Positions 1 to 55,559 of a stretch of DNA of 55,559 nt are shown here, in pieces (the stretch's first letter is position 1; each line of letters opens with the position of its first letter). The position numbers and the translations under genes are program-made. The notes beneath the pieces are model-generated. The model made no database searches, was not told where the DNA came from, and worked only from the letters and a program-made list of their open reading frames with translations. The DNA comes from Enterobacteriaceae bacterium. Lineage in GTDB: Bacteria > Pseudomonadota > Gammaproteobacteria > Enterobacterales > Enterobacteriaceae. Location: the NCBI GenBank assembly GCA_031253755.1, contig JAIRVT010000040.1, positions 1 to 55,559 on the forward strand. Direction: 5' to 3'.

Positions 1-246
1 TTTTTTACTATCAGAGCATTGCAGAACGAATCACAGGCGCCTTTCGAGATTCAATTTTATTGCACTGATAATTATGCGGTATGCGATTGTCTTCTTGAGG
101 AAAAACATTTCAGGGGGAAGAAATTTACCCAGCGCATCAAAAGACTGAACCGGAAAACGATCGGCTATTCCAAATCCGAAGAGATGCATGACAAAGTGAT
201 AGGGACGTTCATTGAGCGTGAATACTATCTTCCAAAGGTAATCTAA
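1..246 (+). pseudogene. IS1-family transposase, C-terminal fragment
   Basis: The frame is open from the first base, so the gene enters from the left edge. The residues KHFRGKKFTQRI, then RLNRKTIGYSKS, then EEMHDKVIG match the C-terminal end of IS1 InsB-type transposases, which carry out DDE transposition. In the family about ten residues normally sit between FTQRI and the RIKRL block; here the two blocks are joined directly. That looks like a small in-frame deletion between the repeated RI-type codons. No 3' inverted repeat was recognised after the stop. I treat it as a transposase scar rather than a working element; the missing 5' part prevents certainty. Confidence 0.7.
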
Positions 247-395
247 CTATTGGGTGCATGACCATTTTTGAGATCTTCACAATCTTGATTTTGAGATAAT
301 AGTGAATCATCATGTATCATAACATGTCATAAACAATCACTTTTTTTCTTTATTTTCGAGATATCGAAAAACCTACATTTAAGGTAACTTAATAT

Positions 396-1538
396 ATGGC
401 TACATTTAATCATTTTGAAATCGGATTATTAAATCCTAGTTTTGACTCTCCTCTCGTGGATATCATAACTGAGCTAGAGTTATTGAGGCATTTACGTCTA
501 GAAATTGATGTGCATCCATCACTTTTTATTCAATTAAAAGAAATCTTTCATATGCTTGAAAGTCTTGGCTCAGCCAGAATCGAAGGCAACCATACAACCC
601 TTGCTGACTACATTGAAAGTAAAATTGAAGGAACTCAGAGCCAAGATGATCAGTTGAAAGAGATTGATAATATTGAACAAGCAATGAGCTTTATAGATGA
701 GCATTTTAAAAGTGGTGACGAAATAACAGAGCGTTTTATCAGAGAATTGCATGCTCTTGCTGTAGATAACTTACAACGTGAAGGAGATAAAACACCAGGC
801 CAATATCGTCATTATGGTGTGAGCATAGGGCAATCAGAGCATCTTCCTCCTGATAGTATAAAAGTCCCTGATTATATGAATGAATTAACCTCTTTCATTA
901 ACCGTGAGGACAGCCCTAAATACGATTTAATGAAAATAGCGCTTGCCCACCATCGCTTTGGTTGGATTCATCCTTTCACCAACGGAAACGGTCGAACAGT
1001 AAGGCTGTTAACTTACGCATTACTTATCAAATATGGGTTTAATGTTCAAGCTGGCGGCAGAGTTCTCAATCCTACAGCAGTGTTTTGCAATGATAGAAAC
1101 AAATATTATGCAATGTTGTCGCAAGCGGATCTTGGAACTCATGAAAGCCTTGAAGAATGGTGTACTTATGTATTGGGCGGCATCTCTACTGAACTAAAAA
1201 AGGTTGACCAGTTAACCAGTTTACAATTCTTAAGTCAGAAAATTTTATTTCCAGCAATAGTATTTGCCTTAGAAAAGAATGCGCTAAGCAATATTGAAGC
1301 CAAAATACTGAGAAAAGCGGTTACACTGGGCATAATTAAGGCAGGAGACTTGAAAGAGATTTTACCTGAACTTAAGCCAGCGCAAATAACATATCAAATA
1401 TCTAAACTAGTAGAACAGAAACTATTAGAGCCTATATCAGATAAAGCCAGAAGCTACACGATCAACATATCCCATTCATCTCTGATAAGAGGAGTCATTC
1501 AGTCATTGAGAAATGAAGGGTTCGTTCCTAGCTTATAG
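396..1538 (+). CDS. Fic-domain protein, class II (N-terminal inhibitory helix)
   Basis: The 380-residue protein has the Fic core [12 protein letters not shown] at residues 192-203, with the catalytic His192 and the phosphate-binding GNGR loop intact. Such proteins transfer AMP, or sometimes other phosphate groups, to hydroxyl side chains of target proteins. Residues 59-64 (S-A-R-I-E-G) match the (S/T)xxxE(G/N) inhibitory motif; Glu63 should block ATP until relieved, and its N-terminal place makes this a class II Fic protein. The C-terminal third resembles a winged-helix region, often seen in this subclass. ATG 396 follows a weak AAGGT ribosome site. It stands alone between the IS1 scar and the exporter leader, and the target is unknown. 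No antitoxin gene is adjacent, as expected for a self-inhibited class II protein. Confidence 0.88.
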
Positions 1539-1660
1539 CTATCAACATTAAGCTTGGTAAAAACACGGGTAGTTTACGGAAGGCGATTCGTACAAAGATC
1601 TCCGTTGTTGATTAAATTGAATAATCGCTCCAAATACGTACAATCAATGCGTACATACAC

Positions 1661-1677
1661 CTCTAGCCAAGCTAGAG
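1661..1677 (+). promoter_or_regulatory. Short hairpin in exporter leader
   Basis: A 7-bp perfect inverted repeat (CTCTAGC, CAA loop, GCTAGAG) lies just before the leader ORF of the downstream exporter. It has no T-run, so it is not a simple terminator. It may be a transcript structure or an operator; only the symmetry is directly seen. Confidence 0.35.
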
Positions 1678-1705
1678 CCAATATTTCAGAAGTGTAGGAC
1701 CCTCT

Positions 1706-1744
1706 ATGAACGCTATCGAAAATCACCCTCTATCAGATAGATAA
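1706..1744 (+). CDS. Putative leader peptide (12 aa) for the FloR/CmlA-like exporter
   Basis: A 12-codon ORF (MNAIENHPLSDR, stop TAA) begins at ATG 1706 and is preceded by a purine-rich TAGGA. Its stop is immediately followed by a perfect 11-bp inverted repeat, and the exporter starts about 100 bp further on. cmlA-type chloramphenicol exporters are known to be induced by ribosome stalling on a short leader peptide. The geometry here suggests a comparable switch, but the peptide sequence is not one I recognise from cmlA. The call is inference from layout. Confidence 0.4.
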   Translation: MNAIENHPLSDR

Positions 1745-1779
1745 GCCGCAACAACCAACGTTTTTTCTGTTGTTGCGGC
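1745..1779 (+). promoter_or_regulatory. Attenuator-like hairpin downstream of the leader ORF
   Basis: GCCGCAACAAC (1745-1755) and GTTGTTGCGGC (1769-1779) are exact reverse complements around a 13-nt T-rich loop. The stem starts at the base after the leader stop codon and is not followed by a T-run. It does not overlap the ribosome site of the exporter (AGGAG near 1831), so simple occlusion of that site is not evident. An anti-structure or terminator role remains possible. Confidence 0.45.
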
Positions 1780-1843
1780 GTTCTCATGAACTTCTCAATT
1801 CTATGAATACGCCGCCAAATCCTTAAATTCAGGAGATGGATTC

Positions 1844-3064
1844 GTGCATTCAAAAAATTTTTTCTGGCCGTATTCTCTTACAGCCACAATATTATTGTTG
1901 TCCCCGTTCAATTTGCTCGCATCGCTGGCGATGGATATGTATCTGCCCGTCATTCCTCATATGGCGGATGCGCTTCGTACCGGAACAGGAACGATTCAGC
2001 TAACATTGACGGTATATCTGATCCTGTTAGGTGCGGGGCAGCTTGTATTTGGTCCATTGTCTGATCGGTTTGGCCGTCGCCCTGTTTTGCTTGGCGGTGG
2101 TGTTGCTTATCTTGCCGCTTCATTTATGCTCGCGGTGACCTCTTCAGCAGACGTTTTTTTAGCCTGCCGGATCATTCAGGCCAGTGGCGCTTCGGCATGT
2201 ATCGTTGCCATTTTTGCGATGGTACGCGATATCTATTCGGGACGTCAGGAAAGTAACGTCATCTATGGCTTACTCGGTGCCATACTCGCCACCGTGCCGG
2301 CAGTAGGTCCTTTGCTCGGAACACTGGTCAACACCTTGATGGGATGGCGCGCTATTTTCGGTTTATTGGGATGCTTAATGGCTGTTGCCGTTATTGTCAT
2401 CTGGACGATTTGCCCTGAAACCCGACGCAAACAAACGGCAGATTTATACTGGGCGCAGCTATTTTTACCCGTAAAGCAGCTGAACTTCTGGCTGTATACA
2501 CTGTGCTACAGTGCCGGAATGGGGAGTTTCTTCGTTTTTCTTTCAATAGCACCTTGGGTCATGACAGGCCGACAAGGGTTATCGCAGTTGAGTTTCAGCC
2601 TGCTCTTTGCTTCTGTCGCAATTGCAATGATGGTGGCTTCAAGAATGGCAGGAAGCTGGATTGTTCGGTGGGGGCTTTTGAATATGTTACGGGCAGGAAT
2701 GGGCTGCCTGATAGCAGGAGCACTGTTGTTGGTTGTTGGTGAGATATTCGCACCTGAATCGGTAGTTGGCTTTATCGGCCCAATGTGGCTTATCAGTGTC
2801 GGTATCTCGATAGCCGGCTCTGTCGCGCCGAATGGTGCGCTCCGGGGTTTCGACCATATCGCGGGGACGGCTACGGCAATTTACTTTTGCTTGGGCAGCG
2901 TACTGTTAGGTGTGATCGGAACGTTGATCATTACATTGCTATCCAACACAACGTTATCCAACACAATGTTATCCAACACAACCGTCTGGCCGATTATTGT
3001 CTATTCCCTGATGTTAGCGACAATCGTGCTTTGTCTGTCTTGCTTGGTTAAAGCCCGCGAATAG
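1844..3064 (+). CDS. MFS drug exporter, CmlA/FloR-like (DHA1, Bcr/CflA group)
   Basis: The 406-residue, 12-helix protein follows FloR/CmlA closely in pattern: PFNLLASLAMDMYLPVIP near the N-terminus, GPLSDRFGRRP as MFS motif A after helix 2, GMGSFFVF mid-protein, and GTATAIYFCLGS near the end. FloR and CmlA expel phenicol antibiotics from the cytoplasm by proton antiport; exact substrate here is inferred. The start is GTG 1844, chosen for the AGGAG six to eight bases upstream. Near the C-terminus, between the last two helices, the sequence LSNT(T/M) occurs three times, encoded by a 15-bp tandem repeat. The upstream leader ORF and hairpin suggest drug-inducible expression. Confidence 0.82.
   Translation: MHSKNFFWPYSLTATILLLSPFNLLASLAMDMYLPVIPHMADALRTGTGTIQLTLTVYLILLGAGQLVFGPLSDRFGRRPVLLGGGVAYLAASFMLAVTSSADVFLACRIIQASGASACIVAIFAMVRDIYSGRQESNVIYGLLGAILATVPAVGPLLGTLVNTLMGWRAIFGLLGCLMAVAVIVIWTICPETRRKQTADLYWAQLFLPVKQLNFWLYTLCYSAGMGSFFVFLSIAPWVMTGRQGLSQLSFSLLFASVAIAMMVASRMAGSWIVRWGLLNMLRAGMGCLIAGALLLVVGEIFAPESVVGFIGPMWLISVGISIAGSVAPNGALRGFDHIAGTATAIYFCLGSVLLGVIGTLIITLLSNTTLSNTMLSNTTVWPIIVYSLMLATIVLCLSCLVKARE
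2939..2983 (+). repeat. 15-bp tandem repeat x3 inside the exporter gene
   Basis: Three units of the form (C/T)TATCCAACACAA(C/T)(G/C) run end to end at 2939, 2954 and 2969. They add five-residue blocks LSNTT/LSNTM/LSNTT to a predicted periplasmic loop and preserve the frame. Confidence 0.85.
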
Positions 3065-3088
3065 CCGGCTCAAAGTCATTAAAAATAT

Positions 3089-3126
3089 CGCGACATGAAT
3101 GAGTTATTCTGAAAATTCATGTCGCG
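3089..3126 (-). terminator. Terminator between convergent MFS genes
   Basis: CGCGACATGAAT (3089-3100) pairs perfectly with ATTCATGTCGCG (3115-3126), 14-nt loop. On the minus strand the stem is followed by ATATTTTTAA, so it best serves the minus-strand MFS gene ending at 3185, and may also stop the plus-strand exporter. Confidence 0.6.
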
Positions 3127-3184
3127 CTCAATGGATTAAACAATATCAGTCTTATCACATTTCAAAATTGGATTTGCCATTTGC

Positions 3185-4600
3185 TCACTTCTCCACCACA
3201 ACAATTCTAGCTGATTTCTGGGCGGTCAATAGCGCCAATATTGGTGCAATAGCAAAAAGCAAAAATAACCAATGAGAGGCGGATGCAGCGCCTTCAATGC
3301 CGCCGGGCTGATAAAACCCAAATATATTGGTGATCATTCCGGCTAATGCGGCGCCAAATGCGCTGGCAAATAGTTGAATGGTTGTGATGGATGAACCGGC
3401 AATGTTTTTATCTGCATCGCTGGAAACCAGCAAAATGCGCGTCAACAAGTGCGGCCAGCCAAAACCGACACCAAACCCGAATAGCCCTAATCCCAAAATC
3501 AGCGGGAGTATGATTTGCCATTCACCGGCTGATTGATGAGGCAATATGACCAGCAATAGCAACATTCCCGCCAACATAAAGGCCGGGCCGCTGCTCACCG
3601 CAAAACGCATTTTCGCACCTTGCCAGCTGGCACTAAGTACTTCTCCGACCGTCCAGCCAATTGCTGCCATAGCAACCATATAGCCAGAGACTAAAGGCGA
3701 TTGCCCGTGCAGGATTTGCAGGAAATAGGGAACAAACATATCACCCGCCAAGCCGATGACCAAAAGTGTCATTGTTGCAAATAAGATCAGATGAGGAGAA
3801 TGCAAACTCAGGGCATTTTCAGGCAAGAGTTTCACGCGGGCCCGACGCTCATAGAAAACCAACAAAGTGACCAATACTACGGCCGTAATAATGCCGATAA
3901 TATTCATACGGATATCTTGTGACAAACTTCCTGCGGAAACGGCTAACACAGCAACGGATAACAAAATCAGCTGCACAAAAGGCAAACTCGTTTTGGTACT
4001 ATTCTGCGCCAGTTTTTTAGGCAGAACCCGATAAGCAAATAGTGCATAAAACAAAATAACCGGCAACATAATGCCAAACGCATAACGCCACGCATTCATT
4101 TCAGCAAAAATACCGCCAATCGCTGGCCCGATTAAGGTTGCGACACCCCAGACACCTGAAATCAAAGCCATCGCCCGTGGCCAAAGGGATTGTGGAAAAA
4201 CTAAATTCACCATCGAATAAGAGAGTGCGTATAATAATCCGCCACCAAGCCCCTGAATAGTTCGGCCAATCAACATCATTTTCATCGTGGGGGCTAAAGT
4301 GCAAATTAAACTTCCGATGAAAAAAATCAGCGCTGCAATCAGATAGGCATTTCTCGCACCCAATGTATTCAGCAATCTCGCTGAAAGTATGGAACCGATG
4401 ATCGATGCGACAATATACAGCGTCATATTCCAGGCATAGAGGTGCAGCCCACCGATATCATCTACCGCAGAAGGCAAAATCGTAATTGCGATCAGGCTAT
4501 AGGTAGCCATCAAACCGACACCAATTGAAAGTGCAATCGCGCTTGGTGCATTTTTACTGGAAAACAGATCCCTCCAGCGATTTTCCTCAGTTATTGTCAT
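3185..4600 (-). CDS. MFS efflux transporter, DHA2-like (14 helices)
   Basis: The 471-residue protein starts at ATG 4600 and is strongly hydrophobic throughout, with a charged N-terminal tail. Segments such as LSARLLNTLGARNAYL (motif A region) and GRTIQGLGGGLLYALSYSMV, followed by GVWGVATLIGPAIGGIFAEM (motif C-like glycine/proline pattern), mark it as a major facilitator antiporter. Length and spacing suit the 14-helix drug:proton group. It would expel a small toxic compound across the inner membrane. It is transcribed divergently from the Fe-S regulator gene at 4695 across 94 bp, so that regulator is the natural candidate for its control. The substrate is unknown. Confidence 0.8.
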   Translation of the reverse strand: MTITEENRWRDLFSSKNAPSAIALSIGVGLMATYSLIAITILPSAVDDIGGLHLYAWNMTLYIVASIIGSILSARLLNTLGARNAYLIAALIFFIGSLICTLAPTMKMMLIGRTIQGLGGGLLYALSYSMVNLVFPQSLWPRAMALISGVWGVATLIGPAIGGIFAEMNAWRYAFGIMLPVILFYALFAYRVLPKKLAQNSTKTSLPFVQLILLSVAVLAVSAGSLSQDIRMNIIGIITAVVLVTLLVFYERRARVKLLPENALSLHSPHLILFATMTLLVIGLAGDMFVPYFLQILHGQSPLVSGYMVAMAAIGWTVGEVLSASWQGAKMRFAVSSGPAFMLAGMLLLLVILPHQSAGEWQIILPLILGLGLFGFGVGFGWPHLLTRILLVSSDADKNIAGSSITTIQLFASAFGAALAGMITNIFGFYQPGGIEGAASASHWLFLLFAIAPILALLTAQKSARIVVVEK

Positions 4601-4694
4601 GATTATTATTCCGGGCTCTAGTTGAGTTGTGAAATGTCTTACGTTAAATTAAACAAGATAAATCTTGGAATAAATTACTGTCAGGTTCAACAAT

Positions 4695-5351
4695 ATGTCA
4701 AGCATTGACTTGGAAAACAGCATTATCACGCCACCATCTGTAAGTGAGCGATTATTGATGCTGTTAAAAACACAGGGTGCCATGCAAGCTGCTGATGCAG
4801 GTAAAATATTAGGCACGACGGGAGAAGCTGCCCGCCAACAATTTGTGAAACTGGCTAAAGAAGGGCTGGTTGAAGGACATTCTGAAACCAGAGGCGTCGG
4901 ACGGCCTGTCCAGCTTTGGTATTTAACGGATAAAGGCAATGACAAATTCCCTAATGCTCATGCGGAATTAACTGTCCAGATGATTACGATTATCCGCAAT
5001 CAATTGGGGGAATCGGCACTGGATTTAATCATCCAGTCGCGCGAAAAAGAAATTTCTGACAACTATAAAGCCGGGATGGAGGGCGCAACCGGGTTACAGG
5101 AAAAAATCGAGCGTCTGGTGCAAATACGCTGTCAGGAAGGCTACATGGCGCAATATTTTCCTCAGGAAGATGGCTCGATTCTGTTTGTTGAAAACCACTG
5201 TCCGATCTGTGCGGCCGCCACGATATGTCAGGGGTTTTGCCGTACTGAACTCAACATGTTTCGGAACATGCTGCACGCGCAGGTAGAAAGAACGGAATAT
5301 ATTCTCAATGGCGCCCGGCGCTGTGCTTATCGCATTTTTCCATTGGAATAG
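4695..5351 (+). CDS. SufR-like Fe-S cluster-sensing transcriptional regulator
   Basis: The 218-residue protein has an N-terminal winged helix (about residues 15-80; AMQAADAGKILGTTGEAARQ with GVGRP wing) and a C-terminal cysteine cluster: Cys169, Cys172, Cys178, Cys182 and Cys210 in NHCPICAAATICQGFC and RRCAYRI. That pattern resembles SufR and related DeoR-type regulators, which bind an iron-sulfur cluster and change DNA affinity when it is oxidised or lost. The true ligands cannot be assigned by eye. It is divergent from a 14-helix MFS gene, suggesting local control of that exporter in response to redox or iron-sulfur damage. It is not next to a suf operon, so it is unlikely to be SufR itself. 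Confidence 0.75.
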   Translation: MSSIDLENSIITPPSVSERLLMLLKTQGAMQAADAGKILGTTGEAARQQFVKLAKEGLVEGHSETRGVGRPVQLWYLTDKGNDKFPNAHAELTVQMITIIRNQLGESALDLIIQSREKEISDNYKAGMEGATGLQEKIERLVQIRCQEGYMAQYFPQEDGSILFVENHCPICAAATICQGFCRTELNMFRNMLHAQVERTEYILNGARRCAYRIFPLE

Positions 5352-5381
5352 CCCTTTGGAAGAGCCCACTGAAATAAACCC

Positions 5382-5419
5382 GATAAAACCTACACAAATG
5401 GGCGTGTGTAGGTTTTATC
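5382..5419. terminator. Bidirectional terminator between convergent genes
   Basis: GATAAAACCTACAC (5382-5395) and GTGTAGGTTTTATC (5406-5419) form a perfect 14-bp stem with a 10-nt loop. The TTTT/AAAA inside the arms gives a U-tract on either strand, fitting termination of both the regulator gene (plus) and the sulfatase gene (minus). Confidence 0.8.
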
Positions 5420-5449
5420 ATCATAAAATCAGCCAGCCGTGCTCATCCG

Positions 5450-7102
5450 TTACTGTTTTCCTGCCACCGAGAGCTGCTGATAAATATAGTGCTTATAGCT
5501 CTCCACCAACGCCTTATCCTGACAATCATCCAGCTCACCACCACACAAATGGCGCATCTTGATATTTGCCTGATAAAACGGAGGTGCCGCCAATCGTGCC
5601 CGCTCCAAAATCATGCCGCCAAGGAAAGAGATATCCGTCAGCCTGCCCGTCGTCGTGATTGGCGCACCTTGTTTCAGGTTATCCCGCAACGTAAATTGCG
5701 TCAGATGCGCTGGATCCGGCAATGAAGAAGAGTATTCGCGAAAGCGGATACTTGGCTGATGATCGCCAAAATAGAGGAAAACGGTCGGCTTATCGCGCTT
5801 GGCAACAAATTCACTGAACGCTTTGATGGCAGGATCCGATGTGGTGAGTTTTTCCATATAATGGCTGAATTTGCCGACTGCCGATGAATCTTTCAATTTA
5901 CCCGCCAACTTATAATCATCGCTGTGGCTTTCGTCATAAGGCCCGTGTTCATACATCGTCAGGGCATAAATAAAAATAGGTTTATCGGTTTCTTTCGCCA
6001 GAATCGTTTTCACGTAAGACAGCACTTCTTCTGTCTTGATCTGCCATAAATTATCATCAATGCTCGCCGGATAACCCAACTCCTGTGGCTGAATAATGCG
6101 GTCCACTCCCAGTTTCTGATAAGCATATCCGGCATGATAGGCCGATTTATTGAATGGCGTCAGAACAACGGTGTAATAACCATTCGCTTTCATGGCGCGA
6201 AACAGGCTGTTTGGCAGGTGATCAACCACAAAATAAAACACGGAATTTTTACGCGGGACGAAATCATCCGTACTTAATCCGGTCAAAACAGAGAACTCCG
6301 ACAACCATGTTCCGCCACCAAACGTCTGTACCCGAAGCGGGCTTTGGGCACGGGCTTCCGCATCATGCTGGAACATAAAAAGCGGCGGCAATAGGGTATC
6401 GGCCGGTAATTGATAAATATTCGGGTTAACCGTCGATTCCTGTAATAACACCACGATATCAGGTTTTATCGCTGATTGCGGTTCGGGCAAAGTGACGCGT
6501 TTCGCCTGTTGCAAAAAATAATCGGCTGACGTTCCGAATTGAGGGGGTTGATACTGAGCATCACGGGCTGACATCACCATATTGGACATGGTTCCGGGCC
6601 CTTTCGGTAACGAGGCCTGCCATTCGTTATGGTAAGCATTAATCGTCATATTGACATCCCAGACACCGGCTGCAATCAGTACAAGGCTCAACGCCCGCCA
6701 TTTGATCCCACGCACCGATTTTGCCTGTTTCCAGCTCAGGAACATATTGAAAATCAGCCAGACTAACATGGCTACCACAGCCAACCCGGCCAGCCAATAG
6801 TGTCCGAGCGTCCCCTGATTTGCCGGATCGAGCATAATATTCAAATCAGAAAACATCAGTGAATCTTTGTAGTAATGAATTTTTATCTGATTGAGGAATT
6901 TGATAATAATAAAGAGCGTTCCGGTCAATACGGCGGAAAACAACCAGCGGGCTGAAAGCAGAAATGTCAGCCCGAAGAGAACACTAAATACGCCAACAGA
7001 AATTAATACCGGATAGATATTAGTAATTTTTTCAAACACGATTATCAAGGATGCTATCAGCAACATCCCCAAATAAACCCCGGAGATTATCTTTTTTTTC
7101 AT
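5450..7102 (-). CDS. LTA synthase-like membrane sulfatase / phosphoglycerol transferase family protein
   Basis: The 550-residue protein begins with about five transmembrane helices (residues 5-155), followed by a large periplasmic alkaline-phosphatase-fold domain. Visible family residues are Glu222 (LLQEST), the putative nucleophile Thr265 in GGGTWLSEFS, His386 in YEHGPYD and Asp447-His448 in LYFGDHQPS, which bind the metal. Relatives transfer phosphoglycerol or phosphoethanolamine from membrane lipids onto glucans, lipids or teichoic acid. In a Gram-negative host the acceptor is not evident; OpgB-type glucan modification is one option. It is convergent with the SufR-like gene and divergent from the gene at 7498, so it is probably monocistronic. 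Confidence 0.78.
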   Translation of the reverse strand: MKKKIISGVYLGMLLIASLIIVFEKITNIYPVLISVGVFSVLFGLTFLLSARWLFSAVLTGTLFIIIKFLNQIKIHYYKDSLMFSDLNIMLDPANQGTLGHYWLAGLAVVAMLVWLIFNMFLSWKQAKSVRGIKWRALSLVLIAAGVWDVNMTINAYHNEWQASLPKGPGTMSNMVMSARDAQYQPPQFGTSADYFLQQAKRVTLPEPQSAIKPDIVVLLQESTVNPNIYQLPADTLLPPLFMFQHDAEARAQSPLRVQTFGGGTWLSEFSVLTGLSTDDFVPRKNSVFYFVVDHLPNSLFRAMKANGYYTVVLTPFNKSAYHAGYAYQKLGVDRIIQPQELGYPASIDDNLWQIKTEEVLSYVKTILAKETDKPIFIYALTMYEHGPYDESHSDDYKLAGKLKDSSAVGKFSHYMEKLTTSDPAIKAFSEFVAKRDKPTVFLYFGDHQPSIRFREYSSSLPDPAHLTQFTLRDNLKQGAPITTTGRLTDISFLGGMILERARLAAPPFYQANIKMRHLCGGELDDCQDKALVESYKHYIYQQLSVAGKQ

Positions 7103-7497
7103 ACTCGATTGTATTCCATAGATGAAAATAGTTCCGCACCAACTAATAAAAATAGCACAGCTTTTCCGGCAGCTTATACCGAAAAGAAAGCAATTTATGC
7201 AGAATATGACGCGGACGCCTAAATTTCTGATGAAAATCTGTCATCTTTATTTTTCCGTTAATAGCGCGCTATTAATGTAGATAATGTAGGATAATTATCT
7301 GCCAAACTCGAAAATGGCTCAAAAAGCAGGTAATTAAAATAATCATTAAGAGTAATATCAGGGGAATGTCCTATTATTGCTACTTTTACAATATGATATG
7401 GGGTAAATTACTCACTTTCATAAAAACAGAAGGGTAGATTTTGCATCACGATCATGATCGCTCTTCTTGGTTAACATATTGAAAATCGAAGAGACTA
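7103..7497. other. Divergent intergenic region, no gene seen
   Basis: 395 bp separate two divergent genes. It is AT-rich and must hold promoters for both, but I could not pick out convincing -35/-10 pairs by eye. No RNA gene, repeat or conserved element was recognised. Confidence 0.5.
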
Positions 7498-9618
7498 ATG
7501 ATGAAACTCACACCTGAAAAGTTATCCTCCGCAATCGAAGAATATGCCAACCAGCCTGAGAACAAACGACATATAACGCCTCAACAGGTTCAGTGGTTTT
7601 ATGATCCAGAAAACGTCTTTATGATGTTCACACTGGCCATCACGGTGCCTCAGGAAACCATGGATGATATCGGAGACTGTATTAAAGACTGGTTTGACGC
7701 TGCTCTCTCAGAACTGGCATTAATTGCCATCCATTCACCAAAAGACGTCAAACAACAGTTTGAAAAATCGTTTGAATTCATTCTGGAATACTCCCAAAAC
7801 GAGTCAGAACTCAATCAGTCAGGGGTATTGTTCTGTTTATCCGAATTGAAGAGAAATCAATTTCACATCAGAGCAAATCTCGCCGAACTGATAGCTGAAA
7901 AAAAACCAGCCGATGGCACGAATGTGACACCGTTTCCTTCCAAGCTGCCGAGTCTCAAGGAATTACTTGCTGAGGAACAGATTCAATCCGGTATTCAGTT
8001 TATTGAAATTTTCGAAACCGGCCTTTCTGTTGTACCGATTGAAATGTTACATATTATCTTTTCAGAAGTATCTCACCAAGCGTGGGGTATTGATGCGCTA
8101 CTGCTGCTGACACAATATTTTGAGGAGCCTATCGCGCTAACCAGTGCACAGGCGCTGGATCAGAGTCCTTCTTCCGGCTGGAAAAATTTATCCTACTTGC
8201 AACTGATTAACCTGTGTGTCAGGTTCAATCGTCACCCGTCCATCAAACCGTATCTGAAAAGATGGAAAAAACGCGCATTGGCACACAGTAAGGCACGAGA
8301 GACAGCAACAATCGGCGACCTGTATGTCTCTCATGTTGATGGCAATGATTGTGCCAGCATGATGATGGAAATTACGTTTGCGGGTCAGCAACATCAGGTC
8401 AATATGATGTTGGATTTTAAATCGGGTATTCGGGAAAGCATGTTTTATTATACCCCTGAGCAACCTCTCATTGAGTTTGTCAAACAATTAAGCGACGAGC
8501 TAATTCAATTTACTCCCGTTTCCTCAGACTGGCTGCAACAAGTATTACCGTGGATCTTCTCTGTCCAGCAAACGAAAAACACACCGCTCGACCTGTATTC
8601 ACTGTACTGGCTGTCACAACTGCCTATCAGCTGGACACAGTCAGAAGCCTTTACTCTTGAGCAATGGGGTCAAAAATTGGCTTATGAGGTCGATCCCAAA
8701 CGACAAGAACAAATGCGCCTTGGTTATGCCAACTTAGGTTATGACATTCAACAGCCACTTATGATGAGTTGGCTGGCACCTGAAGAATATCTTCTGAAAG
8801 CAAAAAAACCGCGGGATTTACTGAAGCTCTACTATTATGCCAACCGTGACGTGTTTGCCGAGCGTCTGGCTTATTCTGCCGCAATTGAAAACTATAAACT
8901 GCCGCCTGAAGAGCCCCGTTTGAAAAATGAGTATCTGGATTTGGCGCATACCCTCTACGATCCGAATTTGAATCGCAAGCGTTTTGGTTTATTCAATGCC
9001 CTGTCAGAGCTCAGTTTTCAGGCTTTTGTGATGGATTTGAACGGCCTATCGGATGTCATTCCACCACAAGGTTTGGTCGTTAAAATCAGTTTATTGGAAG
9101 CCAGCCCGGCTGTCTGGCGGCGGGTTCATATCAGCAATCAAATGACGCTGAATGAGCTGCATGAAGTGATTCAAGAAGTCATGGGCTGGGAATATGAGCA
9201 CCTGTACAGTTTCCATATCGGGAATACCGAAATCCCGGAAGAGAATTATGACCAATTATGCATCGGCTTATTTTTGCAGGAAGAAGGGCAGGCACTGACT
9301 TACCGTTATGACTTTGGTGATAATTGGGAACATGAGATCACAGTAGAAAAAGTGCTTGAAAAAGATGTCATTAAACCTAAAGTGGCTGCGGGTAACGGTA
9401 TCTGCCCGGCGGAAGATTCAGGCGGTATTTGGCAGTGGAATTATTTGCTCAAACTGAGAAAAAATAAACAGCTGACTGAAGATGAAGCCGAGCGATTAGA
9501 GTATGTGGGATTAGCACCATATCAAGAGCTTGAGCCTTTTGATAAAGAAAAGGCTAACCGCAGGCTCAAAGAACTGTACGAGAATGAGTGGTACAGAGAT
9601 CAGGATTTATTTGATTAA
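7498..9618 (+). CDS. Plasmid pRiA4b ORF-3-like domain protein
   Basis: The C-terminal part, from about residue 524 (GLVVKISLLEASPAVWRRV) through EVMGWEYEHLYSFHIG to YRYDFGDNWEHEI, matches the PRiA4_ORF3 (IS1096 TnpR-like) domain in its WRR, F-x-I-G and YDFGDxWxH signatures. The roughly 520 residues before it have no domain I recognise; they look soluble and helical. At 706 residues the protein is much longer than single-domain relatives. Biochemical function is unknown for the family. ATG 7498 and ATG 7501 are adjacent and either could be used. A hairpin follows the stop, so it is probably transcribed alone. Confidence 0.7.
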   Translation: MMKLTPEKLSSAIEEYANQPENKRHITPQQVQWFYDPENVFMMFTLAITVPQETMDDIGDCIKDWFDAALSELALIAIHSPKDVKQQFEKSFEFILEYSQNESELNQSGVLFCLSELKRNQFHIRANLAELIAEKKPADGTNVTPFPSKLPSLKELLAEEQIQSGIQFIEIFETGLSVVPIEMLHIIFSEVSHQAWGIDALLLLTQYFEEPIALTSAQALDQSPSSGWKNLSYLQLINLCVRFNRHPSIKPYLKRWKKRALAHSKARETATIGDLYVSHVDGNDCASMMMEITFAGQQHQVNMMLDFKSGIRESMFYYTPEQPLIEFVKQLSDELIQFTPVSSDWLQQVLPWIFSVQQTKNTPLDLYSLYWLSQLPISWTQSEAFTLEQWGQKLAYEVDPKRQEQMRLGYANLGYDIQQPLMMSWLAPEEYLLKAKKPRDLLKLYYYANRDVFAERLAYSAAIENYKLPPEEPRLKNEYLDLAHTLYDPNLNRKRFGLFNALSELSFQAFVMDLNGLSDVIPPQGLVVKISLLEASPAVWRRVHISNQMTLNELHEVIQEVMGWEYEHLYSFHIGNTEIPEENYDQLCIGLFLQEEGQALTYRYDFGDNWEHEITVEKVLEKDVIKPKVAAGNGICPAEDSGGIWQWNYLLKLRKNKQLTEDEAERLEYVGLAPYQELEPFDKEKANRRLKELYENEWYRDQDLFD

Positions 9619-9628
9619 AAACAGACCA

Positions 9629-9654
9629 TTGAGAGGCTTTAAATAGCCTCTCAA
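9629..9654 (+). terminator. Hairpin after the PRiA4 gene
   Basis: TTGAGAGGCT (9629-9638) and AGCCTCTCAA (9645-9654) form a perfect 10-bp stem with a 6-nt loop soon after the stop codon. No T-run follows, so it is a weak intrinsic terminator at best. Confidence 0.4.
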
Positions 9655-9685
9655 ACCGGAGAAAGCGTTACCGGAGAAAACATGA

Positions 9686-10528
9686 ATGAATGAAATCATG
9701 CCAGCAGAACCCCTCACGGCTGATAATGATTACAGTACGGTTTGCGGTACTGCCTGCGTTAACGTGCAACACAAAAATAATTTGGGTAACCCGAAACCGG
9801 ATTGGGTGGCAGAAGAAGTTCCGGTGGCCTTAGTTTATAACGGTATTTCCCATGTTGTGATGATGGCAAGCCCGAAAGACCTGAACGATTTCGCCATTGG
9901 TTTCTCTTTATCGGAAGGCATTATCGCTTCCCCACAGGAAATCAGGGGCATTGATTCGCAGGATAGCTGCCACGGTGGAATTGAAGTCCATATCGAACTT
10001 TCCAGCCGCCGTTTTACTGAACTGAAAGCGCGCCGACGCAGCATGGCAGGCAGAACCGGTTGCGGTATTTGTGGCACTGAGCAGATATCAGAAATATTTC
10101 GCCCGATTTCCCCCTTACCTTTCACGCAAACTTTCTCATTGGACTGTCTGGATCAGGCGCTCTCGCAATTATCCCACCTGCAAGCTATCGGCGCGATAAC
10201 CGGCTGTACCCATGCGGCAGGCTGGATTGGTCCTACAGGCAATTTACTGGGTGGTTGCGAAGATGTCGGCCGCCATGTTGCGCTGGATAAGCTACTGGGA
10301 ATGCGCGCCCGAACAGGCTGGCAACAGGGAGCGGTTTTGGTTTCCAGCCGGGCCAGTTATGAAATGGTGCAAAAATCCGCGAATTGTGGCGTTGAAATCG
10401 TGTTTGCAGTATCTGCCGCCACGTCGCTTGCCATTGACGTTGCAGAAAAGTGCAACCTGACACTGGTCGGCTTCTGTAAGCAAGGACGAGCGACAATCTA
10501 TACCCATCCTCAGCGATTAGCCGGCTAA
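9686..10528 (+). CDS. fdhD: Formate dehydrogenase accessory sulfurtransferase FdhD
   Basis: FdhD passes sulfur from IscS to the molybdenum (bis-MGD) cofactor, which is required for active formate dehydrogenases; it acts in the cytoplasm. The 280-residue product has the hallmark Cys126-Gly-Ile-Cys129 pair in [12 protein letters not shown], which receives the persulfide, and the FdhD signatures [14 protein letters not shown] and [17 protein letters not shown] 9686 is used: the ATG at 9682 gives only three codons, and GGAGAAAA lies just upstream. No formate dehydrogenase genes are in the window, as is common because fdhD is often unlinked. Its stop overlaps that of the convergent gene by four bases. 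Confidence 0.93.
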
Positions 10529-11289
10529 TCAAGGCGATGATACACCCACAGATTAGGCTCAATATAGCTGGCAGTCTGTTTCTCCATATCCACGACCAAT
10601 GGCACTAATCCACCGGGAATGATGTATTCTCCGCTTTGTGGAAATCTCATTCCTGTCCATTCTTCCCACTCTTCGACTGCACCGTAAATCTGCATTGAAC
10701 GAAACGCGGGTTTAATGATTTTGCCACCCAAACGGCAATGTGTACGTATCCACGGGTCAAATGGCTCGCCTTTTTCATTTTTCCAGCCGCAGTATTCGAC
10801 AAAATTCTGTAGTGGATAATGGCTTTTCAGGCTTGGCCTAACGGGAACAACCATTCCCTGTAAACTCGCTTCGCGCGCAGTCTGCTTTACACTTTCAATT
10901 AATAAAGCGGGAATATTTTTACCGCGAAATTCAGCGTCAACGGTAACAGACAGAGCGGATAACATATTCGCGGGTATCTTTCCTTTCGCTTCTGCGCCCT
11001 TACATAAGATTGCATCCCAACCCTCGTCGGGCAGTTGATCTAAAGCCGTTGATTCCCACGGAAAAGGAATGGCATTCAATGACCCAATCAGGCGCTCTTT
11101 TTGCCCCTGTTTCAGAATGGCGTATTTTTGAAAATGGCTGAAATCAGGCTCATATAACGTATCCCAATGTTTATCGATCACCTCATCATGATCAATAAAC
11201 TCCGGCCAGCTGACACCGACAAGATGATAGGATTCTTCTCTGAGGTCTTTCCGTTCTTTAGCTGATTGAATAATGATTTTGGCGTCCAT
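10525..11289 (-). CDS. GNAT-like acyltransferase family protein
   Basis: The 254-residue protein resembles the GNAT fold: [29 protein letters not shown] fits the beta-4/alpha-3 region, where the R/Q-x-x-G-x-(G/A) acyl-CoA loop normally sits; here it reads FRGKNIPA. After it comes a long C-terminal extension ([17 protein letters not shown] and onward) seen in uncharacterised relatives. The start is ATG 11289, because GGGAAC lies eight bases upstream; the longer frame to 11325 adds 12 unlikely residues. The substrate is unknown. It is convergent with fdhD, so the two are not co-transcribed. Confidence 0.6.
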
Positions 11290-11542
11290 AGTGAGTTCCC
11301 TATTAAACAGGTAACAAATCGACAAACGTAAAGATATATTTAACAGATTCGAGTTATATCATCACGATCTCCATGCAGTCCCAAAGTATAAATGACGATT
11401 TATGACATAAAAACAAGATCATTAAAATCACAACAGAATTAAGTTACTTTGTCGAGACATCTCACATTTCTGCTGAAAACAGCACATTTTCATGCCTCTT
11501 TCAAAAAACAAAAACAACTAAAGGCGCAGGCAGCGACCGGAT

Positions 11543-11701
11543 TTGGTCAGAGTCAGAGAGCGACAGTTTGACACCCTCCACCCGATGATGTTGCGGATTG
11601 ATTTAGTCACCTTCCTTGCCAGTGACGGTGCTGATTATATTACTGGCCAATCAATTATTACCGATGGCGGAATCGTTTATCGCCAAGTGTCTTATAAGTC
11701 T
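11543..11701 (+). pseudogene. Remnant of a short-chain dehydrogenase (C-terminal end)
   Basis: The residues LVTFLASDGADYITGQSIITDGG match the end of classical SDR enzymes (family pattern V-x-FLAS-x-x-(A/S)-x-YITGQ-x-(I/L)-x-V-DGG), such as acetoin/butanediol dehydrogenases. The upstream nucleotide-binding and catalytic YxxxK parts are missing and no SDR start precedes it. The frame continues into unrelated residues after IVYR. It is a decayed fragment in a 723-bp stretch that has no intact gene; 11290-11542 shows nothing else I recognise. Confidence 0.7.
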
Positions 11702-11825
11702 GAGGATTTTTTCGAATCACTTCGCAATTATTGCCGTAGAGCTGTGGGATGTACGTCACAAAGCCTGCGAACAGGAGGCAAAGAATGTGAGGCAAATTAG
11801 GCCATGCTCAGAACATAGTGAGATT

Positions 11826-11870
11826 GCATTTAGGTAAATCGCATTTAGGTAAATCGTATTTAGGTAAAAA
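11826..11870. repeat. 15-bp tandem repeat x3 (intergenic)
   Basis: GCATTTAGGTAAATC occurs at 11826 and 11841, then a diverged third copy (GTATTTAGGTAAAAA) at 11856. The period is the same as in the exporter and recF repeats. Confidence 0.85.
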
Positions 11871-11888
11871 GATGGCTGATTTTGCTCG

Positions 11889-11919
11889 TTGTGCTCCAAA
11901 AACTCCAACCGGAGCACAA
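11889..11919. terminator. Hairpin downstream of mnmE
   Basis: TTGTGCTCC (11889-11897) and GGAGCACAA (11911-11919) form a 9-bp stem with a 13-nt loop about 95 bp past the mnmE stop. There is no clear T-run on either strand, so the terminator role is tentative. Confidence 0.35.
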
Positions 11920-12012
11920 TGAAACAAACCCCTTTAACTCGGCTACACCTACGTTTTTCAGTTTAATAAGCTGATTTTGAATGGTGTTATATTCTTTGGA
12001 TTGGTAAGGCCA

Positions 12013-13377
12013 TTACTTCCCAATACAAAAACTCGAAAAAATCCGCCCAAGCAGATCATCGGAAGTAAATTCTCCCGTAATTTCACTTAATGTCTGTTGT
12101 GCCAGACGCAACTCTTCGGCCAGTAATTCCCCTGAACGGGCAAAGACCAATTGTTGATGACCTTCCTGCAAGTGAGCTGCCGCCGTATCCAATGCCTGCA
12201 AATGACGGCGGCGGGCGAGGAATCCACCTTCGGTATTGCTGTTGAAACCCATCGCTTCTTTCAGGTGATTGCGCAGCAAATCAATGCCGTTGCCTTCACG
12301 GGCAGAAAGGCGGATCAGGGAATAACCGCTTATTTCTGAGATACCCGTTGCTTCTTCGGTCATATCGGTTTTATTGCGAATAACGGTAACAGGCAGAGAA
12401 GCAGGCAATTTAGCCATAAATTCCGGCCAGATTTGTGCCGGTTCAGTGGCGTCCGTGGTCGTGCTGTCCACCATAAATAACACCCTGTCAGCCTGCTTGA
12501 TTTCCTGCCATGCTCGTTCGATACCAATACGCTCAACTTCATCACTGGCTTCACGCAAACCTGCGGTATCAATCACATGCAGCGGCATTCCATCGATATG
12601 GATATGTTCACGCAAAACATCGCGGGTTGTACCGGCAATATCGGTGACAATTGCCGCCTCACGGCCCGCCAGCGCATTCAGGAGACTGGATTTCCCTGCA
12701 TTCGGGCGACCTGCGATCACCACTTTCATGCCTTCGCGCAACAGGCTGCCCTGACGCGCCTGCGCACGAACACCATCAAGTTCTGCGATAACATCATCCA
12801 GCTTGGCTTCTATCTTGCCATCGGAAAGAAAATCAATTTCTTCATCAGGAAAATCAATCGCCGCTTCCACATAAATTCGCAGGTTAGTCAGCGCTTCCAC
12901 CATTTGATGAACCTGATTGGAGAATGTGCCTTGCAGAGAGTTCATCGCGGAGCGTGCCGCCTGCTCAGAACTGGCATCAATCAAATCCGCAATCGCCTCA
13001 GCCTGCGCCAAATCCAGTTTGTCATTCAGAAATGCACGCTCGGAAAACTCACCCGGATTCGCAATGCGCACACCGGAAATCGCCAAAATACGCTTCAACA
13101 GCAAATCAAGGATCACCGGGCCGCCGTGCCCCTGAAGTTCCAGTACATCCTCGCCGGTAAACGAGTTCGGGCCGGGGAAATAAAGGGCGATGCCCTGATC
13201 CAGAACCGAGCCGTCGGCATCACGAAATGGCAGGTAATCGGCATAACGCGGTTTCGGCAGTTTCCCCAATACCACCTCAGCCACTGCCGCAGCTTTAGAA
13301 CCAGAAACACGCAGGATTCCTACACCGCCTCGTCCCGGTGGCGTGGCCTGAGCAACTATTGTATCGGTGGTATTCAT
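12013..13377 (-). CDS. mnmE: tRNA uridine-5-carboxymethylaminomethyl modification GTPase MnmE
   Basis: MnmE works with MnmG to install the cmnm5 group on wobble uridine-34 of several tRNAs. The 454-residue product has the folate-binding N-terminal domain ([21 protein letters not shown]), a G1 loop GRPNAGKS at residues 223-230, the potassium-binding TDIAGTTRD segment, DTAG at 270-273, NKTD, and the diagnostic C-terminal CIGK with Cys451. Length equals the E. coli protein. It is the last gene of the rpmH-rnpA-yidD-yidC-mnmE string, with a hairpin between it and yidC, so it may also have its own promoter. Confidence 0.97.
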
Positions 13378-13428
13378 GACATTCTCTCTGTTGCTAAATA
13401 AACTTTTTACTTAAAAACAAATAGAGCA

Positions 13429-13449
13429 AAGGCGGTCAACGACCGCCTT
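13429..13449 (-). terminator. Hairpin between yidC and mnmE
   Basis: AAGGCGGTC (13429-13437) and GACCGCCTT (13441-13449) form a perfect 9-bp, GC-rich stem with a 3-nt loop. On the minus strand it is followed by TGCTCTATTTG, a weak tail, so it may attenuate rather than fully stop transcription into mnmE. Confidence 0.5.
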
Positions 13450-13485
13450 CTCTTCTATTTTCTTATCCGACCGCTTTAAAAGGAT

Positions 13486-15147
13486 CTATTTTTTATTCAG
13501 ATCGACTTTCTTTTCGTGCGAGCCTTTTTCACGGCTGCTCTTTTCGCGAGTATGCAGACCGCGTTTTTCCAGACCGCGGAAAATCACCTGCTGCTGGATA
13601 ATCGTCACCAGATTACTGACGATATAGTACAGTACCAGACCAGACGGGAACCACAGGAAGAAGACCGTAAACATGACAGGCATGTAAGTCATAATCTTCT
13701 GCTGCATCGGATCAGTAACGGTAGTCGGTGACAGTTTCTGAATCACAAACATCGTTCCGCCCATCAGCAACGGCAGGATGTAGTAAGGATCCTGTGCAGA
13801 CAAGTCATTAATCCAGCCGATAAACGGCGCATGACGCAGTTCAACCGAACCCATCAGCATGTAATACAATGCAAGGAAAATTGGCATCTGGATAACCAGA
13901 GGCAGACAGCCGCCCAGCGGGTTCACTTTCTCGGTCTTATACAACGCCATCATTTCCTGACTCATGCGCTGACGGTCATCACCGATACGCTCACGCATCG
14001 CAGTGATTTTCGGTTGCAGCAGACGCATTTTCGCCATTGAAGTGTATTGCGCCTTCGTCAGCGGGTACATGATACCGCGCACGATAAAGGTGATGGCAAT
14101 AATGGAAAAGCCCCAGTTACCGATGTATTCATGCAGGAACTTCAGCAACTTAAACAGAGGCTGTGAAATAAACCACAACCAGCCGTAATCAACGGTCAGA
14201 TCCAAATGAGGCGCAACTGCCGCCATTTTGTCCTGAATTTCAGGACCAACCCACAGAGTAGAAGAGATATTCTGCTGGCTGTTCGGCGCAATATTGATGG
14301 TTTCACCTTTGTACCCGATGATAGCCATGTTCTGGTTTTTCAGGTCAGTGGTGTAGAAAGTGCTGGTGTCACCGGCGCCCGGAATCCAAGCGGTGGCGAA
14401 ATATTGCTGGAGCATCGCGACCCAGCCGCCTTTTGTGGTAACGGCCAGCGGTTTGCTTTCAATTTCATCAAACTTGTATTTTTCGTACTTTTCTTCGCTG
14501 GATGAATAAGCGGCACCGCGATAAGTATGCAGGGCAAAGTTGCTGCTGCCAGTATCACGATGTTTAGGCAGCTCAACCGTCTGCTTCAACTGACCAAAAA
14601 ACATCATCTGCAACGGTTTGTCAGTGACGTTCTTGATGCTGTAATCAACAGAAACTATATAGTTACCACGTTTCAGCACGAAAGTTTTCACATAAACCAC
14701 ACCGTTTGGTGCGGTATATGTCATTGGGATCCGCAATTCATCCTGACCATCCGCCAAAACATAATTATTCTGAGCCGCTGTGTAGGAAGGGCGCTCAGCC
14801 TGATTATCCGGGCCATCAGTGCCGATTAAGCCACTTTGCGCCTGATAAGTGAACTCTGGCGTGGTTTCCAGCAGTTTAAATGGGGTTTTAGAGTCTAAAG
14901 CATCAGGATAGGCCAACAAATCAGCCTCTTCGATATCACCGCCACGCGTATTGATATGCAATGAAAGCACATCCGTTTTCACGGTGATCATTTTACCTTG
15001 CCCAGAGCTTACTTCATGACTCGGCGTATTTGCTTGTTGCGTGATCTGTGCAATCGGCTGTGGGTTCTGGTCCTTCTCCCACGCTTGCCAGACCAGGAAC
15101 GAAACAAACAGCAAAGCGATGAGAAGAAGATTACGTTGCGAATCCAT
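13486..15147 (-). CDS. yidC: Membrane protein insertase YidC
   Basis: YidC inserts and folds inner-membrane proteins, alone or with SecYEG. The 553-residue protein has the N-terminal signal-anchor ([17 protein letters not shown]), the large periplasmic beta domain (about residues 60-340), and the conserved C-terminal helices with [40 protein letters not shown] and [17 protein letters not shown]. The cytoplasmic tail ends in a lysine-rich run whose five-residue blocks ([15 protein letters not shown]) come from a degenerate 15-bp repeat, making it slightly longer than in E. coli (548). It is two bases from yidD and co-directional. Confidence 0.97.
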
Positions 15148-15149
15148 CG

Positions 15150-15410
15150 TTAGTGTTCTCTGTTATCGTCGTCTTTTTTAGGTGGGACAGGATCATCACC
15201 ACCTTCGTGTAAAGGGTGGCATTTCAATATGCGTTTCACTGTTAACCAACTGCCTTTTATCATTCCAAACCGGCGTAATGCCTCAATGCCATAGTGAGAA
15301 CAAGTTGGATTGAAACGACAATGCGGCCCCAGAAGTGGACTGATCCCCAACTGATAGCCCCTGATTAACGCAATCAAGAGGCGCGAGCCAAGCGACAGTG
15401 ACGACGCCAT
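15150..15410 (-). CDS. yidD: Membrane protein insertion efficiency factor YidD
   Basis: The 86-residue protein carries the family signature [31 protein letters not shown] with its conserved cysteines. YidD is a small inner-membrane-associated protein that helps YidC-dependent insertion. Its start overlaps the 3' end of rnpA by 37 bp and its stop sits two bases before yidC, the usual arrangement. Confidence 0.96.
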
Positions 15411-15733
15411 AATTTTCCTAACGCTTCCGTTAGCTCACGGTTATCAAGTGAAGCCACCCCTTTCCTCACCAAAATCACAAAATCCATTGAAGGCAAATTA
15501 TGTTGATTCAAACGAAAACTTTCACGAGCCAATCTTTTAATACGATTACGCTCATGGGCACGTTTAACATTTTTCTTGGCGATGGTCAGACCGATGCGGG
15601 GATGCCCCAGCTCATTAAGGCGTCCAAGGATGGTTATCTCTGCGGAACTTGCCCGTTGTGGCTGCTGGAAAACATAAGTGAAATGCTCGGGAGTTAACAA
15701 ACGTAACTCCCTCGGAAAAGCGAGCTTAACCAC
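15374..15733 (-). CDS. rnpA: Ribonuclease P protein component
   Basis: RnpA is the protein subunit that binds the M1 RNA and improves 5' maturation of tRNA precursors. The 119-residue basic protein shows [15 protein letters not shown], the RNR-type motif in [17 protein letters not shown] and FVILVRKGV. It overlaps yidD at its 3' end and follows rpmH by 18 bp, so it is translated from the rpmH-rnpA transcript. Confidence 0.96.
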
Positions 15734-15751
15734 TTGGAATGGTTAGCTTTA

Positions 15752-16643
<892 letters not shown>

Positions 16644-18032
16644 GTGTCACTTTCGCTTTGGCAGCAATGTCTTGCCCGATTGCAGGATGAGTTACCTGCC
16701 ACAGAATTCAGTATGTGGATACGCCCCCTTCAGGCAGAACTAAACGATAACACGTTGGCTCTCTATGCCCCCAACCGCTTTGTACTCGATTGGGTTAGAG
16801 AGAAATATATTAACAATATCAATTTGTTATTAACTGATTTCTGTGGCCCTGAAGTACCATTACTGCGTTTTGAAGTCGGTAATAAACCGGTTTCACCGAG
16901 CCAGTCTACCTCTCAGAAAATCATTGCTGATATGCCAGTGGCTGCGGTGCCATCCAGTTTATCTGTACGTCCGAGCTGGGATAATGCGAAAGCACAGCCG
17001 GAGTTATCCTACCGTTCCAATGTCAATCCTAAACATACCTTTGATAACTTTGTTGAAGGTAAATCCAACCAGCTCGCCAGAGCAGCCGCGCGGCAAGTTG
17101 CCGATAATCCGGGCGGCGCTTACAATCCGCTGTTTTTGTATGGCGGAACCGGGCTGGGTAAAACCCACCTTTTACATGCTGTGGGTAACAGCATCATGGC
17201 GCGCAAAGCGAATGCGAAAGTCGTCTATATGCATTCTGAACGCTTTGTGCAGGACATGGTTAAGGCATTGCAAAACAATGCGATAGAAGAGTTCAAACGC
17301 TATTATCGCTCCGTCGATGCCCTGCTTATCGACGATATTCAATTTTTCGCCAATAAAGAGCGATCTCAGGAAGAATTTTTCCACACGTTCAATGCGTTAC
17401 TGGAAGGTAACCAGCAAATCATTCTGACTTCCGACCGTTATCCCAAAGAGATTAACGGCGTTGAAGATCGGCTGAAATCCCGTTTTGGCTGGGGGCTGAC
17501 CGTCGCTATCGAGCCGCCGGAGCTGGAAACCCGTGTTGCCATTCTGATGAAGAAAGCGGACGAAAACCAGATTCAGCTACCGGGCGAAGTGGCCTTTTTT
17601 ATCGCCAAACGCCTGCGTTCCAACGTGCGTGAACTTGAAGGCGCATTAAACAGAGTCATCGCCAACGCCAATTTTACCGGCCGGGCGATTACGATTGATT
17701 TTGTTCGCGAAGCATTACGTGACTTATTAGCTCTACAGGAAAAGCTGGTCACCATTGATAATATCCAGAAAACCGTTGCTGAATATTACAAAATCAAGGT
17801 TGCCGACCTGCTTTCCAAGCGCCGTTCGCGTTCTGTTGCCCGTCCACGGCAGATGGCAATGGCAATGGCAAAAGAGCTGACAAACCACAGCTTGCCTGAA
17901 ATCGGGGATGCCTTTGGTGGTCGTGACCATACCACAGTCCTTCACGCATGTCGTAAAATCGAACAACTGCGCGAAGAAAGTCACGATATCAAAGAGGATT
18001 TTTCTAACTTAATCAGAACATTGTCTTCCTAA
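16644..18032 (+). CDS. dnaA: Chromosomal replication initiator DnaA
   Basis: DnaA binds DnaA boxes at oriC, oligomerises with ATP and melts the origin. The 462-residue product has the N-terminal DnaB/DiaA-interacting domain ([26 protein letters not shown]), a variable linker (about 85-125), the AAA+ domain with Walker A GGTGLGKT at 167-174 and Walker B LLIDDIQF, and the C-terminal DNA-binding helix with [13 protein letters not shown] and the signature [15 protein letters not shown]. The start is GTG 16644 preceded by GGGGAG, as in E. coli. It leads dnaA-dnaN-recF, with a 5-bp gap to dnaN. Confidence 0.98.
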
Positions 18033-18037
18033 GCGCT

Positions 18038-19138
18038 ATGAAATTTATCATTGAACGTGAGCAATTATTAAAGCCTTTACAACTGGTTAGCAGCCCTTTA
18101 GGCGGCCGTCCTACTCTGCCGATTTTAAGCAACTTGTTGTTACAAGTGACGGAAGGCTCCCTGTTACTGACAGGAACCGATTTAGAAATGGAAATGCGGG
18201 CGCGTGTCGCGCTTGCTCGGCCGCATGAAGCAGGCTCTACGACCGTTCCCGCGCGTAAATTCTTTGATATCTGGCGCGGGTTGCCTGAAGGCGCGGAAAT
18301 CAGCGTTGAACTGGATGGCGACCGCATTCTGGTTCGTTCCGGTCGCAGCCGCTTTGCACTTTCGACCCTTCCGGCGGCCGGTTTCCCCAATCTGGATGAC
18401 TGGCAGAGCGAAGTGGAATTTTCACTGCCGCAAGCTACATTGAAGCGCCTGATTGAGTCCACGCAATTTTCGATGGCCCATCAGGATGTCCGCTATTATT
18501 TGAACGGAATGCAGTTCGAAACCGAAGGGGAAGAGCTGCGTACGGTTGCCACCGACGGCCATCGTCTGGCAGTTTGCTCCATGAATATCGGCCAGAGTTT
18601 ACCTTCGCATTCCGTGATTGTGCCCCGTAAAGGCGTCATTGAACTGATGCGGCTGCTGGATGGCGGCGATAATCCGCTCCAATTACAGATTGGCAGCAAC
18701 AATATCCGCGCTCATGTGGGCGATTTCACCTTTACCTCAAAACTGGTTGATGGTCGTTTTCCTGATTACCGTCGTGTTTTGCCCAAAAACCCGGATAAAG
18801 TGCTGGAAGCCAGTTGCGATCTGCTGAAACAGGCGTTTTCACGGGCGGCAATTTTATCCAACGAAAAATTTCGCGGCGTCCGCATCTACCTGAGCGAAAA
18901 CCAGCTCAGAATTACTGCCAATAACCCAGAACAGGAAGAAGCAGAAGAGATTGTGGATGTCAGCTATCAGGGCACTGAGATGGAAATCGGTTTCAACGTC
19001 AGTTATATCCTGGACGTGCTCAACGCATTGAAATGTGAGCAGGTCAATTTACTGCTGACGGATGCCACCTCCAGTGTCAGGATCGAAAATTCAGCCAGTC
19101 AGGCTGCGACTTATGTCGTGATGCCGATGCGTCTATAA
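18038..19138 (+). CDS. dnaN: DNA polymerase III beta sliding clamp
   Basis: The 366-residue protein has the three-fold repeated clamp domains of DnaN and the E. coli length. It encircles DNA as a dimer and tethers polymerase III and other partners through the hydrophobic cleft near the C-terminal PMRL, which is present here (YVVMPMRL). It lies 5 bp after dnaA and 23 bp before recF. Confidence 0.98.
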
Positions 19139-19161
19139 CATGTGCCAGTAAACTCATAAAA

Positions 19162-20334
19162 ATGATCCTTTCGCGTTTGTTGATCCGCGATTTTCGTAAT
19201 ATCGCAAATGCCGATTTGCCATTAGCGACCGGGTTTAATTTTCTGGTGGGTTCTAATGGCAGCGGCAAAACGAGTGTATTGGAATCCATCTACACACTGG
19301 GCCACGGGCGCGCTTTTCGCAGCATTCAGGCGGGAAAAGTGATCCGCCATGATTGCGAGGAATTTATTCTTCATGGGCGCATTTTTCATGGAGAAAAGCG
19401 TTATGGAAAAGAGCGTTATGGAGAAGAGTGTTATGGAGAACAGCTTGATGAGATCGAAAAACAACAATTCCATGAACGAACCGTATCCATTGGATTAAGC
19501 AAAAACCGTCAGGGCGACAGCAAAGTCAGAGTCGATGGCAGTGACGGGCACAAAATTGCCGAACTGGCAAAAATGCTGCCGATGCAGCTGATCACACCCG
19601 AAGGCTTTACCTTGTTGAATGGTGGCCCGAAATACCGGCGGGCGTTTATCGACTGGGGCTGTTTCCATAATGAGCCGCGTTTTTTTACCGCATGGGCGAA
19701 CCTGAAAAGGCTGCTCAAACAACGAAACGCCGCCTTACGGCAGGTCACCCGTTATAGCCAGATTCAGCACTGGGATCAGGAACTGGTTCCGCTGGCGACT
19801 CAGGTCAGCCAATGGCGGGCTGACTATATTGCAGGTATCACGGACGATATCGAAAAAACCTGCCAACAATTTTTACCCGAATTCACGCTCAGCGTCGCCT
19901 TTCAGCAAGGCTGGGACAAAGAGAGTGAATACGCAGAACTCCTCGCGCGGCAGTTTGAGCGCGACAGAGCGTTAACCTACACCGCATCTGGCCCCCACAA
20001 AGCCGACCTGCGGATCAGGGCAGACGGCACATCGGTTGAAGATATGCTTTCACGCGGTCAGCTCAAATTACTGATGTGCGCCCTGAGGTTAGCGCAGGGT
20101 GAATATTTCACCCGACAGAGCGGGCAAAAATGCCTGTATCTGCTTGATGATTTTGCCTCTGAATTGGATGCCGGTCGCCGTAAATTATTGGCCGAGCGTC
20201 TGAAATCTACGCAGGCTCAGGTGTTTGTCAGTGCTATCACACCTGAGCAAGTTGCAGACATGATTGACGTAAATAGCAGGATGTTTCGCGTAGAAAATGG
20301 CAAAATATGCCCCATTGATTTCGAGAGCCTCTAA
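19162..20334 (+). CDS. recF: DNA replication and repair protein RecF, with insertion
   Basis: RecF is an SMC-like ATPase that helps RecOR load RecA at gaps. Walker A GSNGSGKT is at residues 30-37; the ABC signature [20 protein letters not shown] and Walker [14 protein letters not shown] are intact. At 390 residues it is about 33 longer than E. coli RecF (357). Most of the excess is a charged insertion after HGRIFHG (about residues 75-100), built from a 15-bp repeat that yields [15 protein letters not shown] blocks. The C-terminal tail is also longer by a few residues. Catalytic motifs suggest it still works. Confidence 0.96.
19386..19445 (+). repeat. 15-bp tandem repeat x4 inside recF
   Basis: Four degenerate units (first TCATGGAGAAAAGCG, then TTATGG-type units at 19401, 19416 and 19431) lie end to end and keep the frame. 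They create most of the extra residues in RecF. Confidence 0.85.
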
Positions 20335-20390
20335 CTATTGATTTCGAGGGCCTCTAACTATAGCCAAAGGTATCGATCCCAAAGGTATCG
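20314..20390 (+). repeat. Tandem duplications at the recF 3' end
   Basis: A 23-bp unit beginning ATTGATTTCGAG and ending CTCTAACT, which includes the recF stop, is present twice (20314-20336, 20337-20359; one mismatch). Immediately after, CCAAAGGTATCG occurs at 20364 and 20379, a 15-bp period. Confidence 0.85.
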
Positions 20391-20432
20391 GCAGCTCGAA
20401 AAATGTAGGGTACGAGGTTCAACCACAGTTAA

Positions 20433-22865
<2,433 letters not shown>

Positions 22866-22913
22866 TATTGTGGCTTCAATTTCATCTCTCAGATAATTTT
22901 CGTTATTTTAAAT

Positions 22914-22952
22914 AAAAAAACCTCATATCAACAAATGATATGAGGTTTTTTA
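22914..22952 (+). terminator. Rho-independent terminator of gyrB
   Basis: CCTCATATCA (22921-22930) pairs with TGATATGAGG (22936-22945) around a 5-nt loop, flanked by an A-run upstream and a T-run downstream (22946-22951). Confidence 0.92.
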
Positions 22953-22972
22953 TTTAACTCAAAACATAAATA

Positions 22973-23069
22973 GCTTTCCAAAATGACAGGAGTATTCCTT
23001 ATCCCGCGCGACGCGCGGGATAAGGAAAAAACCACGGCTGATACTCTCACTATTATGAAAAATCATATA
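22973..23069. repeat. ~97-bp palindromic repeat, copy A (left flank of the biosynthetic locus)
   Basis: Copies A and B (31503-31598) align over their whole length in the same orientation with about 10 differences. The core is a perfect 13-bp stem (CCTTATCCCGCGC, GAC loop, GCGCGGGATAAGG), and the outer parts are imperfectly inverted (GGAGTATT left, GATACTCTC right). It looks like a non-coding MITE or REP-type element. It is followed at 23078 by TATACCCTATGGATTTCA, resembling one end of the ERIC element at 25581. Confidence 0.8.
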
Positions 23070-23315
23070 GAAACATCTATACCCTATGGATTTCAATTTT
23101 CGGCTTCTATCTCCTCGTATATCCGAGAAGTATAGATATTCATATTAATTTTCACCTTGAAAGGCGAATGGTATAGCTAAAAACATAAAATACAATAACT
23201 GTATTTTAATAGAGCAGGAATAGTATTTATTCTATATTATGATATAAAGATATTGTTTTTATAATTACAATACGTTAATTTCATTCTCCATATTACAAAA
23301 CAAAGGAGAAAATTG

Positions 23316-24020
23316 ATGTTAGACTCAACCTTTCAAGGTAACTATGAATGTGTAAATAACACATACACCACCGCACAATTAAAAAAATCCATTTTAAATA
23401 TCATCGATAAATACAATTATCAATATTACTCATTATATCAAGAAAACCCCTATCCTTTAACAAAACGAAAATCTTATTTCATTAATTGTTTCGATGAAAA
23501 TTTCAATATTGACAAAGATTCACATAAAACGATTCTTAATTCCTTCAACATCATGCCATCTGCCACTTTTCCATTCTTTATATCATGGCATGAAAAAATG
23601 AATAACCATTATCCCGAAATATGGCGCGATTTTAACTCTCGTGAAAATATTTTAGCTCACTCAATCATCCATAAAACCCAGAAAGGAGAAAAAACATTAT
23701 GTTCTTTTTTCAGGGTTAAAAGCCATCAATATCTCAAAGAAAATATTGAATACACTCAAAAATTATTCTCTTTATCAGAATTAATAGCCAATAAACTTTC
23801 TCTATTAGTCACTGATGACACCTGCATTCCCTCTCTTACAATGCGCGAAATAGAAATAATGCGATGGGCTTCAGAAGGCAAAACATCCGCAGATATCGGT
23901 AGCATCCTGACGCTTTCAACCCGGACAGTCAACTTCCATATCGCAAATATTTTAGACAAATTGGCGGTGCCAAATAAAGTCGCCGCCATCGCAAAAGCTA
24001 TATGTTACAATTTGATATAA
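23316..24020 (+). CDS. LuxR-family transcriptional regulator (solo, divergent sensor domain)
   Basis: The C-terminal 65 residues (SLTMREIEIMRWASEGKTSADIG, then STRTVNFHIANILDKLAV) are a textbook LuxR/GerE helix-turn-helix. The N-terminal ~160 residues look like an autoinducer-binding-type domain, but the usual W-x3-Y...DP...W pattern that contacts acyl-homoserine lactones is not evident, so a different ligand or none is likely. No luxI-type synthase is nearby. ATG 23316 has AGGAG seven bases upstream. It is tail-to-tail with the ATP-grasp gene (2 bp between) inside the repeat-bounded locus, so it is the natural pathway regulator (inference). Confidence 0.8.
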   Translation: MLDSTFQGNYECVNNTYTTAQLKKSILNIIDKYNYQYYSLYQENPYPLTKRKSYFINCFDENFNIDKDSHKTILNSFNIMPSATFPFFISWHEKMNNHYPEIWRDFNSRENILAHSIIHKTQKGEKTLCSFFRVKSHQYLKENIEYTQKLFSLSELIANKLSLLVTDDTCIPSLTMREIEIMRWASEGKTSADIGSILTLSTRTVNFHIANILDKLAVPNKVAAIAKAICYNLI

Positions 24021-24022
24021 TA

Positions 24023-25318
24023 TCAAAAAATAAACTCTTGTATCAGTGATTGCCATAAACAATTAATCGCGTTCATACATTCAAGGTGATTTACTTCTTG
24101 GCTCTTGATATAAACACAGACATATCCACAAAACTCATTATTAGTTTTAGGTATTTTATAAACCTGAGAATTTTCTGTAACCTTAATTTTGGTCGATATT
24201 ATTTCATATTGATAACTTTGAAGCAGGTCATGAACCAGAGACATAAATTTTTGCTTAACGATATTTTCATCAAACCCTTTTCTTATAACGCCATCCTTAG
24301 GCGAAACCAAATTCATAATAAATGCGCTACCATGAGCCTTAGGTATCGTATTAATATCTGAATATCCCTGAACCAAATGATCTACCCAAATTTTCTGCAA
24401 TGAAATATCAAAAACTTTATTCGCCATATCCCAAATATGCATACCCGCTGGCCGACGATTTGTTTCAACTAAGAAAGTTTCACCCGTTGATGAATTGAGT
24501 TTGATTTCATTATGGAAAGCACCATAACGTTGCCCGGAAATTAGATTCATACTCTGCCCGGCTTTTATTAAAGACAGGCTATTTAGCGGAGAACACTGCG
24601 CTGGGACAATTTGACCAATCTCCACGGGATATTCACCGATTTGGTTAACTTTTTGAGTTAAAAAAGAAAGTGTGCCGACACCATCATAGGAAAACTCGGC
24701 ATCAAATTCGATTAACTCCTCAGCGATAATGACACTCTGATGGGCTGCCTGTAATGTTTCCTCATAAGACGATTTTAATAGGGAATAATTTTTCACTGCT
24801 TTTACGCCAATATTCGCCCGCCCATCGGTCGGTTTAATGACAATTCCTGATTGACACAAACCGAAAAAATCATCCAACTGTCCATAATTATCAATTTTTG
24901 TTGAGCGTGGAATAACAATATTCTGGGCTATCAAAAAATTAGCAAGCACCTTTTCTTGTTCCCGATATTGTAATTTATTGATTCCGGCAAAACTTAATAT
25001 GGCATCATCACCATATATCCCCAATTTTTTCGCAAGCGCGGCGGCATGTCCTGAAACAGCATCCATAAAAGGCAAAATACAAACACACTCCATTTCCAAA
25101 CTTGCCATTAACTTCAACACCTCACCCTGATAGTCAGGCGATGAAACAGGCAAATGGAAAACATGATGACAAAATTTATTTTCATCTCCTGAAAGTAAAT
25201 CGCTGATAATAACCATATCCAGCGCGTATTTATCATGAATATAATCTTTGATAAGTTTTAATTCATCAATACGAGCAGGAAGATAATCCAGTACCAGTAA
25301 ATATTTTTTAATAGACAT
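24023..25318 (-). CDS. ATP-grasp ligase (amino-acid/peptide ligase type)
   Basis: The 431-residue protein has the ATP-grasp pattern: a nucleotide-binding lysine segment IVIKPTDGRANIGVKAV (159-175), the adenine-side acidic pair in IIAEELIEFDAEFS (198-210), and the metal/phosphate-binding HNEIK (269-273) and ETNRRPAG (285-292). Such enzymes activate a carboxylate as acyl-phosphate and join it to an amine, as in BacD-like dipeptide ligases. It is last in the minus-strand gene string, 16 bp after the small membrane gene. In this locus it would plausibly condense the modified amino acid with another residue, or close a ring; the substrate is unknown. Confidence 0.82.
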   Translation of the reverse strand: MSIKKYLLVLDYLPARIDELKLIKDYIHDKYALDMVIISDLLSGDENKFCHHVFHLPVSSPDYQGEVLKLMASLEMECVCILPFMDAVSGHAAALAKKLGIYGDDAILSFAGINKLQYREQEKVLANFLIAQNIVIPRSTKIDNYGQLDDFFGLCQSGIVIKPTDGRANIGVKAVKNYSLLKSSYEETLQAAHQSVIIAEELIEFDAEFSYDGVGTLSFLTQKVNQIGEYPVEIGQIVPAQCSPLNSLSLIKAGQSMNLISGQRYGAFHNEIKLNSSTGETFLVETNRRPAGMHIWDMANKVFDISLQKIWVDHLVQGYSDINTIPKAHGSAFIMNLVSPKDGVIRKGFDENIVKQKFMSLVHDLLQSYQYEIISTKIKVTENSQVYKIPKTNNEFCGYVCVYIKSQEVNHLECMNAINCLWQSLIQEFIF

Positions 25319-25334
25319 TTTATTTCCTTTGAGA

Positions 25335-25568
25335 TTAGTCGTTGGTTGTAAAATAACGAAATGGCTTAATGATTAAAAAAGATAACACGATAAATATAAA
25401 AAACATCAAGAAAATAAATCTATAATCAATGAATAATAATAATCTTGCACGGATGAAACTCGCCAGAGGAACGGCGAGTAGAGGTATACACCAGCACAGG
25501 CACAGCAAAAATAATAAATGCCTCTGAAAATATAGAAAAAAACGTGCAAAAACAATTTTTGTGATCAC
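25335..25568 (-). CDS. Small hydrophobic membrane protein within the biosynthetic locus
   Basis: A 77-residue frame starts at GTG 25568 with AGAGG eight bases upstream. It is almost wholly hydrophobic with two likely membrane helices (HLLFLLCLCWCIPLLAVPL; FIFLMFFIFIVLSFLII) separated by a short basic loop. No family was recognised. It could be a genuine small protein, or the remaining end of a larger transporter cut by the ERIC element that begins 13 bp upstream. Its tight 16-bp spacing to the ATP-grasp gene favours translation. Confidence 0.5.
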   Translation of the reverse strand: MITKIVFARFFLYFQRHLLFLLCLCWCIPLLAVPLASFIRARLLLFIDYRFIFLMFFIFIVLSFLIIKPFRYFTTND

Positions 25569-25580
25569 TGATGTAACCTC

Positions 25581-25706
25581 TATACCCTATGGATTCCAAG
25601 CTGCGTCGCGGCGACAAGTAAGTTCATCCCCTGAACATAGATAACTATGTGACTGGGGTGAGCGAGCGCAGCCAACAAAGAGGCAGTTTGAAAGACGACG
25701 GGTATA
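25581..25706. repeat. ERIC (intergenic repeat unit) element, 126 bp
   Basis: The element runs from TATACCC to GGGTATA and contains the signature GTGACTGGGGTGAGCGAG followed by GCAGCCAAC, which matches the ERIC consensus in sequence and size. It sits between the carbamoyltransferase stop and the small membrane gene, so it splits the operon into two parts and would be carried in the transcript as a large hairpin. Confidence 0.9.
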
Positions 25707-25710
25707 ATTA

Positions 25711-27405
25711 TTAATGTCGTGCTTTAACGATATAATGCCCCAAAACAAGATAGTCAATTCTGGTTTTTAAAAATGTTTTAATCGCATCTTCAGGTGAGCA
25801 AACAATTGGCTCACTATCATTAAGAGAAGTATTAAGTAGAATAGGTACTCCCGTCAGCTTATGGAAAGAATTAATCAGCCGAGCATAACTTGCATTTATT
25901 TTCTCATCAACAAGTTGTACACGGGCCGTTCCATCAGCATGGGTTACCGCAGGAATTAAATCGCGCTTGTCTTGCTCTACGTCCATCGCTAATAACATAT
26001 ATTGAGCAGCGTCAGGGAGGCCACGTGAAATAAACCAATCATTGGCATACTCACGCAAAACACTTGGCGCAAACGGCCGGAAAAATTCCCGGTGCTTTAC
26101 CTTAACATTCATTAAATCACGAATAGCTTTATTGCGAGGATCTGCCAATAAACTGCGGTTACCAAGTGCTCTTGGACCAAATTCCATACGCCCCTGAAAC
26201 CAGGCAATGACATTATTATCTGCAATCAAAGAGGCCACTTCATCATAGATATTTTCTGACTTTTCCCAAGCCAAATCATATTTTGATAATGCTTCCTCAT
26301 ATTGTAAATCTGAATATTCCGGACCAAGATAAGCATTCGTCATGGAATAACGCTGTTTATGATCCATCATATGATGCCAAATATATAACGCGGCACCAAT
26401 TGCTGTTCCCGCATCATGCGCTGCTGGCTGAACATAAATATCATCAATATCACATTGCTGATATAAGAGTTGGTTAGTAATACAATTCAGTGCCACACCG
26501 CCAGCCAAACAGAGATGTCGGCTGCCCGTGACTGACAAATAATATTGCGCCATATTCATAACAATATCATCGGTCACTACTTGCAATGTCGCGGCAATAT
26601 CATAATGCTCCTGACGTAATTCATCGCTTTTACGGCGCAACGGTAAATTAAATAATTTCTCCAGATTAGAGAATGAATGGCCGCGAAATTCCAGCACATG
26701 ATTATCAATCGTAAATTGCCCTTCTGGTAAACACTTCACTATTTCAGCAAATTGCGCCTTGAACTTTTCTGCATTACCATAAGCTGCCATTCCCATCACT
26801 TTACAGGCATCATATTCAGAAAAACCTAAATATGCCGAAAATTTCTCCCACATAAATCCGATGGAATTAGGATAAGAAATCGTTGCAATTTTAGTTAACT
26901 GATTATCTTTACCAATAAAGATGCCACTCGTATTATCTTCACCGATGCCATCAAGGGAAAGAATAAGTGATTCATTAAATGGTGAAGGATAATAAGCAGA
27001 AGCCGCGTGAGCAGTATGATGTGCTACCCAATGGAAATGACCACGGAAGCCCATTTCATATAATTTCAACGGCACATTCGTCGTCTGACGATAAAATAAT
27101 GCCTCACCGGATCCCGTTGCCCAACTATCGGGTAATTTCACCTCGTCACTGTATACTGATTTATATCTCGCAACAGGATCAATTGAATAGCCAATACTCT
27201 CTATATCAGATAATTGTATATTCGCAAAAGAGAGAGCAGCTTGAATAGATTCCAATGGTAATTCATCAGGATTATCTATATTTGCCGGTTTGCCATGTTT
27301 ACATCTGTTTAAACGTTCTTCTTCGATAGCGAAAATAATTTCACCATTCTTAATAAGACAAACCGCCGATTCATGATAGACAGAATTAATACCTAATATA
27401 TACAT
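25711..27405 (-). CDS. NodU/CmcH-type carbamoyltransferase
   Basis: This 564-residue enzyme matches the TobZ/NodU/CmcH family, which uses carbamoyl phosphate and ATP to make carbamoyl-AMP and then carbamoylates a hydroxyl (or amine). The N-terminal YrdC-/Kae1-like part has VYHESA (His11) and the metal-binding H129-H130-x-x-H133 in WVAHHTAHAASAYYPSPF; SLDGIGEDNTSG and the C-terminal GRMEFGPRALGNRSLLADPR complete the family pattern. Length is typical. It starts 11 bp after the DDAH-like gene and ends next to the ERIC element. In this context it should carbamoylate the pathway's amino-acid intermediate (inference). Confidence 0.9.
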   Translation of the reverse strand: MYILGINSVYHESAVCLIKNGEIIFAIEEERLNRCKHGKPANIDNPDELPLESIQAALSFANIQLSDIESIGYSIDPVARYKSVYSDEVKLPDSWATGSGEALFYRQTTNVPLKLYEMGFRGHFHWVAHHTAHAASAYYPSPFNESLILSLDGIGEDNTSGIFIGKDNQLTKIATISYPNSIGFMWEKFSAYLGFSEYDACKVMGMAAYGNAEKFKAQFAEIVKCLPEGQFTIDNHVLEFRGHSFSNLEKLFNLPLRRKSDELRQEHYDIAATLQVVTDDIVMNMAQYYLSVTGSRHLCLAGGVALNCITNQLLYQQCDIDDIYVQPAAHDAGTAIGAALYIWHHMMDHKQRYSMTNAYLGPEYSDLQYEEALSKYDLAWEKSENIYDEVASLIADNNVIAWFQGRMEFGPRALGNRSLLADPRNKAIRDLMNVKVKHREFFRPFAPSVLREYANDWFISRGLPDAAQYMLLAMDVEQDKRDLIPAVTHADGTARVQLVDEKINASYARLINSFHKLTGVPILLNTSLNDSEPIVCSPEDAIKTFLKTRIDYLVLGHYIVKARH

Positions 27406-27416
27406 TTCTTTATCTC

Positions 27417-28220
27417 TTAATTCAGTTTCAGGACCAAACAGCGCAAACTTCCGCCACTTTTAAGGTATTCGCTCATATCACACTTCACGACATTAAAACC
27501 AAGTTCATTAATTTTATTCTCAACTTCTGGGGTACAGTCATGCAACAGAATATCTTTACCGATAGGAATGTTATTGCAGACAAATAACTCTTTGGCATCA
27601 TATTCTGAAACGGCGATACGGCGACTAAAATTGTTTTCAATATATTTCCGGCTTTCCGGTGTAAATGCTTCCGGATAATAAATGATGGTATCTTTATCAA
27701 TAAAAGAAAATGCTAAAGCGACATGGAAAAACGTATTATCCTGAATATGTAATTCACCACGGACTTTAAGCTCAGGATAGGTATCACGAATCGCTTTCAC
27801 GGCCTCTTTATCTGAACGAGGACCAAAACCGAAAATAATACTGTCCTCCCAATAAATAACATCGCCCAAACCTTCAAAATAAACCTCTGGATCTACGCTG
27901 TGAATTTCAACACCTTCGTTCTTCAGGAAATCAATATAATGCTGTCTTTCTCCTTGCCGTTCAGGATGCCTGAAATTACTTGCCAAGAATTTATTATTGT
28001 GGATCATGCCACAATCTCCAGCAAAGGTCATATCAGGTAAACCTTGGACGGGTTCAATTATTTTAACTTTAACACCACGTTCAACTAATCTATCATAAAC
28101 ATAATCCCACTGTTTTTTTGCTAAAACTTTGTCTACTTTATTTTCCGTATCCATCCAATCATTAATAACATATTCGATATCAAAGAAATCAGGTTTACAC
28201 ATCAGTAACTCATGAATCAT
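27417..28220 (-). CDS. DDAH/amidinotransferase-fold enzyme (guanidino-modifying superfamily)
   Basis: The 267-residue protein has the pentein-fold pattern: FAGD (67-70), FEGLGD (115-120) for guanidinium binding, a central His166 in FFHVALAF and the nucleophile Cys261 in GGSLRCLVL near the C-terminus. Relatives hydrolyse methylated arginines to citrulline or transfer amidino groups. ATG 28220 is chosen because GAGGAAAC precedes it; the longer frame adds 57 residues with no homology. It overlaps the ArgG-like gene by 11 bp, implying coupled translation. In this locus it may convert a guanidine to a ureido group or move an amidine; which one cannot be told from sequence alone. Confidence 0.85.
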   Translation of the reverse strand: MIHELLMCKPDFFDIEYVINDWMDTENKVDKVLAKKQWDYVYDRLVERGVKVKIIEPVQGLPDMTFAGDCGMIHNNKFLASNFRHPERQGERQHYIDFLKNEGVEIHSVDPEVYFEGLGDVIYWEDSIIFGFGPRSDKEAVKAIRDTYPELKVRGELHIQDNTFFHVALAFSFIDKDTIIYYPEAFTPESRKYIENNFSRRIAVSEYDAKELFVCNNIPIGKDILLHDCTPEVENKINELGFNVVKCDMSEYLKSGGSLRCLVLKLN

Positions 28221-29403
28221 GTTGTTTCCTCTTTTTAATTGCACTGCATTTACTATGGATATTAAATATTTTCGAAAAACCTTCCGCATCAGATTGACTA
28301 TAAAGATGCCCGCAATTATAAATAGCCATCGTTGGGTCATATATTGATGTATCCGAATGGCGTGAAATAACACGCACGTAATACTTGCCAATTTCCAGAC
28401 TGATTACGCCATTAACATTCGAATTAACACTATCAATAAAGGCATTTAAGTGATCCATAAGAGGATCATACCAAAGCCCTGAATAAACCATTTCCGTCCA
28501 CTTTTTATCAATCGTTTCTTTGAACCAATTTTCATGTCTGTTGGAACAAAATAGCTCTAATTGTTTATGGGCGGTAATTAAAATATGAGCCGCAGGAGAC
28601 TGATATATTGCCCTGCTTTTCAATCCAACAACACCATCTTCAACCATATCAAATACGCCAGTTAAATAACGCCCACCAATATCATTCAGTTCTTTAATAA
28701 TTTGGTGAATTTCTTTTTCCTTATTATTTAATTTAATGGGAATTCCTTTTTCAAAAGTCACACTCACTACAATTGGCTTAGCGCTATCGTTAGCTGCTCT
28801 TGAAATAACCTGTTTTACATCTTCGGGTATCTGGTTGTCTGGATATTCCAAATCACCGCACTCTATTGTTAATCCCCACATATTTTCACTGGTTGAATAG
28901 GGATTATTACAGCCAAACTCCAAAGGAATACCATAATTAATTGCATACTTATAAACATCTTCATCCGTATATGAAAAATGACGTAATGAGGCCAGCGGCT
29001 TTTTACCCAGAATTTCGATATTCATATCCATTCTGACCTGATCATTTCCACGGAATTGATGTGCTATATAGTCAATACCCAATTCTTCGGCGACTTCAAC
29101 TGCCGCTTCAGCAAGAGCGGGACGAGAAAGCGCGGCACTAAGATGATAACCCTCTTGATATATTGCATTGGCTTTAATGGCTTTGGATATTATGTTATTG
29201 GCAAATTGAGCGCGATAATCTTTATAAATAAAATGATCTGCACCGGCTGCCATACATTCTAATTCAATTTCTTCCACATCACCTATTTTTCCCTCATCAA
29301 TAAACAAGGAATATACTTCATAAAAACTCTTTTTAAGTTCTTTGATAATCAGCGGGTTGTAAAGCCTATTATAAAAAATAACAATCACACTATTAGAATT
29401 CAT
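28210..29403 (-). CDS. Argininosuccinate synthase-like protein with altered ATP-binding loop
   Basis: The 397-residue sequence is collinear with ArgG: FRGNDQVRMDMN (118-129), PYSTSENMWGL, GRYLTGVFDMVEDGVVGLKSR and SPAAHILITAHKQLE. In ArgG the first strand is followed by the PP-loop SGGLDTS, which holds ATP; here strand VIVIF leads into YNRLYNP, one residue shorter, with the glycine pair and serines gone. The frame begins with ATG at the usual place, so the loop is replaced rather than truncated. It overlaps the genes before and after by 11 bp each. It is therefore probably not a housekeeping ArgG. It may bind a citrulline/aspartate-like ligand with a different activation chemistry. Confidence 0.85.
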   Translation of the reverse strand: MNSNSVIVIFYNRLYNPLIIKELKKSFYEVYSLFIDEGKIGDVEEIELECMAAGADHFIYKDYRAQFANNIISKAIKANAIYQEGYHLSAALSRPALAEAAVEVAEELGIDYIAHQFRGNDQVRMDMNIEILGKKPLASLRHFSYTDEDVYKYAINYGIPLEFGCNNPYSTSENMWGLTIECGDLEYPDNQIPEDVKQVISRAANDSAKPIVVSVTFEKGIPIKLNNKEKEIHQIIKELNDIGGRYLTGVFDMVEDGVVGLKSRAIYQSPAAHILITAHKQLELFCSNRHENWFKETIDKKWTEMVYSGLWYDPLMDHLNAFIDSVNSNVNGVISLEIGKYYVRVISRHSDTSIYDPTMAIYNCGHLYSQSDAEGFSKIFNIHSKCSAIKKRKQHDS

Positions 29404-30418
29404 TTAATGTGCATCCTAAATCATATATAATATTTTTCAATTCATTGTCACAAGTGCTTTCTTGAATTAACGCTGCAAAGTCGTGATCGGCAAGCCATGT
29501 ATCATTGTAAATTGTATCAACATAACGTTCACCACTATCAGGAATAATGATGACAATATTATCTCCACTATTGAAATGATGTAAATTATCTAATGCAGCA
29601 GCTAATGCACAGGCACCTGTACCACCAATTAATATTCCTTCTTTTCGTGCTAATTCTCTTGCTGTTTTGAAAGCAATTAAATCGGAGATTTTTATCGCAT
29701 CATCAATATGACTATCATCCAATATAATTGGACGGAACGCCAACCCGGCACCCTGTACAAAATATTTCCCAGAATCGCCACCAAATATAATTGAACCCTG
29801 AGGCTCTATAGCAAAGACCTTTGTTTCAGGATTCCTTTCTTTTATATATTTTGATACACCCGTAATCGTTCCACAGCTGCCTGCGGTAATAAAAACCCCG
29901 TTTAATTGTTCTCCGAATTGATCATAAATTTCATGGGCTGTTGAATGATAATGTTCCAGAGGATTATCTTCATTCTCAAATTGCATGGGGCTGAAAGCAT
30001 TTGGGTACGAAGCAATAATTTTTTTTGTTAACTCGATTCGATATAAAACCGTATCAATACCATCGTCAAACTCGGGTAAAAAGATAATATCAGCGCCATA
30101 GGCTTTTATTTTATCTCTTTTCGCATTCGGTACCATCCTATCCAGAATAGCAATAAATTTATATCCTTTATAAGCACATGCCATTGCTAACCCAATAGCC
30201 GTGTTTCCTGATGAGGGTTCGATAACCGTCATTCCCTGTTTCAGTAAACCTTTATTTTCCGCATTTTCCAGCATAGCTATCGCTATTCTGTCTTTAATAC
30301 TTCCGCCGGGGTTAGTCGTTTCCATTTTAAGATAAACGTTTATCCCATGAGTATTAATTTTATTAAGTAACACACAAGGTGTATTACCTACCATGCTTAA
30401 AATATTACTCGCTTTCAT
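29393..30418 (-). CDS. SbnA/cysteine-synthase-like PLP enzyme
   Basis: The 341-residue protein is a fold-type II PLP enzyme with the internal aldimine Lys42 in NPGGSIKDR, the substrate loop PSSGNTAIG and the phosphate-binding AGSCGTITG. The ending PDSGERYVDTIYNDTWL resembles SbnA, which joins O-phosphoserine and glutamate on the way to 2,3-diaminopropionate, more than primary CysK. ATG 30418 gives the normal N-terminus (SMVGNTP); the frame upstream adds 50 residues with no family match. It is first in the minus-strand operon and should build a beta-substituted alanine precursor. The SbnB partner is absent, so the exact product is open. Confidence 0.85.
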   Translation of the reverse strand: MKASNILSMVGNTPCVLLNKINTHGINVYLKMETTNPGGSIKDRIAIAMLENAENKGLLKQGMTVIEPSSGNTAIGLAMACAYKGYKFIAILDRMVPNAKRDKIKAYGADIIFLPEFDDGIDTVLYRIELTKKIIASYPNAFSPMQFENEDNPLEHYHSTAHEIYDQFGEQLNGVFITAGSCGTITGVSKYIKERNPETKVFAIEPQGSIIFGGDSGKYFVQGAGLAFRPIILDDSHIDDAIKISDLIAFKTARELARKEGILIGGTGACALAAALDNLHHFNSGDNIVIIIPDSGERYVDTIYNDTWLADHDFAALIQESTCDNELKNIIYDLGCTLNEF

Positions 30419-30686
30419 TTTTTTATTCTCTATATAAGGCAGTACTTGGATTTGGCTAACAACAGCTAATGTATAGCGATTAACCTGATAGATAAATTTT
30501 ATGCTTTTAGGAAATTTAAAATAATCAAAAAGAGTTTCAAACTTCCCCTTAAAGCCTTTCATACTCAACTTTCATTCCTCTGGCTCTATATAGCGGCTTC
30601 CTGAAAATACATTAATCCCCACACTTTTTTTTTCAACTGTCATTTCTACCAGTTGACGATTTTTATATTTCGAGCAAAGCTACAGT

Positions 30687-30736
30687 TATACCCGTTGTCT
30701 TTCAAATTGCTATTTTCAAGACAACGGGAAGATATA
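30687..30736. repeat. ERIC-end inverted repeat in the divergent promoter region
   Basis: CCCGTTGTCTT (30691-30701) and AAGACAACGGG (30718-30728) are exact complements around a 16-nt loop, bounded by TATA. The left arm, with TCAAATTGC after it, closely matches the end of the ERIC element at 25706 read in reverse, so this is probably an internally deleted ERIC. It lies in the 380-bp gap between the divergent SbnA-like and LysE genes, where it could also act in regulation. Confidence 0.65.
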
Positions 30737-30798
30737 AAAGGCATATTAAGGTTGGATTGGTCTAATAAAATTTAACGATTGTTTTAGGGTATTAATTA

Positions 30799-31437
30799 AT
30801 GGAAAGTTTGACTCTTTCTTTAATTGCCATTGCGGGTACATTACTGTTGGGAGCGATGAATCCCGGAGAAAGTTTCCTCCTCGTCGCACGGACAACAGTA
30901 GCAACTTCTCGCCTTAATGGTATTGCAACTGCATTAAGTATGGGAACTGGCAGTTTAATCTATTCTCTCGCGGCTATTTTTGGACTGCAAAAGCTGATTA
31001 AAACCATGCCTGACTTATATTTATTCATAAAAATATTGGGTGGATTATATCTTATTTATCTTGCGTATAAATTTGCCATTAAAAAGAAAAAAGTCATCAT
31101 AAGTGGCGATAGCTCAATTGCAGAACAACAATCTTTTTTGCAAAGCTACTTTCAAGGATTATTGATACAACTCAGTAACCCTAATACGGCTTTAATTTTT
31201 GTCAGTGTATTTTCTGTCATATTAAGCCATACACTGCCACTGGAAATGTATTTTATTTTACCGTCCATTTCTTTCTCCATTGATACGTTATGGTATATTT
31301 TTGTGGCTGTCGTATTATCCTATCCAAAACCCAGAAATACTTATCTTCATTACAAAGTGTGGCTGGATTCACTGGCGGGAATATTCATGTTATTTTTAGG
31401 ATTAAAGACATTATATTCTGCCATTAATCTATTTTAA
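30799..31437 (+). CDS. LysE/RhtB-family amino-acid exporter
   Basis: The 212-residue membrane protein has the LysE family start (SLIAIAGTLLLGAMNPGESFLLVAR) with the conserved NPG and the GGLYLIYLAYK helix. Family members export amino acids or their analogues from the cytoplasm. It is divergent from the SbnA-like gene and lies inside the right boundary repeat, so it most likely exports the product of this locus and protects the producer (inference). Confidence 0.88.
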   Translation: MESLTLSLIAIAGTLLLGAMNPGESFLLVARTTVATSRLNGIATALSMGTGSLIYSLAAIFGLQKLIKTMPDLYLFIKILGGLYLIYLAYKFAIKKKKVIISGDSSIAEQQSFLQSYFQGLLIQLSNPNTALIFVSVFSVILSHTLPLEMYFILPSISFSIDTLWYIFVAVVLSYPKPRNTYLHYKVWLDSLAGIFMLFLGLKTLYSAINLF

Positions 31438-31502
31438 TATACCCGTCGGGTGATGTTGCAGAACCTCGCCGGGTATTTAGCACAAAAAGTATTTTTTAAA
31501 TC

Positions 31503-31598
31503 GCTATTCAAAATGATAGGAGTATTCCTTATCCCGCGCGGGGCACGGGATAAGGAAAAAACACTACTGATACTCTCACTATTATGAAAAAGCATATA
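31503..31598. repeat. ~96-bp palindromic repeat, copy B (right flank of the biosynthetic locus)
   Basis: Direct-orientation partner of the repeat at 22973-23069: same CCTTATCCCGCGC core, though here the right arm reads GCACGGGATAAGG and so the stem is imperfect. It starts 66 bp after the LysE stop. The remaining DNA up to the hcp start at 31801 carries ERIC-end-like sequence (TTTCAAGATGCG near 31696) and no gene. Confidence 0.8.
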
Positions 31599-31800
31599 AC
31601 AAAATTTATCAAATAGAAATATAAAAACAAACATGCTTGTTTTTATATTTCTGTCTTTATTTATACCTGTATGCTATGGTGTCTACCAATCCAATTTCAA
31701 GATGCGTATTATATTTCTCCGCTGTGCATCGTCTTACGGATTACAATTTTAAGTTTATCAAACATCAATTTGAAAAATAAATAAACTAGGATGGTATTTT

Positions 31801-32280
31801 ATGTCATACATGATTTATTTATCTTTGAAAGGTAAAAAACAAGGCTTAATTTCTGCCGGATGTTCAACCCCGGATTCAATCGGTAATCGATATCAAAGTG
31901 GGCATGAGGATCAAATACAGGTATTGAGTTTAAACCACTCCATCACGCGGGAACAAAATGTCAGCCATCAGCCCATACAATTTATTAAACCCGTTGATAA
32001 ATCTTCGCCATTATTAGCAATGGCAATCGACTCAAATGAATCACTCGATGGTAAATTTATTTTTTACAGGACCAGCCAAGTTGGGCAATTAGAATTGTTT
32101 TATGAAGTTAAAATAACTGAAGCAACTATCACGGATATTTCCTGTGTATATCCACATTCAATAAATAATTTCGACGCGATGCCACATGAACGGGTTTTCC
32201 TGAATTATAAATCTATTTCATGGAATCATATTATCGCCGGAACATCAGCCTATAGTATATGGGAAGATAGGACGTATTAA
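31801..32280 (+). CDS. hcp: Hcp-family type VI secretion tube protein
   Basis: The 159-residue protein follows the Hcp family used as orphan or effector-linked tube subunits: MIYLSLKGKKQGLISAGCST, the HEDQIQVLSLNH segment, SPLLAMAIDSNE and the IAGTSAYSIWEDRTY ending. Hcp hexamers stack into the T6SS inner tube and carry effectors. No sheath, baseplate or ATPase genes are in the window, so this copy depends on a T6SS elsewhere. It converges on the toxin/immunity cluster, from which it is separated by a terminator. Confidence 0.88.
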   Translation: MSYMIYLSLKGKKQGLISAGCSTPDSIGNRYQSGHEDQIQVLSLNHSITREQNVSHQPIQFIKPVDKSSPLLAMAIDSNESLDGKFIFYRTSQVGQLELFYEVKITEATITDISCVYPHSINNFDAMPHERVFLNYKSISWNHIIAGTSAYSIWEDRTY

Positions 32281-32288
32281 GCAATAAC

Positions 32289-32316
32289 AATAAGCATAGC
32301 ATTTGCTATGCTTATT
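32289..32316. terminator. Bidirectional terminator between hcp and the immunity array
   Basis: AATAAGCATAGC (32289-32300) pairs with GCTATGCTTATT (32305-32316) around a 4-nt loop. The right arm overlaps the stop codon of the minus-strand gene. AT-rich flanks can serve as U-tracts both ways. Confidence 0.7.
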
Positions 32317-32746
32317 TACACAATGATATATTTTTTACATATTTATTAGGTGCTATCCATGATGATTTAGCACATGTTATGTAATTTTCATCTTTTAGTT
32401 TAAAATCAACATAAAAAGAAAAAAAGAAAGTGAAAATAAATCCAACAACGCATATAAAACCACAAATACCACCGATTTTACTAATTAATGCCATCTTATT
32501 TTTATTTTTCAACAGCTCAATATTATCACTAAAAACAGTCTTAAATAAGAATAAAGAAAAATACATACACAGAGGACTACCCCAAATAAACCAAGAGCTT
32601 TTTGTGGAAAATGTAATAATATCACTTTTGGTTAAAAGCCCTTTGTAATCCATTATTGATGCTAAACTACCAAATATAGCAACACCCAAAAATATTAGCG
32701 CAACAATAAATGTTTTTATTCTAGATGGTGTATTGATATTATCCAC
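32312..32746 (-). CDS. Small four-helix membrane protein, immunity-like paralogue 1
   Basis: The 144-residue protein is the last of four tandem paralogues. Shared features are four hydrophobic segments, the block STKSSWFIWGSPLCMYFSL, FSFYVDFKL and the ending CAKSSWIAPNKYVKNISLC with paired cysteines. It resembles the DUF1240-type small membrane proteins found in Enterobacterales (recalled, not searched). It starts at GTG 32746 in the context TCGTGG, as do its paralogues. It has a longer loop between helices 2 and 3 (NIELLKNKNKMALISK) than the others. A role as membrane immunity protein against the upstream hydrophobic toxin is inferred from context. Confidence 0.7.
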   Translation of the reverse strand: MDNINTPSRIKTFIVALIFLGVAIFGSLASIMDYKGLLTKSDIITFSTKSSWFIWGSPLCMYFSLFLFKTVFSDNIELLKNKNKMALISKIGGICGFICVVGFIFTFFFSFYVDFKLKDENYITCAKSSWIAPNKYVKNISLCK

Positions 32747-32814
32747 GATAATATTTCTCCCATAGACTGAAAAATTGATCAGGATGATAAGGTGTAGGTG
32801 GTTTTACCTTATAC

Positions 32815-33213
32815 TTAGTGGCAAAGTGAAATATTTTTAACATATTTATTATTATCCATCCATGATGATTTACTACAAATTAAATAACCCTCGGTTCTTA
32901 ATTTATCATCAACATAAAAAGACATAAACAAAGTAAGAGTAAAACCAATTATTGTTATACATGCTATATAATCTCCAACCTTACTATTTAATGATTTTTC
33001 TTTATTTAAAGATATCATTAGCAACATATAAGAAAAATAAATAAATACAGGTGCGCTCCAAATAATCCCAGCGCTCTTCCATGAAAATCTAATGATATGC
33101 CATCGTCTAAAAAAACCTATATAATCATATAGTGAAAAAAATGAAACCAATGCTGAAATAAAAATAAAAAACAACATTCCAAAATATAATTTCATTTTAT
33201 TTACATTACCCAC
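32815..33213 (-). CDS. Small membrane protein, immunity-like paralogue 2 (most diverged)
   Basis: The second paralogue keeps the topology and the terminal CSKSSW...NKYVKNISLC signature but has changed the central block to SWKSAGIIWSAPVFIYFSY. GTG 33213 (GNVNKMK) is preferred over ATG 33270, because it aligns with the other family starts, has GGGGGAA upstream and removes an overlap with the preceding gene. This makes a 132-residue product. Divergence of the loops implies a different specificity, or decay of selection. Confidence 0.65.
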   Translation of the reverse strand: MGNVNKMKLYFGMLFFIFISALVSFFSLYDYIGFFRRWHIIRFSWKSAGIIWSAPVFIYFSYMLLMISLNKEKSLNSKVGDYIACITIIGFTLTLFMSFYVDDKLRTEGYLICSKSSWMDNNKYVKNISLCH

Positions 33214-33262
33214 GACTATATTTCCCCCACATATTGAAAAATAAGCATATAGACGAATAAAT

Positions 33263-33673
33263 TTATTCACACAATGATATATCTTTTACATATTTATTAG
33301 GTGCCACCCATGATGACTTACTACACATTATATAATGTTCACTTCTTAGCTTAAAATCAACATAAAAAGAAGAAAACAAAGAAAAAACAAACCCAATTAT
33401 ACCTATAAAAACAAAACAAATTCCTATTTTATTATTAAACACCACCGGTTTATTGGTTAATAGATACTTAAAAGACAGTAGAGAAAAATACATAGAAAAT
33501 GGGCTGCACCAAATAAACCAAACACTTATTGTTGAAAATTCAATGAGATCACTTCTAGTTAAAAAATCTCTATAATTAATTATAGATCCTAACCCGCCAA
33601 ATATAGCAATACTCATAAAAACCAATGATACAATAGATATTTTCACTCTGGATGGAATATTTTTATTAACCAC
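33263..33673 (-). CDS. Small membrane protein, immunity-like paralogue 3
   Basis: The third paralogue (136 residues, GTG 33673) has STISVWFIWCSPFSMYFSLLSFKYLLTNKPVVFNNKIG and ends CSKSSWVAPNKYVKDISLC. Its 3' part and the spacer before it are nearly identical in DNA to those of paralogue 4 (offset 460 bp), while its 5' part differs. That pattern points to recent duplication or gene conversion. Confidence 0.7.
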   Translation of the reverse strand: MVNKNIPSRVKISIVSLVFMSIAIFGGLGSIINYRDFLTRSDLIEFSTISVWFIWCSPFSMYFSLLSFKYLLTNKPVVFNNKIGICFVFIGIIGFVFSLFSSFYVDFKLRSEHYIMCSKSSWVAPNKYVKDISLCE

Positions 33674-33722
33674 GAGAATATCTACCCCACATATTGAAAA
33701 ATAAGCATATAGACGAATAAAT

Positions 33723-34124
33723 TTATTTACACAATGATATATCTTTTACATATTTATTAGGTGCTATCCATGATGACTTACTACATGTTATATAATGTTC
33801 ACTTCTTAGCTTAAAATCAACATAGAAAGAAAAAAAGAAAGTAAAAATAAATCCTATTATAGCCAGAAATCCCCAAACACTCCCTATTTTATTATTAAAT
33901 ATCACCGGTTTTTTAGTTATCAGGTACTTAAATAATAATAAAGAGAAATACATACATAATGGACTAGTCCAAATAAACCAAGAACTTTTTGTTGAAAACA
34001 TTACAATTATATTTCTAGTTATAAATGAAATATAATTATCTATTGATGCTAATCCAGCAATTATTGCAACACACATGAATGCTACTGCTACTATAAACAC
34101 TTTTAATCTATTCACATTATCCAC
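33723..34124 (-). CDS. Small membrane protein, immunity-like paralogue 4 (adjacent to toxin)
   Basis: This 133-residue copy starts at GTG 34124, overlapping the end of the toxin-like gene by 8 bp, so the two are translationally coupled. It contains STKSSWFIWTSPLCMYFSLLLFKYLI and the ending CSKSSWIAPNKYVKDISLC. Coupling makes it the most likely cognate immunity protein. Pore-forming colicins commonly have four-helix immunity proteins of similar size (known for the class). Confidence 0.72.
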   Translation of the reverse strand: MDNVNRLKVFIVAVAFMCVAIIAGLASIDNYISFITRNIIVMFSTKSSWFIWTSPLCMYFSLLLFKYLITKKPVIFNNKIGSVWGFLAIIGFIFTFFFSFYVDFKLRSEHYITCSKSSWIAPNKYVKDISLCK

Positions 34125-35010
34125 GAGAGTATCTACTCCATATACTAAAAAATTGGTCTGGGTGGTAAGGTGTAGGTGGCTTTATCTTATGTTCTTTAAG
34201 TCTTTTAATTATGGTTTCACTAATTTTAAATTGGTTATCTAGCAAATATAAAACTGCTGCAATACCAAGTCCAAGAGAAAAAATACCTATAGCAACAAGA
34301 GTAGCACTAGATCCAATAGCAAAAATTGGCGAAGTCATTATTATTCCAACAGCAAGCCGAGCTATTGTCGTCGATACTATTAATTTAGCCATATCCATCG
34401 ATAAATTAACAAAAAAATCAGTTAAGCTATATTCATCTTTAACCATTAATTCAACGGCTCTATAGGCAGCGGAAAATATAATTCCGAACCTGACGCCCGA
34501 TACTATACTACTTTCCATAGCCACAGAACCAACGCCTACTTCCAATATCTTTTTATTACTAATAAGATATCGTGTCGCATTTAAATACTTTCTAACCGCT
34601 GGATAACCCGATAGCTTTATATATCTTTCGCCATTTTTCCCTAAATACTCTGTCGCTATTATACCTTTGCCTTTTAATTCATTTACGATATGTGTAAATA
34701 TTCCGACATTTGTCGGTTTGAAATGGCTTGCCACTTTAAAAACACCGGGGATATCTTTTATATTACCTGCGAAATTTGATAATGGATCAGCCACGGAATA
34801 AATGCCATCTCGCAATGATTTCAGATCACTGCCTAATTCTTTCAAAAAAATCATCGCTTCTTCTTGATCTAATAAGGCGTGATACTCCACATTTTCATTA
34901 AGTTGCCTTTCGAGATCCTTATAATTAATGTAATCCATCTGCTTTTTAAAATTAGCGGCATAATCAAAATCATCCTCAACCCATGTTCTTAAGCGTGGAT
35001 CAAATTTCAT
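34117..35010 (-). CDS. Putative pore-forming toxin / secreted effector
   Basis: The 297-residue protein has a soluble, charged N-terminal half and two long hydrophobic segments in the C-terminal half (about residues 160-190 and 215-257, the latter rich in Gly, Ala, Ile), then a basic tail ending PPTPYHPDQFFSIWSRYSRG. No signal peptide, Hcp or VgrG domain is present. I recognise no named family. The hydrophobic C-terminal hairpin, the coupled four-helix protein gene and the convergent hcp together suggest a membrane-depolarising antibacterial toxin. ATG 35010 follows GGAGTC. This is inference; an ordinary membrane protein is possible. Confidence 0.5.
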   Translation of the reverse strand: MKFDPRLRTWVEDDFDYAANFKKQMDYINYKDLERQLNENVEYHALLDQEEAMIFLKELGSDLKSLRDGIYSVADPLSNFAGNIKDIPGVFKVASHFKPTNVGIFTHIVNELKGKGIIATEYLGKNGERYIKLSGYPAVRKYLNATRYLISNKKILEVGVGSVAMESSIVSGVRFGIIFSAAYRAVELMVKDEYSLTDFFVNLSMDMAKLIVSTTIARLAVGIIMTSPIFAIGSSATLVAIGIFSLGLGIAAVLYLLDNQFKISETIIKRLKEHKIKPPTPYHPDQFFSIWSRYSRG

Positions 35011-35223
35011 TTTATGACTCCATTAATCATCTGTATTTATGGTTTATTGATGATTAATATATTATCCATTCTGGTTGTTTTTTCTCCTTTCTCGATGAGT
35101 TTTTGCGAGCTGAATCAAAATTTCGGCTGGATAAATAATAATAGTTTCAGCTAATTAATATTAGATATAACGGCAAACCCTAATACTGGCCTCACTTTTG
35201 AAGGCCAGTATTCTTGAAATTCG

Positions 35224-36330
35224 CTACAGCAAAATCCGCAGCATCCGGCGCAGGGGTTCAGCCGCGCCCCACAGCAATTGATCACCGACAGTAAAGGCAG
35301 ATAAATATTCCGGCCCCATATTCAACTTACGCAAACGGCCGACCGGCGTATTCAATGTACCGGTTACCGCCGCCGGCGTTAATTCACGCATTGTCAGTTC
35401 GCGGTCATTGGGGATCACGCGCACCCAATTATTGTGAGAAGCCAGCAGCGTTTCAATTTCATGAACCGGAATATCGCGTTTCAGTTTCAGGGTAAATGCC
35501 TGACTATGGCAGCGCAACGCGCCGATACGGACACACAGGCCATCAATCGGAATAATATTATTGCCGGTATTCAGGATCTTGTTGGTTTCCGCTTGCCCTT
35601 TCCACTCTTCACGGCTCTGCCCGTTCTCCAGTTGCTTATCAATCCACGGAATCAAACTTCCCGCCAGCGGCACGCCAAATTGCGCCGTCGGCAATACGCC
35701 ACTGCGGGTGAAATCCGTGACGCGTTTTTCAATGTCCAGAATGGCTGAGGCCGGGTTTTGCAGTTCATCGGCAACTTGGTTATGCAGCATTCCCATCTGT
35801 ACCAACAATTCACGCATATGACGGGCACCGCCGCCAGAAGCCGCCTGATAGCTCGATACCGATGCCCATTCAATCAAATCATTCGCAAACAAACCACCCA
35901 GCGACATCAGCATCAGGCTAACGGTACAGTTGCCGCCAACAAACGTTTTAATGCCTTGATTCAGGCTGTTTTGAATATGCTGATGGTTAACCGGATCGAG
36001 AATAATGACGGCATCGTCACTCATGCGCAGCGCGGAAGCCGCGTCAATCCAATACCCTTGCCAGCCTGTTGCTTTCAGTTTGGGATAAATGTCATTGGTA
36101 TAATCGCCACCCTGACAGCTAATAATAATATCCAGCGCATTCAGTGCTTCAATATCAAACGCATTTTGCAACACGCCTGATTTGCCAGCGAATTCCGGGG
36201 CTGGCTGACCCTGTTGGGATGTCGTAAAGAAAACCGGATTGATCGCGCTAAAATCCCCTTCTTCAATCATTCTCTGCATCAATACGGAGCCAACCATGCC
36301 ACGCCAGCCGATAAAACCTACACTTTTCAT
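35224..36330 (-). CDS. asd: Aspartate-semialdehyde dehydrogenase
   Basis: Asd reduces aspartyl-4-phosphate to aspartate semialdehyde, the branch point for lysine, diaminopimelate, methionine and threonine. The 368-residue product has [17 protein letters not shown] (NADP-binding loop), the catalytic Cys135 in GGNCTVSLM, and the conserved [16 protein letters not shown] and [11 protein letters not shown]. The start is ATG 36330; an extra Met codon lies just before it. It is probably monocistronic, with the IS element downstream of no other gene on its 5' side. Confidence 0.96.
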
Positions 36331-36780
36331 CATGTTTACCCTGTGCTTAGGAAGTTATTGCCAGTGTTAAAGCTGACAAAATATGCGAAAAGGTGCAAGT
36401 AAATTTATAAGAGCTACAGCAATAGCATTTCTACGGCGAGGCGTTGAACACGCTCGGTTTCCAGACCCCATTTCATTAAATTGTTGGAAAATGGTGCACT
36501 CCCCTTCCACGAGAATTGACCCAATAGGCACAAGAATTAGGGATATGAATGATATATACCTCCTTTGCTGTCAACGATGATGCTTGCGTTAAATATCTCA
36601 ACAGGGGGGAATAAATGTTCTCCCTCTGTTACCCTCATGAATAATAAACAGCAGAAAAGTAACGCATTGTTATTTTTACTCATCTAATAAAAAAATATTT
36701 TTTTAAATAAAATGGAAAGCTGGGATATTTAGGAATATTATATCGCGATTTTCCATAATCAATTATCAGATATTATCTTC
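36331..36780. other. asd upstream region, no gene seen
   Basis: About 450 bp between asd and the IS200/IS605 element hold the asd promoter. No RNA gene or riboswitch was identified by eye. A frame of 65 codons at 36383 has no recognisable features. Confidence 0.5.
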
Positions 36781-36890
36781 GTGACTGCTCCCCGCCGTAA
36801 ACGGCGAGGCTTCCCACTTCTCAGGCCGCTACCGTTGGTGCAACGGATTTACGCAGGCCTCCATGGGCAGAAACGACGTGTCCCGCCGCC
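36781..36890 (-). ncRNA. Probable omega-RNA region at the tnpB 3' end
   Basis: On the minus strand, the tnpB 3' end runs into GAAGCCTCGCCGTTTACGG then CGGGGAGCAGTCAC, the stable hairpin typical of the transposon right end that forms the scaffold of TnpB guide RNAs. The guide would be read from the flanking DNA below 36781. Boundaries are estimates; the presence of the RNA is inferred from the family. Confidence 0.4.
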
Positions 36891-37984
36891 TGTAGTTCGA
36901 GGATACCTTTTTGCCGGATGTTGATGGCGGCATTGATGTCGCGGTCATGCTCAGCCTTACATTCAGGGCATTGCCATATTCGTTTATGCAAGGGCATTTC
37001 GGCCATTTTATACCCGCAACAATGGCACATTTTAGAACTGGCATACCATTGATCCAGTTTCACCAGATGAACACCTTTACGCTCCGCTTTATAGTCCAGT
37101 TTGGCAATGAAGCTGTGCCATGACGCATCGCCTATCGCTCGCGCCAGTTTGTGGTTTTTCATCATGTTTTTGATTTTCAGTGTCTCGACAATGATCGCTT
37201 GGTTTTCGTCAACCAATGTTCGGGAGAGTTTGTGCTGAAAATCGGCGCGGGTGTTGGCAACATGCTCATGACATTTTGCCACCTGCCTGCGCGCTTTTGC
37301 CCGGTTCGCGCTGCCTTTCTTTTTTCGGGACAGGACTTTCTGTTTCCTCCGCAGGTTGCGGCTATTGCGGATCAAAAATCGCGGATTCGGCTCTTTGTGA
37401 CCGTTTGACTGGATAGCAAAATGTGACAAGCCCATATCAAGACCGGTGACATCGGTTATCAGCGCAGGTTTTTCCGGTGCTTCCCGTCCGTCATCACAAA
37501 GAATAGCCGCATAATATTTCCCTGCCGCGCTGCGCGTAATCGTAATGCTCTTTATCTTCCCGGTTATTTCACGATGGATAACCGCTTTGATGGCGGATAT
37601 TTTGGGGATCTGAATGCTGTCTGCGGTCACTTTCAGATTGCTGCAATGGTAGCTGGATTGTTTACCCTGTTTGCTTTTGAAGCGGGGGAATCGTGCGCGT
37701 TTCTGGAAAAAGTTTTGAAATGCCCTGTCCAGATTCTGTAATGAGACTTGCAGGGCATTGCTGTCCGCCTGTTTCAGCCAGTGATAGCGCCGGGATTTTT
37801 TTGCAACAGGAAGTAACGGCTGGATATCTTTACGGTTATTGAGTGAAATGCCGTGATGTTTATACCAGTGCGAACGAATATGCAGCGCTTTATTGTACGC
37901 AAAACGAACCGCACCAAATTGTTTTTCCAGTGCGGTTATTTGTTCTTCTGTGGGATAAAGGCGTACTTTCGTGGCACTATACAT
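36821..37984 (-). CDS. tnpB: TnpB, RNA-guided nuclease of the IS200/IS605 family
   Basis: The 387-residue protein has the split RuvC nuclease of TnpB: Asp183 (VTGLDMGLSHFA), Glu267 (IIVETLKIKNM) and Asp349 (HDRDINAAINI), plus a zinc finger Cys320/Cys323 and Cys339/Cys342. TnpB cuts DNA guided by an RNA from the transposon end and so favours retention of the element. All key residues are present and the length is normal, so it is likely active. It is divergent from tnpA. Confidence 0.93.
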   Translation of the reverse strand: MYSATKVRLYPTEEQITALEKQFGAVRFAYNKALHIRSHWYKHHGISLNNRKDIQPLLPVAKKSRRYHWLKQADSNALQVSLQNLDRAFQNFFQKRARFPRFKSKQGKQSSYHCSNLKVTADSIQIPKISAIKAVIHREITGKIKSITITRSAAGKYYAAILCDDGREAPEKPALITDVTGLDMGLSHFAIQSNGHKEPNPRFLIRNSRNLRRKQKVLSRKKKGSANRAKARRQVAKCHEHVANTRADFQHKLSRTLVDENQAIIVETLKIKNMMKNHKLARAIGDASWHSFIAKLDYKAERKGVHLVKLDQWYASSKMCHCCGYKMAEMPLHKRIWQCPECKAEHDRDINAAINIRQKGILELQAAGHVVSAHGGLRKSVAPTVAA

Positions 37985-38042
37985 AATGACCGCTCAATGG
38001 TAACATTGCCTTATATTACTACCGTTACAGGCATCCTTGCAA

Positions 38043-38465
38043 ATGAGTATACAGAAAGATTTCCCTGATTATCTTCACCGCCGTCACTCAGTGAGTAAAC
38101 TGGTTGTTCATTTGATATTTGTCACAACGTACCGTCGCAAACTACTCAATGACACTATGATTAGTCAGATACATGAGGCTTTTTTATCGGCATCAAAACG
38201 GCTTGAGATTGATATTTTAGAACTGGATGGAGAAGAAGACCATGTTCACGTATTAGTGGCATATCCTCCAAAACTTGCGGTGAGTGTATTGGTCAATAAT
38301 TTGAAATCGATCAGCAGTCGCTATGTACGGCAATTGAACACACATTTACCTCGTCAGTCTAAATCGGGAGTATTATGGTCTCGTTCCTATTTTGCTTGTA
38401 GCACTGGAGGTGTGACTATTGAAACGCTGAAAAACTATGTCAGATCGCAGAAAGCCCCTGATTAG
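38043..38465 (+). CDS. tnpA: IS200-type Y1 transposase TnpA
   Basis: TnpA moves single-stranded DNA using an HUH/tyrosine active site. The 140-residue protein shows the HUH pair in EEDHVHVLVAYPP and the catalytic tyrosine in ETLKNYVRSQ near the C-terminus, with HLIFVTTYRRKLL at the N-terminal strand. ATG 38043 is preferred to the TTG at 38037. It appears complete. Confidence 0.92.
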   Translation: MSIQKDFPDYLHRRHSVSKLVVHLIFVTTYRRKLLNDTMISQIHEAFLSASKRLEIDILELDGEEDHVHVLVAYPPKLAVSVLVNNLKSISSRYVRQLNTHLPRQSKSGVLWSRSYFACSTGGVTIETLKNYVRSQKAPD

Positions 38466-38524
38466 CTCTCCTTATATCCGCGCCCGCATTGGGCGAGGAT
38501 TTACGGAGCAATTGTTAAAAAACA

Positions 38525-38551
38525 ATCAGCCCGTTATCAGAACGGGCTGAT
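38525..38551 (-). terminator. Terminator of the monooxygenase gene
   Basis: ATCAGCCCGTT (38525-38535) and AACGGGCTGAT (38541-38551) form an 11-bp stem with a 5-nt loop. On the minus strand it is followed by TGTTTTTT, and it lies 6 bp after the stop at 38557. Confidence 0.9.
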
Positions 38552-38556
38552 AAAAA

Positions 38557-40005
38557 TTAGCGCCATTTCAGTGCCGGATCATCCACGGGTCGCCGCAATA
38601 CTTGTTTGTCTTTTTGATAATCATGTGACACAAACCAGTTTTCACTGTGGCCCTGACGCGGCAGACCTTCTCCGCCTCGTTTGACATAACCAGAGGTTAA
38701 GGCACCGAAAATGTGTTTATCAGCCAATACCTCACTCGGCTGGGCTTGGGGCGTTACAACGGTTGCGTGACGCCGCCCCATTTCATGTAACAAGCGGCAG
38801 ATATAATCCGCAGAAAGATCTATCTTGAGTGTCCAGGCATTATTAATGTAGCCGAATAAATAGGCAAAATTAGGAATATCCTGTACCAATGTTCCTTTAT
38901 AGAACAGTTTCTTATTAGCCTCCTGCGGTTGCCCATCAATGGAAAGGGTTATTCCGCCCATCATTTGTAATTGCAACCCTGTTGCCGTGACAATGATATC
39001 CGCCGGTAATACTTTGCCGGACTGCAAAAAAATACTATTTTCAGTAATGCGTTCAATCTGGTCAGTAATAATCGAGGCTTTCCCCTCTTTCAATACGTTA
39101 AATAGATTACTGTCGGGAACAAAACATAACCGTTGATCCCAAGGCATATATTTGGGTGTGAGGTGTTTCATATCAAATTCTGGGCCAACTTTTCTTCGGG
39201 CTAATTTCAGCAAAACAGATCTCAGTTGATTGGGAAAATAACGGCTGATTTTATACAGCGCACTAAAAAATAAGATATTACGATTGCGGCTGAATGCATA
39301 AATCCAACGTTGTGGAATAATACCTTTCAATAATTCAGCCACTTTATCCCGCCCCGGAATGGAGAATATATAACTGGGCGAGCGTTGCAGCATCGTAATA
39401 TGCGCAGTTTCATTCGCCATCGCTGGCAGTAAAGTGACTGCCGTTGCACCGCTGCCAATCACAACAACCTGCTTGCGTTTATAATCCAATTTTTCAGGCC
39501 AATGTTGTGGATGCACGATTGTGCCTTTAAAATCAGCAAGACCGGGAAATTCAGGTGAATACGGTTTGTCATGGTTGAAATAACCTGTCGCGCCGATCAG
39601 AAATTGGCAGGTAAATTGCCGGGGTTCTCCTCTTATTTCATCAATTGCACTGACAGTCCATTGATTGTCTTTATTTGACCAATCAATCTGCGTTATTTTT
39701 AAGCCAAACTGGATTTTTTTATCTATATTATGTTCTTCTACTGCTGATTGGAGATAATGCCTGATTGAAGGGCCATCCGCAAAAATACTGGTATCTGTCC
39801 AGGGGCTAAATTTATAGCCATAACTCATCATATCTGAGTCAGTACGAATGCCCGGATAACGGAATAAATCCCAGGTTCCGCCTATTGCCTGACGACGCTC
39901 TAATATCTGGATTTTCTTATCCGGGCATTTTCTTGCCAGATGACATGCCATGCCAATACCGGAAACTCCTGCTCCCATAATCAAAATATCATAATGGTTA
40001 TCCAT
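38557..40005 (-). CDS. Flavin-containing (Baeyer-Villiger-type) monooxygenase
   Basis: The 482-residue class B flavoprotein has an FAD Rossmann motif GAGVSG (11-16), an NADPH motif GSGATA (184-189) and the Baeyer-Villiger fingerprint FKGTIVHPQHWP (159-170). Enzymes of this type insert one oxygen atom next to a ketone or oxidise N or S atoms using NADPH and O2. The substrate is unknown. It is divergent from a LysE-type exporter gene 275 bp away and closed by its own terminator. Confidence 0.9.
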   Translation of the reverse strand: MDNHYDILIMGAGVSGIGMACHLARKCPDKKIQILERRQAIGGTWDLFRYPGIRTDSDMMSYGYKFSPWTDTSIFADGPSIRHYLQSAVEEHNIDKKIQFGLKITQIDWSNKDNQWTVSAIDEIRGEPRQFTCQFLIGATGYFNHDKPYSPEFPGLADFKGTIVHPQHWPEKLDYKRKQVVVIGSGATAVTLLPAMANETAHITMLQRSPSYIFSIPGRDKVAELLKGIIPQRWIYAFSRNRNILFFSALYKISRYFPNQLRSVLLKLARRKVGPEFDMKHLTPKYMPWDQRLCFVPDSNLFNVLKEGKASIITDQIERITENSIFLQSGKVLPADIIVTATGLQLQMMGGITLSIDGQPQEANKKLFYKGTLVQDIPNFAYLFGYINNAWTLKIDLSADYICRLLHEMGRRHATVVTPQAQPSEVLADKHIFGALTSGYVKRGGEGLPRQGHSENWFVSHDYQKDKQVLRRPVDDPALKWR

Positions 40006-40127
40006 ATTTTTTCTCCCTACAACGTGTTCTTTTGATTAAATCGATCTCTCCATATTATTTTTTATTTAATATAAGTACCATTTGCATTTATGTTTCAATC
40101 GTATCATGATTAGATACATCGATAGGC

Positions 40128-40232
40128 TATACTCGATAAATTTCAAGTTGCAATCTGCAAGATGACGCAAAGCCTTATATTTCCCCACAGCGCGGGGAAA
40201 TATAACACGCATCATGAAGTTTGATTAGTATA
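40128..40232. repeat. MITE-like palindromic element
   Basis: About 105 bp runs from TATACT to AGTATA. A perfect inner stem (TTATATTTCCCC at 40175-40186, GGGGAAATATAA at 40194-40205) and the imperfectly inverted outer arms (ATTTCAAGTTGC-like) recall the ERIC ends elsewhere in the window. It lies in the monooxygenase/LysE divergent region. Confidence 0.6.
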
Positions 40233-40281
40233 TATTTTTTTGCATGAGTATTGAAAATAAAAATTTAACAAGGTAATAATT

Positions 40282-40911
40282 ATGCCATTAATAGAAACAC
40301 TCATTACATTTATCAGCATTTCAACGTTATTATGCTTTTCACCCGGTCCTGATAATATTTTTGTATTAAGTCAATCAGCGATTAATGGCCGCATGGCTGG
40401 AGTTTTAATAACCATTGGTTTGTGCATTGGGTTAATAATACACAGCTTATTAATATCGTTGGGTATTTCTGCAATAGTTCGGGAAAATGCAATTATATTA
40501 AAAATAATTAAAACTTTAGGTGTTATTTATTTATGTTATCTGGCTTGGGGTGCTTTTAATGCCAAACCGATTTCACTTAAAAATAACAATGATAAATTTA
40601 ATAATTCTAAAGTGCTTATTAAAAAAGGAATAATGATGAATTTATCCAATCCTAAAGTCATTATTTTCTTTTTGGCCTTTCTCCCACAGTTCACCAATCA
40701 GAATATAAATGCAATACCTATTTCATTTCAATTATTCTCTCTTGGTTTAATATTCTCTGTAATTGCTTTTATTGTGTTTTCTATTATTTCTTATTTATCC
40801 GGTTTTTTTAGTGAAAAAATATTCCAAAAACCAAAAGTACAAAATATTTTAAATAAAACTTCGGCAGTAATATTTGTGGCATTGGCGATTAATTTGTTTC
40901 GGTTCGAATAG
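40282..40911 (+). CDS. LysE/RhtB-family exporter (second copy)
   Basis: The 209-residue membrane protein has the LysE family signature CFSPGPDNIFVLSQSAINGRMAGVLITIG and later MMNLSNPKVIIFFLAFLPQF, both better conserved than in the copy at 30799. It probably exports an amino acid or small metabolite. It is preceded by the MITE-like element and followed at once by a strong terminator, so it is monocistronic. Confidence 0.9.
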   Translation: MPLIETLITFISISTLLCFSPGPDNIFVLSQSAINGRMAGVLITIGLCIGLIIHSLLISLGISAIVRENAIILKIIKTLGVIYLCYLAWGAFNAKPISLKNNNDKFNNSKVLIKKGIMMNLSNPKVIIFFLAFLPQFTNQNINAIPISFQLFSLGLIFSVIAFIVFSIISYLSGFFSEKIFQKPKVQNILNKTSAVIFVALAINLFRFE

Positions 40912-40939
40912 CTATAGCGATTACCGGGCGATAGACAAA

Positions 40940-40982
40940 CCGCCCAACGCCTCTCATCAAAAGGCGTTGGGCGGCTTTTTTT
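40940..40982 (+). terminator. Rho-independent terminator of the LysE-type gene
   Basis: CCGCCCAACGCCT (40940-40952) pairs with AGGCGTTGGGCGG (40962-40974), 9-nt loop, followed by a run of seven T. It also lies directly beyond the stop of the convergent yeaX gene. Confidence 0.93.
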
Positions 40983-40985
40983 GAA

Positions 40986-41951
40986 TCACAGATCCAATAC
41001 CAATCGCTTCCCTTTCGCTCTGGAACAGCAAATCAGCATGGAGGTCTGGCTCTGTTTTTCTTCATCCGTAAAATATTGGTCACGGTGATCAGCTTCACCT
41101 TCTAAGATGGCAGTTTCACAAGTACCGCACACACCTTCACGACACAGGCAATCAACCGAGGCGGCTTTATTCCGTTCGATCACTTGCAGAATGGTCGATT
41201 CGCTATCCACCTCCAGTTCAACGCCGGAGCGGGCCAGCACAAGGGTAAACGCATCGCCGGTTTTATCTTCGACCGTAAATTGCTCAAAGTGTAATTGATT
41301 ATCAGAAAAACCGGCCTTTTGCGCCGCTTGCCTGACGCCCTCATTCAGTGAATTAGAGCCACAGGTATAAATGTGGCTCTCTGTGGGTAATTGGGCAATA
41401 AATGTATCGAGTTCAAGGCGAGTGCCTTCAGAGGAAACATGGCAAATCACTTTATCCTTAAATGCCGATGACATTAATTCTTGCCTGAACGCATTATCAC
41501 TGGCGTAGCGGTAGCAATAGTGCAGTTCATAATCGGCATTTTGCCGTTCCAACTCATGTAAATGGGACATAAATGGCGTGATGCCGATCCCCCCGGCGAT
41601 CAAGATATGCTTTTTCGCCTCCGGCACTAATGGAAATAAATTATTCGGTTCAGACACCACCAACTTATCGCCAATCACCACTTTTTCGTGCATAAATGCC
41701 GAGCCACCGCAGGAATCCGCTTCTCGCTTAATCGCAATCTGATAATGTTGCTCATCAAAAGGAGAACTCAATAAAGAGTACGCATTGCTATAATGCTGGC
41801 TGCCATCCTGCATTTGCACAAAAATATGGCTGCCGCCGCTAAACGCAGGCAAATGCGTATTTTGATCAGGGATTAATGTAAATCGTTTGATCGCCGGTGT
41901 GATCGTTTCAATATCGCTGACAATAACGTCAACCATCTGATAAGCAGACAT
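40986..41951 (-). CDS. yeaX: Carnitine monooxygenase reductase (YeaX/CntB)
   Basis: The 321-residue reductase passes electrons from NADH via FMN and a plant-type [2Fe-2S] cluster to the Rieske oxygenase. Visible are RFTL...GGSHIFVQM (flavin), HILIAGGIGITPFMSHLHEL (nucleotide) and the C-terminal CLCREGVCGTCETAILEGEADHRDQYF cluster loop, nearly identical to E. coli YeaX. ATG 41951 (MSAYQMV) is used: it matches the E. coli start and has AAGGAG upstream; the frame to 41975 would overlap yeaW. It is the last gene of the yeaVWX operon. Confidence 0.95.
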   Translation of the reverse strand: MSAYQMVDVIVSDIETITPAIKRFTLIPDQNTHLPAFSGGSHIFVQMQDGSQHYSNAYSLLSSPFDEQHYQIAIKREADSCGGSAFMHEKVVIGDKLVVSEPNNLFPLVPEAKKHILIAGGIGITPFMSHLHELERQNADYELHYCYRYASDNAFRQELMSSAFKDKVICHVSSEGTRLELDTFIAQLPTESHIYTCGSNSLNEGVRQAAQKAGFSDNQLHFEQFTVEDKTGDAFTLVLARSGVELEVDSESTILQVIERNKAASVDCLCREGVCGTCETAILEGEADHRDQYFTDEEKQSQTSMLICCSRAKGKRLVLDL

Positions 41952-41971
41952 AAGCAACTCCTTATTATCCA

Positions 41972-43120
41972 TCATTCCTTATGGTAAATCTGGGCAACAA
42001 GGTTGTGGAAATAAGCGATGCCATGCTCGCTGATCCCACTGCCGCTGCTGTCTGCCATAATGCGCCCCTGACCACGATAGCCTCTGGATTTCAGCCCTTT
42101 TTGTACGCTTTCAACCAAGCGCAGATCTTCCGGGCGGAAAACGTCACGATACCATTCGATCAGCTCTTTTTGCTCTTGCGTCAGTTCTTCGTTGGTAAAG
42201 TAAATATCGTAATGTTGTAGCGTGGTTTCCGCGTCGATGGGGAATTCATAGATAACCGTCATCATGCCTTTAATCGGCGTGACGTTATACATCGTGCAAG
42301 GCCAGAGCCAAAAACCGTGGAATGAAGATTCACCTTCAAATTTGAAAGATTGCTCCGAGGGAATGGCGTAACCAAATTGCAGCGACCACTTCTCATGCAT
42401 GGTGTGCCAATAACGATCTACCTGAACGGACGTTGAAAAACCCGGATGGGCTGGCCCACAGTGATAACATTCCAGATAGTTATCAACGATGCTTTTCCAG
42501 TTGGCAGGCGTTGCCGTGGTAAAACGGGCCGCCAGTTTGAGATCATAAACATCAGGACAGGCTTCCAGCACTTTCGCCCCTAAACCCGGTAGCTGTTCTT
42601 CCACTGTTCCCGCGTCCATATCCATATTAATAAAGATAAAACCGGCGTATTCTTCCAGTTTGACCGGCGTTAATGTGGCTAAATCTTTGTCAAAATTCGC
42701 CACATTTTCGCAGTTACGGGCATGGGCGAGTGAACCATCAAGTTTGAATGCCCATGCGTGATAAGGGCAGGTAATGACGTTTTTGGCCTTGCCCTGCCCC
42801 TGCAATAATTGGTGTCCGCGGTGAGGACAAACGTTAAAAAAGGCACGTAATACTTTGTCACGGCCACGGACAATAACAATGTTCTCGCCAATAATTTCGC
42901 GCGTAACATAATCATTCGGGTTAGCCAGCTCACTGCTGTGCGCAACACAGATCCAACTTTTAGCGAAAACCGCCTCTTTCTCATAATCAAACACCTCTTG
43001 AGAGGTATAATAGCGAGCAGGCATCGTGTAGGCTTCTGCCGGATTGGCGCAGAAATCTTTCGGCAGGGTAAGATCGCGTTGAGTGAATTTGTCTTGGGTA
43101 AGATCGTGTTGAATGCTCAT
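41972..43120 (-). CDS. yeaW: Carnitine monooxygenase oxygenase subunit (YeaW/CntA), Rieske type
   Basis: CntA/YeaW splits L-carnitine to trimethylamine and malic semialdehyde. The 382-residue protein has the Rieske cluster ligands C98-P-H100 and C118-P-Y-H121 ([15 protein letters not shown]) and the mononuclear iron site with Glu217, His220 and His225 in [15 protein letters not shown]; the Glu in place of the usual bridging Asp is the CntA-group trait. The N-terminus contains a 30-bp-period duplication giving QHDLTQ...QRDLTL. It overlaps yeaV by 4 bp. Betaine or stachydrine demethylases are the alternative, but the neighbours favour carnitine. Confidence 0.9.
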
Positions 43121-44655
43121 ATCAATTCCTTATTAATTTGATGTGCCGGAATATGTGCATAATCTTGTTTTATCCAGCAAATAAAGCCGTAAACCTTGAT
43201 CAATAAGATCACTAAAAATGGCAATGCAGTCAGTACGACTGTGGTTTTCATGGTTTCCAGTGAGGCTTGAGTGAAAAGAATCGAAAGTGGGATTAGCGTG
43301 ATCACCACACACCAGAAAAGACGTAGTTTCCGGCTCGGATCCTGCCCTTCACTTAAATTACGGGTGCTGGTTGCTGCCATGGTATAAGCCACGGCATCCA
43401 TATGCGAAGCTAAGAAAATCACCATGATAAAGAGATAAGCCGCGAGGAAAAACTGGCCGAACGGCAATGCACTCAGGAGCTGATGAACTGCTGTTTCACC
43501 GCCTAAGGTCGTCAATACTTCAGGGACATTAATCGCCCCGGTGATAAATTGGTGCATCGCATAACTTTCCAGCACACCAAAGAAGAACCAGCAGCCAAAA
43601 GTACTGCCCAAGAGTAACGCCCAAATCACTTCTTTAATCTTGCGCCCGTGAGAAACGCGGGTGACAAACATGGCAACGCCGGGAGTGTATGAGATCCACC
43701 ATAGCCAGTAGAAAACGGTCCAACTGCGGGTAAATTGCCCGTCGCCCATCGGATCGGTAAACAGGCTCATCTGCAAGTAGTTTTGGGTCGTTAAGCCAAT
43801 CGCATTAATCATGTTATTAACGGTAAATTCGGTCGGCCCGACAATTAAAACCAGCAAGGCAAAACCCAATGCGCCCCAGCCTACCATCTGGCTCAAACGC
43901 CGCATTCCGTTATCAATGCCAATATAGGAACTCAGGCTGAAAATAAGGGCGGCGATTAAGATAATGCCGGCCTGAACCATAAAGTTATTCGGTATACCGA
44001 TTAATACCGAAAGCCCGCCGCTTAATGTCGCTGCCGTCACAACCAGTGAAATCGTTAACGCGCCGACTGTGGCAATCAGGAAAGTCATGTCCACAAGCCG
44101 CCCCCAAAACCCTTGCGGATTAATTTTCAGAATGGCAGAAATGATCCCTGACAGGCTCAGGCCTTTATTTTTTCTGACATGAAAATGGTAAGCCATCACC
44201 AGTGAAGCCAGCGCATAAGTCGCCCATGCACTGACTCCCCAATGGAAAAACGAGTAACTGATGCTGTACTCCAGCGCTTTGGGAGTCCGGGGCGTAATAT
44301 TCAGGCCGGGAGTCTGGTAATAATACGCCCACTCCATCACACCCCAATATAAGGTCGATGAACCCAGCCCCGCACAGATAAACATACAGAGCCAAGGCGC
44401 GGTGGTGTATTCCGGTTTTCCTTCACCCAAACGAATATCGCCATATTTACTGAGCGCCAGATAGAGGACAAACATCAACGCCACAAGGACTAAAATCTGA
44501 ATGGTTGACCCCAGTAAGCGAGTCAGGCCATTAAAAATAGTATTCGCAATGACCTGAGTTTGTTCGGGAAAGACACTGAGTGTTATGGCGATCAGCACAA
44601 TGCAAATCAGGCTGATTGCAATTAAAGGAAGATCTTTTTTTGTGTTGCTCAGCAT
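43117..44655 (-). CDS. yeaV: BCCT-family transporter (YeaV)
   Basis: The 512-residue, 12-helix protein belongs to the betaine/carnitine/choline transporter family: [14 protein letters not shown] with the conserved tryptophans, [17 protein letters not shown], and [20 protein letters not shown], which forms the aromatic binding site. It should import carnitine or a related quaternary amine. ATG 44655 is chosen, with GGAGG four bases upstream; GTG 44673 is less likely. It heads yeaVWX, with 4-bp stop/start overlap to yeaW. 238 bp to dmlA are non-coding and hold its promoter. Confidence 0.92.
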
Positions 44656-44893
44656 GAAACCTCCGTTTGTCACTTGCGCCTCGATCTGTGACGGTTATCG
44701 TTGTTATGATGAGTGTTTATGTTGTATCGACACGATAAAAAGGAAAACGTGCAGTGAGTGGGAACGACACTCACCGCTTTTGTTAACAGGAAAAATATAG
44801 TGTTGTTACACTATTTAAACAATTGGTTAAACAGTAAATAGATAAAACACATATCGTAATTAATGTTTTGTGATGTGGATTGAAAATCAATGT

Positions 44894-46009
44894 CTATCCT
44901 GCCGCTAATTCCTCGCATTGAACGGCTTGATGAAGTTGCCCGATAATCGCTTGCCCGACCTGCTGCGTCGATGCCTTGCCTTTCATATCCGGCGTCACCA
45001 TGCCTTGCGCAATGACGGCTTCAATCGCCGCCAAGATATCATCATGTGCGCCCTGATAACGCGGATCTCCGTGGCCTAAAAACTGTAACATCATGGCGCC
45101 AGACCAAATCATCGCTATCGGATTGGCGATATTTTTGCCATAAATATCCGGTGCAGAGCCATGAATCGGTTCAAATAATGACGGAAAGTGCCTTTCCGGG
45201 TTCAGGTTGGCAGAAGGTGAGATCCCGATGGTACCGGTACAGGCAGGCCCAAGATCGGAAAGAATATCGCCGAACAGGTTAGAAGCCACCACGACATCAA
45301 ACCGCTCCGGGTTCAGCACAAAGCGCGCACAAAGAATATCGATATGCTGCTTATCCCATTTAATATCAGGATACTGTTTTGCCATCGCTTCAACCCGCTC
45401 GTCCCAATAAGGCATACTGATCGATAACCCATTGGATTTCGTCGCGGAAGTCAATAATTTACGCGGACGGCTCTGCGCTAATTCAAACGCGTATTTCAGA
45501 ATGCGATCAACACCACGGCGGGTAAAGACCGACTCCTGAATCACGACTTCATGCTCGGTGCCTTCGTTGAAGCGGCCTCCGATAGCTGAATATTCCCCTT
45601 CGGTATTCTCTCTGACCACGTAAAAATCAATGTCTTCCGGTTTTTTGTTTGCTAACGGACAAGACACGCCCGGCAACAAGCGCACAGGGCGCACATTGGC
45701 ATATTGTTGAAATTCACGACGAAATTTAAGTAATGAACCCCAGAGCGAGATATGGTCAGGCACGGTTTCAGGCCAGCCGACAGCGCCAAAATAGATAGCA
45801 TCAAACTGCATTAGCTGGCTAAACCAATCATCAGGCATCATCGTGCCGTGTTTCAGGTAATAATCACAACTGGCCCATTCAAAATGCTCAAACGACAAAT
45901 GAAGATCCCATTTTTCAGCAACCGCCTGTAATACCCGAATGCCTTCCGGAAGCACTTCATGACCAATGCCATCTCCCGGTATCGCTGCAATTTTAAACGT
46001 TTTTTTCAT
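44894..46009 (-). CDS. dmlA: D-malate dehydrogenase (decarboxylating)
   Basis: The 371-residue enzyme is of the isocitrate/isopropylmalate dehydrogenase family: IAAIPGDGIGHEVLPEG, RRVD-type ENTEGEYSAIGG, the metal-binding DILSDLGPACTGTIGISPSAN and HGSAPDIYGKNIANP. DmlA (YeaU) oxidises D-malate to pyruvate with CO2 release. D-malate can arise from malic semialdehyde, the carnitine-cleavage product of the neighbouring genes, linking the modules. It is divergent from dmlR over 104 bp. Confidence 0.93.
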   Translation of the reverse strand: MKKTFKIAAIPGDGIGHEVLPEGIRVLQAVAEKWDLHLSFEHFEWASCDYYLKHGTMMPDDWFSQLMQFDAIYFGAVGWPETVPDHISLWGSLLKFRREFQQYANVRPVRLLPGVSCPLANKKPEDIDFYVVRENTEGEYSAIGGRFNEGTEHEVVIQESVFTRRGVDRILKYAFELAQSRPRKLLTSATKSNGLSISMPYWDERVEAMAKQYPDIKWDKQHIDILCARFVLNPERFDVVVASNLFGDILSDLGPACTGTIGISPSANLNPERHFPSLFEPIHGSAPDIYGKNIANPIAMIWSGAMMLQFLGHGDPRYQGAHDDILAAIEAVIAQGMVTPDMKGKASTQQVGQAIIGQLHQAVQCEELAAG

Positions 46010-46113
46010 CGTATGACTCTCATTTATCAGGCTACAGAATTGACTTTTCCGCTATCTTATAATTGACTGATTTGCATTCAATACGAAAAATGTAGAAACA
46101 TAATTTACGGTCT

Positions 46114-47019
46114 ATGAATAATCTTCCTTTCTTACAGGATCTGCGGGTTTTTCTTTTAGTGGCGAAAAGAGCCAGTTTTGCTGCCGTCGCGGAAGAAATT
46201 GGCGCTTCGCCGGCTTTTGTCAGCAAACGCATTGCGATATTAGAAAATATTTTGAATGTCAGTTTGTTACATCGGACAACCCGCAGGGTATCCATTACTG
46301 AAGATGGCGAGCGCATCTATGAGTGGGCGCAGCGTATCCTGAATGATGTTAACCAGATGCTTGATGAGCTTTCCGATCTTCGTCAGGAACCACAGGGGAA
46401 AATCAGGATCACCAGCAGCTTTGGTTTCGGCCGGAAATTTGTTGCTCCGGCGTTATCCGCGTTGATCCGGGCTTATCCACAGCTCGATCTACGCTTTGAT
46501 GTAGAAGATCGTCTGTTTGATCTGGCAACGGAAGGGATTGATCTGGATATCCGTATTGGTGACGAAATTGATGATAACCTGATCGCCCGCAAACTGGCTT
46601 CCAACCGCCGGATCCTGTGTGCCGCTCCTGCTTACCTCGCCCGCAATCCGGCACCAAAAACCATCAACGAACTGCCGTCACACGCCTGTCTGGTGATCAA
46701 AGAGCGGGATCATCCTTTCGGTGTCTGGAAACTGCAAAACAGCGCCGGTATTCAGTCGATCAAAGTCACCGGCCCGATGTCCTCCAATCATGGCGAGATC
46801 ATTCACCAATGGTGTCTGGATGGACACGGCATTATTCTGCGTTCTTACTGGGATGTCAGAGAAAATATTAAATCCGGCGCACTGGTGCATATTTTGCCTG
46901 AGTATTATCAGCCAGCGAATATCTGGGCGGTGTATGTGACACGCCTTGCGATGTCCGCCCGGATTAGGGTGACCGTGGAGTTTTTGGAGCGGTATTTTGC
47001 GGAGTATTATTTGAATTAA
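46114..47019 (+). CDS. dmlR: LysR-type activator of D-malate catabolism
   Basis: The 301-residue regulator has an N-terminal LysR helix-turn-helix (FLQDLRVFLLVAKRASFAAVAEEIGASPAFVSKRIAILE) and a substrate-binding C-terminal domain (KIRITSSFGFGRKFVAPAL...). It matches E. coli DmlR (YeaT) in sequence pattern and in its divergent placement to dmlA, whose transcription DmlR activates in response to D-malate. It may also control yeaVWX. A terminator follows the stop. Confidence 0.93.
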   Translation: MNNLPFLQDLRVFLLVAKRASFAAVAEEIGASPAFVSKRIAILENILNVSLLHRTTRRVSITEDGERIYEWAQRILNDVNQMLDELSDLRQEPQGKIRITSSFGFGRKFVAPALSALIRAYPQLDLRFDVEDRLFDLATEGIDLDIRIGDEIDDNLIARKLASNRRILCAAPAYLARNPAPKTINELPSHACLVIKERDHPFGVWKLQNSAGIQSIKVTGPMSSNHGEIIHQWCLDGHGIILRSYWDVRENIKSGALVHILPEYYQPANIWAVYVTRLAMSARIRVTVEFLERYFAEYYLN

Positions 47020-47024
47020 AATGG

Positions 47025-47065
47025 AATAAAACCATCTCGTAACAATAATATAAGATGGTTTTATT
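47025..47065 (+). terminator. Terminator after dmlR
   Basis: AATAAAACCATCT (47025-47037) and AGATGGTTTTATT (47053-47065) form a 13-bp stem ending in a TTTTATT tail. AAGATGGTTTTATTC is then repeated once more, so the tail has been duplicated. Confidence 0.75.
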
Positions 47066-47095
47066 CAAAAGATGGTTTTATTCAAAATAAATTTT

Positions 47096-47323
47096 TCACG
47101 CAGCTAAAAAAACCAATACCACTATTACAGTAAAAATCAATATTCCAATTAACATTGCTGCAACAATAGAAGAAAAGAAATAAATAAACATGGCAATTAT
47201 AATAATTGCGATAATTGCAATAATTCCTTCAACAAAAAATTCAGTGAAAAAATCTAAAATACACTCTATACGATCTATCCAATCACTCTTATTACTCTTA
47301 TCAGACTTCTTTTTATTTCTCAT
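47096..47323 (-). CDS. Small membrane protein of unknown function
   Basis: A 75-residue frame starts at ATG 47323 with GGAAG seven bases upstream. It has a lysine/serine-rich N-terminus (MRNKKKSDKSNKSDW) and two adjoining hydrophobic segments (IIAIIAIIIIAMFIYFF; AAMLIGILIFTVIVVLVFLAA). The ribosome site and charge pattern support a real gene. No family was recognised. Confidence 0.5.
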   Translation of the reverse strand: MRNKKKSDKSNKSDWIDRIECILDFFTEFFVEGIIAIIAIIIIAMFIYFFSSIVAAMLIGILIFTVIVVLVFLAA

Positions 47324-47786
47324 AGTTTAACTTCCTTATTTATTGGTATTAAAACCCACGAAACACAATTTCTTCAACAATCGGAGCAGCAATGCATTTT
47401 CTGATAACTATGCCAGCAAATCAGGGAATAGGGCAACAGGAAAATAATATATAATACAGGAACATCTAAGCTGGAATAATATAATTCCATTGCATTAGGA
47501 AAGAAAAAAACAGAAAAGGTAAGGCAAACCAGCCGATGTAAACCGCTATGCAAATTAATGAATGAGTCACTCTGTCTACGGCTATGGATTGCATCATGAT
47601 TTAAGGTAACTTCCGTTTAAAAAATGATGTTATATCATGAAAATAGCGAGATGATAATCGTAATATCCTACTAATATTGAGGTTAAATTCTCGAATCAGC
47701 AAAGAATATTCTAGCGAAAATTCATCTCCATTTAGGGTAAAATCTATGCGTCTGAGTATCAATTTATCGCGACAGAGAACTAAACC
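47324..47786. other. Intergenic region, nothing recognised
   Basis: 463 bp between divergent genes. AT-rich, no RNA gene or repeat seen. A 69-codon minus-strand frame crossing into the next gene has no support. Confidence 0.5.
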
Positions 47787-48932
47787 ATGAGCGTATATCA
47801 GTTTTATCATTTTGAACGACTTGATGGCGTATTGTCTTCACAGCAAAAAGCCAGTCTAAGAACCCTCTCCAGCCGTGCTGAAATCAGTTCCAGCCATTTT
47901 ACTGTTCATTATAACTATGGTGATTTAAAGGCAGAACCTGCTGATTTGATGATCTCCTATTTTGATATCGGATTCTTTTATGCTGATTGGGGGCAGGTGG
48001 TTTTCTATCTGAAAGTGCCCGTAGATGCGATCCCACCGGCATTTATGTGTATTGATGATGGCGAATTTGTGGAATGCGAAAAACGAGGCAGTTATCTGTT
48101 ATTCACCTTTTCCAGAAATGAAATGGATGAATACATAAACGAAGATGAAATAAAAGATTATTTAGATTATTTGGTTGAGCTACGTACTGAACTGATGGAA
48201 GGGGATTATCGCCTGTTATACCTGCATTGGTTGAGAAGCGCATTTGAAGGTGATGATACTTTAGACAAACTGCCGCTGATTGATTTCGATTTTAAACAAT
48301 TATCCGATGCACAAGATGCCTTTGCTCAATTATTTGATATTCCACCAGAAGCATATAACGCCTTGGAAATGTTGCTTGATAATTCGGAGTCACATAGCAA
48401 ACCTGAGTATTTGCTCGGAGTATCGCAAGTTGACCCCCTGACTGAATCAGATAAGGATTTGATATTGAAATCTTTATTTAAGCAAGGGCAAATTACGGTC
48501 AATCAGGCTCGCGAGTTGATTTCTAAACCATTAACCAGCGAAGACTATCAATATTGGCTAACACCTGAGTCACTTAAGCCTTATTGGAAAGCGGCAAACG
48601 AGGAAGTCACGCGTCAACGTTTGCTGGCCGAAGAACAAAAACGCAAACAAGAGCAGCGCGAAACACTTAACCGGCTTAATGCAATTTTTTCTTCAAAAGA
48701 AACGCATTGGGCAAATGCGGAAAAAAACAGCGAAAAAGGCAGCGGCAGTGGTTATGAAAAAGCCGCCAGAGGCGTCGTCGATCTCTACTATGCTTATCAC
48801 GTCAATAACGCGCTGGAAGAATTTATTCCGCTCTATCAGGCATTTTTCAAGCAAATCGAAAAAAGAAGAGCGCTGGTACAACGGCTGACATCACTGAATC
48901 AGGAAATCGAGAAACATCTGGGCGGAAGTTGA
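47787..48932 (+). CDS. Hypothetical protein, 381 aa
   Basis: A soluble, acidic protein with a beta-rich N-terminal part (MISYFDIGFFYADWGQVVFYLKVPV), a middle helical part, and a Glu/Lys/Arg-rich coiled-coil-like stretch about residues 265-300 (ANEEVTRQRLLAEEQKRK then QEQRETLNRLN). A short helical C-terminal domain follows. I recognise no family. Codon use looks native, and a strong terminator follows, so it is a real monocistronic gene. Confidence 0.7.
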   Translation: MSVYQFYHFERLDGVLSSQQKASLRTLSSRAEISSSHFTVHYNYGDLKAEPADLMISYFDIGFFYADWGQVVFYLKVPVDAIPPAFMCIDDGEFVECEKRGSYLLFTFSRNEMDEYINEDEIKDYLDYLVELRTELMEGDYRLLYLHWLRSAFEGDDTLDKLPLIDFDFKQLSDAQDAFAQLFDIPPEAYNALEMLLDNSESHSKPEYLLGVSQVDPLTESDKDLILKSLFKQGQITVNQARELISKPLTSEDYQYWLTPESLKPYWKAANEEVTRQRLLAEEQKRKQEQRETLNRLNAIFSSKETHWANAEKNSEKGSGSGYEKAARGVVDLYYAYHVNNALEEFIPLYQAFFKQIEKRRALVQRLTSLNQEIEKHLGGS

Positions 48933-48962
48933 TTTTATTGGTTAAATTGTGGTTCTGAAATC

Positions 48963-48992
48963 AAAGCGCTGGATAAAAACCAGCGTTTTTTC
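48963..48992 (+). terminator. Terminator after the 381-aa gene
   Basis: CGCTGG (48967-48972) pairs with CCAGCG (48980-48985), flanked by AAAG upstream and a run of six T downstream; its tail reaches the stop of the convergent exonuclease gene. Confidence 0.85.
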
Positions 48993-49632
48993 AGTTGTCA
49001 GCCGTAACATTATTTTTTGTTGAATTCGCAATGGCGCGAACCACCGCGGCAGTTGTCTGGCAATCCACCGCTGCCGAATGTGCCTTTCCCTTTACCGACA
49101 CACCCGCGGCACGCGCTGCATTGGCGAGTGAGATAGTGCCATAGCGGTTTGTCGCACCATAAAACCGGGCAGCTAATGCCATTGCACAATGAGACTGCAC
49201 TTTATTCAACCAGCGTGTATCCATTGCAAATGCCTTTGCGGTCTGGGCTAATATTCGCAGGTCAAATTCAGCATTAAAAATAATCAGCGGTCGGCTGAGC
49301 AGGCGCGGGATCAGTTCATCAGCAATGTGTGGCCATTGGGGTTCATTGCGCAACTCACTCAGCGAGATACCGTGGACATCTTGTGCTGCGGCTTCGATCA
49401 AGACAGATGGGCGTAAACGATGCTGAAAAATCACGTTCCCATCTATATCTGTCACCGCAATCTCAACGACCTGAGCATACTTACCTAACCCAGTGGTTTC
49501 AGTATCCAGAACATAGACATCCTCCGTGGCCCATTGCTGAGCCAGTGCAACTGGGTTTTCCTGGAGCATTTTCTTTTCCTGAATAATCTTCAAAATCGTC
49601 TCTTTATCAGGGAACTGTCTTTCATCGATCAT
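48991..49632 (-). CDS. DEDDh-family 3'-5' exonuclease (DnaQ-like)
   Basis: The 213-residue protein has the exonuclease residues Asp43 and Glu45 in VLDTETTG, Asp124 in FNAEFDLRIL, and His185/Asp190 in AHSAAVDCQTT. It lacks additional domains, so it is a stand-alone DnaQ-like nuclease acting on single-stranded DNA or RNA ends, not the polymerase III epsilon subunit itself. The N-terminal 35 residues form a basic helix. It is convergent with the 381-aa gene. Confidence 0.85.
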   Translation of the reverse strand: MIDERQFPDKETILKIIQEKKMLQENPVALAQQWATEDVYVLDTETTGLGKYAQVVEIAVTDIDGNVIFQHRLRPSVLIEAAAQDVHGISLSELRNEPQWPHIADELIPRLLSRPLIIFNAEFDLRILAQTAKAFAMDTRWLNKVQSHCAMALAARFYGATNRYGTISLANAARAAGVSVKGKAHSAAVDCQTTAAVVRAIANSTKNNVTADN

Positions 49633-49664
49633 GGTTATTATCCTTGTTTGATTGTCGTGTTAAT

Positions 49665-49979
49665 TCAAATAGGATCTCTAAGCACCAAACCAAATAAAGG
49701 ATTTTTAATGACTGGGAGAGCAACCATATTAAGTGCATCTGACTCTGGTAAATTCTTGATATCCAATAATGCAGTGAATCGTATCATCGATATATAAGCA
49801 TTGTTGATATCGTCAACATAGTTAACCACGTCATATTCATTTGTTTTATCTTCTGCCACAAATCGACGATTAACCGTATTAAACAGCACATAACCGACCA
49901 CATTAGGATCTTTTTCAAGTAATCCTAATTTATCGAATTCTTCTTTCATGGTTTGTATTATTTTATTTTGCTTTTTCAT
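49665..49979 (-). CDS. Small hypothetical protein, 104 aa
   Basis: A short soluble protein (KKQNKIIQTMKEEFDKLGL... ending NPLFGLVLRDPI) starting at ATG 49979, with AGGAAATT upstream. The composition is ordinary and without membrane segments. No family was recognised. It could be a small antitoxin- or immunity-like protein, but nothing in the sequence shows this. It is 32 bp upstream of the exonuclease gene in the same direction, so the two may be co-transcribed. Confidence 0.55.
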   Translation of the reverse strand: MKKQNKIIQTMKEEFDKLGLLEKDPNVVGYVLFNTVNRRFVAEDKTNEYDVVNYVDDINNAYISMIRFTALLDIKNLPESDALNMVALPVIKNPLFGLVLRDPI

Positions 49980-50432
49980 CGTAATTTCCTGTTGTTGGAG
50001 ATACCAAAAAACACAGCTAATTTACCATAAAAGTGGTCGCTACTGTGTGAAAAAAACCGCGCAGAAGCAATATCAAACCCATGCCGTTAACGCCTTTTTC
50101 TTACCTATGCTGGGAAGCCGCAACCACACAGTATAATTGGGGTTATTTAGATAATTGGGAAGATATCGATATTCGAACTTTCTGGCTGTTTATGCTTTGG
50201 CGCCTACAATGCCATAGTTCTGTTGATCAATTGAGTGAGGAAGTCGCTCAACAATCTGATTGAATCTCGCTTTATAGGGCGTTTTTTACAGTTCTGGGGA
50301 TTTGTAACGATTGAGTCAAGATGGACTCCTATTGATGAAAATTCATCACCCAGAAAAGCTGACATCCTGCCACTGCTGACACAGACTTTCCGGTTTGCGG
50401 TTTAATGGGCTAGCGCGGTATAGGATTTAAAC
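49980..50432. other. Decayed DNA without an intact gene
   Basis: About 450 bp with short plus-strand frames (for example 50081-50263, CWEAATTQYNWGYLDNWEDI; and around 50265-50405, ending ADILPLLTQTFRFAV) that lack starts, ribosome sites and recognisable families. The protein-like composition suggests fragments of former genes. Confidence 0.4.
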
Positions 50433-50460
50433 CCCAAAACCTGAATAGTAGGGTTTTGGG
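50433..50460 (-). terminator. Hairpin downstream of the 96-aa gene
   Basis: CCCAAAACC (50433-50441) pairs with GGTTTTGGG (50452-50460), a 9-bp stem with a 10-nt loop. On the minus strand a short GTTTAAA tail follows, so it probably ends the gene that stops at 50490. Confidence 0.55.
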
Positions 50461-50489
50461 ATTGTACTTTCGTTATCAACGCGTCTTTA

Positions 50490-50780
50490 TCAACGATAGT
50501 ACTGATGTTTTCTTCTGGAGTTGTGCTTCCAGCTTTTTGCTACATCATAAACACCTGATGAATAATCATCCCACGGATCTGCTAATTGCTTTCCACGCGC
50601 AGCTCTCATTTTTAGGTGATATTCTTTGTATTCAATATGATGTAAGCAGTAATAACTTTTTTCCTGCCGGGTACTGAAATGCTTAAATGTTCCGCTTCTG
50701 AGCAATGGATAATAAACCCAATCACGATAACGGCCTGAGGACACTTTAGAATATCTGTACTGCTTTTTCAGTTTTTTCAT
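50490..50780 (-). CDS. Small basic hypothetical protein, 96 aa
   Basis: A 96-residue protein very rich in Lys, Arg, Tyr and His (MKKLKKQYRYSKVSSGRYRD; ENDs WKHNSRRKHQYYR), starting at ATG 50780 with AGGAAG six bases upstream. A nucleic-acid-binding role is possible from charge alone. No family was recognised. It is divergent from vsr. Confidence 0.5.
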   Translation of the reverse strand: MKKLKKQYRYSKVSSGRYRDWVYYPLLRSGTFKHFSTRQEKSYYCLHHIEYKEYHLKMRAARGKQLADPWDDYSSGVYDVAKSWKHNSRRKHQYYR

Positions 50781-51004
50781 ATCACTTCCTAGGTTGATTT
50801 ATGTTACCTAGAAGTGATCTTTTGAGTAGTAGTTCATGGTGGTGATTCCAAATGAATGTAATGAGTGCGTCTATTTGCTGGTTTCAACGCCGCCTTATTG
50901 TTTGTTTATAACTATTTGATATTAATTGATTAATTAATTATCCACTCATTCCTGTTGATCATTTTTACACCACTGTTAATATAGTTTCAGTTGTTATTTA
51001 TTAA

Positions 51005-51487
51005 ATGGTAATAATATTGGATATTCACGATAAAGAAACCCGTTCTAAAATTATGAAAGCTATCAAAAGTCGGGATACCAAACCCGAGTTGATAGTAAGG
51101 AAACTTTTGTACCAAAACGGCTTCAGATTCAGAATATATCCCGGAGAATTACCCGGCAAACCTGATATATGGATGATTAAATGGAATGCTGTAATATTCA
51201 TTAATGGTTGTTTCTGGCATATGCATGAATGTGAAAAATTTCATCTGCCGGATTCAAGACAGGAATTCTGGCAAAATAAGCTGAATTCAAACAGAATACG
51301 TGATCAAATAAAAATTGAAGAACTCAAAACCTACGGTATACGAATACTGACTATTTGGGAATGTGCTCTCATTGGAAAGGGGAAACTTAACGATACCATT
51401 TTACTGACCCTTTTCAAAACGTGGTTACTCAGTGGTAAGGCTGAAGCTGAGATCGATTCCGGAGGACTAACTATCAATCAGCGATAA
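51005..51487 (+). CDS. vsr: Very short patch repair endonuclease Vsr
   Basis: Vsr nicks DNA 5' of T:G mismatches that arise when 5-methylcytosine deaminates, and so accompanies C5 methyltransferases. The 160-residue protein has the family start HDKETRSKIMKAIKSRDTKPE, PGKPDIWM with the catalytic Asp, VIFINGCFWHMHEC with the zinc and catalytic residues, and WECALIGK. It is 623 bp upstream of and co-directional with the methyltransferase. The gene is AT-rich, in contrast to the core genome, suggesting transfer with the restriction system. Confidence 0.93.
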   Translation: MVIILDIHDKETRSKIMKAIKSRDTKPELIVRKLLYQNGFRFRIYPGELPGKPDIWMIKWNAVIFINGCFWHMHECEKFHLPDSRQEFWQNKLNSNRIRDQIKIEELKTYGIRILTIWECALIGKGKLNDTILLTLFKTWLLSGKAEAEIDSGGLTINQR

Positions 51488-52110
51488 CTTTATAATTTTC
51501 TAACCTGGTTCATGTAGTACCCTACCATTAGGAATGGTGCAGGGTTATGTTTTTGGAGATAATAATAAAATATACACAGCTGATAAGTGTCCCGAAGAAA
51601 CTAATTGCAAATTTTTTATCCGTAACAAACTGATACATAAAAATTTTATGTTCATATGATTTGCCTAGTCTACTTAACTGAATATATAATATTTTTTTAT
51701 CAATACTTGAGTGATTCTTATTTATTTCACATTTCTTAAAATTTATTAATTTTTACATTATCATTTTCAATAGCTGAATTAACGCAAGAAATTAAATTTG
51801 CACACCATGCGTGTTAACCCATTTAATACTTTCCTTGGAATCATTTTAACCTTGATTCCAACTTAGCAGGCATAAGTCTAGGCGAAGTAGATTATTTTCT
51901 TCATTAACTGACCTTTCCATACTTTAAAATTTTCCACTTTAGCAATTGAGCCATGTCTATTTTCTGATTTCAATGTCATCTTATTATTTTCTTAGATCTA
52001 TTTACATTTCATTAAGTTACCGTAAAATACAAAAAAAAACAAAATAAAACTGGAACCTTCTTTCCATTTAAGTTAAACTTAAGCTATGTAATTTATATTG
52101 GACTATTATT
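51488..52110. other. Very AT-rich spacer between vsr and the methyltransferase
   Basis: 623 bp with no gene. A hairpin at 51519-51545 (ACCCTACCATT / AATGG..AGGGT) followed by a short T-run may end vsr. The rest is extremely AT-rich and should include the methyltransferase promoter, but no control site or controller-protein gene is seen. Confidence 0.5.
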
Positions 52111-53424
52111 ATGATTAAGTTTATAGATCTTTTTGCTGGTATGGGTGGAACAAGAATAGGATTTGAACAAGCTTGTAACTCGTTAAACATAAAATCAAAA
52201 TGTGTTTTTACTTCTGAAATAAAATCATATGCAGTGGATTTATATAGGAACAATTTCAATAATGAAATTGTTCATGGTGATATAACCAAAATTAATGAAA
52301 ATGACATACCTGATTTCGATTTTCTTTTGGGCGGTTTTCCGTGCCAAGCATTTTCTTCTGCTGGAAAAAGAAATGGCTTTAATGATACAAGAGGAACTCT
52401 TTTTTTCGAAATAGCCAGAATACTAAAAAACAAAAAACCGAAAGGTTTTCTTTTGGAAAATGTAGAAGGTCTTGTTTCACATGATAAAAAAAACAAATCA
52501 GATACAATTGGAAATACGTTAACAACTATATTAAATACACTATCTGAACTTGGTTATTATGTTAATTGGAAAGTGTTAAATTCTAGTGATTTTGGTGTAC
52601 CCCAGAAAAGAAAAAGAATTTACATTTGTGGGAGTCTGAACGAAAAACCAAAATTAGATAGTTTTAATACGATAAAAAGGACATTGAAAGATATTTTAGA
52701 ATCTGGAATAAATTGCCCAGAAACAAAATTCAGAAAAAAATTATTAGAATTATATACACCAAAAGAACTTTATGGTAAGGCCATAAAAGATAAAAGAGGT
52801 GGTGAAAATAACATTCACAGTTGGGATTTAGAACTGAAGGGAAAGCTGACTAAAACACAAAAAAAATTAATGAGTGAGCTTTTAAAAGAAAGAAGAAGGA
52901 AAAAATGGGCCGAAGAAATAGGTATCACCTGGATGGATGGAATGCCACTAACACTTCAACAAATTTATAGTTTTTTCAATCAAATACCGATTAAAGATTT
53001 AGAATATTTATTAAAAGATTTGGTTGAAAAAGACTACCTAAAGTTTGAACATCCAAAAGAACAAATTTTCGATGAAAATGGTGTTTCTAGTAGAGAAATA
53101 GATAAAAAAAAACCTAAAGGATATAATATTGTTACAGGAAAACTTAGCTTTGAGCTAAACAAAATTTTAGATCCAAATGATGAAGTAAATACTATCGTTG
53201 CAACAGAAACAGCAAAAATAGGTATTATAGATAATACTGGTATTAGAACCCTGACTAATAGAGAATGTTTACGTTTATTTGGTTTCCCAGATGAATACAA
53301 TATAAATATTAATCAAAAAGAATTATATGATCTAATAGGGAATACTGTAGTAGTTCCAGTAATAAAGGAAGTTAGCATAAAAACTCTCGAAGCTAGCGTA
53401 GCAAAAAACTCTAAAGTTGCATGA
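52111..53424 (+). CDS. DNA cytosine-5 methyltransferase
   Basis: The 437-residue enzyme has the C5 methylase motifs in order: FIDLFAGMGGTRIGFEQA (I), GGFPCQAFS with nucleophile Cys78 (IV), FLLENVEGL (VI), QKRKRIYICG (VIII), a target-recognition region of about 200 residues, then RTLTNRECLRLFGFP (IX) and YDLIGNTVVVPVI (X). It protects host DNA from the neighbouring endonuclease. It is strongly AT-rich and lies with vsr in one direction, the endonuclease being convergent 280 bp away. Target GGNNCC is suggested only by the endonuclease family. Confidence 0.95.
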   Translation: MIKFIDLFAGMGGTRIGFEQACNSLNIKSKCVFTSEIKSYAVDLYRNNFNNEIVHGDITKINENDIPDFDFLLGGFPCQAFSSAGKRNGFNDTRGTLFFEIARILKNKKPKGFLLENVEGLVSHDKKNKSDTIGNTLTTILNTLSELGYYVNWKVLNSSDFGVPQKRKRIYICGSLNEKPKLDSFNTIKRTLKDILESGINCPETKFRKKLLELYTPKELYGKAIKDKRGGENNIHSWDLELKGKLTKTQKKLMSELLKERRRKKWAEEIGITWMDGMPLTLQQIYSFFNQIPIKDLEYLLKDLVEKDYLKFEHPKEQIFDENGVSSREIDKKKPKGYNIVTGKLSFELNKILDPNDEVNTIVATETAKIGIIDNTGIRTLTNRECLRLFGFPDEYNININQKELYDLIGNTVVVPVIKEVSIKTLEASVAKNSKVA

Positions 53425-53677
53425 ATATTAACTAATATAATATTCTGGGTATGATACGCACATTTTTATATCCGTCATTCCGCAGCTATATCTGTAATAT
53501 ACTGATTTTTTTAATTGTTCGTATAAATTTCATACAGTTATTAAATATTGATTAAAACAATAAATTACGAATACGGTGCGGAGTGCCGGGTGATTATTAT
53601 CATTCTATAAACACATGGTGAAAATATCATAACCTATAAACATATTTTATAAAATGTGCGAACTTATCAATATCCGC

Positions 53678-53709
53678 TAATAGTTAATAGTTAATAGTTA
53701 ATAGTTAAT
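53678..53709. repeat. 7-bp tandem repeat at the endonuclease 3' end
   Basis: TAATAGT is repeated four times plus TAAT, running into the endonuclease stop codon on the minus strand. The surrounding 280 bp between the two convergent genes have no gene. Confidence 0.8.
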
Positions 53710-54379
53710 CTTCACGTTCTGTAGAATTCCGGCTGACTGAGTAATAATAATTCTGTTCTTCAAGAGTAGTTGGTTGTTTTAAATAAAGTTTTTGAGTTTC
53801 ATATAAAGCGGATACAAAAGCCTCTTTATTAGGAAATACAGGATATTGAACATTATGAGAATCCCAAGTAGCAGGCCTAATATTATAGATAATACCACGT
53901 TTCATTTGTATTTTAAGAGGCCATTTTCCACTAGGACATGTGATTTCCCATATTTTTTTAAGCCAGATATTCTCTATGATAAGATCATAACCATTCAAAC
54001 GGTAACCAAAAATAAGATAATCTGAATCTAAACGCTCAGGATTTTTAGATAAAGACTCACAGTAGGACTGAAAATTAGCAATATCGAAATTGGCGGATGC
54101 AGTAATATCGAAAGTTTTAACTTCCAGCAAACCTTCACGATTAGAACCAACAAAATAGTCAGGGAAAGTCTGACTATTACCTGACAACTTCGGATTATAA
54201 ACAGCTAAACCTTCAGATGATGCCCAACGACCAAACCATTCTTCAATGAGACCACCTAAGCCATCTTTTCCAGAGACATCAAACTCAACTGATCCAAGGC
54301 GAAATTTTGTTCCACCAATCAAAGAAAATCTTTCTTTAAGTAAACGTTGATAAGCTTTAATGCTAACACAGTGATACAT
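53705..54379 (-). CDS. Type II restriction endonuclease, NgoBV/NlaIV-like
   Basis: The 224-residue protein has a PD-(D/E)xK nuclease core: Pro73-Asp74 in FPDYFVG and Glu86-x-Lys88 in GLLEVKTFD, followed by ANFDIANFQSYCESL and RLDSDYLIFGYRLNGYD. This pattern resembles the NgoBV family, which cuts GGNNCC (recalled; moderate certainty). ATG 54379 is chosen, with GAGG six bases upstream. It forms the restriction half of the system with the methyltransferase and vsr. Confidence 0.72.
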   Translation of the reverse strand: MYHCVSIKAYQRLLKERFSLIGGTKFRLGSVEFDVSGKDGLGGLIEEWFGRWASSEGLAVYNPKLSGNSQTFPDYFVGSNREGLLEVKTFDITASANFDIANFQSYCESLSKNPERLDSDYLIFGYRLNGYDLIIENIWLKKIWEITCPSGKWPLKIQMKRGIIYNIRPATWDSHNVQYPVFPNKEAFVSALYETQKLYLKQPTTLEEQNYYYSVSRNSTERED

Positions 54380-54490
54380 AAAAAACCTCATGAAAAAGAA
54401 AACAATATAGCATAAGACAAATAACTCTAAGTAAATTAATGAGTAGTTTTTTCCTATTCGTAGAATTTTTTATTCTTAACCAAAAATTAA

Positions 54491-54528
54491 AAATAAAAAA
54501 ATCCGGCCTACTTGCGCATGACCGGATT
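54491..54528 (-). terminator. Terminator of glmS
   Basis: AATCCGG (54500-54506) pairs with CCGGATT (54522-54528). On the minus strand it is followed by a long T-run and lies about 40 bp beyond the glmS stop. Confidence 0.85.
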
Positions 54529-54569
54529 AAGAAAAGATTTAGTTTTGATTTACGTAGGTACTACGCAAA

Positions 54570-55559
54570 TCATTCCACAGTAACAGACTTCGCCAAGTTC
54601 CTCGGCTGATCCACGTCGGTGCCTTTGATCAATGCAACGTGGTAAGAGAGCAGTTGCAGGGGCACGGTGTAGAAAATCGGGGCGATCAGTTCTTCTACGT
54701 GTGGCAGGGAGATGATCTTCATGTTCTCACTGTCGGTGAAACCAGCGTCCTGATCAGCGAAGACGTATAACTGGCCGCCACGGGCGCGGACTTCTTCGAT
54801 GTTGGATTTCAGTTTTTCCAACAGTTCGTTGTTTGGTGCGACGATGATAACCGGCATGTCCGCATCAATCAGCGCCAATGGACCGTGTTTCAGTTCACCG
54901 GCAGCGTAGGCTTCTGCGTGGATGTAGGAGATTTCTTTCAGTTTCAACGCACCTTCAACGGCAATCGGGTACTGATCGCCGCGTCCCAGAAACAGTGCGT
55001 GGTGTTTTTCAGAGAAGTCTTCTGCCAGTGCTTCGATCACTTTGTCTTTCGACAACATGCTTTCAATACGGCTTGGCAGGGCATGCAGTGCATTAACGAT
55101 ATCCTGCTCCAGTTTCGCATCCGCACCTTTCAGGCGTCCCATGTAACCCACCAGCATCAACAATACGGTGAGCTGAGTGGTGAAGGCTTTGGTGGAGGCG
55201 ACGCCGATTTCTGCACCGGCTTTGGTCATCAGGGCGAATTCAGATTCACGTACTAAAGATGAGCCAGCGACGTTACAGATGGTCAGGGAAGTCAGGTAGC
55301 CCAGTTCTTTCGATAAGCGCAGTGCTGCCAGTGTATCTGCCGTTTCACCGGATTGGGACAGGGTGATCAGCAGGCTGCCTTTGCGACGCGCCGGTTTGCG
55401 GTAACGAAATTCTGAGGCGATTTCCACATCACACGGGATACCTGCCAGTGATTCAAACCAATAACGTGAGACCATACCCGCGTTGAAGGAAGTTCCGCAG
55501 GCAACGATCTGGATGTGTTCCACCTGAGACAGCAATTCCGCCGCGTTAGCGCCCAGCTC
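54570..55559 (-). CDS. glmS: Glutamine-fructose-6-phosphate aminotransferase, C-terminal part
   Basis: GlmS makes glucosamine-6-phosphate, the first step to UDP-GlcNAc for peptidoglycan and LPS. About 329 residues of the C-terminal isomerase domains are in the window: the SIS motifs [15 protein letters not shown] and [40 protein letters not shown], and the C-terminal [11 protein letters not shown]. The frame stays open to the right edge, so the 5' end is outside. Its 3' end is the well-known attTn7 target region. Confidence 0.97.

Follow-up and report, generated by a model that had tools for sequence, protein, structure and literature searches.

A partly decayed copy of a putative NRPS-independent biosynthetic cluster in Xenorhabdus, encoding an ArgG-like protein without the ATP site

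What might be produced by a compact block of genes between gyrB and asd that joins arginine-related enzyme families to a carbamoyltransferase, an ATP-grasp ligase and an exporter? The window (the whole stretch of DNA analysed, 55,559 nucleotides) is part of a Xenorhabdus genome, and the host of the cluster is an insect-nematode symbiont. The block (22973-31598) has a GC content of 36.0%, against 47-51% in five 1-kb bins at 18000-22999. A preliminary description had read it as a repeat-bounded locus for an exported ureido, guanidino or carbamoyl amino acid made without NRPS or PKS. A locus for an exported, small, nitrogen-rich amino acid or peptide is still the best reading, once the bounding repeats and the synthase chemistry are given up. 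The block is taken, with a probability of roughly 0.55, as one copy, now partly decayed, of a nine-gene biosynthetic cluster that has spread horizontally, needs no NRPS and works as proposed below. The full set comprises genes for a LuxR regulator, two ATP-grasp ligases, an MFS and a LysE exporter, a carbamoyltransferase, a pentein hydrolase, an ArgG-like protein and a PLP beta-synthase; in the window copy the MFS gene is broken and ATP-grasp ligase 2 is gone (Table 1).

Table 1. Positions of genes, motifs, scars and repeats in and around the cluster
Feature	Positions	Strand	Remarks
Left direct repeat	22967..23080		copy of dispersed ~105-bp element
LuxR-type regulator, GerE DNA-binding domain	23313..24020	+	convergent with operon; Pfam PF00196 66 bits
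ATP-grasp ligase 1	24023..25318	-	final operon gene; weak Pfam ATP-grasp_4
MFS exporter remnant	25335..25617	-	940 bp deleted internally, frame shift
~120 bp absent from X. szentirmaii	25583..25707		ends in dispersed-repeat arm 25683-25707
NodU/CmcH-type carbamoyltransferase	25711..27405	-	PF02543 189 bits, PF16861 230 bits
Pentein (DDAH/ArgZ-like) hydrolase	27417..28220	-	Cys261, His166, Glu116, Asp69 kept; Ala168
ArgG-like protein without ATP site	28210..29403	-	operon gene two
HG[AC]TGKGN loop (ATP and aspartate contacts) shortened to HQFRGN	29044..29061	-	codons 115-120; 16/16 rows
PP-loop SGGLDTS replaced by YNRxYNP	29353..29373	-	codons 11-17; 16/16 rows
PLP beta-substitution enzyme (SbnA/CBS/CysK family)	29393..30418	-	operon gene one
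Ligase 2 scar	30684..30791		1257 bp of X. szentirmaii sequence gone; dispersed-repeat arm 30686-30710
LysE/RhtC-family exporter	30799..31437	+	PF01810 116 bits
Right direct repeat	31497..31609		second copy of dispersed ~105-bp element

The LuxR (GerE), carbamoyltransferase, pentein/DDAH-like, ArgG-like, PLP beta-family and LysE genes of the preliminary description were all found in place, together with the two 11-bp overlaps joining the first three minus-strand operon genes (29393-29403 and 28210-28220), and a Pfam scan of ten proteins detected no NRPS or PKS. Most of its family names stand, the exceptions being a "small membrane protein" and a weak SbnA label. The LuxR regulator is SdiA-like across residues 26-230, at a score far under the cut-off, and each of the 15 related loci has a match to 91-100% of its length. 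LysE has 81% identity to its counterpart in X. szentirmaii (L016), 77% in P. betavasculorum (L017) and 76% in a second Pectobacterium (L097). An anti-phage role was rejected, PADLOC models matching none of five proteins (LuxR and LysE lay outside the scan). The idea that the operon leader contains a riboswitch for arginine or guanidine was also rejected on Rfam negatives: none reached the gathering score in the window, L016, L017, L018 or L097, and nothing matched the leader (30400-30830) up to E 1. Sigma-70 and terminator sites were no more numerous than in shuffled sequences.

By score, the ArgG-like protein is an argininosuccinate synthase. It passes TIGR00032 (304.1 bits, cut-off 268.2), as do all three ArgG-like proteins scanned (304, 277 and 285 bits, cut-off 268), and narrowly misses PRK00509 (327.3 of 334 bits). 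All 16 aligned ArgG-like rows nevertheless have another sequence in place of the PP-loop and a shorter G[AC]TGKG loop, whereas SGGLDTS is present in nine of nine genuine ArgG sequences (own genome and eight others). Among ten ATP-site positions that are especially sensitive to mutation according to PMC13289927, seven are changed and three kept throughout these rows; all ten are kept in five rows of genuine ArgG. All seven citrulline-contact positions are kept, with Ser replaced by Thr at one of them in three rows and Tyr by Cys in one row, the decayed P. heterorhabditis copy. Among the aspartate contacts, Asn123 and Asp124 are kept and Thr119 is lost in 16 of 16 rows. The ArgG of the same genome has 29% identity to the ArgG-like protein and shares its citrulline pocket, but only the genuine enzyme has the ATP site.

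The preliminary description had implied argininosuccinate-synthase-type chemistry, and a still ATP-dependent synthase acting on a ureido amino acid would fit the TIGR00032 scores, the citrulline positions and two of the three aspartate contacts. Since the ATP-site contacts are gone, the protein is not filed here as a synthase; judged from its residues, a working ATP-dependent one is very unlikely, and it may have another ATP-binding mode. The substituted loops hardly vary, and for this reason the protein has probably been repurposed. As a means of self-protection, an ArgG without catalytic activity might sequester a mimic of citrulline or arginine that the cluster produces; it would likewise keep the citrulline pocket and lose the ATP site, and a genuine argG does lie elsewhere in the genome. 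Such a role is doubtful, because the gene is the second of the operon, shares an 11-bp overlap with the PLP gene (seen in the window, L009, L016 and L097), and has loops more constant than a mere binder would need. Ordinary arginine metabolism, the counter-reading named in the preliminary description, would account for the presence of ArgG-like and deiminase-like families. It is hardly credible, as the genuine argG (603 bits, PRK00509) sits on contig C2 between argB- and argH-like ORFs and a search of 30 Xenorhabdus genomes at E 1e-90 found no ArgG-like gene in 28 of them.

Repurposing of the ArgG fold for a natural product has a parallel in an ArgG-like nitrile synthetase (PDB 9leh and 9lei; 92-93 bits), which is probably ArtA/NitB, to judge from the structure titles. 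ArtA/NitB is ATP-dependent and acts in a natural-product pathway, according to PMC13060819, whereas the protein described here is distant in sequence and has no ATP site.

The pentein hydrolase scores 222.8 and 195.8 bits where the NCBIfam cut-offs are 300 and 450. Among solved structures, Sll1336 (ArgZ) and Alr4995 (AgrE), of the DDAH/arginine dihydrolase kind, come closest to it. They share the pentein fold and the aligned Cys, His and Glu, while Asp69 corresponds to Asn in Sll1336. The Cys-His-Glu triad and the guanidine-binding Asp69 are invariant in seven of seven rows, and their positions align with Sll1336. The second guanidine-clamp residue is Asp in arginine deiminases and Lys in DDAHs, according to PMC11659421; here it is Ala168 in all seven rows, neither Asp nor Lys, which makes a bulkier or N-substituted guanidine a plausible substrate. 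The carbamoyltransferase has both Carbam_trans domains, one at 230.3 bits (Pfam cut-off 27) and the other at 189.4 bits (cut-off 24), and its nearest solved structures are novobiocin carbamoyltransferase, GdmN and TobZ.

The start of the PLP enzyme was set at 30418 and an N-terminal extension rejected, because the upstream in-frame stretch has stops in several Photorhabdus. SbnA is its best-scoring match, but under the cut-off (TIGR03945, 302.2 bits vs 349.95); the cystathionine beta-synthase model gives 293 bits (cut-off 510), and CBS and cysteine-synthase structures outscore SbnA (236 vs 176 bits). The missing SbnB partner noted earlier was confirmed among the ORFs read at the window, L016, L017, L018 and L097 clusters.

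SbnA is an enzyme of a siderophore pathway, and the product might accordingly be a metallophore of the ACEGA, EDDS or opine kind instead of an antimetabolite. EntS, which exports enterobactin, is a weak match for the MFS transporter (36 bits against a cut-off of 324), and ORF reading placed a FecI/FecR/TonB-receptor set near the L009 cluster. By the same reading, that set is not near the cluster in L011 and L012, and the ORFs of the window, L016, L017, L018 and L097 include no SbnB, receptor or uptake gene within the cluster. LysE-type exporters transport amino acids. A metallophore is distinctly unlikely.

ATP-grasp ligase 1 scores 18.6 bits against ATP-grasp_4, under the Pfam cut-off of 27, and a PDB sequence search up to E 0.1 gave no match. 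It is matched at full length in 14 of 15 loci, and in a profile comparison it aligns over 190 columns (E 4e-5, probability 70) with ligase 2, the clear ATP-grasp ligase of the relatives. In ligase 2 an ATP-grasp_4 domain is accompanied by LAL_C2, at 72.8 and 54.8 bits respectively in L016 and at 60.8 and 56.6 bits in L017; ligase 2 also matches structures of the L-amino-acid ligases BL00235 and BacD. DdaF and BacD are the ATP-grasp ligases of dapdiamide and bacilysin, and the dapdiamide route begins with an SbnA-type enzyme. Clusters for such dipeptide antibiotics are likewise small, with an ATP-grasp ligase in place of an NRPS and with an exporter. The X. szentirmaii ligase 2 matches the DdaF and BacD models with 50.7 and 59.7 bits, far under their cut-offs of 840 and 850. 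The present cluster differs in having no SbnB and in its additional ArgG-like protein, pentein and carbamoyltransferase, and the window differs in having no ligase 2.

A gene-neighbourhood comparison, proposed with the preliminary description, found the PLP, ArgG-like, DDAH-like, carbamoyltransferase, ATP-grasp 1 and LuxR genes together in three genera, at 14 of the 15 loci compared, each of the six core genes over at least 91% of its length; the fifteenth locus is decayed. All nine genes are matched in L097, and LysE and ligase 2 are absent from the 13 Photorhabdus loci. The ArgG-like gene occurs in 12 of 12 Photorhabdus, two of 30 Xenorhabdus (window counted) and two of 25 Pectobacterium genomes. 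Three chromosomal sites are occupied: both Xenorhabdus copies lie between gyrB and asd, all 13 Photorhabdus loci between rplI and fklB, and both Pectobacterium copies beside mutS. The PLP, ArgG-like and carbamoyltransferase proteins of the window have 77-80% identity to those of P. betavasculorum vs 66-68% to those of Photorhabdus L026.

Searches of the class (369 genomes) and the phylum (398 genomes) detected no further relative of ligase 1 (E 1e-35) or the pentein (E 1e-62), and the eight further genomes of the class matched by the ArgG-like profile at E 1e-65 all gave genuine ArgG with SGGLDTS. The genome contig scan used two short peptide patterns, which more divergent relatives would escape. 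All matches in plasmid records had less than 60% identity. The nearest plasmid-borne carbamoyltransferases reach 45%, with the other cluster genes absent from the two regions examined; the one on a Mycetohabitans plasmid adjoins an NRPS-type gene. L013-L015, from other genera of the family, gave distant ATP-grasp matches that sit within different gene sets.

The supposed small membrane protein (25335-25568) is what remains of an MFS exporter of ~391 aa. The whole gene (391 aa, PF07690) is found in X. szentirmaii, and 99-100% of its length is matched in 14 of 15 related loci and in L097. The ligase 2 gene, missing in the window, lies between the LysE and PLP genes in L016, L017 and L097. The two direct repeats are real and 87% identical, but they are copies of a dispersed element that occurs at 40 or more places across the 3.0-Mb genome, and no flanking pair was found at the X. 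szentirmaii locus (L016:5200-18500). An island bounded by attachment-type repeats was rejected on these grounds. Duplication of the gyrB 3' end was also tried; a stretch at 31448 resembles the gyrB tail at 27 of 32 bases. Downstream of gyrB in seven cluster-free Xenorhabdus regions, six have an asd-like gene nearby and no cluster genes, and the seventh ends with its contig.

With two of nine genes broken or lost, and an independent P. heterorhabditis copy that has decayed as well, the locus could be a dead relic in the window strain. This is possible, if on balance unlikely. The seven other genes are full length and open, with dN/dS of 0.03-0.12 against X. szentirmaii (gyrB 0.047, asd 0.039), which indicates purifying selection since the split from that species, though very recent death would not show; Photorhabdus loci also have no ligase 2 and a single exporter. 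Through the loss of ligase 2 and the MFS exporter, production in the window strain may already have stopped.

Recurrence of the six genes, together with the L-amino-acid-ligase domain of the relatives' ligase 2, strengthens the reading as a biosynthetic locus. In the proposed pathway, the PLP enzyme would form a beta-substituted alanine and the pentein hydrolase would convert a guanidino or N-substituted guanidino amino acid to a ureido group. Without ATP, the ArgG-like protein would bind this citrulline-like intermediate, acting either as a repurposed enzyme or as a carrier. The NodU/CmcH enzyme would add a carbamoyl group, the ATP-grasp ligase or ligases would join the product to another amino acid, and LysE and/or the MFS transporter would export it. 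The likely product, inferred like the order of the steps, would be a carbamoylated ureido/guanidino-type amino acid within an exported short peptide. As LysE and ligase 2 are absent from the Photorhabdus loci, the term dipeptide leans mainly on the weakly recognised ligase 1.

A more daring and rather improbable proposal is that the ATP-free ArgG fold, pentein and PLP beta-synthase form a new nitrogen-transfer route, in which an arginine- or citrulline-borne intermediate would be N-substituted and cleaved by the DDAH-like enzyme, giving diaminopropionate or ureidoalanine without SbnB, to be carbamoylated, ligated and exported as a peptide. TAN-1057 is a dipeptide with a Dap-derived cyclic amidinourea, whose assembly would call for Dap, guanidine handling, a carbamoylation step and a ligase; the likeness is one of chemistry only. 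Its Dap moiety is mentioned in PMC9248904. The accessible portions of the open-access literature searched contained no TAN-1057 gene cluster for comparison. Titles and abstract openings in that literature do not name the present cluster, and we know of no product or phenotype for it.

Because the ArgG-like protein exceeds the NCBI equivalog cut-off, argininosuccinate synthase is the name that automatic annotation would probably give it, in spite of the lost ATP site. The cluster, with its marker gene in every Photorhabdus genome surveyed, probably makes a small exported compound; no published description of the cluster was found in the open-access literature searched. If confirmed, the cluster would represent a further repurposing of the ArgG fold, in this case one that dispenses with ATP, and would open the way to a class of compounds that NRPS/PKS-based genome mining misses.

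All eight open reading frames named in the preliminary description are real and lie where it placed them. Its family assignments hold for all but one, the supposed small membrane protein, which is a remnant of an MFS transporter gene. Overlaps of 11 bp between the PLP enzyme and ArgG-like genes, and between the ArgG-like and pentein hydrolase genes, are likewise confirmed. The first again measures 11 bp in Photorhabdus khanii (L009), Xenorhabdus szentirmaii (L016) and a Pectobacterium (L097); the second is not kept at this length, being 1 bp, none and 4 bp, respectively.

Features of the cluster and its surroundings in the window
Feature	Position	Strand	Remark
Operon	30418 to 24023	minus	PLP enzyme, ArgG-like protein, pentein hydrolase, carbamoyltransferase, MFS remnant, ATP-grasp ligase 1, in this order
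PLP enzyme gene	29393-30418	minus	first gene of operon
LysE and LuxR genes		plus	
Bounding element, two copies	22967-23080, 31497-31609		about 105 bp, 16-bp perfect hairpin
Additional bases	25583-25707		about 120
Ligase 2 site	30684-30791		about 107 bp
Scars with inverted arms of second motif	25683-25707, 30686-30710		
Segment like gyrB 3' end	31448-31479		directly past LysE; 27/32 bases match
Hcp/DUF1240 region	31801-35010		GC as low as 27%
IS200/IS605-type pair	36821-38465		TnpB-like and TnpA-like ORFs, from reading translations

The window comes from a draft assembly of 3.0 Mb with a completeness of 82.9%, and this genome is assigned to Xenorhabdus from the 94% match of its gyrB and the covered part of recF to X. 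szentirmaii, a species whose genome also falls in the same genus group. The cluster occupies the same site, between gyrB and asd, in both genomes, and in pairwise comparison the window is colinear with the X. szentirmaii region apart from five differences. In the window, the MFS gene has an internal loss of 940 bp, about 120 bases are additional, 1257 bp of X. szentirmaii sequence carrying ligase 2 (a second ATP-grasp gene) give way to about 107 bp, the gap between gyrB and LuxR is not alignable, and a 3.8 kb Hcp/DUF1240 block lies beyond the far side of the cluster. The region of this block holds an Hcp (TssD) gene and, after it, four minus-strand ORFs that resemble one another (133-151 aa), only one of which is confirmed as DUF1240 by Pfam, and one larger ORF; it is not found at the corresponding X. 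szentirmaii site. Against X. szentirmaii, seven intact window genes have dN/dS of 0.03-0.12, close to the values for gyrB (0.047) and asd (0.039), ratios that are rough because synonymous sites are near saturation (pS 0.51-0.65 in the seven genes), and that are blind to very recent loss of function.

The locus had been described as repeat-bounded, which is not upheld as evidence for a mobile unit, because the two bounding repeats are copies of a dispersed element and no comparable repeat pair was found at the X. szentirmaii locus. Besides the two bounding copies the genome has at least 38 others, a minimum of 40 in all, with 40 of the 72 initial candidates scored. A second dispersed motif (64 genome sites at one mismatch or fewer; reversed control, 0) has inverted arms in both scars, and these arms at the sites of damaged or missing genes may have mediated the losses.

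The ArgG-like protein exceeds the equivalog cut-off of the NCBI model for argininosuccinate synthase, TIGR00032, and was aligned in 16 rows (the window and 15 relatives) using human residue numbers from PMC13289927. That paper gives Tyr87, Asn123, Arg127, Ser189, Glu191, Glu270 and Tyr282 as citrulline contacts, Thr119, Asn123 and Asp124 as aspartate contacts, and sixteen ATP contacts, of which ten tolerate mutation particularly poorly. All citrulline positions are conserved, except for Thr at Ser189 in three rows and Cys at Tyr87 in one, the decayed Photorhabdus heterorhabditis copy; two of the three aspartate contacts are kept. Only Arg95, Asp124 and Ser180 remain of the ten sensitive ATP positions, all of which are kept in five genuine ArgG rows. 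Ser12, Gly14, Asp16, Thr17, Gly117, Thr119 and Asp182 are lost in 16/16 rows. The other six ATP positions are kept to varying degrees (Tyr11 and Ile98, 13/16; Gln40, 12/16; Leu15, 9/16; Ala10 and Ala36, none). The motifs SGGLDTS and HGCTGKGN are also present in four further genuine ArgG rows (8/8 in all). Within the replacement loops of the ArgG-like protein, Y11 N12 R13, Y15 N16 P17, H115 Q116 F117 and G119 N120 are invariant in the 16 rows, and both loops occur in 14/14 further loci, partly the same as those of the 16 rows; this argues for a new role and against decay. A genuine argG lies on another contig, next to apparent argB and argH ORFs. The ArgG-like step very probably works differently from argininosuccinate synthase.

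The nearest solved structures to the pentein hydrolase are Sll1336 (ArgZ) and Alr4995. Its Cys261, His166, Glu116 and Asp69 are invariant in seven aligned rows; the ArgZ Asn equivalent to Asp69 has a role in the second step. Position 168 is Ala. According to PMC11659421, arginine deiminases have at this position an Asp that holds the guanidine, and DDAHs a Lys that leaves space for the dimethylamino group. A guanidine that is bulkier or N-substituted is a plausible substrate. Both domains are present in the carbamoyltransferase, whose conserved His and Asp blocks, with metal and ATP roles, align with those of novobiocin carbamoyltransferase and GdmN. A carbamoyltransferase 45% identical to it adjoins a methyltransferase and an NRPS-type gene on the Mycetohabitans rhizoxinica megaplasmid (L098, 12001-14704). 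The PLP enzyme belongs to the SbnA/CBS/CysK family, but among the matches listed (25 of 36 NCBIfam models) none reaches its cut-off.

Ligase 1 aligns with ligase 2 across the ATP-grasp core and is diverged; ligase 2 of the relatives matches L-amino-acid ligases. Ligase 2, LysE and a whole MFS gene are all also present in Pectobacterium betavasculorum (L017) and L097. Whole MFS genes occur in 12/13 Photorhabdus loci, and neither LysE nor ligase 2 was found within the stretches examined of the 13. Whole-genome searches of four Photorhabdus for ligase 2 gave no match at E 1e-15 in two and weak matches in the others (27-34% identity, versus 65% in Pectobacterium). Three regions in two other genera of the family (L013, L014, L015) carry ATP-grasp genes that are distant relatives of ligase 1 (29%), two of these regions with three adjacent ORFs of similar size; these sets are possibly another peptide-ligase cluster.

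When genome_contigs, a collection of 84,980 species, was scanned for two short patterns of the N-terminus of the ArgG-like protein, 15 loci were obtained, of which 13 are in Photorhabdus and one each in Xenorhabdus and Pectobacterium. In whole-genome searches the ArgG-like gene was present in 12/12 Photorhabdus, 2/30 Xenorhabdus (including the window) and 2/25 Pectobacterium, and ligase 1 had matches above 50% identity in three of 295 family genomes sampled, including the window's own. The cluster lies between gyrB and asd in Xenorhabdus, between rplI and fklB in 13/13 Photorhabdus loci, and beside mutS in Pectobacterium. Xenorhabdus and Photorhabdus are sister genera, and three window proteins are more similar to Pectobacterium than to Photorhabdus; since this order departs from accepted relationships, transfer of the cluster between lineages is likely. 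The P. heterorhabditis copy (L029) is decayed, its PLP match covering 65%, ligase 1 only 15%, the pentein gene being in pieces and no MFS match being found; this decay is independent of the losses in the window.

Costa and Loper reportedly published in 1997 a paper whose title refers to Erwinia carotovora subsp. betavasculorum, the older name of P. betavasculorum, as an antibiotic producer, with nothing tying it to the cluster. Judged from its genes, which include exporters of LysE/RhtC and MFS types, the cluster is best explained as one that would make and export a carbamoylated ureido- or guanidino-type amino acid or short peptide.
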